This document shows positions 1-64,000 of a stretch of DNA of 64,000 bases, piece by piece. Position 1 is the stretch's first letter, and the number at the start of each line of letters is the position of its first letter. Made by a program: the position numbers and the translations under genes. The stretch comes from Haliclystus octoradiatus (taxonomy: Eukaryota; Cnidaria; Staurozoa; Stauromedusae; Haliclystidae), in assembly GCA_916610825.1 (NCBI GenBank), contig OU744454.1:14950336-15014335 (forward strand), in the 5' to 3' direction. The notes beneath the pieces were generated by a model that saw only the letters and a program-made list of their open reading frames with translations, had not been told where the DNA came from and searched no databases.

Positions 1-302
1 GCAAACGAAAAAGCTACGATGTCCAATTTCAAAAATTCAATACAAAGGCTGCCGGTCTTGTTTGACCCTTTAATGAATTTAGATTGCATAACTTTCTACC
101 ATAGCATTAATTTCACTTAGTGTTAAATTAAATTCTTGCCTAATTTATACGCTTTTTAGGTAAGAAGTGTTTAACCGCAAATATTGAAGCCTTCTAGTCT
201 GCTTCAAGCTGTGTTCACAGATTTCATGTAATTATAAAAATTAAGCTAGCTGTTATATATAGGATTCACTTATTACTTAGTTGTTGTTAAATCTCTTTTC
301 AG

Positions 303-6925
<6,623 letters not shown>

Positions 6926-7119
6926 ATAATGTATATAATTAATTGTCTGTAAATATTTATAAAAATTTCAATGGATATGAAAACGATTGTCAAAAAAACG
7001 ATTGATGATATTTTCATTTTTCATTGTTATTACTACCATCAAAACTTTTTATATGCTGATGATTTCGTCGCTGATTAAACTGATGCAGTATATAAACAGT
7101 ATATTGCATTCACTCCTAC

Positions 7120-7336
7120 CAGGGTCCGACAAAATATTTTCCTTCTGCAAACCTCAATTTTCAGATAAACGTTTGAGTAATTTTACTGACATAAAAACAT
7201 AAAATCGAAATTTCATTTTTCATATTTTTCTGAATATTTTGGCTTTAAATATATCCAGTAGTTTGCCTTTTCCTTCTGAATTTTGCTAGCCTTCCACAAA
7301 CAAGGTTTCCAAGTTTCCAGATTTTGTCGGACCCTG
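7120..7336. mobile_element. hAT-like MITE with 8-bp target duplication
   Basis: The 15-bp terminal inverted repeats CAGGGTCCGACAAAA / TTTTGTCGGACCCTG are perfect and flanked directly by the 8-bp direct repeat ACTCCTAC (7112-7119 and 7337-7344). CAGGG-type ends with 8-bp duplications are typical of hAT elements (family knowledge). The 217-bp body is AT-rich and non-coding. It lies just downstream of KAT7. Confidence 0.82.
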
Positions 7337-7344
7337 ACTCCTAC

Positions 7345-8640
7345 TAGGATTCTTCTTCACTGAAGGCGCCTGTGCCACTCTTTTATTTCCAGAGAAGATT
7401 CACTTTTCAGTAATGTTATCATTAATGATCTGAGGAGCAACACTGTAGATCAATTGTCACTGTTTTTATGGTGGATAGATAATATATTAGATATTGACTG
7501 TCAATGGGAAATATTGGTATATTTATAAAGCCCTGGGAAGACGACGGCAAGATTTGCACGATTTTGGGAGATAAGGAACATCAAGATATTAAAACTCTTA
7601 TTATTTAAAAAATGATATTCATTACAATAAATAAATCAATACTGGATGTTATGGATAAAAAACAATTCAAAAATCGAAAAAATATACTGGAATTGCTATA
7701 ATTCAGAACATTTTGAAACGCTACGCGCGCACTACTTCTACAAATAACATCTTTGCGTTCACCTAAAAGCCATATACATTATAGCGCGAAACATGTTGAA
7801 ATTTCTGTTTTAAACTTTGTTTAAAAAAAATTCACTTGCTGAGCTCGCAATAATAATTCAACATTTCATATACCCCTGTAGCCTTCATATACCCATGTAG
7901 CCAGTAGCAGGTAAACTTCGAGGAGCATGGTGCATACAACTTTTGTGCTCGCTACGCGCGTGCTAGCACGGGCTACGACTTCCTGTTTATATGAAATAAG
8001 GTTTTTATATCAGCATCATTTTCACCCCGGATTCTAAACAATGCTCATACTTTTTTTTACATAAACGCGCATACCGTGCTCTTGATACCCTTCTCTTTCT
8101 TGGCCCTTTTCAACAACTACCGTCCTTCAATAATAGTTTTTAATTCTTCTGTGTTCAACAGTTATTGCCATGATTATCTCAGCTAAGGTGAAAACTGTAT
8201 TACATTAGTACCTACCATGAAAAGACACTTTGCGGCAAACAATTTTGGGAACATAGCCATTTTACAAATGGGAACAAATTCTAATTTTTCACGGGAACCT
8301 ATCGTTGAAAAATTTTACAATGTCAAATCGTCGCCAAAGCAATTTTTTTGATTTTATCATTAATTTTAGTTTTTTTAAATTTTACTATTTTAAAACACTG
8401 TTCCATTTTATACATTTGTTCATGTTTTATTTTAGTGGACTGATGATAACGTTAGCATGAAAATGTATTAATAGATATTATGGGTGTGTAGTCTATGATA
8501 CTTTAATTCCTTCTGTTATATTTTAATAGCTCTGTGAAATGCTGCCATTGAGCACTATTTCATATTTTATATTATTTTTAAAAATAGCATATTTCTTTTT
8601 AGAATATATCGTCGAATAATATGTCGTTTTTATTAATGCT
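7345..8640. other. Gene-free AT-rich intergenic stretch
   Basis: No reading frame with coding character, no conserved motif and no clear repeat boundary was recognised. It holds homopolymer-rich AT sequence and short GCGCG-containing islets near 7725 and 7950. Confidence 0.5.
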
Positions 8641-8644
8641 TTTA

Positions 8645-8820
8645 AGGGGCAAAATTGACCGGCGACCGCTGCGAGCAAAAGTTGAATTTATGCTTAGCGT
8701 AATTCAACCGTCTCGCTTTGAAACAATTGTTATACGCAGGCCTAACTTGTAATAAAATTCATGTCAACAATGAACATTGTTTAACACTAAGTGCGTAGCG
8801 CCTGTCGGTCATTTTTGCAT
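8645..8820. mobile_element. MITE, copy 1 of a TA-flanked family
   Basis: Begins AAGGGGCAAAATTGACCGGC and ends near CTGTCGGTCATTTTTGC. The body is nearly identical to 27158-27357 over more than 100 bp (for example GCTTAGCGTAATTCAACCG). Relative to that copy it lacks an internal segment and the last bases of the right end. Confidence 0.7.
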
Positions 8821-9225
8821 TTTTGTAATAAGGAGTAATATTTTTCAGACTGCTTTTACTAAAACTTATTTATTATTGCAAACCTTTGATTTTTAAATTG
8901 AAGTTTTGATATGGTTTATTCGGCTATATGATGTATTTGCATTCACGCTATCACATTCTGATGTAAATTATATGGGTCTCCCAACTAAACAAGCAGTCGA
9001 AGTGCTTACGTAATTTCCCAGATTATATGAAACCGTTTGAATAAATATATACAACATACATACCGGACGTATAAACTCACGAATTATTGAGAGTCATTGA
9101 TTAATATTTAATTAGAATTCTCGGGAGAATTCTGAAATCATCGTCACCATTATTTTTTAGTCGGGAAATCCACGTTTGGGTTTGCACATGTCCAACCTAA
9201 ATATTTCAATAGACTGGTTACAACA

Positions 9226-9306
9226 TAGCCTGCGTCACAGACCAAAACATTTTTAGAACGTTAGGTCCTAACGTTCTAAAAATGTTTTGGTCTGTGACGC
9301 AGGCTA
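9226..9306. mobile_element. 81-bp near-perfect palindromic element with 9-bp target duplication
   Basis: The two halves (starting TAGCCTGCGTCACAGACC) are exact reverse complements about one central base. The element is flanked by the 9-bp direct repeat GTTACAACA (9217-9225 and 9307-9315). The end TAGCCTGC also occurs at 46065-46155. Nine-bp duplications point to a Mutator-like transposase acting in trans (inference). Confidence 0.8.
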
Positions 9307-9692
9307 GTTACAACATTGTTTCACAGGAAAATAGTAATTCACATATACTTAATTCTTTTCAACAGGTCTAAGTCTAGCCTGCGTACCAGCCCTTAGGTTT
9401 TTTCTGTGAACTAATGTGTGATTATGAGCTTGGGATATAATTTATGCTACGTTGTCATTCCAAACGCGATATAATTATCAAAAGAGATACCGACAAAGCT
9501 ACATTTTTGATTATTAAACTCTTTATTAGGGCTCTTTCACGCCTACGTCACACATTTTTAGCGAAAAGCATTGTGGGATACCTCAACGTACATTGCATTT
9601 TATTGCGTTGTCGAATTTGTTGAGCCGCGGCTGAATTTTATCTCACAACATCATTTATTTTAGCTGTTTTACTTGCTGCTATCAGATTCACT

Positions 9693-10182
9693 ATGGATCT
9701 TGACCATCCTATGATTGTTCTAGATGGAGTAAAGGTGCCTGGTGCTGTTTTACCTCTATTCCTTCGAATTGTTGATTTGTTCAAGTAAAACGTTGGCTTC
9801 AAAAATGTCATGGTGAAAACAACTGGATTGAAATCTTTTCTGTTGTGTCGAAGGGTCGAAGGCATGTTTATCTGTTGCAAAAGCAGTTGACCCAAAGATT
9901 GATAGTGGATATTTAGTATGGCTTTAAATATATTTCCCTTTCAACTTCAGCATTATCTTGTGATAGTTTTAGTGTTGGTCTGTTGCAAATACCAACAGCA
10001 GACTGGCGTGAATTTCTGTCAAGAGAATTGGCTTCTTGCTATTCTTGCTTTAATTATGGTCATATTTATCATTACATTGTGGAGTCATCGTCAGAAAATG
10101 TGTTTTATCAATATAACAACAGTGAAGAAGAAGAAGATGTGTGTGAGGATCCATATACTACATGTTACCAGCCAAACCCTTG
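9693..10182 (+). pseudogene. Possible broken or unresolved coding region
   Basis: Protein-like segments occur in two frames. One starts at the ATG at 9693 (MDLDHPMIVLDG) and runs to a TAA near 9786. The other covers 9791-9915 (RWLQKCHGENNWIEIF) and, after a TAG, continues to 10182 (IPTADWREFLSRELASCY). This could be a decayed single-exon gene or retrocopy, or exons that I could not join: a possible acceptor lies at about 9949. The family was not recognised. Composition and the acidic stretch in the last part are the only support. Confidence 0.25.
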
Positions 10183-10958
10183 AAGAAAGGTAGGCCTACA
10201 GCATACATTTTGTAGCACGTCGTTTTGTTGAAACATTTATGATATTGTTATATCGAACTAGCAAATTACTTTTGAGGGCTTATGTTTAACATAAATTCCA
10301 TGGAAAAAGAATTTTCGTTAAAAGTGAATATTGTTTTAAGTAAGGCAAGTGGATCGGTGTTCATCCTCTTGTATTGCAAATACGCAGATGTTGTTTAGGC
10401 TAAATCAGAACTACGTAGTAACGTAGGCTACCTATCCTATTTATCATCAGTGTTTATCCACTCTTGTCATCCCCATTAGGACATTCCGGGGCTATTTTCA
10501 TGTGTATTATTCTCAGTTAGTGTTATTTAGTGTTTCAAATTATCAATTTTCAGGAGAGATCAACTATGTAGCCTCAAGATGTCACTATGGTGTATTTCAG
10601 ATTATTATGTGGTTACGATGATTGCTATTTACTTGGGTCTGTTTATAATTGATTTACAATATATAACTATTTATTAAGAGATTATCGACTGTATTTACTG
10701 GTTATATATTTCATCATTATTAATTGAAATGTATTATGTTTAAAAGTTGTCATTTGATAGCGACGAGAATATCGACTATAAGCCGACCGAATGATATGTT
10801 GCTAATACTCATTTGTAGTTAAAATACTATTTATAAAATAATTGAAAGGAAATTCTACGTGTCTTCTTGGTAGTTTTGAATATGTGTGTTCATGTGTATT
10901 ACTTGCTACAAGTCCTTATTTTATTTCTAGTAAAACTGGTATACATTTTTAGATTTAG

Positions 10959-11153
10959 TTGTTGTTATTGTTTTGTTGTTTTCTACCAATTCACACTTTT
11001 TGCCAAGATTTGGGAAGCGAATACAAAACGTTCATACGGCTTATTTCTCCGGATTTCAGGAATCTGATTTACAGGTACCCCAACAGTAATGCTTCGTGGT
11101 ACCTTTCGCTTTTGGTTTATCACGTTCTGTGCATTGCATATCGAGTAAATTAG
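10959..11153 (+). CDS. Possible 3' terminal exon of an unidentified gene
   Basis: An open stretch ends in a stop at 11151-11153 and is followed by AATAAA near 11167. It contains GSEYKTFIRLISPDF and a hydrophobic end. The first tandem-array unit starts inside it at 11028, so each later unit carries only its 3' part. No relative was recognised and no upstream exon could be tied to it, so it may be non-coding. Confidence 0.2.
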   Translation: MLLLFCCFLPIHTFCQDLGSEYKTFIRLISPDFRNLIYRYPNSNASWYLSLLVYHVLCIAYRVN

Positions 11154-12073
11154 TTTTTAACTTGGGCAATAAACAACAACGAACGCGGTCAAAACGCAGC
11201 TAACTCAGAAATGATATTGAAGTGTTGTACGTTGTGCTATCCCATAAGGCTTTGCGCGAATCTATTTATAAGTCGGTGAATTGTAACAACTACTCATGGT
11301 TTTGTCAATAAAATGACATTAATCAATAGAAAACTGTTTATTCTATCCTGATATGAAATTTCATTTCATTAAACCAACAAACAAATGAGCTACAAGGAAA
11401 AGAAAGTTTTTAGGATCATTGATCACAAAAAGGGTAAAAATTAAACTGCTTAAATAAAATCATTATTTTTCATCTAAGATCAAAAATACTCCATCTGTGA
11501 TATCTCCGTACCCATATCTCTATGTATAAAAAGTTCAAACAAAATCCATTTTATTTTTGGAACGAAGCCGTTCGATTTTACATGGACTGACCCGCAATAC
11601 ATAATTTGTATAAGATTAAAGGCCTTAATTAAAAGGGAATTATGCTAGGCAATTGTCATCTTCAAGAACATACTACTACGAGGACTCGAGGAGACTTATC
11701 CAGAAAGTATTTTATTATTTGGTTTTAGTTTGGACGCAGACTATTCTAATTATCAAACGATAAAAGACGTTCTGATAACACCCAAGGTCCTTTATTCAGC
11801 ATAATAGGGGCGAGGTATTTTGAAAAAACGATATTAGTGGCAATATCTGACAAATCACGACGAAGCGCAGTGACACATTTTTGATACCTTTGCCGCTTTG
11901 CCGCATAATTGCGGAAATATGTAAGCGCAAGTTTACTTCCCTTTATTTGCCAATCAGAATTGTTGACAAATAAGTAAACAACAACAATAGCCTTATTCCA
12001 GCTGGTACACGTGTGATTATCAATATACGTTTTTGTATACACAGAAGGTGTGATTTGCATATCCAAGAAGTTT

Positions 12074-12081
12074 TATAAAAG
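12074..12081 (+). promoter_or_regulatory. TATA box of secreted repeat gene, unit 1
   Basis: TATAAAAG lies 190 bp upstream of the chosen ATG at 12264. A short upstream reading frame (ATG at about 12107) could lie in the leader. The copies are at 16812-16819 and 21549-21556. Confidence 0.5.
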
Positions 12082-12263
12082 GGTTGGATTTGAGAAATAG
12101 ATTTCAGATGTTATCGTTATTTGAGTTAAACAGGCTGTCACTTGGTTGGTCTAATTTTACAAGGACTGACTGTGTTCTTCTCATATCCCGTCTTCTTCAA
12201 AGGCTATAGATCGTAGATCTAACTTGAAGATATTTCAAAGATAAGTTGTGGTTCATTATCAAG

Positions 12264-14026
12264 ATGTCTCTTTTATCATTCAAGACTTTGATTGTAATTA
12301 TTGTCCTTGTTCATTGGACGACAGCAAGGCACCCAAGAGGTAAGAACATTTGATTGTAGTAGTTTAAGGATAACAGATCAGTTAATTACTGAGCTAATGT
12401 TTTCCTCGTACGTACGACGGCAAAGATATTTTCGCACTCTCTACGACAGGTATTTTCTACTTGATATTTACTGCTCTATTTCCTTCGATTTGCTGAAAAT
12501 TTTCTGAAAAACGGACTACGGAAATGGCACATTAGTTTGGATTGAGCTCCATCTATTTTCAATTATACAGTAATGTAGAATTTAGTTATGATATTGTTTA
12601 TGGTAACACGTCTTCCTGGTCTCAGTTTTATATCTGTGTGAAGTGTTGTAGTGAAGAATAAAGTTTATAACGTGAATTTAACTGCGTGTTTTCTGTCTCC
12701 TCCATGCCGACCTTGTAAGATTCTTACGGGGTCGGCATGGAGGAGAAAGAAAACACGCAATTAAATTCACGTTATAAACTTTATTCTATCTTCCGCGACA
12801 GTCAACAAGCAAGAGGGCGAAACAACAGGCATTCAAAATACATATAACAGTTACTAATCACATGGCATCACATGCACTCAAACAATACAATCACGTGAAC
12901 AACATGCACAATACCTAAAATACTACATGATACGACATATTCAAAACATCGTCACTACGACACTTCACACAGATATACAACTGAGACCAGGAAGACGTGT
13001 TACCATAAACAATATCATAACTAAATCCTACACGCCCCCCCTGAACTCAAGATCACATATTACTATCACATATTACATATTACTACATATCAATATATCA
13101 CACAAGTAAATCACGGTCGTGGCTAGATCAGGGGTAACTTAAGGACATTTTGTGAATTTTTATGAATTATTTTATTTGTATTAAATTCAGTTTTCAACTG
13201 ATTTTAAAAATTCTTTTTGCATCTTGTACCTCTGTATATGTACCACAAATCTACTATGTATAATTAAAAAAATAAAAAAGTTATTCAACTTTTGAACTAA
13301 ACCTGGTGATAAACCTTTTTGGCTGCCTAACATTTGTTGTAATAATTTTTTTATTTTTCATTTTATGCAAGACAGATTTGTAGTAAATATATTTAGGTAC
13401 GAGATGCAAAACGAATTTTTTAAAATCTGTTGAAAACAGAATTTAACACAAATAAAAGAAGCAATAAAAAGCCATAAAAATGTCCTTGAGTTACCCCTGT
13501 TCTAGCCACGACCGTAAATCACCCAATCGATTCTTCAATGAATTTCACCACACTCTAAAATCACACGTTATATAATCAATAAACATTGACCTTTGTTCCA
13601 TAGCTTTGATTGTAATTTCGAAGCATATGACTACAATTTGATTTATTTATCTCATATTTTAACTCTCAAGGGCTTGGGTCTGGACTTGGATCCGGTAGTG
13701 GCTCAGGACTAGGGTCTGGACATGGATCTGGCAGTGGCTCAGGACTAGGGTCTGGACATGGATCTGGCAGTGGCTCAGGGCTTGGGTCTGGACATGGATC
13801 TGGCAATGGTTCAGGGCTTGGGTCTGGACTTGGATCTGGCAGTGGCTCGGGACTTGGGTCTGGACTTGGATCTGGCAATGGCTCAGGACTTGGGTCTGGA
13901 CTTGGATCTGGCAGTGGCTCAGGGCTTGGATCTGGACTTGGATCTGGCAGTGGCTCAGGGCTTGGGTCTGGATATGGATCTGGCAGTGGCTCAGGGCTTG
14001 GATCTGGAAGTGGTTCAGGAAACTAA
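12264..14026 (+). CDS. Secreted Gly/Ser-rich repeat protein, array copy 1
   Basis: Two exons, 12264-12339 and 13671-14026. The donor AGAG|GTAAGA and the acceptor CTCTCAAG|GG, behind a pyrimidine-rich tract, are both phase 1 and join in frame to 143 aa plus TAA. Exon 1 encodes a signal peptide (MSLLSFKT, hydrophobic LIVIIVLV, cleavage likely after TTA, then RHPRG). Exon 2 encodes nine 12-residue repeats of pattern GLGSG[L/H/Y]GSG[S/N]GS plus a shorter last one. The mature chain has no Cys, acidic or aromatic residues apart from one Tyr. The family was not recognised. It resembles low-complexity silk, glue or mucus proteins, and the Ser-Gly repeats recall serglycin-type glycosaminoglycan attachment, but neither role is shown. 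The exon also reads open in other frames, because the 36-bp unit is a multiple of three and lacks stops. Confidence 0.72.
12580..13026. repeat. Nested foldback repeat in intron of the secreted repeat gene, unit 1
   Basis: The outer arms, about 73 nt long (12580-12652 and 12953-13026), are reverse complements and start ATTTAGTTATGATATTG. Inside lies a second hairpin at about 12657-12787, whose arms contain AAAGTTTATAACGTGAATTT and CTCCATGCCGACC, followed by 165 nt of unique sequence. Copies are at 17318-17764 and 22055-22501. Confidence 0.75.
13115..13513. mobile_element. Mutator-like MITE with 9-bp target duplication, unit 1
   Basis: Terminal inverted repeats of about 40 bp begin GGTCGTGGCTAGA and end TCTAGCCACGACC. 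They are flanked by the perfect 9-bp direct repeat GTAAATCAC (13106-13114 and 13514-13522). The 399-bp body is itself largely inverted and non-coding. It lies in the intron of the secreted repeat gene. Copies are at 17853-18251 and 22590-22988. A 9-bp duplication with long inverted ends is typical of Mutator-like elements. Confidence 0.82.
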
Positions 14027-14243
14027 TATTTGCTTTTGTTGGTCGTGCTTTCTTCATAATGAATTTGATATAAATAATAAGGAGTTTGATAATGGGTCCA
14101 TTTTGTAATATTTTTCTTATTCTCTATTTATATTTAAAAGAGTAGATCTGTGATGAATCAGCTACTGTATGTTTTGAATTTATATAAAAGTTATCCATCA
14201 AACTTACAATTCTTCTTTATGCATTCCATTACTAGTACCGTTC

Positions 14244-14414
14244 GCGATTTGACAAACAGATAGAAGATTCGACCACCTGCGTTCAGATGGCTTCAGATAG
14301 CTTGCGTGTTAGGCGTTGGACGCACAACCAGAGCACAGTGACCGCTTTTGATATGCTACGGCACATGACATGGGCGCGCAGGTGGTCGAATCTTCTACCT
14401 GTTTGTCAAATCGC
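14244..14414. mobile_element. 171-bp MITE with 9-bp target duplication, unit 1
   Basis: Ends GCGATTTGACAAACAG / CTGTTTGTCAAATCGC continue inward as a longer inverted repeat (AGAAGATTCGACCACCTGCG). They are flanked by GTACCGTTC (14235-14243 and 14415-14423). Copies are at 18982-19152 and 23719-23889. It lies downstream of exon 2 and looks like another Mutator-like non-autonomous family. Confidence 0.82.
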
Positions 14415-14586
14415 GTACCGTTCACATTACTCCCCTGATTAGCATTTTCATATGTCTCTTTGCTATTCTCAATTGCCTCTTCTACTATAGCTGCGACACC
14501 ATGTAAATTTGTTCTTGACCATGGAGTTCACATGTAATATGAAATTCTGAACGTTTGCTAAATAATAACCAGCAATGTTTCATATT

Positions 14587-14672
14587 AGCCTCATTCCATC
14601 ACGGCCCTCGTTTCTGCGTGGCATTTCAACTGGAGCGCCGCGCGGAAATGAGGACTGTGATGGAATGAGGCT
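14587..14672. repeat. 86-bp hairpin repeat, unit 1
   Basis: Arms AGCCTCATTCCATCACGGCC and its near reverse complement surround a GC-rich loop (GGAGCGCCGCGCGG). Copies are at 19325-19410 and 24062-24147, and a related element lies at 45365-45435, so it is a dispersed family. Confidence 0.7.
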
Positions 14673-15321
14673 CGTGTCATATTAGCACTGTTGTGAGAAT
14701 TACCTGTAAAAGTAATTAACTACTTCACTCTTTCTCTAAAACGTTTTTAATTACTCCTAAAATTATTGCAAAGTAAGTAATACCAAGGAACACGCTGCTT
14801 TTGTTATCAACTCTATTTTGTTATAATTCTAATTAATAGGCTATCTTAACATGTTACTGTTATTGTTATTGTTAGGAATTAGTGACGCTTACTCACAGAA
14901 TAATGTCCCAGATACCCCCTAAATGGGGAGGGGCTAAAGTGACCGCTTAGAAAAGCGCTTTCAATCTCATTGGCTGATTCTGATGATTCAATCTTGCTCA
15001 AAATGTTAAGTAAACTATATTTTTGAAAGGTAATTTACAACACTTTAGGCTGCGTGGAGAAATCTGCCGTTTCCAGTCTGATTCAATCAAATATCGGCTT
15101 TTCGCTGCAGCATATTGTTAAGCTATTGTTCATTCTTGCCTTTGTGTGAAATACATCAAGCAATAATGTATTTTAAATAATTTTTCTTTCAAATAAATTT
15201 CTGAAGATGACATAAGCAATGTTGAAAGCTCAAGCAACATATAATTTATCGCTTACTTTATTACACAAATAATATAATCCCGGATTTAAACCTTTAGGTT
15301 TTGTTACTACCCTGCAGTTAA

Positions 15322-15764
15322 AGTGCACATGCACCAAAAAATTTTATTCCGGAATCAAGTAGCCCATGCAAAATAAATAGGAATGGCGGCAATAATTTTT
15401 CGATTTGGACTCTTATAAGCGGAGATATTTAATTTTGAAAGTACCATATTTCAGAAATTGTGCTCCTTCGAAAGTCGGAACTCATGCCGGAATGACAAGA
15501 AAGCCCACTATGGAAAAATAACCAAGTCTAGACTTCAAAAAATCGTAACTTTTTTCTCGCGAAAAAGAAATTGTCCACTTTCCAGAACAGATATGCCCAT
15601 ATCTTCGGGACACCTTGTTGGCCATATATGACTGAAATTGAACGTAAAATGTAGAGTTTAGAAAGGTTTTATTAGACTTCGATGGAGTTTTTCTGTCAAA
15701 AAGGTGTTAAAACACTGGATTAACGCATGTTATGCATCAAGGTGTTGACTACTAAAACAGCGGC
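15322..15764. mobile_element. Truncated foldback-element arm at end of unit 1
   Basis: Matches the outer 443 bp of the left arm of the complete foldback element at 24797-27078, including the preceding TTAA (15318-15321). It is cut off at the unit junction. The equivalent piece in unit 2 ends at 20504. Confidence 0.85.
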
Positions 15765-16811
15765 AACGTTCATACGGCTTATTTCTCCGGATTTCAGGAA
15801 TCTGATTTACAGGTACCCCAACAGTAATGCTTCGTGGTACCTTTCGCTTTTGGTTTATCACGTTCTGTGCATTGCATATCGAGTAAATTAGTTTTTAACT
15901 TGGGCAATAAACAACAACGAACGCGGTCAAAACGCAGCTAACTCAGAAATGATATTGAAGTGTTGTACGTTGTGCTATCCCATAAGGCTTTGCGCGAATC
16001 TATTTATAAGTCGGTGAATTGTAACAACTACTCATGGTTTTGTCAATAAAATGACATTAATCAATAGAAAACTGTTTATTCTATCCTGATATGAAATTTC
16101 ATTTCATTAAACCAACAAACAAATGAGCTACAAGGAAAAGAAAGTTTTTAGGATCATTGATCACAAAAAGGGTAAAAATTAAACTGCTTAAATAAAATCA
16201 TTATTTTTCATCTAAGATCAAAAATACTCCATCTGTGATATCTCCGTACCCATATCTCTATGTATAAAAAGTTCAAACAAAATCCATTTTATTTTTGGAA
16301 CGAAGCCGTTCGATTTTACATGGACTGACCCGCAATACATAATTTGTATAAGATTAAAGGCCTTAATTAAAAGGGAATTATGCTAGGCAATTGTCATCTT
16401 CAAGAACATACTACTACGAGGACTCGAGGAGACTTATCCAGAAAGTATTTTATTATTTGGTTTTAGTTTGGACGCAGACTATTCTAATTATCAAACGATA
16501 AAAGACGTTCTGATAACACCCAAGGTCCTTTATTCAGCATAATAGGGGCGAGGTATTTTGAAAAAACGATATTAGTGGCAATATCTGACAAATCACGACG
16601 AAGCGCAGTGACACATTTTTGATACCTTTGCCGCTTTGCCGCATAATTGCGGAAATATGTAAGCGCAAGTTTACTTCCCTTTATTTGCCAATCAGAATTG
16701 TTGACAAATAAGTAAACAACAACAATAGCCTTATTCCAGCTGGTACACGTGTGATTATCAATATACGTTTTTGTATACACAGAAGGTGTGATTTGCATAT
16801 CCAAGAAGTTT

Positions 16812-16819
16812 TATAAAAG
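16812..16819 (+). promoter_or_regulatory. TATA box of secreted repeat gene, unit 2
   Basis: TATAAAAG, 190 bp upstream of the ATG at 17002, in sequence identical to unit 1. Confidence 0.5.
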
Positions 16820-17001
16820 GGTTGGATTTGAGAAATAGATTTCAGATGTTATCGTTATTTGAGTTAAACAGGCTGTCACTTGGTTGGTCTAATTTTACAA
16901 GGACTGACTGTGTTCTTCTCATATCCCGTCTTCTTCAAAGGCTATAGATCGTAGATCTAACTTGAAGATATTTCAAAGATAAGTTGTGGTTCATTATCAA
17001 G

Positions 17002-18764
17002 ATGTCTCTTTTATCATTCAAGACTTTGATTGTAATTATTGTCCTTGTTCATTGGACGACAGCAAGGCACCCAAGAGGTAAGAACATTTGATTGTAGTAG
17101 TTTAAGGATAACAGATCAGTTAATTACTGAGCTAATGTTTTCCTCGTACGTACGACGGCAAAGATATTTTCGCACTCTCTACGACAGGTATTTTCTACTT
17201 GATATTTACTGCTCTATTTCCTTCGATTTGCTGAAAATTTTCTGAAAAACGGACTACGGAAATGGCACATTAGTTTGGATTGAGCTCCATCTATTTTCAA
17301 TTATACAGTAATGTAGAATTTAGTTATGATATTGTTTATGGTAACACGTCTTCCTGGTCTCAGTTTTATATCTGTGTGAAGTGTTGTAGTGAAGAATAAA
17401 GTTTATAACGTGAATTTAACTGCGTGTTTTCTGTCTCCTCCATGCCGACCTTGTAAGATTCTTACGGGGTCGGCATGGAGGAGAAAGAAAACACGCAATT
17501 AAATTCACGTTATAAACTTTATTCTATCTTCCGCGACAGTCAACAAGCAAGAGGGCGAAACAACAGGCATTCAAAATACATATAACAGTTACTAATCACA
17601 TGGCATCACATGCACTCAAACAATACAATCACGTGAACAACATGCACAATACCTAAAATACTACATGATACGACATATTCAAAACATCGTCACTACGACA
17701 CTTCACACAGATATACAACTGAGACCAGGAAGACGTGTTACCATAAACAATATCATAACTAAATCCTACACGCCCCCCCTGAACTCAAGATCACATATTA
17801 CTATCACATATTACATATTACTACATATCAATATATCACACAAGTAAATCACGGTCGTGGCTAGATCAGGGGTAACTTAAGGACATTTTGTGAATTTTTA
17901 TGAATTATTTTATTTGTATTAAATTCAGTTTTCAACTGATTTTAAAAATTCTTTTTGCATCTTGTACCTCTGTATATGTACCACAAATCTACTATGTATA
18001 ATTAAAAAAATAAAAAAGTTATTCAACTTTTGAACTAAACCTGGTGATAAACCTTTTTGGCTGCCTAACATTTGTTGTAATAATTTTTTTATTTTTCATT
18101 TTATGCAAGACAGATTTGTAGTAAATATATTTAGGTACGAGATGCAAAACGAATTTTTTAAAATCTGTTGAAAACAGAATTTAACACAAATAAAAGAAGC
18201 AATAAAAAGCCATAAAAATGTCCTTGAGTTACCCCTGTTCTAGCCACGACCGTAAATCACCCAATCGATTCTTCAAAGAATTTCACCACACTCTAAAATC
18301 ACACGTTATATAATCAATAAACATTGACCTTTGTTCCATAGCTTTGATTGTAATTTCGAAGCATATGACTACAATTTGATTTATTTATCTCATATTTTAA
18401 CTCTCAAGGGCTTGGGTCTGGACTTGGATCCGGTAGTGGCTCAGGACTAGGGTCTGGACATGGATCTGGCAGTGGCTCAGGACTAGGGTCTGGACATGGA
18501 TCTGGCAGTGGCTCAGGGCTTGGGTCTGGACATGGATCTGGCAATGGTTCAGGGCTTGGGTCTGGACTTGGATCTGGCAGTGGCTCGGGACTTGGGTCTG
18601 GACTTGGATCTGGCAATGGCTCAGGACTTGGGTCTGGACTTGGATCTGGCAGTGGCTCAGGGCTTGGATCTGGACTTGGATCTGGCAGTGGCTCAGGGCT
18701 TGGGTCTGGATATGGATCTGGCAGTGGCTCAGGGCTTGGATCTGGAAGTGGTTCAGGAAACTAA
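17002..18764 (+). CDS. Secreted Gly/Ser-rich repeat protein, array copy 2
   Basis: Exons 17002-17077 and 18409-18764, with the same phase-1 join and 143-aa product as copy 1. No difference from copy 1 was noticed in either exon, although intron and downstream bases differ at a few sites (for example CAAAGAA for CAATGAA just before 18280). The intron again holds the nested foldback repeat and the 399-bp MITE. The identity of a fast-mutating 36-bp repeat exon suggests very recent duplication or gene conversion. All three copies keep the TATA box, so all could be transcribed and would add to product dose. Function is unknown. Confidence 0.72.
17318..17764. repeat. Nested foldback repeat, unit 2
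   Basis: Same arms and inner hairpin as 12580-13026, in the intron of copy 2. Confidence 0.75.
17853..18251. mobile_element. Mutator-like MITE, unit 2
   Basis: Same inverted ends and GTAAATCAC duplication as the element at 13115-13513. It was copied with the unit, not independently inserted. Confidence 0.82.
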
Positions 18765-18981
18765 TATTTGCTTTTGTTGGTCGTGCTTTCTTCATAATGA
18801 ATTTGATATAAATAATAAGGAGTTTGATAATGGGTCCATTTTGTAATATTTTTCTTATTCTCTATTTATATTTAAAAGAGTAGATCTGTGATGAATCAGC
18901 TACTGTATGTTTTGAATTTATATAAAAGTTATCCATCAAACTTACAATTCTTCTTTATGCATTCCATTACTAGTACCGTTC

Positions 18982-19152
18982 GCGATTTGACAAACAGATA
19001 GAAGATTCGACCACCTGCGTTCAGATGGCTTCAGATAGCTTGCGTGTTAGGCGTTGGACGCACAACCAGAGCACAGTGACCGCTTTTGATATGCTACGGC
19101 ACATGACATGGGCGCGCAGGTGGTCGAATCTTCTACCTGTTTGTCAAATCGC
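18982..19152. mobile_element. 171-bp MITE, unit 2
   Basis: Same ends and GTACCGTTC duplication as 14244-14414. Confidence 0.82.
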
Positions 19153-19324
19153 GTACCGTTCACATTACTCCCCTGATTAGCATTTTCATATGTCTCTTTG
19201 CTATTCTCAATTGCCTCTTCTACTATAGCTGCGACACCATGTAAATTTGTTCTTGACCATGGAGTTCACATGTAATATGAAATTCTGAACGTTTGCTAAA
19301 TAATAACCAGCAATGTTTCATATT

Positions 19325-19410
19325 AGCCTCATTCCATCACGGCCCTCGTTTCTGCGTGGCATTTCAACTGGAGCGCCGCGCGGAAATGAGGACTGTGATG
19401 GAATGAGGCT
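19325..19410. repeat. 86-bp hairpin repeat, unit 2
   Basis: Same hairpin as 14587-14672. Confidence 0.7.
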
Positions 19411-20060
19411 CGTGTCATATTAGCACTGTTGAGAGAATTACCTGTAAAAGTAATTAACTACTTCACTCTTTCTCTAAAACGTTTTTAATTACTCCTAAAA
19501 TTATTGCAAAGTAAGTAATACCAAGGAACACGCTGCTTTTGTTATCAACTCTATTTTGTTATAATTCTAATTAATAGGCTATCTTAACATGTTACTGTTA
19601 TTGTTATTGTTAGGAATTAGTGACGCTTACTCACAGAATAATGTCCCAGATACCCCCTAAATGGGGAGGGGCTAAAGTGACCGCTTAGAAAAGCGCTTTC
19701 AATCTCATTGGCTGATTCTGATGATTCAATCTTGCTCAAAATGTTAAGTAAACTATATTTTTGAAAGGTAATTTACAACACTTTAGGCTGCGTGGAGAAA
19801 TCTGCCGTTTCCAGTCTGATTCAATCAAATATCGGCTTTTCGCTGCAGCATATTGTTAAGCTATTGTTCATTCTTGCCTTTGTGTGAAATACATCAAGCA
19901 ATAATGTATTTTAAATAATTTTTCTTTCAAATAAATTTCTGAAGATGACATAAGCAATGTTGAAAGCTCAAGCAACATATAATTTATCGCTTACTTTATT
20001 ACACAAATAATATAATCCCGGATTTAAACCTTTAGGTTTTGTTACTACCCTGCAGTTAAA

Positions 20061-20504
20061 GTGCACATGACACCAAAAAATTTTATTCCGGAATCAAGTA
20101 GCCCATGCAAAATAAATAGGAATGGCGGCAATAATTTTTCGATTTGGACTCTTATAAGCGGAGATATTTAATTTTGAAAGTACCATATTTCAGAAATTGT
20201 GCTCCTTCGAAAGTCGGAACTCATGCCGGAATGACAAGAAAGCCCACTATGGAAAAATAACCAAGTCTAGACTTCAAAAAATCGTAACTTTTTTCTCGCG
20301 AAAAAGAAATTGTCCACTTTCCAGAACAGTTATGCCCATATCTTCGGGACACCTTGTTGGCCATATATGACTGAAATTGAACGTAAAATGTAGAGTTTAT
20401 AAAGGTTTTATTAGACTTCGATAAAGTTTTTCTGTCAAAAAGGTGTTAAAACACTGGATTAACGCATGTTATGCATCAAGGTGTTGACTACTAAAACAGC
20501 GGCA
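20061..20504. mobile_element. Truncated foldback-element arm at end of unit 2
   Basis: Outer part of the left arm of the foldback element, cut at the junction with unit 3. It keeps the CATGACACC end seen in the complete element, which unit 1 has lost by one base. Confidence 0.85.
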
Positions 20505-21548
20505 ACGTTCATACGGCTTATTTCTCCGGATTTCAGGAATCTGATTTACAGGTACCCCAACAGTAATGCTTCGTGGTACCTTTCGCTTTTGGTTTATCAC
20601 GTTCTGTGCATTGCATATCGAGTAAATTAGTTTTTAACTTGGGCAATAAACAACAACGAACGCGGTCAAAACGCAGCTAACTCAGAAATGATATAAGTGT
20701 TGTACGTTGTGCTATCCCATAAGGCTTTGCGCGAATCTATTTATAAGTCGGTGAATTGTAACAACTACTCATGGTTTTGTCAATAAAATGACATTAATCA
20801 ATAGAAAACTGTTTATTCTATCCTGATATGAAATTTCATTTCATTAAACCAACAAACAAATGAGCTACAAGGAAAAGAAAGTTTTTAGGATCATTGATCA
20901 CAAAAAGGGTAAAAATTAAACTGCTTAAATAAAATCATTATTTTTCATCTAAGATCAAAAATACTCCATCTGTGATATCTCCGTACCCATATCTCTATGT
21001 ATAAAAAGTTCAAACAAAATCCATTTTATTTTTGGAACGAAGCCGTTCGATTTTACATGGACTGACCCGCAATACATAATTTGTATAAGATTAAAGGCCT
21101 TAATTAAAAGGGAATTATGCTAGGCAATTGTCATCTTCAAGAACATACTACTACGAGGACTCGAGGAGACTTATCCAGAAAGTATTTTATTATTTGGTTT
21201 TAGTTTGGACGCAGACTATTCTAATTATCAAACGATAAAAGACGTTCTGATAACACCCAAGGTCCTTTATTCAGCATAATAGGGGCGAGGTATTTTGAAA
21301 AAACGATATTAGTGGCAATATCTGACAAATCACGACGAAGCGCAGTGACACATTTTTGATACCTTTGCCGCTTTGCCGCATAATTGCGGAAATATGTAAG
21401 CGCAAGTTTACTTCCCTTTATTTGCCAATCAGAATTGTTGACAAATAAGTAAACAACAACAATAGCCTTATTCCAGCTGGTACACGTGTGATTATCAATA
21501 TACGTTTTTGTATACACAGAAGGTGTGATTTGCATATCCAAGAAGTTT

Positions 21549-21556
21549 TATAAAAG
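21549..21556 (+). promoter_or_regulatory. TATA box of secreted repeat gene, unit 3
   Basis: TATAAAAG, 190 bp upstream of the ATG at 21739. Confidence 0.5.
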
Positions 21557-21738
21557 GGTTGGATTTGAGAAATAGATTTCAGATGTTATCGTTATTTGAG
21601 TTAAACAGGCTGTCACTTGGTTGGTCTAATTTTACAAGGACTGACTGTGTTCTTCTCATATCCCGTCTTCTTCAAAGGCTATAGATCGTAGATCTAACTT
21701 GAAGATATTTCAAAGATAAGTTGTGGTTCATTATCAAG

Positions 21739-23501
21739 ATGTCTCTTTTATCATTCAAGACTTTGATTGTAATTATTGTCCTTGTTCATTGGACGACAGC
21801 AAGGCACCCAAGAGGTAAGAACATTTGATTGTAGTAGTTTAAGGATAACAGATCAGTTAATTACTGAGCTAATGTTTTCCTCGTACGTACGACGGCAAAG
21901 ATATTTTCGCACTCTCTACGACAGGTATTTTCTACTTGATATTTACTGCTCTATTTCCTTCGATTTGCTGAAAATTTTCTGAAAAACGGACTACGGAAAT
22001 GGCACATTAGTTTGGATTGAGCTCCATCTATTTTCAATAATACAGTAATGTAGAATTTAGTTATGATATTGTTTATGGTAACACGTCTTCCTGGTCTCAG
22101 TTTTATATCTGTGTGAAGTGTTGTAGTGAAGAATAAAGTTTATAACGTGAATTTAACTGCGTGTTTTCTGTCTCCTCCATGCCGACCTTGTAAGATTCTT
22201 ACGGGGTCGGCATGGAGGAGAAAGAAAACACGCAATTAAATTCACGTTATAAACTTTATTCTATCTTCCGCGACAGTCAACAAGCAAGAGGGCGAAACAA
22301 CAGGCATTCAAAATACATATAACAGTTACTAATCACATGGCATCACATGCACTCAAACAATACAATCACGTGAACAACATGCACAATACCTAAAATACTA
22401 CATGATACGACATATTCAAAACATCGTCACTACGACACTTCACACAGATATACAACTGAGACCAGGAAGACGTGTTACCATAAACAATATCATAACTAAA
22501 TCCTACACGCCCCCCCTGAACTCAAGATCACATATTACTATCACATATTACATATTACTACATATCAATATATCACACAAGTAAATCACGGTCGTGGCTA
22601 GATCAGGGGTAACTTAAGGACATTTTGTGAATTTTTATGAATTATTTTATTTGTATTAAATTCAGTTTTCAACTGATTTTAAAAATTCTTTTTGCATCTT
22701 GTACCTCTGTATATGTACCACAAATCTACTATGTATAATTAAAAAAATAAAAAAGTTATTCAACTTTTGAACTAAACCTGGTGATAAACCTTTTTGGCTG
22801 CCTAACATTTGTTGTAATAATTTTTTTATTTTTCATTTTATGCAAGACAGATTTGTAGTAAATATATTTAGGTACGAGATGCAAAACGAATTTTTTAAAA
22901 TCTGTTGAAAACAGAATTTAACACAAATAAAAGAAGCAATAAAAAGCCATAAAAATGTCCTTGAGTTACCCCTGTTCTAGCCACGACCGTAAATCACCCA
23001 ATCGATTCTTCAATGAATTTCACCACACTCTAAAATCACACGTTATATAATCAATAAACATTGACCTTTGTTCCATAGCTTTGATTGTAATTTCGAAGCA
23101 TATGACTACAATTTGATTTATTTATCTCATATTTTAACTCTCAAGGGCTTGGGTCTGGACTTGGATCCGGTAGTGGCTCAGGACTAGGGTCTGGACATGG
23201 ATCTGGCAGTGGCTCAGGACTAGGGTCTGGACATGGATCTGGCAGTGGCTCAGGGCTTGGGTCTGGACATGGATCTGGCAATGGTTCAGGGCTTGGGTCT
23301 GGACTTGGATCTGGCAGTGGCTCGGGACTTGGGTCTGGACTTGGATCTGGCAATGGCTCAGGACTTGGGTCTGGACTTGGATCTGGCAGTGGCTCAGGGC
23401 TTGGATCTGGACTTGGATCTGGCAGTGGCTCAGGGCTTGGGTCTGGATATGGATCTGGCAGTGGCTCAGGGCTTGGATCTGGAAGTGGTTCAGGAAACTA
23501 A
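21739..23501 (+). CDS. Secreted Gly/Ser-rich repeat protein, array copy 3
   Basis: Exons 21739-21814 and 23146-23501, again a phase-1 join giving 143 aa. The signal-peptide exon, the donor and acceptor, and the order of the L/H/Y and S/N variants along the 12-residue repeats are as in copies 1 and 2. This copy is followed by the complete foldback element and not by another unit, so it marks the original end of the duplicated segment. No canonical AATAAA was seen within about 250 bp after the stop in any copy, which leaves the 3' end of the transcript unclear. Confidence 0.72.
22055..22501. repeat. Nested foldback repeat, unit 3
   Basis: Same arms and inner hairpin as 12580-13026. Confidence 0.75.
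22590..22988. mobile_element. Mutator-like MITE, unit 3
   Basis: Same element and target duplication as 13115-13513. Confidence 0.82.
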
Positions 23502-23718
23502 TATTTGCTTTTGTTGGTCGTGCTTTCTTCATAATGAATTTGATATAAATAATAAGGAGTTTGATAATGGGTCCATTTTGTAATATTTTTCTTATTCTCT
23601 ATTTATATTTAAAAGAGTAGATCTGTGATGAATCAGCTACTGTATGTTTTGAATTTATATAAAAGTTATCCATCAAACTTACAATTCTTCTTTATGCATT
23701 CCATTACTAGTACCGTTC

Positions 23719-23889
23719 GCGATTTGACAAACAGATAGAAGATTCGACCACCTGCGTTCAGATGGCTTCAGATAGCTTGCGTGTTAGGCGTTGGACGCAC
23801 AACCAGAGCACAGTGACCGCTTTTGATATGCTACGGCACATGACATGGGCGCGCAGGTGGTCGAATCTTCTACCTGTTTGTCAAATCGC
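23719..23889. mobile_element. 171-bp MITE, unit 3
   Basis: Same element and target duplication as 14244-14414. Confidence 0.82.
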
Positions 23890-24061
23890 GTACCGTTCAC
23901 ATTACTCCCCTGATTAGCATTTTCATATGTCTCTTTGCTATTCTCAATTGCCTCTTCTACTATAACTGCGACACCATGTAAATTTGTTCTTGACCATGGA
24001 GTTCACATGTAATATGAAATTCTGAACGTTTGCTAAATAATAACCAGCAATGTTTCATATT

Positions 24062-24147
24062 AGCCTCATTCCATCACGGCCCTCGTTTCTGCGTGGCATT
24101 TCAACTGGAGCGCCGCGCGGAAATGAGGACTGTGATGGAATGAGGCT
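24062..24147. repeat. 86-bp hairpin repeat, unit 3
   Basis: Same hairpin as 14587-14672. Confidence 0.7.
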
Positions 24148-24796
24148 CGTGTCATATTAGCACTGTTGTGAGAATTACCTGTAAAAGTAATTAACTACTT
24201 CACTCTTTCTCTAAAACGTTTTTAATTACTCCTAAAATTATTGCAAAGTAAGTAATACCAAGGAACACGCTGCTTTTGTTATCAACTCTATTTTGTTATA
24301 ATTCTAATTAATAGGCTATCTTAACATGTTACTGTTATTGTTATTGTTAGGAATTAGTGACGCTTACTCACAGAATAATGTCCCAGATACCCCCTAAATG
24401 GGGAGGGGCTAAAGTGACCGCTTAGAAAAGCGCTTTCAATCTCATTGGCTGATTCTGATGATTCAATCTTGCTCAAAATGTTAAGTAAACTATATTTTTG
24501 AAAGGTAATTTACAACACTTTAGGCTGCGTGGAGAAATCTGCCGTTTCCAGTCTGATTCAATCAAATATCGGCTTTTCGCTGCAGCATATTGTTAAGCTA
24601 TTGTTCATTCTTGCCTTTGTGTGAAATACATCAAGCAATAATGTATTTTAAATAATTTTTCTTTCAAATAAATTTCTGAAGATGACATAAGCAATGTTGA
24701 AAGCTCAAGCAACATATAATTTATCGCTTACTTTATTACACAAATAATATAATCCCGGATTTAAACCTTTAGGTTTTGTTACTACCCTGCAGTTAA

Positions 24797-27078
24797 AGTG
24801 CACATGACACCAAAAAATTTTATTCCGGAATCAAGTAGCCCATGCAAAATAAATAGGAATGGCGGCAATAATTTTTCGATTTGGACTCTTATAAGCGGAG
24901 ATATTTAATTTTGAAAGTACCATATTTCAGAAATTGTGCTCCTTCGAAAGTCGGAACTCATGCCGGAATGACAAGAAAGCCCACTATGGAAAAATAACCA
25001 AGTCTAGACTTCAAAAAATCGTAACTTTTTTCTCGCGAAAAAGAAATTGTCCACTTTCCAGAACAGATATGCCCATATCTTCGGGACACCTTGTTGGCCA
25101 TATATGACTGAAATTGAACGTAAAATGTAGAGTTTATAAAGGTTTTATTAGACTTCGATAAAGTTTTTCTGTCAAAAAGGTGTTAAAACACTGGATTAAC
25201 GCATGTTATGCATCAAGGTGTTGACTACTAAAACAGCGGCAAAATGCTTTGTATTCACTTCGCCGCGGATGATGATCTAAACGTCTATAAAATTAAAAAA
25301 AAAATTCATTGCGCTATTTTGGTCGATCTCCCGCAGCTTAACGTCAGTGCTTCACTGATTTGTTAGCTTCAATCTCAATGATTGGCTATTAAAAACCATT
25401 GCATGACCCCCTGTTTGCCTTGCAGCAGACGCGTTTCTTCAACAAAAACACAATTATAGAAAGATGAAATCGACACACGCAATGTGTTTAATATAGTTTT
25501 ATATTCGATGGACAACGGTTGTTGTCGACTTCTTCACAAAGCTATCCTGTCTAAGAATTATATTTAATCAATGAATTTAATATGCTGGAGATGTTTTTAT
25601 CTGATATATAAAATACAATATTATATCACAAAAGACGTAATATATTGACGACACAGAGAGGTGTCTCATATTCGGGGAAAGATGGATATAATAATTGACT
25701 GAAACTAAAACATTTTGTACAGTTTAGACACACATATGGACAGTTTTACATTAATTTTGGCTTTCAAATCAACTTCATTGTTCAACTAATTTACATTTTA
25801 TGTTGACTAAGACTAGATGTTATTCGTGAAATTATACACTGCAGTAACAAATCATATGATATTGCATTGTTTTTCGTTTCGAGCACTTCAGTGAGTGAAT
25901 CATCGCTACAGATACACATGGCGAGTAGAACCGCCTTCAATGTCTGTATTATATTTACCTAGACCCTGAAATAATTCGAGTGTGCCCAGTGCATATCAGC
26001 ATGCGAGTGTTGCTCAAGCAGAATCAAATCATGAGGATCATCACGAATAACATTTAGCCTTCGTCAACATAAAATGTAAATTACTTGAACAATGAAGTTG
26101 AATTTGAAAGTCAAAATTAATGTAAAACTGTCCATATGTGTGTCCAAACCGTACAAAATGTTTTGGTTTCAGTGAATTATTATTTCCATCATTACCCAAA
26201 TGTAAGACACCTCTCTGTGTCGTCAATTGATATATTAAAGTCTTTTGTGATATAATATTGTATTTTATATATCAGATAAAAACATCTCCAGCATATAAAA
26301 TTCATTGATTAAATATAATTCTTAGACAGGATAACTTTGTGAAGAGGTCGACAACAACCGTTGTCCATCGAATATAAAACTATATTAAACACATTTGCGT
26401 GTGTCGATTTCATCTTTCAGTAATTGTGTTTTTGTTGAAGAAACGCGTCTGTTGCAAGGCAAACAGGGGGTCATGCAATGGTTTTTAATAGCCAATCATT
26501 GAGATTGAAGCTAACAAATCAGTGAAGCACTGACGTTAAGCTGCGGGAGATCGACCAAAATAGCGCAATGAATTTTTTTCAATTTTATAGACGTTAAGAT
26601 CATCATCCGCGGCGAAGTGAATACAAAGCGTTTTGCCACTGTTTTAGTAGTCAACACCTTGATGCGTAACATGCGTTAATCCAGTGTTTTAACACCTTTT
26701 TGACAGAAAAACTCCATCGAAGTCTAATAAAACCTTTATAAACTCTACATTTTACGTTCAAATTCAGTCATATATGGCCAACAAGGTGTCCCGAAGATAT
26801 GGGCATATCTGTTCTGGAAACTGGACAATTTCTTTTTCGCGAGATAAAAGTTACGATTTTTTGAAGTCTAGACTTGGTTATTTTTCCATAGTGGGCTTTC
26901 TTGTCATTCCGGCATGAGTTCCGACTTTCGAAGGAGCACAATTTCTGAAATATGGTACTTTCAAAATTAAATATCTCCGCTTATAAGAGTCCAAATCGAA
27001 AAATTATTGCCGCCATTCCTATTTATTTTGCATGGGCTACTTGATTCCGGAATAAAATTTTTTGGTGTCATGTGCACT
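24797..27078. mobile_element. Large foldback element with ~1-kb inverted arms, TTAA-flanked
   Basis: The left arm (24797-25829) and right arm (26041-27078) are reverse complements over more than 1 kb with scattered mismatches. They enclose about 210 bp of unlike sequence. The ends are AGTGCACATGACACC / GGTGTCATGTGCACT and are flanked by TTAA on both sides (24793-24796 and 27079-27082). TTAA duplication suggests mobilisation by a piggyBac-type or other TTAA-targeting transposase, though the ends do not start with the usual CCY. No protein is encoded; the reading frame on the minus strand of the right arm (26041-26226) looks accidental. The right end of the tandem array falls inside the left arm at 25242. 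Confidence 0.85.
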
Positions 27079-27157
27079 TTAATCAAAACTCTTGAAATAT
27101 TAATCAGGATTCAAAACTTTGATGAAATATAAATCCTGTTTGGATGATAATTCTTAA

Positions 27158-27357
27158 AGGGGCAAAATTGACCGGCGACTGCTGCGAGCACAAGTTGAAT
27201 TTATGCTTAGCGTAATTCAACCGTCTCGCTTTGAAACAATTGTTATACGCAGGACTAACTTGTAATAAAATTCATGTCAACAATGAACATTGTGTTATAA
27301 CAATAAGCGTGCACGTGATCCTAAGTGCGTAGCGCCTGTCGGTCATTTTTGCTCCTT
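27158..27357. mobile_element. MITE, copy 2 of a TA-flanked family (complete)
   Basis: Ends AAGGGGCAAAATTGACCG and CGGTCATTTTTGCTCCTT are imperfect inverted repeats, with TA on both sides. The body matches 8645-8820 but has an additional GTGCACGTGATC-containing segment near 27312. No coding capacity. Confidence 0.72.
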
Positions 27358-27496
27358 TAACATATAAAAGAGAGTCACTTCAAATTCTCTATCAAAATAT
27401 TCGAAAGTAGTATTATTCGAATAACCGTGTTATGATCTGTGTTTTTATAAGGCTTGCTATTGAATTTATGTTTTTTTCTTTTCGTATCGAAACAAA

Positions 27497-27724
27497 ATGC
27501 ATCTTTTCATTTTGCGGCCTTTACGGGTTTACGTCATCGCTGCTACTGTGTTCGCGAGGAATCTCCCCGTAGATCTCCCCAAGGATCTCACCAATTTATC
27601 GCTCAGTGAAATCGCACGTGCTCTTTCTGATCGCACGGCCTTTTATTTAAAGCTGCAAGTTCACGGCTTTTGGTATTTTGTACGCGCGAACGTAGATAAT
27701 CTATTGAATGATTCGAATGCATGA
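27497..27724 (+). CDS. Hypothetical 75-aa open reading frame
   Basis: ATG at 27497 in a favourable AAAATGC context; 75 codons to TGA. The N-terminus is hydrophobic (FILRPLRVYVIAATVFA) and could be a signal or anchor, followed by LPVDLPKDLTNLS and a mixed polar remainder. It is more GC-rich than its surroundings. It lies between a MITE and the LTR retrotransposon, with no splice partner identified. The family was not recognised, and it may be a chance frame or a transposon fragment. Confidence 0.3.
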   Translation: MHLFILRPLRVYVIAATVFARNLPVDLPKDLTNLSLSEIARALSDRTAFYLKLQVHGFWYFVRANVDNLLNDSNA

Positions 27725-27804
27725 TTTATTTGACCACTTCACTTACTTGAATGTTTTAATGGGCCGACATTAAACCCAGCTAACTCAATGCTAGTAATAT
27801 ATAA

Positions 27805-27944
27805 TGTTGTATACTACACGCATGCGCATAACGCATGCTTAAGAGTAAGAACACTCATTCATATCTTGTACGCTAGAATACATGACGTATAATAAACTAC
27901 AGCATTTACATCGTTGTTCTCTCTGTTGTCTCGAGTTACTTACA
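27805..27944 (+). repeat. 5' LTR
   Basis: TG...CA-bounded 140-bp repeat. It contains the palindromic GCATGCGCATAACGCATGC and an AATAAACTACAGC stretch that could serve as a polyadenylation signal. Confidence 0.93.
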
Positions 27945-27962
27945 TGGCGCAGTTGATATAGG
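27945..27962 (+). promoter_or_regulatory. Primer-binding site
   Basis: TGGCGCAGTTGATATAGG begins immediately after the LTR. TGG-initial sites pair with the CCA end of a tRNA; the tRNA species was not identified. Confidence 0.6.
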
Positions 27963-28023
27963 AATAATCCTTCATTGACATTTTATTTAATTTTATATTT
28001 TATAATTTTATATTAATTTCAAA

Positions 28024-28628
28024 ATGTCAACTACTACTAGAGGCGCAGCTAAAGCGAAAGACAGCGATGCTCAAACTAATGACGGTGCTGGTGAATCAAC
28101 GGAAATATCCGAAGTGATGTTATTATTAAAGAAAATGATGTCAGACCAAGAGGTGAACCTACGGGAACAACACCGTAAAGACGAAGAGAATAATAAAAAC
28201 ATGGAATCTCTACGTGATGTGCAGCAGACTCAAGCAATTGCCATGGAAAAATTAATGACAAAGATTCTCCAACCACAACAAACGGATAATACCGACGAAG
28301 TGATATTACAAAATGACTCCGTTCATATTCTCCGCCGACACCGGAGACCGTCCAACCGTCACACAAGCAAAGTTACACGTTAAAGAGTGCTCAACCTCCA
28401 AGCAAATTAGCTCCAACCATGAACTTATCCAACTTTAATGCATGGAAGAAATCATGGAGTGATTACGCAGAGCTTTCGGGAATAACTGCTTTTCCACAAT
28501 CCGTTCAACTTTCCGCATTGCGGACATGCATGAATCAAGACATGCTGACATTATTGGAAACCCGATTAAATATTGCAGATGATACAACTAAAGATGTTAA
28601 TGAGGTATTGGTTATTATTCAGAAATAG
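28024..28628 (+). pseudogene. Gag N-terminal region of the LTR element, broken
   Basis: An ATG at 28024 opens a 119-codon frame, rich in charged residues, that ends at 28381-28383. The following Gag-like sequence (from about 28325, including the segment after the ATG at 28419) is in another frame and runs to a TAG at 28626-28628, which continues in the same frame as the large Pol frame. So there is one apparent frame change near 28300-28330 and one in-frame stop. Programmed frameshifting or read-through cannot be excluded, but the position inside Gag, and not at its end, suggests inactivating mutations. The role would be the structural particle protein of the retrotransposon. Confidence 0.7.
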
Positions 28629-31600
28629 TTGAGATCTCAACGAAATATAGTCCGAGATAAAGTGGAGTTCCAAGAGCGATGTCAAAAGGAGGGCGAGTCA
28701 TTTAACTCATACTTAATAGCGCTACACGAGATTGCTAAGAACTGTGAGTTTTGCCAATGCAGTAGAGACGACCGGTTCATCACAAATATTATACGGGGTG
28801 TTACGGATCAGGACTTAAGAAGAAAACTGCTAGAGAAGAAAGTACAAACACTAGAACAATGCGTAGACGTTTGCGAAATATTTGAATCATCAAAAGATGA
28901 TAATGCCGTTCTAAATGCGTCATCCATTGTTAATGCTGTCAAGCAGACGTCACACCGTCCCAAAAATAGTAAAAAGACATACAAAAATTTTAAATGTCAT
29001 GGTTGTCATGGAAATTGTACCACCCGCATGGAATGTCCTTCTTGGGGTAAGCCATGTCCGCATTGTGGTATTAATAATCATCTTGGTGACGTATGCCGCT
29101 ATAAAAAATCAGAGAATGACGCCGCACAGGGAAAAGCCAACGTCAACACAATGTTATTACACGTTAGGGGATCTAACAAAGCCCCTCGAATTCAATGCCA
29201 TATCAAAAATACGCAACTGAACGGTACAAAACAAATAATGTGTCTACCAGATACTGGTGCCGAGGCCACTTGTATGGGTTGGTCAAATGCATCTCAAATT
29301 GGCATTAGTAGAAATATGTTGACCGCTTATAAAGGGAAACCTCTGAAAACGGCAAATGGGCACACAATGATATGTTTTGGAACATTTAAAGCAAGTATTT
29401 CACATGGGAATTATTCCACAGTTGAAACCATTCATGTTTTCCCACATATTTCAGGAACATTATTGTCATGGTTCACATGTCTTGAATTGGGATTATTACC
29501 ATCCAATTATCCTACTCAAATTTCATCTGGTATTAACAGTGTCGCTATCAATTTTACACCTAATCAAACAACTGCATCTGTCAAAGAAGTAAAAGAAAAT
29601 CTTATGTCAGAATTTAAGGATGTATTTGATTGTGAGAATGGATTAAAAGCAATGTACACCAACGAAATGAAAATCAAGCTTCGTGAAGATGCCACACCAT
29701 TCCATATTCACGCCGCCCGTTCAATACCTTATGCATGGCGACCTAAAGTTAAGCAGCTACTAGATGATATGAAACGTCAAGGAATAATCACACCCGTAGA
29801 AGAAGACAGTGAATGGTGTGCACCAATGCATGTTACAACCAAGTCAAACGGTGAATTAAGAATAGTTGGTGATATGCGAGAATTAAATAAGCATGTCATG
29901 CGTCCCATCTACCCACTAGTAACACCGAGAGATGCAGTCACCACTATTGATCATGATGCAAAGATCTTCTCGACGCTTGACGCTAAAAGTGGCTACTGGC
30001 AAATTCCATTAGAAGTAGAAAGTCAGAAGCTGACAACATTTTTGACCCCGTGGGGTCGCTACAAATATCTCCGTGCAACAATGGGTCTAGTCAGCAGTGG
30101 TGACGAATATAACAAAAGAGGAGATGACGCCCTGGGCGGCATGCCTCGTACCATCAAAGTAGTAGACGACATCTTACTTCATGACACTGATATGGATACA
30201 CATATTAAACATTTAAAAACAATATTGGCTAGATGTAGAGAAATGGGTATTACACTTAACCCGAAAATATTTGTTTTTGGTCAATCCATCGTAGATTATG
30301 TCGGATATCGTGTCAGTGCCGAGGGAACTTCAGCAGATCCAAAGAAATTGAAAGCTATCTCTGAATTCCCAACTCCAACCAATATTACCGAGTTGCGGTC
30401 ATTCTTTGGCATGGTTGAACAACTAGCACATTTTTCCCATGATATTTCTTCTGCAAAAGAGCCACTTCGCTACCTCCTCAAGAGCAACAATATATTTCAA
30501 TGGTTACCTGAGCACGACAAAGCCTTCTCTCAAATCAAATATTTGTTATCTCAACCACCTGTATTGGCTCATTTTGATCCTCACCTTCCCATTATGCTTC
30601 ATACTGATGCGTCAAGACTACAAGGACTGGGTTACGCGTTACTACAACGGCAAAATAAAGAATGGCGCCTTATTGAATGCGGATCAAGATTTCTCAATGA
30701 TGCAGAAAGCCGATACGCAGTCATTGAATTGGAATGCTTAGCTGTCGCATGGGCTATGGTGAAATGCAGGATATTTTTACAAGGGCAACATAACTTTACA
30801 GTATTAACTGATCATAAGCCTCTCGTGCCCATACTAAACAATTACTCACTCACTTCAATTGATAATCCACGACTTCAACGATTGAAAGAAAAGTTAGCAC
30901 CGTTCACATTCACTACTGAATGGCGCCAAGGAAAGACTCATGCTATTGCTGACGCATTATCGCGTGCACCAGTTTCACATCCCGAAGAAGATGATTTACT
31001 AGCTGAAGATGCGTCAATCAATAACATCATCGGATCTAAAGAACATTGGACGGATCGAACCGTTGAACTAATACGAAAAGAAGCCAAGGAAGATGAAAAT
31101 TACAAATGTCTCTACAAATATGTTTCTGAAGGTTTCCCATCATCTTCTAAAACACTCCCAGTATATTTAAAACCATACTTCAAATTACGTGATGAATTAT
31201 CAATTGATGGAAATGGATTAATTCTTCGTGCGAAGCAAATTGTCATACCTGCTAAAGCCCGCAACGATATTCTACAGAGATTGCATGCTGCTCATCAAGG
31301 TATCGTCCTAACAAAACAACGTGCTAGACAAGCCGTATACTGGCCTGGTATCAGCAATGACATCGTCAATATTGTATCTAAATGTACCTCATGTCAGTTA
31401 TACTTACCAAGTAACACAAAGGAGCCATACCAGAATGACCCACACCCAACTCGCATTTTTGAAGCAACGTCAGCTGATTACTTCGAACTACATGGACGTC
31501 ATTTTCTTGTGTACGCTGATCGCTACTCTAGTTGGCCAAGCATCACAGCATTTAACAAAGATACAACTACCACACCACTTTGTATCGCTCTCGCTGAACA

Positions 31601-32321
31601 CTTTGCAAATACAGGTGTTCCTTTACGACTACGAACTGATGGTGGACCCCAATTTATTAGCAATGAATTCTCGTCATTTTGTGAAAAGTGGGGTATTCAT
31701 CATCAAACATCCTCTCCACACTATCCCCAATCCAATGGTCATGCCGAAGCGAATGTCAAGAAAGTTAAACATCTGCTGGACAAGACAACATCAAAAGGCA
31801 ACTTTAGAACTGAAGAATTTTACGAAGGTCTTCTAGAGTTACGCAATACTCCATGCCTTGGTGATCTTTCGCCGGCCGAAATAATTTTTGGATACCCGAT
31901 GCGTACCCGTGTTCCCTTGCATCACAGTGCATTTCTTCCCCAATGGAAAGCACCCCTTGAAGAGGGTGCCCAAAAGATGGCTGAATATCTTAGTAATTCA
32001 AAGCAGCACTACAATAAATCAGCTTATTCTCTTCCATCGCTACCTTTAAATTCAAGAGTTTTAATTCAGGATTATCGAACAAAGCGTTGGAACGCGAAAG
32101 GGAAAGTAGAGGCGATCAATAATAATCGCGATTATGTCATTCGCAGAGACAACGGATCGGAGATGCGCCGAAATCGACGTTTCCTGAGAGCCGACCCATC
32201 TACAACACAAGATGATCAACTAACATCTACAAATCAAAAGCAGGATCTGAAAAGTTATGAAAGACGTCACCGCAAACCAATACAACGCTACAGCAATTCC
32301 AACCCTGAAGCAGAGGATTGA
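28629..32321 (+). CDS. Gag (C-terminal part)–Pol polyprotein of Ty3/Gypsy element
   Basis: A 1230-codon open frame directly after the TAG. It starts in Gag sequence (KVEFQERCQKEGESF). In order it then has a Cys/His-rich knuckle region (about 28990-29100), an aspartic protease motif LPDTGAEAT (about 29250) and reverse transcriptase (about 29700-30300, catalytic VVDDILLHD). RNase H follows (about 30590-30990, LHTDAS and TDHKPL), then integrase with an HHCC finger (HQG and CTSC, about 31290-31400), the Asp in TSADYFE, Asp in RTDGGPQF and Glu in GHAEAN. A GPY/F-like module ends it (SRVLIQDY and RRNRRFLRA). All catalytic residues appear intact. No ATG marks the start; the frame is an extension of Gag. 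The missing Gag continuity makes autonomous activity doubtful. Confidence 0.9.
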   Translation: MRSQRNIVRDKVEFQERCQKEGESFNSYLIALHEIAKNCEFCQCSRDDRFITNIIRGVTDQDLRRKLLEKKVQTLEQCVDVCEIFESSKDDNAVLNASSIVNAVKQTSHRPKNSKKTYKNFKCHGCHGNCTTRMECPSWGKPCPHCGINNHLGDVCRYKKSENDAAQGKANVNTMLLHVRGSNKAPRIQCHIKNTQLNGTKQIMCLPDTGAEATCMGWSNASQIGISRNMLTAYKGKPLKTANGHTMICFGTFKASISHGNYSTVETIHVFPHISGTLLSWFTCLELGLLPSNYPTQISSGINSVAINFTPNQTTASVKEVKENLMSEFKDVFDCENGLKAMYTNEMKIKLREDATPFHIHAARSIPYAWRPKVKQLLDDMKRQGIITPVEEDSEWCAPMHVTTKSNGELRIVGDMRELNKHVMRPIYPLVTPRDAVTTIDHDAKIFSTLDAKSGYWQIPLEVESQKLTTFLTPWGRYKYLRATMGLVSSGDEYNKRGDDALGGMPRTIKVVDDILLHDTDMDTHIKHLKTILARCREMGITLNPKIFVFGQSIVDYVGYRVSAEGTSADPKKLKAISEFPTPTNITELRSFFGMVEQLAHFSHDISSAKEPLRYLLKSNNIFQWLPEHDKAFSQIKYLLSQPPVLAHFDPHLPIMLHTDASRLQGLGYALLQRQNKEWRLIECGSRFLNDAESRYAVIELECLAVAWAMVKCRIFLQGQHNFTVLTDHKPLVPILNNYSLTSIDNPRLQRLKEKLAPFTFTTEWRQGKTHAIADALSRAPVSHPEEDDLLAEDASINNIIGSKEHWTDRTVELIRKEAKEDENYKCLYKYVSEGFPSSSKTLPVYLKPYFKLRDELSIDGNGLILRAKQIVIPAKARNDILQRLHAAHQGIVLTKQRARQAVYWPGISNDIVNIVSKCTSCQLYLPSNTKEPYQNDPHPTRIFEATSADYFELHGRHFLVYADRYSSWPSITAFNKDTTTTPLCIALAEHFANTGVPLRLRTDGGPQFISNEFSSFCEKWGIHHQTSSPHYPQSNGHAEANVKKVKHLLDKTTSKGNFRTEEFYEGLLELRNTPCLGDLSPAEIIFGYPMRTRVPLHHSAFLPQWKAPLEEGAQKMAEYLSNSKQHYNKSAYSLPSLPLNSRVLIQDYRTKRWNAKGKVEAINNNRDYVIRRDNGSEMRRNRRFLRADPSTTQDDQLTSTNQKQDLKSYERRHRKPIQRYSNSNPEAED

Positions 32322-32370
32322 TAATTGTTAGTTTAGTGCATTTAATTGATCACATTGTAAAAGGGTCTCC

Positions 32371-32383
32371 GGAGAGGGGGAGA
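32371..32383 (+). promoter_or_regulatory. Polypurine tract
   Basis: GGAGAGGGGGAGA sits directly before the 3' LTR, in the position of the plus-strand primer. Confidence 0.75.
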
Positions 32384-32523
32384 TGTTGTATATTACACGC
32401 ATGCGCATAACGCATGCTTAAGAGTAAGAACACTCATTCATATCTTGTACGCTAGAATACATGACGTATAATAAACTACAGCATTTACATCGTTGTTCTC
32501 TCTGTTGTCTCGAGTTACTTACA
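32384..32523 (+). repeat. 3' LTR
   Basis: 140-bp copy of the 5' LTR (one T/C difference near its start was noticed), followed by the TATAA duplication. Confidence 0.93.
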
Positions 32524-32939
32524 TATAATTATCCCGATATTTTTCTCATCTGTGAAAAACATATATTTTTCTCATCTTAGGGAACTGACTAAGAACTCTG
32601 AACGGACGTACCGCATCGTTTTTCTTTAAGTAGAAACCAAATAGTTATTCCAATTATTCCAAAAAAAGTAATTATAAATCGATATATGAATTTAAAACAC
32701 GTCAATTTTACAAAACAATACAAATAATTGACGTACATAAATTAGCAATACATTTACAAATGATGAGATGCAAACTCATTTCAATAAACGAATATGGAGA
32801 AAAATTAAACTATACTCATATTGCCTATTCTGCAGTATATTATATCCGACTTGATAATCAGTCACGTACGTGATTACTTAAGCCGAGCTTGTCTACCGGT
32901 CTTGATTTCGTCCGTTTTCAAAGAAAGCCGGACAAAGCT

Positions 32940-33126
32940 AAGAAAACGGTGCTCTTTGCTCAATTTCATGTACTCTGATGCGAACACGCTGGGTGCGTAA
33001 TGAGACATAAGAAGATGCTTGAAACATTACGAGCCGCCATATCTGAGCATGATTTTGGCCGCTTGAGTGCCTCGTAGCTCCTAAAGTGTTTGTATCAGAG
33101 TACTCAACACGGATAACCGTTTTCTA
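32940..33126. repeat. Probable MITE with AGAAAACGG ends
   Basis: The left end AGAAAACGGT and inner TGTACTCTGAT pair with ATCAGAGTACTC and ACCGTTTTCTA at the right. It has TA-rich flanks and no coding capacity. It lies between the LTR element and the DNA transposon. Confidence 0.5.
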
Positions 33127-33411
33127 TTTATTTTATAAAATAAATGAACTGTCTATTTTGATATTAAAAAAACTCAAAATAATGATGTGAAATATTCTCC
33201 TAAAATGACGTCATTGTGAGAAACTAGAACGAGTTCGGTTTGTTGCCATAACTTTACGATTTCATTGCCTGACAGAAACATCAACAACAACCAATTAGCA
33301 ATAGTATCACATTCGATGATTTTATAATGTATAATATAATTCCAATTTAGTATTTTAGTCAGCAGATGAATGCTTTGTAGCTACATATTCTCTGGAGCTG
33401 TTTATCAAATC

Positions 33412-33482
33412 ACTATAGAGCGTTTTCCTGTGACGTCACACGCCCTCGAAAATATTGCGGCGGCCATTACGGGGTTCCAATA
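33412..33482. repeat. Left terminal inverted repeat of the transposon
   Basis: Contains the terminal ACTATAGAGCGTTTTCC and the inner GGCCATTACGGGGTTCC. The first ATG of the plus-strand gene follows only 15 bp later, so the promoter of that gene must lie in or beside the repeat. Confidence 0.8.
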
Positions 33483-33496
33483 TTCTGGTTGAGAAA

Positions 33497-36187
33497 ATGG
33501 CGAACGCAGAAGTGAACTCAGCTGACGTTGAAAATAATGAGATACCTCTATCAAATTATGCTCAAAAGTTGAAGAAACATGTGAGAGAACGCTATTTACA
33601 AAAGATTGCTATTATTGGTGTGGATCCATTATTAATTCCTGATGTAAAGTTTGATGGAGATAACCTTCCTCCTATCGAAGCGACAGACATTTTTTCTTAT
33701 CTTGTTATGGATACGAGTCATTACACTCAACAGCAATTCAAAGCTTTTAAAAGCCTTGAAGCTTACAACCAGATGATTTCAGGTTTCATTACTAGTATTT
33801 CTGCTTGTATTATAAAAGATATTTACGTTTTGTTTGGTAAAGTCAGACATTCCCAGCGAATGAATGATCCGCCCGTTCCATTGTGGATTTTGACAGACAA
33901 AAAGGGAACAATTTTATGTGCACATTGCATTGGTTGTATGGCTGGTTTGGGCGAAGTATGTTCACATGTTGCTAGTATACTTTTTTATGCAGAAGTGTGG
34001 ACAAGAATTAATGATAAACTTGCTTGCACACAAGTCAAATGCACATGGCTGCTTCCAACAACTGTAAAGGAGGTATCTTATTCGCCTGTAAAATATATCA
34101 ATTTTGCATCTACCAAAAAAAGAAAATCATTGCTTAATGAAGCCGTTGAAAATGCAGCTAAAGATTTATATAGTAATAAAACTAATGAACCACCAATTAA
34201 CGATTTGAGTGATAAGTCCAAAATCATTCCTTCGCCTTCACCTTCAGAGCTTGCAATATTTCATGCTGCTCTTAACAAATGTGTCATAAAACCAGTTTCA
34301 CTTAGTTTGGTTTTGGATTACGCTGAACAATTTATTAGTAAGAGCAGAGATCTTTCAACAATTATGGATTTATATAATCAACAGTATTTATCTCTATCAT
34401 ATGACCAGCTGTTAGTTAAATGTGATTCCATAAAATTAGACATTGATGAGAAACACATAAATCTCATAGAAGAAGACACCAGAGAGCAATCGCAAGGACA
34501 GTCCTTCTATCTGCATAGAGCTGGTAGAATTGGTGCGTCATCAAGCTACAGTGCAAGTCATTCCAATCCAGCACAGCCTTCACAATCTTTAATCAAGAAT
34601 TTATGCTACCCAGAGCTATTCAAATTTTCTTCAGCTGCTACTGATTTTGGCTGCAAGCATGAAAAGCTTGCAGTACTAGCTTTTGAAGCTGCAATGAAAA
34701 TTGACCATACAAACTATTGTATAAAACCATGTGGACTATTTGTCAGCAAAGATCACCCATTTATTCATGCTACTCCTGACTTTTTGTCATATTGTGACTG
34801 CTGTGGGGAAGGGTGTGGTGAAGTGAAGTGCCCCTACTGCCTTGATGGAATGGATTTCCAAGCATATATGCTTAATCGTAACTGCTGCTTGATAAAGAAG
34901 GACGACGACAGGTATCATTTAGATCCAACACATCCTTATTTTTATCAAGTTCAACAGCAACTGGCCATTACAAAAGTCAAATTTGCTGATTTTGTCGTGT
35001 GTAGATTTGATGGAAGCGATATAGAGTTTATCAGTGATAGAATATGTTATGATTTAGATCACTGGAAGGAGACTTTTCAAAAGTTAGAAACTTTCTGGAA
35101 ATTTTGTATTTTGCCTGAGGTACTTGCCAGGTGGTACACCAGAAAGGACAATATTTTAAAATTGCATTCAAGTGAATGTAATGTCTCATTAACTTGTTTT
35201 TGCCAGCAGAATATTGACGAAGAAACTGTTTCATGCAGAAACACTGAATGCCCTATCAAAAGGTACCATCCCACATGTCTTCAAATGAATGTCAATCAAA
35301 ACAAATTTCCGATTTCATGGTTATGTCCAAACTGTTCCAGATTACCTGAATTTAAACGGCAAAAAACAGTTAATCAAGATGTCAAGCTTGCCATGGAAAT
35401 TAATATTATTTGCTCTTGCAAGAAAGCTTATTGTAAAGGCGATAACATTATGAAATGCTGCAATATCAACTGTTCTAACGGTAAAATATTTCATCTGGAT
35501 TGCCTTGGCTACAAGAGAAGGCCAAAAAACTATAAAACAAACTGGTACTGTAATACTTGTATAACAGAAAGTGCTGAATTAGCAATTGAAGTAGTTGTAT
35601 CATCTGAATCAGATAGTGACGAAGATCTTGCCCTGACTCTTGTTACTGTAGGTACGTCCCGTAAAAGAGCTACTCTAGCTAAACTTACCGATGAACATTT
35701 CAATATAATTAGCAACAATGGTTGGCTTGATTGCGACATAATTCATCAGGCGCAAGTACTGCTGCAGAATTTGAGTCCATCTATGGAAGGGCTTCAGCGC
35801 CCAACACTTGGACCCTGTCGAAATTTTGGCACTGTGAAATCATCATTTGTTCAGATTCTCCACACTGGTACCTCCCATTGGGTTTGCGTCAGCTCTTCTA
35901 GTAGTGAAGGAACTGTTTACCTGTATGACAGCCTCTATCAAGGAAAATGTAACATTGAAACGATAGAGCAAGTCAAAAATTTAGTAGGTAATGTTTACAA
36001 GGAAATTATTTCCATACCAGTATGTCAACAAGACAACCATAGTGACTGTGGTATTTATGCAATTGCATTTGCAACTAGTTTTGTATTAAACACAAACCCT
36101 GCTGACTTTAATTTTGATAAATCAAGAATGAGAATTCATTTGTTAGATTGTTTAGTGTCTGGAATTATGAAAGCATTTCCAGAATAA
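33497..36187 (+). CDS. Transposon protein: SWIM, YqaJ nuclease, two PHD fingers, Ulp1-like protease
   Basis: An intronless 896-aa frame. The ATG at 33497 (AAAATGGCG context) was chosen; the frame is open upstream but without ATG. Domains by rough residue: SWIM-like finger 140-170 (CAHCIGC...CSHVAS); YqaJ/lambda-exonuclease-like PD-(D/E)xK core 345-550 (RIGASS, HATPDF, GCGEVKCP, YFYQVQQQL); PHD finger 566-614 (CFCQQ...WLCPNC); second PHD-like finger 637-688 (CSCKK...WYCNTC); C-terminal Ulp1/C48-like cysteine protease 768-896 with His in SHWVCV, Asp in YDSLY, Gln in VCQQ and Cys in DCGIYAIA. Catalytic residues of both enzymes appear present. It probably processes transposon DNA ends or recombination intermediates, while the PHD and protease parts may act on chromatin or SUMO-type conjugates (inference). 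It converges with the transposase gene. Confidence 0.85.
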   Translation: MANAEVNSADVENNEIPLSNYAQKLKKHVRERYLQKIAIIGVDPLLIPDVKFDGDNLPPIEATDIFSYLVMDTSHYTQQQFKAFKSLEAYNQMISGFITSISACIIKDIYVLFGKVRHSQRMNDPPVPLWILTDKKGTILCAHCIGCMAGLGEVCSHVASILFYAEVWTRINDKLACTQVKCTWLLPTTVKEVSYSPVKYINFASTKKRKSLLNEAVENAAKDLYSNKTNEPPINDLSDKSKIIPSPSPSELAIFHAALNKCVIKPVSLSLVLDYAEQFISKSRDLSTIMDLYNQQYLSLSYDQLLVKCDSIKLDIDEKHINLIEEDTREQSQGQSFYLHRAGRIGASSSYSASHSNPAQPSQSLIKNLCYPELFKFSSAATDFGCKHEKLAVLAFEAAMKIDHTNYCIKPCGLFVSKDHPFIHATPDFLSYCDCCGEGCGEVKCPYCLDGMDFQAYMLNRNCCLIKKDDDRYHLDPTHPYFYQVQQQLAITKVKFADFVVCRFDGSDIEFISDRICYDLDHWKETFQKLETFWKFCILPEVLARWYTRKDNILKLHSSECNVSLTCFCQQNIDEETVSCRNTECPIKRYHPTCLQMNVNQNKFPISWLCPNCSRLPEFKRQKTVNQDVKLAMEINIICSCKKAYCKGDNIMKCCNINCSNGKIFHLDCLGYKRRPKNYKTNWYCNTCITESAELAIEVVVSSESDSDEDLALTLVTVGTSRKRATLAKLTDEHFNIISNNGWLDCDIIHQAQVLLQNLSPSMEGLQRPTLGPCRNFGTVKSSFVQILHTGTSHWVCVSSSSSEGTVYLYDSLYQGKCNIETIEQVKNLVGNVYKEIISIPVCQQDNHSDCGIYAIAFATSFVLNTNPADFNFDKSRMRIHLLDCLVSGIMKAFPE

Positions 36188-36394
36188 TATTTACAATTTC
36201 AGATTTTCTATTTATGTAAATACATCATCAAATAATTTCTTGTTGTTTATTCCATAAATTTTAAAACTTATATATCAGCATATCGGCAACAATGTTTTAT
36301 GTGTTTTGCTTAATTTTTGAATATATTTGCAGCTAAATACTCGTACAAATTAGTGCATTAATTCAAGTTAATGAATTTAAGAACCAATAAAGTA

Positions 36395-36605
36395 AACAGT
36401 AAAGTTCATGAAAATCTTAAAAATGTGTAATAACATTATGGAAAGTTCATGAAAACGGAGCCCTTCAACATTCATGAACTTCATAAACCTTGTCCATGTT
36501 TAACACAGTTTATGAAGTTCATGAACGTTGAATGACTCCATTTTCATGAACTGTTCATGAAAAGAGATAATTTTACAATTTTGAGTTGACTGGTTCGTAA
36601 ACTTA
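36395..36605. repeat. GTTCATGAAC-family element between the two transposon genes
   Basis: Repeated GTTCATGAA motifs and the inverted pair GAAGTTCATGAACGTTGAATG / CATTCAACA-type sequence resemble the elements at 1961, 6235 and 55605. The remaining 36188-37170 spacer is AT-rich and shows no other coding region. Confidence 0.55.
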
Positions 36606-37170
36606 TGAACTTGTTTCACATAGATAATAGATTATAGAAACTCAAACTTGTTACTAGTTAATTGGCATTATTAAGAATGCCTAGTAGCTACTAAATGCCA
36701 CTACAGTAGCATGATCATGAAATTCATATTATTTTATCTCTTTACTTCAGATACAGAAATTTGTATAAATTATCTAACATACTTTTGCCAAACCATCTCT
36801 CGCTTGTTACTTGCAAAATTATTACCTATTAGGTTGTATCATTCAGAAGGTAGATCCACAACAAACAACATCTTAAATAGCAAATCAGACAAGAATATAA
36901 TTCAAGTAATTAAAAAGTTACCGTAGCTAATCTATGTGACGTGGTATTTGCTTAGAATATAGAATACAGAAGAAGCAGTATGTGAGCAGTGAACATTCCT
37001 TGCTTTAATTTGTGAATACTAAATGTTGTAAAATCTATATAAATAATGGTAATTACTGCAAGATATTGCCAAAGATTGTTTACTAATATGATACAGTAGT
37101 TGCCCATGATTGGTAAATAAAATTAGTCATAGTAAAAATGAAAGATGTTACTTTGTGCAGGCATATTGTT

Positions 37171-38673
37171 CTAATCAAAAGGTATGATAGGTGCGCATAG
37201 GTTTACAAGTGCAGAACATACTCTTATGATACTATCAATTGTAGGAACGTCATTTGACCCACTAGGTGTCATGAAGTCAATTGGAAGTGTTCTTTCCAGA
37301 ATGCTGTACTTTTGACGCAACAGTCCAATTACTCTTTCAACATGAATTCTAACATTCGCAATTGTCCTAGTTTTCTCAACATCGATTGGATCAAGTTGAT
37401 CAACACCCTTGGTAAATGCGGGGATTGCCAGTTCTGCACCTGTCATTGTTACACTCTCCTGAATGGTAAAACCTCTATCTGCGAGAACATAATCTCCAGG
37501 CAGTAAGTTTTTCAAAATGCCACAGTTCTCTGTTAAAAATTTATCTGAGGTTCTACCACCCCATGCTTCAGAGACAAAGCTAATTGTACCCTGAGGGGTA
37601 ATTCCAATCAATACCTTGACAGTGTTATGATGCTTATAATTGGAAAACGTCTGCGCCCGTGCTAATAGGTTGGATGGACGCTCAATAAATACTTCGAAAC
37701 AATCTATGATGACTGCTACCTTGTGTCCAAAGGCTTTTTGGTAGCATTTTGGCATCGTAAACCATAATTGTTCTCTGTTAGGCCATGATATAAGTGCAGA
37801 GAGTCTGGCATCAAGAATAGGCATCCAGCTTGAAAATATCTTTGAAATAGCAGACACTGACATCTCAAACCGATATGCTAGATCCTTGAACGGTACACCC
37901 AAGCGTAGCTTTATCAAGACTGCCACAAATTCTTGAAATAGACTCAATGTTGTATTTTTCCTGTTCACAAAAGGAACCACGAATTCGTAAGTGGTAACCA
38001 ATATTTCATAGCTTGGCAAACCAGTATAAAATTTCGTCTTTTCGTCATCGCCATCAAAGTATGACTTTTCAAACGGATTTAAATTTGATGTAGGCATTAA
38101 GTATTCAAATTCTGATGTCTGGGTCGATGAATCAACGTATTTCAAAGGTTCATAGTCACCATTAGCAATATCAAAATCAACAATTTCATCTTGGTCGAAG
38201 TCAGAGCTTTCAGCCTTATCGGTAATTTGTTTATCGTCATCCAGTTTTGATAATTTCAATGCTAACTCAATATCAGCATTTTCAATCATGCGCTTTTTTC
38301 GCTCCTGTGTTCTTATAGCTCTTTCACAAGAACCTTGACTTTTAACTTGGGAGACTTTGGTATGCCCCAACAATAAACTTGGAACCCAATCAGGGTTATG
38401 TTTATCAAATGGCCGAGCAGCTTTACCACTGACAAAATGTTTATCACAAACACGATCATTTCTTAAAATCTTTTCAGTAATTCCCACCCTACTAATAGCT
38501 GATATCCAGAGGGTTCTTCTTTGAGTCGAGAGGATTTTAGATGCTTCTCCTTGGTTTGTTATTATCTCTGGAACTCTTGAAAAGTGAACTTTCTCTACGA
38601 CGACGTCAGTTTGGTTTTTGTTTTGACGTTTGCCAGTCTTTCGGCCACATCCAACTATTAAACACATAGGCAT
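37171..38673 (-). CDS. THAP-domain DDE transposase
   Basis: A 500-aa frame. The ATG at 38673 was chosen because it yields the canonical THAP start MPMCLIVGCG; the frame is open slightly further upstream without ATG. The N-terminal C2CH THAP finger covers about residues 1-95 (MPMC, GCG, the Trp in RTLWIS, CDKHF, and DWVP at its end) and would bind the transposon ends. After an acidic linker and a helical segment (MSVSAISKIFSSW) comes a DDE_Tnp_4/Harbinger-type catalytic core. Its likely residues are Asp in VIIDCFEVF (about 323), Asp in LADRGF (about 398) and Glu in HVERVIGLL (about 445). No stop or frame break was seen, so it may be active. It faces the YqaJ protein gene. Confidence 0.9.
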   Translation of the reverse strand: MPMCLIVGCGRKTGKRQNKNQTDVVVEKVHFSRVPEIITNQGEASKILSTQRRTLWISAISRVGITEKILRNDRVCDKHFVSGKAARPFDKHNPDWVPSLLLGHTKVSQVKSQGSCERAIRTQERKKRMIENADIELALKLSKLDDDKQITDKAESSDFDQDEIVDFDIANGDYEPLKYVDSSTQTSEFEYLMPTSNLNPFEKSYFDGDDEKTKFYTGLPSYEILVTTYEFVVPFVNRKNTTLSLFQEFVAVLIKLRLGVPFKDLAYRFEMSVSAISKIFSSWMPILDARLSALISWPNREQLWFTMPKCYQKAFGHKVAVIIDCFEVFIERPSNLLARAQTFSNYKHHNTVKVLIGITPQGTISFVSEAWGGRTSDKFLTENCGILKNLLPGDYVLADRGFTIQESVTMTGAELAIPAFTKGVDQLDPIDVEKTRTIANVRIHVERVIGLLRQKYSILERTLPIDFMTPSGSNDVPTIDSIIRVCSALVNLCAPIIPFD

Positions 38674-38815
38674 ACTAATAATTGATGATTTAAGTATTTG
38701 TAACAACGAGAAACAACGTATACAAGTGGTATAATCAGTGATCGTCGATTAATGAAAACTAACAGCAAGCGCCACCAAATTTCAACTGCGTTTTCAACCG
38801 TGCGTTTTCAAAAGA

Positions 38816-38888
38816 TTAGGAACCCCATAATGGCAGACGGAAGCTATAGTGACGTAGGCTGATGACGTAGGGGAAAACGCTCTATAGT
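38816..38888. repeat. Right terminal inverted repeat of the transposon
   Basis: Contains AGGAACCCCATAATGGC and the terminal GGAAAACGCTCTATAGT, reverse complements of the left end with a few mismatches. Confidence 0.8.
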
Positions 38889-39470
38889 ACACCATAGATT
38901 TACAATAAATAAGAACAACAATTACAACACGCAGGACCACACCCCAGTATCGCAGTAGACAAAACGCTAATTGATATATTAATCGCTATTCCTAATATTT
39001 GACAACAAGTGTAATTGTTTTGTTTACGAAATAAGAACAAAACGGAGTAATAATAATGGAACAATTCCAAACACTTCTGTGTAATTATAAATCAATATTT
39101 GAATTTAAACACGCGTCAAAGAAACTTAAAAAGAAATAGCTGAAATCATACATTCTAAATATATCATAACTTGAAAATGTTTATCTTATTTTATTAATAT
39201 GGGATTATTATATTAATTTGATAAACTTCTTACTTTGTTCTTTAAGTTTCCAAAATATGAGCCTCAGTTATGTTCTTATAAAATGTGCTCTACTAATATC
39301 TTCTCTTCTAAAACAAAAAGGGTTCCATATACTGCATTAATATAGTGACTATACTTCCATCCCATAGATGTTTCTCAGAAAATGTGTCATATTTCGCTAT
39401 ATATACACTGTCGCATTTCATGTATCGTACTGGAATGTATCACAGGAAATGTGCTCGTGTAAACTTGCCT
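38889..39470. other. Gene-free AT-rich stretch
   Basis: No coding or repeat signal recognised between the transposon and the MITE at 39471. Confidence 0.5.
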
Positions 39471-39647
39471 TTACTTTAAGCTTCATGCTTTTATAGCAAT
39501 CATCAGACAGAAATAAACTTTTAATTAATTGCTTAATTGTTACATTAATTATTACATTAATTATTATTATTTAGTTAAACTATAAACGATGAATAGTTCA
39601 TTTCTGTCTGATGATTGCTATGATAGCATGAAACTTGAAGTAGCAGT
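39471..39647. repeat. Foldback MITE
   Basis: TTTAAGCTTCATGCTTTTATAGCAATCATCAGACAGAAA pairs across an AT-rich loop with its near reverse complement ending GATAGCATGAAACTTGAAG. It is similar in design and end sequence to the element at 3951-4136. Confidence 0.6.
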
Positions 39648-40079
39648 ATAAGAATGTGTGGTCTCTGACTCATTTCTATTTCTATTATTATTATTTACAG
39701 CTCTGCCATTTATGACGTTGAGCACTATATTCTTTGCTATTAGATAACATCTAATAATATTGGATATTTGATATACACCATAGAAAAAATATGCTTTCGT
39801 TGAAGCGACAACAGTCAACTCACTTCAATTCCAAATAAAGAACGATGTCAAAGTAATTAAGCTTTGGAACACAATATAACTATTCCCCGGAGGGCCATAG
39901 GTCAATCAAGTAAAATCAAATTTGCCCCCAAATACGTTAATCAACATCCAATTTTATTATACAATTAGAGCTAAAATTTGATTATTGATTATTGTAAATT
40001 AGTAAACTTCATTTTTAATGAGAAGATTGACCGTCAGCAGCCACAATTTCGAACGAGTTGCCTTTCACTGGGGACATGT

Positions 40080-40312
40080 CGTTGCGAAGAACAGTCGTTG
40101 AGAAGAAAATCATTGCGAAGAATTTTCTTCGCAACGACTGTTCTTCGCAATGAGTTTCTTCGCAATGAGGTTCTTCGCAATGACGAGAGCTTAATTTTCT
40201 TCGCAATGAGTTTCTTCGCAACGACGAGAGCTCTACTTTCTTCGCAATGAGTTTCTTCGCAACGACGAGAGCTCTACTTTCTTCGCAATGAGTTTCTTCG
40301 CAACGATGTGCA
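40080..40312. repeat. Minisatellite with CTTCGCAA core
   Basis: About ten copies of CTTCGCAA[T/C]GA on the plus strand follow three or four copies in the opposite sense. A 39-bp unit (GAGCTCTACTTTCTTCGCAA and so on) is repeated at the right. The left part makes a hairpin (GAACAGTCGTTG...CAACGACTGTTC). Both strands therefore give artificial Arg/Glu/Cys-rich reading frames that are not taken as genes. Confidence 0.8.
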
Positions 40313-41248
40313 CTCTTTCACTGTAGCGGCTTTGTGGGGGGTATGACGTAAACCGAAACCCTTTACATACAACCAAAATTTCTTCAAGCAAATATACATT
40401 ATACTGACGTATACAGCTGTATTAGGCATGTAGAAATTGTATTTAACTACCAAACAATACCATGGAGAGAATGTATAAATTATACAATTAAAATTACCCA
40501 ATGAAAAGCTATATCGTACATTTCAAATCACTGTACTGCATTGTATATTGAAAACGAAGATAATACTATTGAAATTCAAATTGTTAAATGTTATAATTTA
40601 CAGCCTTATGTACTACCATTCTGCAATAAAATGTAACTATATATTAGGGTGATCTACCTATTTATAGTCAATACTTTATATTTGTAATTGAAAATATACG
40701 ACTCCCGAGTAGAATTATCCTTTGCCAACATATTTCCTTTGATTCCATATGTCGAATATAATATGAAATATAACATTTGTCCTACATTGATTTCGGTCTT
40801 TGCCAAGCGCTGCATTGTTACATTGAATACTCCAGAATTACAAGATTTTATCGTCAGCTTATTTTTCTGTCAAATGTTAGACCAGATTCGGAAACAGACT
40901 CCCTTAATAAATCAAACCTGCAGATACACATCCGTATAAGTTGTCGATAGGTAACAATATGTTGTTATCTTTGAATTAATTATCTTAATTGATGGTTCAC
41001 TTTGATATATCATATCTTAACACAAGAATTGTAAACAATAATTATATTCAAGAAATATCAAAAGAAATCACTTCAATATTATATGTTGGAAACTATTCAA
41101 ATAATTAATTAAAACAGATTGATTCTAATGATAATGGAGATTGGGTTCCAATTACAAATTGTTATAAACAGATGTTTGTCCATAGATAGCTCACAAACGA
41201 GAATTAAATTTACATTTGGCTGGTAAACGCTTTGCATAATACAGCACG
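40313..41248. other. Intergenic region upstream of the chitin-binding gene
   Basis: AT-rich sequence with no supported gene. The promoter of the gene at 41249 should lie at its right end, but no clear TATA box was picked out. Confidence 0.45.
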
Positions 41249-44200
41249 ATGAAAGCCCTTGCAGTTTTGATTGCGTTTGTTTCTGTTTTGAAGATGGGTG
41301 AAGCATCTCATTATCGCGGTGGAACGTTCTCAATTACTCCAACATCGCCTTTAAAAGATAGCTTTCCAATGCAGGTATGAAATTTTAAATTTATTAATTA
41401 CTTACTGGTATATTGTGTATAGCTGTAGCTCAATGGTAGGGTGTCCGTCCGTACTTTTATTTTGAAATTTAACTAACATTTGTAAGTTTAAATACTAGTA
41501 AAGGCCGTAATCCTGTATCGTTAACTATCTGATTTTACATGTTAAATGTATTTCACGGCTATGTATATACAAAAAATATACATACAACATACATAAATAG
41601 GCCTACTGTATCTTTTAATGATATATACTGTAAATTGTTAATTTTGTTTCCGGAGTATCCGGGAAGAAGCATATCATTTTACTCATTAGAACAAGAACAA
41701 TAGCTATACAGATGTATATATATATTAAAAGGAATCAAAGAATACACATTCATAATTGTGAATTGACAGAATTGTGAAATCCTTTTATTATATTTAGCTC
41801 TGTCAAATGACATCGAGCACTATTTTTGCTATTAGATAATATCTAATATATGTCTATAGTGCGGCCTTGGTGTAGTGCGGCTAAAGTGCGGCCTTGGTGT
41901 AGTGGCTAGGGTGTTGGACCACAGCCCGCAGGGTCTCGGGTTCAATCCCTGTCCGAAGCACTGTTGGTTGGCGTCAGGAAGGGCATCCGGCTATTATACG
42001 CACACAAGCTTCAAAATACTAACAAATTAACCAACCACCCCGGTGAAAAAAAGCTGTAAGCTTACCCGGTTCGTGGAAAAATGATAAATAAAATATATAT
42101 ATATAAATGTTTTTAAGTTTACATAATTCTTTTTATTTTCGATTTTATTGCATGTATATATCAATAAATGAGGCTTTAAATAATGATAATATATTTATTT
42201 TATTTTTCAGATGAAAGTTGAATATCGTGTTGCTTGGCGTATGGCGAGTTCAAGTTTTCGATGCAACAAACAGACAATTGTCAGTAATTCGTTATTAGCA
42301 GGGGAAGGAACGATGAGAGTCATGAATCCAAGATCTGGAATAACCGCAGTGGTATCACCACGTTATCAACGACTTCGATACCTTTGCACAGATTTTGATA
42401 CAGGTGCAAATTGGTCTGCTGGCTATATGAGTTATAATATAACCATTGCAACTGCTCAAGCAACTACATTTAAGTTAGGGTAAGTTTACCATTAGTTGTT
42501 AATAATTAGTTGGCGATAGTTGAAATAAATCGCCTGATGATCACCTTCTTGTGTGAAACTTTAAGTTGCGGAAATCTAGAATGTTTCATTTTTGACTCTC
42601 ATTGTATATAAGTTTACCATTATACATTTTTTTAATTAAACATTTGATTAGATTAATATGAGGAACTTCAGAAAAATTTGATTTGAAAATGCCGCATCAT
42701 TTTAATGTGGACTGCAGAATTTCACAAAAGGGTAACATGCTTCTGAGACGCTATATGATATATATACTGAGGCCATTCTAACATTTGTTTTAAAATTAAC
42801 AACATAAATGTGCAGCTATTGACCTTAGAGTTGTTTATTTATATAGATTTATAACTTACTGGCATTGCCAACATATTAAAGAGTTAATTAGCCACTTGAT
42901 TGTTTTGTTTGCTATCGTCACGAAGAAACGAGGCATCGAGGCAAAGAAAATGCAAAAGAGGATTACTATATAGTACTGCAGTTATACCTGTTATAACGGT
43001 CACCTCTATACAGTGGCCACCTGTCTATAGTGGTCACTCTTGCAATGTCTAAAATAGTATTTTCTATTGAATCAAACCTGTATATAAAGGCCACCTGTCT
43101 ATAGTGGTCAATTTTTTCTACCTCTCGTAGCTGGCCGTTATATACAGGTTTCACTGTATGTAATTTCACGAAATCGAGTTTGAAGTTTACACCTATAGTA
43201 GAACTGTAGATACAAGCTATTACGAGGTTGCTGATAATTTTTAGGATCTTTAATTAGCAACACTAAATATAGATCAACAATCTTGTAATTATCTACTATT
43301 TATTATTAATCTTTAATATTAGGTACTCAGGTTGTTGTTGGATTAGGGTTAAAAATGGCGGAAGCTCATCTTGGAATGTTTATGCTGAAGTAAATGTAAC
43401 AAAACGTGCCGACACAGGACTGATAAATTCATCTCCAAGGATTTCAACTGCTCCTGTACTTCGTGTTATGAAAGGATGTATGAAACAATTCACTTTTCCA
43501 AGTAAGTATATATGAGCCTTATATAATTTTATTACGAAATATACCACTTTTGCATGTTATTGCTGCGCGGAATCTTTTTTACTGGGGCTGTTTCATTTGT
43601 ATTTAGACACATGGAACTGAATAATTTGTTTATCTCAAAGTCAGTAAAACAACTCCGACTATAAAATAAAGTTATATAATACAACATATTACGAGAGTAC
43701 ATGAAAATGAGGCTAATTGACATAATTCAAATTTCGTAGGAGAGAAATGTTTCATTTCATTTCAATATGCCACCGCAAACACTTTTTATTAAATCAAGAT
43801 ATTTTTTATAATGAACTATAATTAGAATCTTTAGCACCGTTTTCCACCTTTGTTTTGAAATCTGGTAACTATGGTACATGCAAAAATGTCCCAAAAATGT
43901 ACAGTCTATTTTTTCATAAATAAACGCCTATTAAATTGCCTGCATGATCGCCTTGGCTTGAAACTAATAGTAATAGCCAATATGAATGTTTGATTCTTTG
44001 CGCGTATATATATTTTTTGTTTAAACAAATTAAAATGATTTAAAATTGTCTCTTATTAAGGTACTGATCCTGATAATGATGTGGTAAAATGCAGATTTGC
44101 AAACACGATGGATGAGTGCAACGGTGCTTGCCCCAATGTTGAAGGATACGCAACAATTTTAGATCCGGTAAGACGCTACGTATTAAAAAAATTATCTTAT

Positions 44201-47200
44201 TAAACTGTGAAACTTGTGCACAATAGCTTGTACAAGAATCACTACGTTCGGACTATCCAGAATACAAACCTTTTTTTAGACAGGCAATTATCTTCTACGA
44301 CAAAGCCACTAAAAATCCCCCATTCTGCTGAAATCATCCAAATCACTCCAGTTTATCTCAAATGTGTATTCAAATTTTTATTAAGGTACACATTAATAAT
44401 TTTACGTCCCCTTATACCATAAGTATGGAAGAAAGTCCCCAGGAACCAAATGAAATGGCCAAATAGAAAAAATCCTAAACTTGAGAACTTTATAATGTGA
44501 TGTTTTTCACTCTGATAGGTACGTTGTGTAATTGAATTTGATGCTGAAAATGCCACACCTGGATTGTATCGCATTTCCCTTCGAGTTGAAGATTTCGTCG
44601 ATGAATCAAGTATCACACGGCTAAGTTCAGTCCCAATAGAATTTTTGATCGAGGTATTTGTTCCTAGTCTTTGTCATGGAAACGTTGTAGGATGTGAGGA
44701 TGTCCCCGAGTTTGTGTTTCCCACCCCAGCTCTTGGATCTTGTGTTGGTGCAAAAGTGGGTGAAAAGATGGAATTAAAAATTGCATCAGTTCCATTCGTG
44801 AGCGAAGACAGGTGAGATTTGACCCTTTCAAGGGCACATTAGGATTTAATCATTTAGAAAATTATGACATCCATTATTTATTTATTTTTAATATAGATTT
44901 AAATATATACTTCTCTAATTTCTTCAAATATCTCGTAACATACTCGGCTAACTCATTCACCGGTTACCATTTCACTGTTTAACCTTTTCTCTAATCTTCT
45001 CATTTTTCTAGTATTGATCAGTTTATCACACTTTCTCCTCATGGTTTAACGCGAAGTGATATTACAAAAGATTCCTCGAATATCTCCAGCACAATGATGC
45101 AATGGACACCAAGTAATGAGCAGTACGGGACAAAGCAGTTATTTTGTTTTTCTGCACAGACAGGATGCGGGTGAGTGTTTTTTTTAATTTGTTTCCAATA
45201 GTAATTTAAATAGCATTTCTACATGAAGATTTAATAATTATAGCATTAATTCATTGTAAATGGTGCTTACTTTTTAAATAAGATAATCCCTCAAGGCCCA
45301 CTGTGAAGTACAGGGGCATGTGACGCAGGTCTACTTATCAAACTCCAGTCAAAACTATGTATAAACATAGCCTCACCCATCACGGCCCTCATTTCCACGC
45401 GGCGCTCCAGTGAGGAAATGAGGGCCGCGATGGATTGATTATCATTGATTAAAGATTATATGGTTGTCCCAAACATTGTTGTAATGATGTCTGTAAATCT
45501 GTTTGTCCGTCGTTTGAAGCGCATTCATTTTGGATCATTCTAATCAAATAATATCAATGTATCATATTGTGTTAAATAGTTTTAAACTTTTTGGATTAAT
45601 TTTATGTTTTTGTTAATTTTAGAATACCAGGAGAACAGCGTTGCATGTTTCTCAACGTTATCTGTAAGTATACATGTTAAGTTAAACATGTTTGATGAAA
45701 ATAATGATAAATAATACTCGTAGTAGCATTTTGAACATAAATGTTTTACGTTTTTCTGTAGCAGTAGAGCCCCAGTACTAATGTACTCGTTGATCTTCAT
45801 TTGTTGCTCTTACTATATAATTCTTGATTGACTTTGATTTCCAAACATTTGATTGATACTAATCTCAGTTATCAATTTCAATCTTTTCAAATCAGATCCC
45901 AGATGACTAATTGTCATATTAATCAAACCACCAATTCAATGGCATCTTTTTTTTCTTGTGCGTATTTTCCCATATTTTACCAGGCAAAAGGTGAATTATG
46001 ATTGGACATAGGGCGTATCATTTTTCTTACAAATGATAATAATTGTGCGCGGCATTTGATTAGCCTGCTCGCAGACTCACTGTCCAAATGTCAAGTTGGT
46101 ATGCAGTAGACTTTTTACCAAATTTACATTTTGACAGTGAGTCTGCAAGCAGGCTACATTTGATTGGACATATCGTTTTCTTCAAATGTAAGAAAATGAT
46201 CTCGCTACGTATTAAATAAATAATATAATTGAAATATTTTTTCTTGCAGCTTTAAAGCCTATTCTATCAACAATCGAACCTCCAAATCAATCAGAAATAT
46301 TAAAAACACAAAAAGATTGGACTATTGAATTCGATTCAAATGTATGTATTTTATATACATTATCTATATAGTATATATATTTTGTCCGCTTTAGAGCATA
46401 TAACAACCAAGAGTTTGAAGTTCAAAAATAGCTACCCATTACAAAGTGCTTATAGCTACAATTGGGCTCGATAATTCATGATCTCTGATTGCAAGGTTTA
46501 GCAATAGTTTGAGATACTGCAATAACATTTATTTCGTAATATATATATATTCAATTTTCAACAAAACGGTTTGATAAAAAAGAATCTTCATAAAAAGCTA
46601 TACATTAACTGACCGAGGCATACGGAAGGATTTGTTAGCCTTTACCAACATACAGATATTTGAAAAATGATATAGTTGTTAAAAATAACGAAACTTCAAT
46701 ATATTTACAAACCTTTTCAGTAAATCAAATTTTTGTTTATGTTTCTTCATCTTATTTATCCATTCATTATTTATTATTGATAAGCACACTTGAAGGAAAT
46801 TAATTGTTTTTCTATTTTTTTTCTTTGTATGTGTATAGATACAAAGACCAGATATAGAAGCTAAAATATATTTCTACGAAACAAGTGGCTCAATGATTTA
46901 TAGTATTAACTGCTCATCACCAGATGTTAAATATGTCAACAACAAGATTCAAATTCGAACAGAAGATATCGAATTAGTAGAAGGCGTAGAATATACGATT
47001 GCACTTGACAGAGGAGTTGCTATGGGAATGGAGGGATGTGGAAGTTATTCTGATTCTTTAAATCAGAACGTTTGGATATTTCGTAAGTTTAAATTTACAG
47101 AGAATTCTAGAACTTTGATAGGTGAGAGTCAAGTTATACTGTTCACCTTCAGTCGTCACCCTTTTATAGACAGCTCAGCTCTGCCAATGTCTAATTGGTA

Positions 47201-48221
47201 TTGAGGACTATCCCATTTGAAGATAAATAAATATCTTTATTATTACATACCTATATTAATTACATCTATACGTATAATATCTAATATACCATGTATTATT
47301 TTCAATATAGGTGTTAACAGTTGCAATAACAAAAAACCTGGTGAGATGTTGGCTGATGCTGAAGTTTGTGAAAACTATTACGTTTGTGTTCATGGCAAGC
47401 CTGTTTCTATGACATGCGCGTTGGGAACACGATTTCATCCACAAAAAATGATGTGTCTTCATAAGGGAATATACCCATGTACAAAGGAACGTAAGTGTTG
47501 ATTAAATAATACAGTCAAATCTGTTATAACGATCACCTCTATATAGCGGCCATATGTCTATAGTGGTCACTCTTTCAATGTCTAAAATAGAATTTTCTAT
47601 TGAATCAAACCTGTATATAAAGGCCACCTGTCTATAGGGGTCAATTTATCTACCTCTCTTAGCTGGCCGTTATATACAGGTTTCACTGTATAGGACTTCT
47701 AACACAATAAGTATTTTTGTATGTTTACAAGGCCAACACGAGTTACCCACCTGCCCGTGCATGCGCGCTGAAATCGAACGATTTAGAGAGAAAAAAATAT
47801 GTCATCGCTAAGGGGTAGTAATACGTAGATGGAAAATCATAACTCCTTAATATAATTATTATTGGTTACACAAATTATGCCAATCAAGTAATTATATGGC
47901 GTACAATGTACAATTTTAGGTCAAACGCTTTCGAAGGCCACCAACACGTATTTATACGTTATCAAATTCGAAAGAGTATATAGATAAGAATGGAAGATGT
48001 TATAGTTCAATTATTGTTTCAACTTTGTTTTTATTTATTCAGCGGAGAAAGAACACGATGAATGTCACCACCAAGGACATGGCGTAAGAATGCCACATGA
48101 AACAGACTGCACAAAGTATATCCAATGTGTTAGTGGCTACTCCAAAGTAATGGACTGTCCTCAAGGAACAATCTTTTTTCAAAATATTGGAATGTGTAAT
48201 TTTGGAAGTTGCCCGATTTAA
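41249..48221 (+). CDS. Secreted protein with two C-terminal chitin-binding (CBM14) domains
   Basis: Eleven exons: 41249-41374, 42211-42479, 43323-43501, 44061-44167, 44519-44811, 45012-45170, 45623-45663, 46250-46341, 46839-47082, 47311-47490, 48043-48221. All have AG/GT borders and compatible phases, summing to 622 aa plus TAA. A signal peptide (MKALAVLIAFVSVLKMGEA) is followed by SHYRGGTFSI, an N-terminal motif found in other secreted animal proteins (from memory). Several beta-rich, Cys-containing extracellular segments follow. Exons 10 and 11 each encode a peritrophin-A/CBM14-like six-Cys unit (CENYYVCVHGKP...CALGTRFHP and CTKYIQCVSGYS...CPQGTIFFQ), which bind chitin. It is likely an extracellular matrix, mucus or defence protein. 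AATAAA lies near 48355. The middle part was not assigned to a family. Confidence 0.83.
41887..42105 (+). repeat. tRNA-derived SINE, plus orientation
   Basis: A tRNA-like head (GTGCGGCCTTGGTGTAGTGG, B-box-like GGGTTCAATCCC) precedes a body with AGGAAGGGCATCCGGC and an AT-rich tail. The first 25 nt of the head are repeated just before it at 41860-41884. It lies in intron 1 of the chitin-binding gene; the same family is at 5764-5970. Confidence 0.78.
42979..43156. mobile_element. pogo/Tigger-like MITE (copy in intron 2)
   Basis: A 178-bp element ending GGCCGTTATATACAGGTTTCACTG. Its start, CAGTTATACCTGTTATAACGG, is an imperfect inverted match. The body is shared with 47512-47688. The left TA is no longer clear. 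Confidence 0.65.
45365..45435. repeat. Hairpin repeat related to the 86-bp array hairpin
   Basis: CATCACGGCCCTCATTTCC pairs with GGAAATGAGGGCCGCGATG around a GC-rich loop. It is the same family as 14587-14672 and lies in intron 6 of the chitin-binding gene. Confidence 0.65.
46064..46154. mobile_element. MITE with TAGCCTGC ends and 8-9-bp target duplication
   Basis: TAGCCTGCTCGCAGACTCAC and its near reverse complement enclose about 45 nt. The element is flanked by CATTTGAT(T) on both sides. Its ends resemble the 81-bp palindrome at 9226-9306, suggesting one Mutator-like family. It lies in intron 7. Confidence 0.7.
47512..47688. mobile_element. pogo/Tigger-like MITE (complete)
   Basis: Ends CAGTCAAATCTGTTATAACG and CGTTATATACAGGTTTCACTG... 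are inverted repeats, and TA is duplicated at 47510-47511 and 47689-47690. CAGT ends with TA duplications fit Tc1/mariner-pogo elements. It lies in intron 10, between the two chitin-binding exons. Confidence 0.78.
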
Positions 48222-48345
48222 AGTCGAGTTTCATGAAAACGTTGGAAAATTAAAGAATACATGATGCATTTAATTACTCAGTAAATCAGGAACACTCTTT
48301 TTTCAAGTTATTGGAATGTGAAATTTTGAAAGTTGCCCGATTTTA
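48160..48345 (+). repeat. Partial tandem duplication of the last exon
   Basis: The end of the coding sequence and early 3' UTR (about 48163-48250) recurs about 120 bp downstream (about 48285-48372). TTTTTTCAA, TATTGGAATGTG, GAAAGTTGCCCGATTT and the AACGTT block recur in order. The second copy is diverged and lies in the 3' UTR. AATAAA follows at about 48355. Confidence 0.7.
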
Positions 48346-48372
48346 ATGCGAATTTCAATAAACGTTATTGTG

Positions 48373-49947
48373 TAAATAATCTATGTAAAATGCGTAGTAT
48401 TTTGTATAGGCAGCTAATTATTGTAAGCTAATTAATTTTGAATATTTATTTTTCAAGTGTTTGTATATAATACACAGTTTGATAAATAAAAACAAATTAC
48501 ACTGTACTTTTTCTATTTAATTGATGAAAATTTCAAATATCTAATGAATTAACCCATCTCTCAATATATACCTGTTTAGATTGTACCTTGACCTAGAATC
48601 GATATACTTCCCGAGCGTAGCGATGAAAAATTTCTAGGTCATATTCTCGAGAGATTCCATGAGACAATATTTTCTTTCCTCTTGCCCCTGATCAGACGCA
48701 TTCATTACCGGCGGGGGGTAACTTCGGCATTGCGCTTCGATGGGGTCGTTCATATGGAACTTTGGCAGAATGACCATAAAAATTTTCCACATGATGAAAA
48801 AGATACCCCAAATATATTTTTTTGAATGAAAGATTCAACCAAAACAAATGAAAAAAACAAATTCATAGGCAAAATTTGTTATGTAAAATGAAAAAATTGC
48901 AAAAAAGCTTCTGAAACCGATACCTCAAAAAATTTTCATGACTATAAGCATACCCTAAAAATGTTTCTGGATTTTGAAAAAGGTACCCTGTAATATTTGA
49001 ACTAAAAGTATGGAAGTTATCCCCCTCCCCGGGATTCATTAATACAAATATTTATGTGAGACTCCAGGACGATTTGCCACCTAATGGTTTGATATGATTT
49101 GAATCATTTGATTTGTCAAAGAAAAATAAGAAAATATTTTGAATTGAGCAACGATCATGTGAAGTTGTTTGTTGGAAATATCAATAAATAATATTTATAA
49201 GAAATACGTAATATATTCATGGTTAGAAAATGCTATTAAGCAATTACTTATTGACGTTAAGTAATCAATAGGAAAACAACTGTTGTTTGTTGTTTAACTT
49301 CATATATAACGATAGATGTTATCTCGTAGTTTTGGAACAAATGAAATTGGGTATTGAAGCAAGAAGAAACGAGGAATACAACGTTTGGATGAAATTTCTT
49401 TGAAGAGCAAAATTGAAGAGCAAAACATTCGTAATATTTGAGGTAAATTCACAGGAACTCAATGTCATATTTCAGTTATTTCTCGTAACTAAAAGCTGTG
49501 AAATATGAAATTTGAAATCATATTTTCCAAATTTCTGAATATTTTCTGATCATTATCGGCACCTCATGAGGAATTTTTGTGGTTCACACTAAAAAATTTA
49601 AAACTCCCACTTCCTTCAAAACATGGTTTAAACTTGTTCCAAGACGACTATACGATACTGGTGCAAAAATAATGAAGCTAATTTATCACATAATTAATGT
49701 CGCATATGGGACTAGGTACTATAATTTAAATTGATAGTTTTTAGTTTTACAGGTACAATGGAGGTACGCCTGTGATCGTACAAGCAAAGCGTAAAAGAGA
49801 CCTATGATTAATGTCACATGCTTGTCTCTCGTTATACTATACTACTATACTGTACTGCACTTTTTTATACTGTATATAAAAGGAGGGTATACCATTGTTT
49901 CTAAACATTTATATCTGCCGCAATCAAATTCATATAGATTCCTGAAG
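48373..49947. other. Gene-free intergenic stretch
   Basis: Apart from a second AATAAA near 48485, only AT-rich sequence and a degenerate run of GATACCCC / AAAAATTTTC-type repeats around 48780-49040 were seen. TATATAAAAGGAGG at about 49873 is a likely TATA box for the next gene. Confidence 0.5.
49873..49880 (+). promoter_or_regulatory. TATA box
   Basis: TATATAAAAGG lies about 70 bp upstream of the ATG at 49948 of the small secreted gene, leaving a short leader of about 40 nt. Confidence 0.55.
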
Positions 49948-50829
49948 ATGGACAATCAAGGAAAGATGAACATTCTTATAATTTACTTATTGGTCCTAAC
50001 AGTATTGGGGTGTGAAATAATGCATTATACATCCGCAGGTATTTGCATATATATTTAAATTTAAATTTTAAAAATGTTTCTCAGTGTTATAATTATATCT
50101 ACCATGATAAAAACACGCTGGATGAATACCAAAACATAAGAAGGCTTTAAAATCACCAGCACATTTGCCTCGGAATAAAATCAATTTATTCAGAAATATA
50201 TCACATACAATTAGGATCCAGGATTAGGATTTCTCCTAAATTAACTTGAAGCACTGTACTATAAATGATCGCAGAATTTGCTCACAACAATAAATACTCA
50301 ACAGTGTTAAATACTGTTGACCTCATGTCGATAAAGAGTTGCGTTCATTTAGCCATATCCAAATGCTCAACACGAGAGTGACTTTTAATAAGACGTCTTG
50401 TTTTTCTAATGCTTTCAAGTTTCGTTTGATTTTCTGATGCCTTCTCGTTACTCTTTACTTTTACTCCTGACCAACCAAATATCAATAGTTCATAGGAAAC
50501 TGAAGGCCAATTGTTTAATATATGATTGCTTTTAGATGGTTTCTTTATTTTATATTTTTGTCATAGATTTCCAGTGTTCAAGCAATATTGATCGACTTAA
50601 TATGTGCATAACTGGACACACATCAAAGATATCTATTGTCCAATTAAGAAGTGATTGCTGTGATTTATGTAGTAATGAAATTAATTGTCAATCTTATGCA
50701 GTAAAGGATTACTCAAATGTCAAAGTAAATACAATTGAATGTCATTTTTACAATGTTACATTGGACGAAGCTCATGAAAGAAATGCAGTCAAGACCGACG
50801 AAGATTATATTATTTATGAAATATTTTAA
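49948..50829 (+). CDS. Small secreted Cys-rich protein, PAN/Apple-like
   Basis: Two exons, 49948-50038 and 50567-50829. The donor GCAG|GTATTT and acceptor TCATAG|AT share phase 1 and give 117 aa. Exon 1 is a signal peptide (MDNQGKMN, then ILIIYLLVLTVLG). A second in-frame Met seven codons in could also start it. Exon 2 has a Cys pattern typical of a short PAN/Apple domain: FQCSSN, MCITGH, SDCCDLCSNEINCQSYAV and IECHFYN. Such domains bind proteins or sugars outside the cell. It would be secreted. Its exon plan, a signal peptide then one domain exon with a phase-1 intron, matches the tandem repeat gene in the same window, but this is a common plan for secreted proteins. Confidence 0.72.
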
Positions 50830-51374
50830 AATTAAACTCCACTAAACAGAAACTAATAGATTGGATAATTTAATTCACTTTCAATTTAAACCTTAGTTGC
50901 AACATTTTAATGCGATTTTCAGACATAACCAGGAACTTGACTCTGATATATATCGCGGGTATGTATGTACGCGTTCATAAAAGGCGGACAATTTTATCTA
51001 AGTATGCTGCTTATGATATAGAAGCGCATTTCATGTGATTTTTTCAAGAGCCTTGCTTAGTTATTTGACAAAAGTTTGAAGTCTGTTCCAGATTTCAAAC
51101 TCGATTTCATAAAATTTAAATTACTACATACTTATATAGCATGTTTGGTCAAAATATCCATAAATTATAAAATAGCAATAGCAAATCTCCAGGGTGACAT
51201 ACTGGAACACAAATAAGACGCTGACAAAGTGACAAGCTAAATTTCTTGAATTGGAACCTCTTTACTGCCAATATTTCGAACAACTCGACTACTACGAGCA
51301 GTTCGGGTTATCTGAATATATCATTTTACCTCCTTTCTGGGCGTCCTCTTTTGGAATCACTTCACATTTTCAAA
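50830..51374. other. Intergenic region upstream of prefoldin subunit 2
   Basis: No gene seen. The reading frame upstream of the prefoldin ATG is open for about 43 codons but has no upstream ATG; it is read as 5' leader. Confidence 0.5.
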
Positions 51375-54300
51375 ATGGCGAGTGGCAACGTGAAAAGTCC
51401 AACCCTCTCTCAAGAGCAAATTGTAGCTCAATTTAATCAACTTCGGCAAGAGCAAAGAATGTTCGTTGGAAAAATTGGAGAGTTAGAAGTCGAGGTTAAC
51501 GAACACAGGTACAAAAATCATAATTATGTTGCTGTAATCAATAAAAAAAGTTTCAGACAAGTCAAGACAGAGACAGCCTAAACAAATCTGCTGAAGCTGA
51601 ACATCATCAAGATTTTTTATGTAAGATTAGATAATCTGTTTGCCAAACAACAGTAAGGATATTTAGCTTCACGACAGGATGGCTCTGTTCGGGGGCAGAG
51701 TTAATCTGACGAGCCGATGGTCAAGAAACATAGAATAGTGTACCATAGTACAATTACAGTGCGTCAGCGGTCAGACAGTGCAGACGTAAAGCGGGTAAGC
51801 CTAGCCGCCTACCTGACTGGACTTGAATCCTGTAATAATACCATCAAAATCCAACAGTAATAATGCAACGAGTAATAACAAATTTGACAATATAAATTAC
51901 TTAGGAGCTAGATAAAATTTTAAAATGGATGATACATAAACTAAGATGGCAAGATCCACGCACATGGGAACACTATATAGTACAGTCAAACTTGCTTCAA
52001 AACATCCTCCCTCTGATATGGATAAAACGCTGTGACTATTTGACCGGCAGCCGGTCATTTAGCGCCAAGGCTATTTGACCGACAGTCATCAGCGCATGCG
52101 CAAAGATGTATACGTCACACTATCTATGTTCGACTATTCGCTATGTTCGACTGTTCGCTGTGACTATTACTAATTTGACCGGCAGTCGCAGCCATTATGG
52201 ATACCACCAACGCATGCGTATAATGAACGAACAGTAACTTATAAACATTTCGGGATTAAATAATGAAAATAAATTAAAATTTTGGATCGACCAGGACTCG
52301 AACCAGCATATCCTGCACTCTAGTCAGACTCAATCCGAATGAGCTACGCCAACTGACGAGAGCTAATGAAACAGAAATGAATTTATACTCGACCGAGTGG
52401 TTATCACGTGACTTGACCCTAACCCTAACACTAAACGGGTAGATCACGTGATCGGACCCTAAACCTAACCCTAATACTGGGACGAGTGAAACACGTGATC
52501 GAGTGAATGACGTAATTGACTGTCAGCGCATGCGCAGTTGAATCCATAATGGCTGCGACTGCCGGTCAAATAGACACTTCGTGGATAAAAAGCGTGAGCA
52601 TTAAGCGAGGAATTTCCTGCATGAAGAATTGCATGGATGAATGGGAAAAAAGTTCTGTCTAAATTTCCTGTGTCCCAAAAGGAGATTTAGGGGAGAGCGG
52701 GGTGAAATACGCAACTTCGGAATATGCATCTTCCAATGCCTCAAAAATTACAAACTTGTAGTAGACCGCCGGCTCTCTTACGAAAATATGACTATTCGAA
52801 GTGCAACCCTTCCCATTACCTGCATTTTTGTATATAACCACTTTGAAGTACGCTGATTTCGATTCCAAAGAGATCCCGGGATTTTTCTCATCAGTATGTT
52901 ACGATAATTGGATTTCAAAGTTGAAATTTCGTCCTTGTTAAAAGCCGCCATTATGCGCGAAAAGCGACTGGGAACAATGGCTTTTCGCGCGTTTTCATAG
53001 CACGAGGCCTTGACATCGAAATTACCAGGTTTGTTTACAAACTTAAACAGATCAATTTAGCAATATAATTGATGCCATAACTTAGATTTACCAAATTTCC
53101 TTGTACATTTATACTTTTACAATGTTATTAAGTAGCCAAACTGATTAAAACAGCTACAACAATGAAACACGTCGCACGTTAAAGACAAACGAAAATTGAA
53201 AAGGTAAGCTTATATTACTTTTAATAACGCATTTCTAAATTTACCCTCAGTGATTTTTAATTTAATAAAGTATACCATGGTTGATTATATCTATCAAAAA
53301 AATGTTCTCATGTTTGGATAGAAAAATGTAAATATTGTAAACATGAAATTCAACTTAAGACATTCATACTAGCTATACTACTTAATAAAAATAGCAAAAT
53401 ATGTTCCATAATATTACAATCAATTACTGTTGAGGTCATCATTGTCTGAAATGTCTGAATCAGATTCAGGAGAAACACCATCATTTTCACAACTGCTTTC
53501 TGTAGAAATAAATATGTTTTCACAAGTAGTGCATTTACATAACTCTGAACATTTCATGTTCGCCTTCAGACAGCTGCATCTCTGTGTAGTGCACCCACTT
53601 TTACAGCCACAATGAACAAAGTATAGTAAGGATTCAGGGGCAGGTAAACCAGATAGCCATTTTACCCTTATTGATCCATTATCATTTGCATCCCAGCCTT
53701 GGCTGAGACAAGACGTTGGATTGATTAGTCCTCTGGTTGCATGACGCCAAATGTATGCCTGGTAATTGCAGCGTTTTGCGTGGAGATGAAGAGCGTCTTG
53801 ATTTGGAGGTAGCAGTTCTTCTGAAAATTTTCCAGACTTGAAAATTACATACCTAAATGTGAAATAATAACACAGAATTAGCACTGTGGAAAAATATATT
53901 TTACTGCTTTTGTGCTTGAAAAACATTGATTAATAATACCTTAAATCATTGACATCTGTATCTTCTTCATTCCCACCATAAAGAGCGCACACATACCTTT
54001 CAAGACCAGATAGGAGTTCCCTTGAGCAAATTTTGTGTTTTCCTAGCAAAACAAACCACTCAAGGTATTGTTCGTTTGACTGGAGTACTTTAAATGATGT
54101 TTTTTTCCCTTTGCCATAAAAGGAACTAGTGCTGTCACATCCTGCATTAGAGTAAAATAAAGATATAAAATCTTGAAAAACATCCAACCTTGCAATAATT
54201 TTACTCTAAAGCCATAAGAATCAGCTATTTTTACCTGTAAATGCATGAAAGCCAAGCATAGCGTCACACCATATTCCCCCCCAGTGGGTAGAAATTTGTT

Positions 54301-57300
54301 TTATATCAAGAATTCGTTTTTTATTAACTAATCCAGTCGAAAATAATAAATTTGCATCAACATTTTTTTGTGCCGCAATAAGAATTATCAAAACATCTGT
54401 ATCAGGAGAAGAGATGATGACGTTGCTTGATGATGATGCTGCATCTTTTGCATGAAGTACCATCCTGGTATCTGCTTCTTCATGGTCAGAATACAAGCTG
54501 TCAATCAAAGTTGTGCTGACTCCTTCAAGTCTTGGTGTAAGCTTATAACATGTTTCTGCGACTGTGATATATAATGTGTGTGTTTTAAAAGAAGCAGGAT
54601 TGCATGTTGGCCAATGGTCCGAAAAATATTTTACTAGGCTTTCCTTGTTAACACCGCAAGACATGAACTTTTTCCATTGCTTTGGGATTTTTTGTTTGTC
54701 GTTCAAAATTTTTACAATCTGTACACCAGCTGAAGCTCTCTTCTCTCTCTCTTGGCCTTTAATGCTGTTGACAGGATACTGATCGCAGACAAAATCTACA
54801 CGAGCTGCATTATAAATTTCAGCAAGAGAGATAACTTTATTCAACACTTGAATCGACAATTCACCAAAAGTAGGCTTTAAGTCTTTCAGTGATTGCAATA
54901 GTGCCATACCATCTATGATTAAAGTTGAACTTGTAGGGATGGTATCTACAATAAGATTTGGTGTTTTTGATTCAATCTCAGCTATTAATTTGGACTTTTG
55001 ACTTTTGACCAAGAGACCAGTTGATGTGGCTATAGGTAGTGGGTAAGGCCTCAGTGAAAAAGACAGAACTTCCTTCAGATCTATTTCCCTTGTCGATGCC
55101 AGCAGTAGCATTCTTGCAAAGATATCCTTTGTATTTTTTAAAGAAATTACATCTCCTTTTGATGTCTTCACTTTCTCCACCTTATAAATAGTGTCAAACG
55201 TTTTAATATTAGTTCTTGTAATAGTGGCATAAAGATCAGGTTCTTCATTTAACAGATGATCTTTAGCGTATTGAAGCATTTTTTTTTCACCAGTATTTTT
55301 CATGTCTGTCATATTTTTACTGATGTCTTCGGTTGCTTTGCTTCCATTCACAATATTGAGCAGATCCTCAGTATCACATTGAAATGGGTCCATCATAGCT
55401 GAAATTGTTTCGATTAACACTGTAATTGACTCCTCATCTTTATTGATTCGGGTTTTATCCAGGTCTTTCCTGCTCCTGTGAATATAGAATGACAAATGTA
55501 TACTATTATATCCTATTTTTGACTTCGTTAATTATGTTATACTCAGTATTGATTGAATAATATTGTTGTTATTAATTATGTTTAAAAACTATTTTAGGCC
55601 TATCACCCCTGCGAAAAACAGTTCATGAGTTCATGAACTTGTGTTCATGAGTTCATGAACTTGTCATGCTTATTGATTAACATTTTATGAACAGTTCATG
55701 ATCTGTAACTGTTCATGAACTCATGAACTATTTTTAGCAGGGGTTTTACCTTTTACTGTCATCCAATCCAGCCATAGCTTTGCATTTCTGTGTGATACTG
55801 GCTCTGTCTGCTTGTGACAGAATCCATTTCATAACAGCTTGACGGTTTCGAGTAATCCCAACCATTCCACCTGAAGTTGGTAATAAAAGGCAATATTTTA
55901 GTTTAATGTAACTTATTTTTACACGTTATCGTATAACTCCAAGTTCTAATCTATTGAAAATGTTTACCTTTAGTTTTACAATCCCGGTTGAATGTCTGCT
56001 CTATTGCTTGGTCACATGCTATTGCTGAGAATGTATGCTGTATCTGTCTTTGGACAGTCCAGTTTTTCTGAAGTTCTTTGGAGAAGTCTAGGAAGAAGAT
56101 TGACAAAGATTCTGATTGAATTATGCGATACTTCCTAGTTCTTCTACTGAGATGCCTGTAAGTATATATTAATAATAATAATAATAATCATAATAATCAT
56201 AATCATAACTCTTTCTTACCTTTGTTGGTTTCCTTTAATGACTTCATCTCCATCCAGTAACATAGTGCATAACGAGCATAATTAACTCTATCTGAGACAA
56301 AAAACCAAGGGAGCATAGCACGTACTGCTTCAAGATGCATGTCCCAGTCTGATGTGCGAGTCGCACGGATTAGCATCAATAGAACCTCAACCATGTCAAT
56401 ATATTGGCTCCAGTAATTAAATGTTTTAAATTTCAATGAACTTTCATGAATGAAGGTACAGTATTGTTCATAAAGATTGCTTATCAGAGATCCTTTTTCC
56501 AATGATATCTCTTGATCTAGTTCATAACTGACTTGGGCAGCTGCTAAAATACTTAATGCATCATCTCTTTCATTTTCTGATAGAGTATATAAAAAGGAGT
56601 GAAATCGCATTCTTTGTAATGCTTCATACATCAGTTTGTGAGTGCGTATACTGCGGTTGTAATGTTTACCGGAAAAAACGCCACGCATTGAGCCATCAGC
56701 AACAACTTCAGATTCTATTAAGATATCCTAAACATAAAAATTATAAAATGTAAAATTATCAAATAATATAAAGCTACCGTACCCATGCAAGAAGTAGAGC
56801 AGGTGGTATTTGCTGCTCCTACCTCCAAACCACCATCTCTGAATAGCCTTGATATCCCACTTAGAAATGACATAGCCATATGAAAATCTCCAAGCCGAAT
56901 GACTAGCCTCTCCATGAACATTGGTGTTTTCCATCTATTGTGAAATAATGAAATAATGTTATATTTGCAATTAAATCATTTCCACTGTTGGAATGATGAT
57001 TCACAAAGAACACACAATCAAATTTATTTACCGAATCATCTGTGCCTTGCAGTACACAGCCTCGTCAAATACGACAGGAACAATTTTTAATTTCAATAAA
57101 TCTGCCATCTCTATGCAACGTTTCAATATGTTATACACTGTTGCTATGTCAGTAATTGGAGCATTGACCACAGGCAGGTAGGTTACAGATGACAGATTTA
57201 TATCAGTTTTATCTCTTTTGGTATGAAACCCTGTCCATCCAGGCAGTTTAGATTCTTTTTTATTATTATCAAGTTTACATGCTATGTAAAAGAAGTCTTT

Positions 57301-60300
57301 CTTCATAGAATCCAATTTGGTAGATGTGACCATTTCACCTGACAATTTCAAAGTATCATGTGATTGACGAAGAGTCGGTGTGACACGCTTTCCGAGAAAG
57401 TATGGATCCAACTCCTTTTCCTCAACAAATAATTTCCGTTTCTTTTTTCGTAGACTGCTTCCTTGGTTCAGTTTTTGCTTTTCATTGGATAATCTCTGGA
57501 TACAGATACCGTTAGCAACATGAGTTGTACCTGCTCCATTCAATGTTTCTTCAAGGAAGTCAGCATTATCGTAAACAAAAGTTGTGAACTTTTCTGGTTC
57601 TATTCCGATTGGCAGCAACCCATTGTTGTTGGCATTGAGAGCGGCAAGACCGGTTTCGAGGGTTGTTATAGCTGAAACTGATGCGGAATGGCCAAACTTA
57701 TTTAGAATATTAACAATGACATTTGATCCTGCAACTTGTCTTACTGCTGTCCCTAGAGCCAGTGACTTGTAAGTTTGCTTCTTTCCATGCGAAGAAACAT
57801 AAATGATGTCTTGAGCAATGGACTTAATCTTTATTGAGTCATTTTCAGAAACTTCTACTTTTGACTCAAACTGTGGCTCTTTTGAAAATCCAAACATCCA
57901 AGCTAAGAAGTTATAGAGTAAATCAGGAACACTTTGATCTACAGCTTCTGATGTGATATGAGCCGGAAGTAGGGGCCATTGGTCTATTGCTCCACTAGCT
58001 TCTTCAATATGTTGTCTTAGACACATCGCCACGTTATATATAGGAGATTTCATGCTGTTGCTGATAGAAAATGAGGAACTAGCTTCTTCTTCTTCTTCAA
58101 AATCAAGGTCAGTATTATCTAAGGTATATCTTTCCCTATCCAATACCTCACCTGCTGTAAGGTCAGAAGGAACAACAATTACACTATTGCGACGACTGTA
58201 CGGTATATGGAATAGTAGCTGCGGATATTGTTTCATGATGCGAGCCTTGAGACGTGTTGATTGGTATGACGAAGCATCAAGGTTCTCGTACTTGTCAACA
58301 AATTCAATAAATACTTCCAATAAGACTTTCAAAAATACTGGTTCCTTATTTGCAATGATTTTTTTATCTATATATTCAGTGCAAAATTTAGCAAACCCAA
58401 TGTCATATAATTGTTTATTTTTTTCAGATGTGGTATGAGCTTCATTGTTATTTTTAATTGGCCTTGGGATACAGCTGACATATCCATCATAACAACTTTT
58501 ATGGTATTGGACTTCCTTGGCATTGCAGTCTTTGTCACGAATATAGCGAAGGATGTCTTCATCTTGTTTTAATGTTGCAGCATCCCGTAACTGGCCAGCA
58601 TCCTTAGTTTCAGCTTTAATCAACCATCTCGTGGCAGTTTTCTTTTTACCCTAAATGCAAAAGAAATTATATGGCTGCTTAAACATTCAAATTGTCAAGG
58701 TCTAGTAAACTACAAAGATGCATCTAGAAAATAAGTTTTAACATATAATATCAACAGTAAGATACCATCAATTGTGTGTACATAAAATGTAAATTATGAT
58801 TGAATGAAGATTTATGATTAATAAATGTACTTACTTTGTCGTATGCAGAAAGCTTTCCTTTCTTGCATATAATGCAGACTGGAGGTAAGATATTTGGGTT
58901 TTTCATCTCTATTCCTTCAACTTTTATAGCTGCTGTCATTGGAACTTGTGATCTGGTGACCTTGCGTTTTGGGGGGCTAACCCCAAGTTCCTCAGCTTTA
59001 TTGTTTTTGACTGAAGAGTTCGAATTTTCTTTTGTTTTTGACCTGTTAATTTTTGTCACATCCGTAAAATAATTATAACATTTTTTATGATAGAAATAGT
59101 CTCCACATTCTAATGGATCATCCTCCTTCTCTTTCGGGATTATATCGTATGTTTGAATGGCTATATCTGACGATTTGTGTTCCTTGGATAGCCATTCCTC
59201 CCGTCTCTGAAACAATCTATGCAGAGTACTTGTCGTGAACTTCCTTAAATCTCCATTAACTCCGTCGTAATGTATTATACAATTTTTGCTAACATTTTCA
59301 TCGGTCTCCATCTTCAAATGAGCCTACATTGTGTAATAGTTTAAAGTATGAAAGTGATCAGGTAATTGTTTACAAGTCGTGTTGCCATGGAAATATTGTG
59401 CCGCCCTTATGAATACGGTTTCATTACGAGACAGGATGATAAAATATGATGGCGGAGAGGAAGATAAGAGTTCTATTTTATTGGTCATTCTTATGCAGTT
59501 ATCGTATCATACTGATGAGAAAAATCCCGGGATCTCTTTGGAATCGAAATCAGCGTACTTCAAAGTGGTTATATACAAAAATGCAGGTAATGGGAAGGGT
59601 TGCACTTTGAAGAGTCATTTTTAAGCATATTTTCGTAAGAGAGCCGGCGGTCTATAGCAGGACATTGTTCTTATATGGTCTAAACATTGTGACCGTTTCA
59701 TTTCCATACATGAAGTAAATAAAAATTATGAGGCTTTGAAAATTTGTACACGCGATGCAAGTCATTCGATTTTTACATCGCGTTGGATTTTATTCTCGTT
59801 TCTTCACGTATCAGGTGTTATTGCATACCATTGTGTAGAGAATTTCTGTGTTATGACGTTGGCAGTTATTGTTTTGGTCTTTTCCAACAAACTTTCCAAT
59901 AAATAGTGTTTATGTTGCAAGGTTCACAATAGGGTTGAATGGAATACGACTTGAAACATTTCAATCACAGTCTGGCTTTACATTACTTCACTTTGTTGTT
60001 GTTCCGCCTTTGATTTTCACACCAAGAAGAAATCATTCATTTTAATCCATTAAATTGGTTCAATTGCTGCTTTTCATTAGTAAATAACCTTGTATTATTT
60101 CTATGAACCATTGAACCCTTTGACGTAGTTTTATTTCCAAAGTGAAATTAATGAATTTCTATTGTCTTTTTTGACTTACTATTTTCCTCATGAATCAGTG
60201 TGAATTATAATGTAAACAAATCATTTGCATGAGCGGTTTCTTTGAATTTGACACCTTCGGAAGGAAAGCGACTTTTTTCAAAGGACTGCATGGAATTAAA

Positions 60301-63300
60301 TGTTGTTTTATTCATACTGTATTGCTTAAATCTAACTAAAAAACAATTAAGTGATTTACCTTACTCATATTCTTTATCTGTAACTCAAGTTTGAACAATT
60401 CTACTAGTATGTAAAGATTTTATCATGTTTTGCAAAGACACATGTTTTCGTGTGGAAAATTATAATCTAATAAATTTATATTTGAAAGTAAGTTTCTTTA
60501 TCTATCTAATTTATCATTGTTGATATCCATTTTCAAAGGGTCAATAGTTATGATATTGAATTTTTTTGAAGAAATTCAATGAAAAAATGGTAAATTTGCA
60601 ATCATTCCGTTTCACCCCACATTTTCGCAAAATCGCGACTTTGAAAATGTTATTCTTCCGTTAAACATTGTTTAAACTTTGATTTGACATTATTCAGATA
60701 TTTTGTATTATAAACTTCAGACGATTTCCTACAATTTGATACCAAAATTGTGAGTTTTGCCTGAGCCGTTTTGGAGCAAAAATTTTTGTTAAGAAAATCT
60801 CTCCCCTATATATAGGCCTACACTTTAAAAACAGTCTGCAACCTCGTCTGGAAGTTGCTCTAAGTAATTTTAAAGTGTAGTAAACTCTCAACATTTTTGT
60901 TAATAAGGATAAACAGACCATCATTGCCACCAGTCTGCTTTCGGGAAATTTTCTCCGCCCGATATTTTCCACTAATATTTTATAACCCTTATTTTCCCGC
61001 CAAAATTATATGATAATAATGGAAAATGCATAGATTTTATCAACATACGATTTAAAATCCCCCGCCAAAGCGTTGAGAGGGAAATTTCACGCCAATTTGG
61101 TGTTAACATCAAAGTACTGGCGGCTTGCATCTCCGGAGATCTCTTCCGGGAAGCCTGTGGAACGCAGTCTGGCATTGGCAACTTGGACAGTACTTTTGTA
61201 TTTTTATTTATTTTAGCGCGGTTATTCAAACGTTAAAAGATGTAGATGGTGATCGTAAATGCTTTCGACTTGTTGGAGGAGTTTTAGTTGAACGAACTGT
61301 TAAAGATGTTCTACCTGCTTTATTGAAAAATAGGGAAGGGGTACGTATATGCAATTGAATTAGAGGTCTGAGAATATGAGTCCAGATGCAATGCATCGAC
61401 TCTGGTCATATGTCCTTTAAAAGATTGATATTTTGTTTGACAAAATAAAAATAATTTTCAACCTCAATTATATGGTACCTTCTTGATATACCCTGTATGG
61501 AATAAGAAATGGAGTAGATTTAATGTGAAATTACAGTATCCAGATTCAAACCTTGTTCCTTTTTGAATAATTGAATTTGGTCAGATCTGATTAATAAATG
61601 TGAATCCAAAATTTATGGATTTTTTACAGATTATTAACTCGATCCGATGCACACCTCTAATTTGAACATTCAAGATGTGTAGATATATTGACCATTATAG
61701 AAAGGTGGCCTATATATGCAGGTAGACTTGATGGAGTATTGCGAACATTGTCCACTGTTAACAACATCAATAGGATTGTATGAATGTTATTTTATAAACA
61801 GAACTTATTTTATATATTTTAATGCAACATTTCCATTCAGAAATAGAAACTACTACAGTAGGCTACAAGTTCAATTAACTTATAGCCTCCTTGCAGACTC
61901 TATGCCATGATCTGACAAAATCCTGCAACTATCATCATCATCATTTATTCAAGAGCCTGATATCAGTTGAACCAACAACTTATGAACTCCGCTTGTAGTG
62001 ATCTGAAAATATTTGAAGGCAAAAAACGGCACATTCCCTGTAGGAATGACCAGATAATCAGGGACGGATCTAGGAAATATGCTGACTGTTGTTCAGGGGT
62101 GAAGCCCGCCATCTACTTCTCTAACTGCTGTTTCACTTCCATATATATTGAAAAGCCACTCGTCAGAATCAATGGTTTTTGGTCATTTTTTGCAGCTAAT
62201 TTCTTTTTCAAGAGGAAGCTAGTGCATCTACTAGGAATTCATGTCTTTTGACAAATGTTTTCAAATTGTTTTTCAAAGTATTTTTAGAAGTTTAAAAATT
62301 GGAAAAATTGTTTTGTGATCATACCTGCCACTGTTATCCCGAGGTGGCCCCTTTAGCGTCCTGGAATTATCCATAAGTTCTTAACTGAGAGAAACACCAA
62401 TAATAAAACACAATAGACTGTCATATATTATTTATGAATTTTTGATATATGATGTAAAACGTACATTCATAGCTGCTATTATTTTTTGAGATTAGCTGTC
62501 CCTATCGCACGCAGTGACAGAAGACTTGACGTAAAAATTCTATTGTACATAATTTATCTTGTTTGATGCTGAAACTGTTCATACGCCGTAAATCAAGTCC
62601 TCATTATTCATGTTCTATTGTAATAGTTTTTAGTGCTACACTGTAGCGGCATGATGCTAAGCAACGATGGTCTCATGCAGCATATTTCAAATTCCTATCC
62701 CTCATCTGGTGATATCATTGGATTAAAACTGTTCCGCTTGAATTCTGCTTGATGAGAAAATGACGTAGGAAGTGTCATTCAAAAATTATCAAGAGAAATT
62801 GATCTGGCTGCCCTGTAGACACTGCCAGCACATTACCACAGGGGACATGCGTGAAGTAGTGTTACAAGTAGGTAAAAACAAATCCTTGACGTCTGTACAT
62901 TTTTGATTACATGATATTATGATTACGAAGTGGAGTGACAACTGACCCAATGGGGCTAGCTGCTGGGACAGGCGGGAAAATGGGGAATACGATATACACC
63001 AATAGAAGTTGGAAGAAATAAAATAATAATAATAACATAGCAATTAAAATTGAAGCTCAATCATATGAAAACAAAACAACTTTTATTTTTCTTGAGCAAC
63101 AGTTGCGACAGCTAGATCCGCCCCTGATAAGTTAACATGAACTTTGTTCACATGACTTAGTTTCCACTAGGCTAGCAAAAATTCAGAAGAAATTTCATCT
63201 TTTTTTTCTTTTTCTCCCAAATTGAAAAATGAATTATGTATATCCTTTGCCAGACTTTAGCCAACTACTGTTTCACTAAGTTTAGACTACATTCTGCAGC

Positions 63301-63537
63301 CTTCTTTCTACCAAGTACTGATTGGGTATACTTTTGTAGCAACTAATATTTGTTCTTTTTTCTTTGCAGATTAGTTCAGTTATCGAATCATTAAAGAAAC
63401 AATTAACCGATAAAGGTGTGGAGCTTAATAAATTTCGTGAGCAACATAGTATTAAAGTTCATGGCGAGAGAGAAGCTCCTGCTGCCATTAGTAAAAAAGC
63501 AGTACAGGCACCATCATCGGGCGTACTTGTCCCTTGA
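51375..63537 (+). CDS. PFDN2: Prefoldin subunit 2
   Basis: Beta-class prefoldin subunit. Prefoldin is a cytosolic hexamer that holds nascent actin and tubulin and passes them to the CCT chaperonin (family knowledge). Three exons, 51375-51508, 61217-61340 and 63370-63537, join in phase to 141 aa, close to the usual length. The ATG sits in AAAATGGCG. Conserved blocks are IVAQFNQLRQEQR and ELEVEVNEH in exon 1, and FRLVGGVLVERTVKDVLPAL in exon 2. The C-terminal coiled-coil arm (LKKQLTDKGVELNKFREQH) and ending SSGVLVP are in exon 3. Intron 1 is 9.7 kb and carries two transposons, the larger one antisense. AATAAA occurs near 63556 and 63596. The gene itself looks intact. Confidence 0.95.
52032..52582. 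mobile_element. Composite element with GACCGGCAG ends and tRNA-like core
   Basis: The inner unit (about 52169-52582) has arms of about 40 bp, ACCGGCAGTCGCAGCCATTA at the left and TAATGGCTGCGACTGCCGGT at the right. A further GACTATTTGACCGGCAG copy lies at 52034. The core holds a minus-strand tRNA-like stretch with GGTTCGAGTCC and CCCTAACCCTAA-like runs. A partial relative lies at 2240-2530. It is in PFDN2 intron 1, 180 bp from the large transposon. Confidence 0.65.
52762..52912. repeat. Left terminal inverted repeat of Academ-like element
   Basis: Includes TACGAAAATATG, GTGCAACCCTTCCCATTACC and ATCCCGGGATTTTTCTCATC, all mirrored at the right end. Confidence 0.85.
53420..59311 (-). CDS. Academ-like transposase with XPG/FEN1-type nuclease region
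   Basis: Nine exons on the minus strand: 58835-59311, 57032-58650, 56823-56934, 56220-56727, 55968-56087, 55750-55870, 54235-55475, 53940-54141, 53420-53852. Each junction is GT-AG and in phase; the total of 4833 nt gives 1610 aa with no stop. The ATG at 59311 was chosen as first Met. The N-terminal parts carry Cys/His pairs (FYHKKCYNYF, VCIICKKGK, VQYHKSCYDGY). The middle holds possible acidic catalytic sites (YDNADFLEE, VVFDEAVY, MHLEAVRAM) and CDQAIEQTFNRD. Exons 7-8 look like an XPG/FEN1-type nuclease: LIIDGMALL, CDQYPVNSIKG...REKR, EEADTRM, SSPDTDVLI, HAFTGCDSTSSF. The tail has a CxC-type cluster (CSCLKANMKCSELCKC) and an acidic end. Similar proteins are abundant in invertebrate genomes (from memory). 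Confidence 0.82.
55605..55745. repeat. GTTCATGAAC-family element nested in a transposon intron
   Basis: Ends CCCCTGCGAAAAACAG and TTTTTAGCAGGGG are inverted repeats around several GTTCATGA palindromes. This is the best-bounded copy of the family. It lies in the intron between exons 6 and 7 of the Academ-like gene, so it inserted into the transposon lineage or was carried by it. Confidence 0.68.
59497..59654. repeat. Right terminal inverted repeat of Academ-like element
   Basis: Mirror of 52762-52912. Relative to the left arm it contains a few extra bases in the GACTCTTC segment near 59615. The first ATG of the transposase is about 185 bp inside the right arm, so the promoter probably lies in the arm. 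Confidence 0.85.
59658..61216. other. Remainder of PFDN2 intron 1
   Basis: AT-rich sequence without a recognised gene or bounded repeat. Confidence 0.5.
61341..63369. other. PFDN2 intron 2
   Basis: A 2-kb intron, AT-rich, with no supported gene or clear repeat. Short open frames on both strands lack coding character. Confidence 0.6.
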
Positions 63538-63828
63538 GCAATTTCAAAAATCAGCAATAAACGCTTGAGTTCAAAACATGCTCAAAACAGACAGCAATAA
63601 ATTTATTTTAATTTAATAACATGTACTTGTTAATTAAATAGTTCTTATACTTTTTACTTTGTATTATTTCTTATTATAAAAGCAGTTCTTACCAAAGTAT
63701 TGATTAAACATCTCTGAAATATTCATTTGTAAATGTATGTTTACAAAATAATATTGTAAAGAAAGTGCGAGATAAATTTATATAAAATATCTACAGCTTC
63801 ACAACAAATATATTGTTTAGTTTATAAT

Positions 63829-63941
63829 TTAAAAAAAATCTTCTGCTTTTGATCGTTTTATTGGAGTTTTCAGTAATCCCTTGCCAGGTTTTCGGGTTGG
63901 TTCAAAGGGTGAAACTGGACTAAATTTTAAATGATCACCGA
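63829..63941 (-). CDS. 3' terminal exon of an unidentified minus-strand gene
   Basis: On the minus strand the acceptor TATCTTCGTAG is followed by an open frame (phase 1) ending in TAA at 63829-63831. It encodes a basic, Ser/Pro-rich tail with DHLKFSPVSPFEPT, RKPGKGLLKTPIKR and SKAEDFF. TP and SP sites and the KTPIKR stretch suggest a nuclear, perhaps CDK-regulated protein (inference). The rest lies beyond the window. It is tail-to-tail with PFDN2, the two stop codons being about 290 bp apart. Confidence 0.55.
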
Positions 63942-64000
63942 CTACGAAGATAAAAACACAATAATATTAATGGAGACATTATTAAACATTAAGCGCAGTG

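Follow-up and report, generated by a model that had tools for sequence, protein, structure and literature searches.

What do the three tandem units on chromosome 9 of the stalked jellyfish Haliclystus octoradiatus encode? The window, that is, the whole 64,000-nucleotide stretch analysed, contains the units A1, A2, and A3, which are arranged head-to-tail and are 99.8% identical in the unit alignment. Of the 12 alignment columns that differ among them, one falls on the unit boundary and all lie outside the proposed exons, and the triplication in units of about 4.74 kb that had been proposed earlier was confirmed. False tandem duplication during assembly is not favoured, because the units differ from each other and come from a genome reported as a 68-fold HiFi assembly (PMC9975415). 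We believe, with a probability of roughly 60%, that the product of each unit is a small, secreted structural protein of silk-like type, which would be a shortened branch of a local chitin-associated matrix family.

Predicted gene structure of the tandem units

In each unit, a signal-peptide exon can be joined to a repeat exon (Table 1). At the predicted A1 junction 12339/13671, the donor GT is located at 12340 and the acceptor AG at 13669-13670, in phase 1, and the same junction was predicted in A2 (17077/18409) and A3 (21814/23146). The pairing of these exons, with its exact coordinates, and the secreted GLGSG[L/H/Y]GSG[S/N]GS chain of the preliminary description were recovered in 3/3 units, which give an identical predicted protein of 143 aa. 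The TATA box reported for each unit was also located in all three, and it is kept in the diverged relative gene B.

Table 1. Positions of gene A features in the window
Feature	Position	Strand	Description
Tandem unit A1	11028..15765	+	4738 bp
TATA box, A1	12074..12081	+	TATAAAAG
A1 exon 1	12264..12339	+	Predicted signal peptide MSLLSFKTLIVIIVLVHWTTA, then RHPR and first base of next codon; phase 1 end
A1 intron	12340..13670	+	GTAAGA...AG; 3' end aligns with intron 5' of gene B's CBM14 exon
A1 exon 2	13671..14026	+	12-aa GLGSG[LHY]GSG[SN]GS repeats; stop ends at 14026
A1 post-stop region	14027..14243	+	Almost identical to gene B; 1 mismatch by ungapped count
Tandem unit A2	15766..20504	+	4739 bp
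TATA box, A2	16812-16819	+	TATAAAAG
A2 exon 1	17002..17077	+	Spliced-model translation
A2 exon 2	18409..18764	+	Spliced-model translation; stop ends at 18764
Tandem unit A3	20505..25242	+	4738 bp
TATA box, A3	21549-21556	+	TATAAAAG
A3 exon 1	21739..21814	+	Spliced-model translation
A3 exon 2	23146..23501	+	Spliced-model translation; stop ends at 23501

The signal peptides were called by KD hydrophobicity. The mean KD of the hydrophobic N-terminal 15-mer was 2.53, 2.55, and 2.23 in genes A, B, and C, respectively, and the highest 19-mer value in their mature chains was 0.38; the putative cleavage in gene A was placed after WTTA by eye. The 36-bp array of gene A has 9.4 copies (score 547). At repeat position 6, His occurs in 3/9 and Tyr in 1/9 units, and there is no Trp. 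No AATAAA or ATTAAA was found within 14027-14700, after the A1 stop, and the Rfam search of the window gave 0 matches.

Relatives on chromosome 9 and probable exon loss

The product had been said to resemble no recognised family, and this view is not supported: two relatives, genes B and C, which share the 12-aa repeat and have a CBM14-like exon, lie on the minus strand of the same chromosome, 25-37 kb upstream of the window. In each of their predicted products, of 578 and 655 aa, respectively, a signal peptide and one CBM14-like exon precede 41-48 copies of the repeat, and both genes follow a common three-exon plan with phase-1 introns. The ancestral-type repeat can be written G-x-x-S-G-x-G-S-G-x-G-x, and the 12-aa motif fits 9/9 complete units in A, 36/40 in B, and 29/46 in C. 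The repeats of B and C are enriched in His and Trp, with Trp at position 3 in 26/40 units of B and 46/46 units of C.

The CBM14 exon of gene C is 56% identical to that of gene B over 41 residues. Against the Pfam CBM_14 cut-off of 22.1 bits, gene C scored 28.4 bits, and gene B scored 22.6 bits with the exon alone but fell under this limit, to 19.2 bits, when part of the repeat was included; the gene B domain was absent from the genome-wide CBM_14 list at E<=0.001. Chitin binding by these domains is not assured, because their Cys spacing (C-x4/5-C-x20/21-C-x6-C-x2-C-x12-C) departs from the usual CBM14 arrangement.

Gene A is homologous to gene B on both sides of the missing part. The identity was 80% over 445 bp of promoter, exon 1, and donor, and 98.7% (5/375 mismatches, from 13869) over the final repeats and 3' region, where 235 bp from 14009 match at a printed 100%. 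The acceptor region of gene A aligned with the intron before the CBM14 exon of gene B with a score of 48, which was reached in 0/2000 shuffles. No CBM_14 match was found in gene A by Pfam profile scoring, and 0/21 scored candidates (E<=1) from a genome search with the gene B domain lay within the A units. The position of the acceptor therefore suggests that both the CBM14 exon and the His/Trp repeats were most likely lost from the triplicated genes. Skipping of exon 2 in gene B would create a stop codon, and the last exon-1 base, which is T in B and C and forms Cys with exon 2, is G in A.

It is possible, but in our view unlikely, that gene A is a decaying relic whose functional CBM14 and His/Trp parts were deleted and whose triplication was passive, perhaps driven by the flanking palindromic element. 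It has none of the domains of B and C, and its mature N-terminus, beside the lost exon, has changed freely (5/13 bases after the signal codons). Palindromic insertions occur in the A1 intron at about 12574-13032 and about 13108-13520 (the latter by eye), and a palindromic element with arms 24793-25829 and 26041-27082 (96% identity) lies at the unit edge. Against decay, 3/3 copies retain an intact signal peptide, donor, acceptor, and frame and have no premature stop. The signal codons of A1 exon 1 differ from gene B at 3/63 bases versus 67/346 in the noncoding flanks (Fisher P=0.003), and there was one nonsynonymous change in about 48 sites versus a flank rate of 19.4% (P=4e-4). This conservation could also come from gene conversion, of which the A-B 3' end gives evidence.

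When the genome was searched with the promoter-exon 1 and the 3' sequence of gene A, the three A copies and gene B were the sole matches. Gly/Ser frames at C11 14902333-14902560 and 14906241-14906546, and at 4528084-4528263 and 4533585-4533959, follow matrix-metalloproteinase-like frames (by eye); they were read as linkers, with differing repeat periods, and were not counted as family members. The gene A repeat had 39 genome matches, and apart from these linkers many lay near contig ends and were read as telomere-like. Matches also occur at C11:1199276-1200055 and C11:12652319-12652558. A more distant family member may thus exist at another genomic position. Two Staphylococcus phage records matched the repeat (72.6% over 48% of the query) and were judged low-complexity chance. 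In the protein database, residues 1-90 of gene B gave 14 word-sharing candidates, none at E<=1, and residues 1-140 of gene C gave one protein (E 0.067, PF03544, 36% identity over 24%), which was judged spurious. As a sign of lineage restriction, these nulls would be weak evidence.

Possible roles of the family

Studies have described silk-like structural proteins (SLSPs) as having a signal peptide and Gly-rich repeats, with at least 25% Gly per 80 residues, and as often lineage-restricted (PMC4944945). The highest Gly fraction in an 80-residue window was 0.50, 0.49, and 0.41 in A, B, and C, respectively, above this threshold. SLSPs, however, are a compositional class and not a homologous family (PMC4944945). 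Across our searches, the 12-aa unit and its link to a CBM14-like exon turned up at this locus alone. A structural role, silk-like or adhesive, stands as a reasonable option, and the A genes together with B and C point to a predicted structural or glue-like matrix protein and not to an unrelated new gene.

We propose that B and C retain the ancestral layout, in which a signal peptide is followed by one CBM14-like exon and a long Trp/His-rich repeat exon. Through its CBM14 part such a protein would be fixed to chitin, and its flexible tail of repeats may build a cohesive gel or matrix that His/Trp contacts hold together. In gene A, a deletion or recombination may have removed the CBM14 exon and His/Trp repeats and joined the former CBM14 acceptor straight to the repeat. 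Keeping the Leu-type repeats only, its product would be freely secreted and, having no anchor, would serve the same matrix as a filler or elastic component, and the recent triplication would have raised its output.

Several known systems resemble parts of this family. Peritrophin-A domains have been suggested for Hydra pedal-disc adhesion, and an anemone pedal disc is reported to be enriched in invertebrate chitin-binding proteins (PMC6626399); the anemone Chondroitin proteoglycan 2 has 11 domains, whereas B and C have one followed by a long Gly/His/Trp tail, and gene A has none. The squid beak proteins DgCBP and DgHBP bring chitin-binding and Gly/His-repeat parts together in one material (PMC9716703), and HBP repeats are reported to drive coacervation (PMC6884462). 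A squid-beak chitin-binding structure was among four weak PDB sequence matches of the gene B domain (E 0.56). In squid these are two separate protein families with Tyr as the main aromatic, whereas B and C unite both parts in one chain with Trp; B and C have the modular His/aromatic repeats, and gene A has neither squid part. As a tentative idea to which we give a low probability, B and C may be a single-chain chitin-anchored His/Trp attachment or surface material, equivalent in one molecule to the two squid-beak proteins, and A an amplified anchor-free Leu-type spin-off through loss of the phase-1 chitin-binding exon. In that case, domain loss together with increased dosage would have made a soluble matrix filler out of an anchored cross-linker. 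The same genome has two long matches to a chitin-synthase model (278 and 242 bits), which are unspecific because the model also matches in 4/14 bacterial and archaeal control genomes, including E. coli.

The family could instead be nematocyst material, similar to Hydra spinalin or fibroin-like shaft proteins, which we consider doubtful. The spine protein spinalin is described as rich in Gly and His, and Nematostella shaft filaments are reported to become thinner when a fibroin-like factor is knocked down (PMC9205923, PMC2687796); mature gene C likewise contains 34.5% Gly and 24.2% His. However, a CBM14-like domain and repeats in one chain point to chitin, whereas the passages cited on nematocysts and spinalin give chondroitin and staining with a GlcNAc-selective lectin, and mention no chitin-binding domain (PMC9205923, PMC2687796).

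A chondroitin-type proteoglycan core seems improbable. C. elegans CPG-1/CPG-2 are described as secreted proteins with chitin-binding domains and many putative chondroitin sites (PMC5603424), and B and C similarly join a CBM14-like domain to 147 and 123 SG dipeptides, respectively. Unlike CPG-1/CPG-2, the family has a strict 12-mer repeat, and A and B are almost without acidic residues (0 in mature A, 3/557 in mature B); the SG content is a consequence of the repeat composition. Glycosaminoglycan attachment usually requires nearby acidic residues. The Ser-Gly glycan-carrying role suggested earlier is therefore weak for the A copies, whose mature chain has 37 SG dipeptides and no acidic residue at all.

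Coding frame of the repeat

Translation bore out that, within the repeat exon, the Gly/Ser frame lacks a Met and other frames are also open, two of them antisense; the longest, of 154 aa, is antisense. The earlier suggestion that routine gene calling would choose a wrong frame here is plausible. The predicted Gly/Ser frame is beyond chance, because the same 12-aa repeat recurs in the same phase behind the signal-peptide exon in the diverged genes B and C, and because the within-array codon variants are often synonymous (7/10 in A, 15/36 in B, and 9/25 in C). Genes B and C support this frame independently.

A noncoding or antisense-coding minisatellite, with an exon pairing that arose by coincidence, is a very improbable reading of the array: although several frames are open and the antisense proline frame (PEPLPDPSP) in A alone slightly exceeds the sense frame in synonymous variants (8/11 versus 7/10) and synonymous pairs (83% versus 70%), that frame is ruled out solely through B and C, where it has 22 and 47 stops, respectively, the second antisense frame, open in A, B, and C, varies mostly nonsynonymously (synonymous 1/11, 4/32, and 8/21), and the Gly/Ser frame lies in phase behind signal-peptide and CBM14 exons in B and C. 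In gene C, the synonymous share of the second antisense frame equals that of the sense frame.

Significance for Staurozoa

Staurozoa are described as attaching by a pedal disk, anchors, and adhesive pads with glandular epidermis (PMC5088631), and no molecular description of their attachment materials was found among the papers listed in searches of an open-licence library. Haliclystus octoradiatus is a sequenced species with public RNA-seq (ERR9434978, polyA from the mid-body). If expressed in attachment organs, genes A, B, and C would be candidate glue or coat proteins for an animal class with little molecular work. If our reading is true, the locus would also illustrate cleanly how a structural protein can evolve through loss of its binding domain with frame and signal intact.

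Gene A and its relatives B and C

The three tandem units of about 4.74 kb at 11028-25242, which are 99.8% identical to one another, each contain a TATA box, a signal-peptide exon, an intron that opens with the donor GTAAGA and is 1331 bp long in A1, the first unit, and an exon of 9.4 copies of a 36-bp repeat. The predicted phase-1 splicing of A1, A2 and A3 gives one identical protein of 143 aa, with a 21-aa signal and a 122-aa mature chain (Gly 48.4%, Ser 30.3%, Leu 12.3%) that contains 0 acidic residues. The preliminary description had observed this gene correctly and placed it exactly, including the junction 12339/13671. An inverted repeat lies at 24793-27082 of the window (arms 24793-25829 and 26041-27082, 96% identity, 211-bp spacer). 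The final ~450 bp of every tandem unit is homologous to one of its arms, and from this homology the inverted-repeat element may have mediated the triplication.

The product had also been said to resemble no family, and this is corrected here by two relatives, B and C, located 25-37 kb outside the window. The genome searched had 261,861,806 bases in 33 contigs. The A promoter with exon 1 had 4 matches, the three A units and a minus-strand locus (78%), and the A 3' sequence matched the same 4 places. Gene B, this minus-strand locus, has an exon 1 encoding nearly the signal peptide of A, a 159-bp exon 2 (phase 1-1) encoding a domain like the Pfam chitin-binding domain CBM14, and an exon 3 with 41.3 copies of the 36-bp repeat, for a protein of 578 aa. 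Gene C has a signal peptide of its own, a CBM14 exon 56% identical to that of B over 41 residues, and 47.7 copies of a 36-bp repeat coding mostly for GHWSGHGSGSGH, for a protein of 655 aa. All introns of the three genes are in phase 1. The 12-aa unit G-x-x-S-G-x-G-S-G-x-G-x fits 9/9, 36/40 and 29/46 complete repeats of A, B and C, respectively, and Trp stands at repeat position 3 in 0/9, 26/40 and 46/46. By composition, all three are silk-like structural proteins on testable published criteria (PMC4944945); none is classed as a spinalin, CPG or beak protein.

Coordinates of genes B and C and of other features (C11, contig carrying the window)
Feature	Location	Strand	Basis
Gene B	C11:14925023-14922509	minus	matched by A promoter-exon 1 and A 3' queries
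Gene C	C11:14917936-14913114	minus	recovered by genome search with B CBM14 exon
Matrix-metalloproteinase-like and linker frames	C11:14901079-14902560, 14905137-14906711, 4528084-4534431		by eye
Retroelement-like frame, 1230 aa	window 28629-32318		by eye
Transposase frame, DDE_Tnp_4 + THAP	window 37174-38748		
Exon of MOZ/SAS-family gene	window 5293-5523		55.3 bits

Reading frame of the repeat

Choosing a frame by openness is impossible for the 36-bp array, and distinct codon variants were counted for each repeat slot, synonymous against total. In the Gly/Ser frame, the synonymous variants were 7/10 in A, 15/36 in B and 9/25 in C, where one variant is a stop codon from a slice extending beyond the array end. 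The rival antisense proline frame reached 8/11 in A, and was interrupted by 22 stop codons in B and by 47 in C. A second antisense frame, open in all three genes, gave 1/11, 4/32 and 8/21, respectively, and equals the sense frame in C alone. When all pairs were counted, 70% (A) and 65% (B) were synonymous in the sense frame, and 83% and 53% in the antisense proline frame, with 306 B pairs involving stops. Over the three genes together, and with the signal and CBM14 exons in phase with it, the Gly/Ser frame has the best support.

The CBM14-like exon: identity, probable loss and possible exchange

The Pfam CBM_14 score (cut-off 22.1) was 28.4 bits for C, and 22.6 for the B exon alone or 19.2 with part of the repeat. 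The genome-wide CBM_14 search listed 105 matches, including C and not B. B and C share six Cys (C-x4/5-C-x20/21-C-x6-C-x2-C-x12-C). In the PDB sequence search, the B domain had four weak matches, the best being a mite allergen (E 0.0047), followed by chitotriosidase (E 0.1), squid chitin binding beak protein 3 (E 0.56) and a 25-kDa polyphenol-binding protein (E 6.6). The domain is termed CBM14-like here, a variant with putative chitin binding; by Pfam score C is a CBM14 protein and B is borderline, and A is not one.

Among 21 scored candidates from a query with the B domain, none with E<=1 fell inside the A units. A 13617-13672, which ends at the acceptor, aligns better with the intron before the B CBM14 exon (score 48; 0/2000 shuffles as high) than with the intron preceding the B repeat exon (score 35; 9/2000), and the adjoining 13525-13616 also aligns upstream of the B CBM14 exon (score 48; top of 500 shuffles 34). 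Exon 1 of B and C ends in T, which forms a Cys codon together with the CBM14 exon, and joining B exon 1 directly to exon 3 would give a stop codon. Exon 1 of A ends in G, and the codon formed with the repeat exon is Gly. Loss in A is the simpler history, because the exon is present in C, the more distant relative.

Between A and B, 67/346 aligned noncoding bases around exon 1 differ, against 3/63 signal-peptide bases (Fisher P=0.003). Of these three changes, 1 is nonsynonymous (P=4e-4 compared with the flank rate), which points to constraint; the rest of exon 1, adjoining the lost exon, differs at 5/13 bases. On the 3' side, 13869-14243 differs at 5/375 and 13669-13868 at 36/200, a contrast suggesting that A and B recently underwent gene conversion. 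Exon 1 may have been affected by conversion as well, and the constraint argument is therefore not proof.

Other CBM_14 exons were found. Two clear ones on the plus strand of the window (47322-47480 and 48063-48212; 46.0 and 42.3 bits) look like part of a separate secreted gene, and same-strand frames within 42190-47201 may be its further exons. Outside the window, a tandem run at C5:7065171-7070243 has 11 exons above the Pfam cut-off in the genome-wide search and 12 weak matches in the search with the B domain, and is a candidate large chitin-binding protein.

Genomic setting and proposed function

The published assembly has 262 Mb, 33 scaffolds, a mitochondrion of 18.3 kb and a chromosome 9 of 16.71 Mb, with a figure legend total of 261,898,343 bp, ~37 kb above the genome searched (PMC9975415). 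C11 is 16,713,648 bp, and the window is treated as lying on chromosome 9. The mitochondrial contig C33 is 18,316 bp, with cox1 and most of the other genes on opposite strands. Its first 10 kb contains two tRNAs only (Met and anticodon tca), and a DNA-polymerase-like frame, recognised by eye, lies near one end (C33:3-914, minus), a position familiar from medusozoan mitochondria. These three features fit a medusozoan mitochondrion. Matrix-metalloproteinase-like frames, also seen by eye, stand beside Gly/Ser-rich linker frames at four places outside the window; a Cys-rich ShKT-like frame follows that at C11:14905137-14906711, and another lies past the linker near 4533065.

The gene layout, the homology, the frame and the absence of the CBM14 exon from A are shown. 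A glandular adhesive epidermis is described for the pedal disk, pads and anchors of staurozoans (PMC5088631). Invertebrate chitin-binding proteins are enriched in the pedal disc of an anemone, and peritrophin-A domains were proposed for pedal-disc adhesion of Hydra (PMC6626399). In squid beaks, His-rich repeat proteins are paired with chitin-binding proteins (PMC9716703), and the His-rich repeats form coacervates (PMC6884462). The chitin synthase model had two long matches in the genome (278 and 242 bits), and it also matches 4/14 control genomes. The main functional rival is that the family is nematocyst material (PMC9205923, PMC2687796); a proteoglycan core (PMC5603424) is a weaker one. In the matrix reading that we propose, the three proteins would be secreted into the extracellular matrix, where B and C would combine chitin anchoring with cohesion through their His/Trp repeats. 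A, without the chitin anchor or the His/Trp repeats, would be a loose Gly/Ser/Leu filler or elastomer, and its triplication would raise its dose. The remaining interest lies in a local family that unites a chitin-binding-like domain with a Gly/His/Trp repeat, and in the triplicated A branch, which would have lost the anchor.
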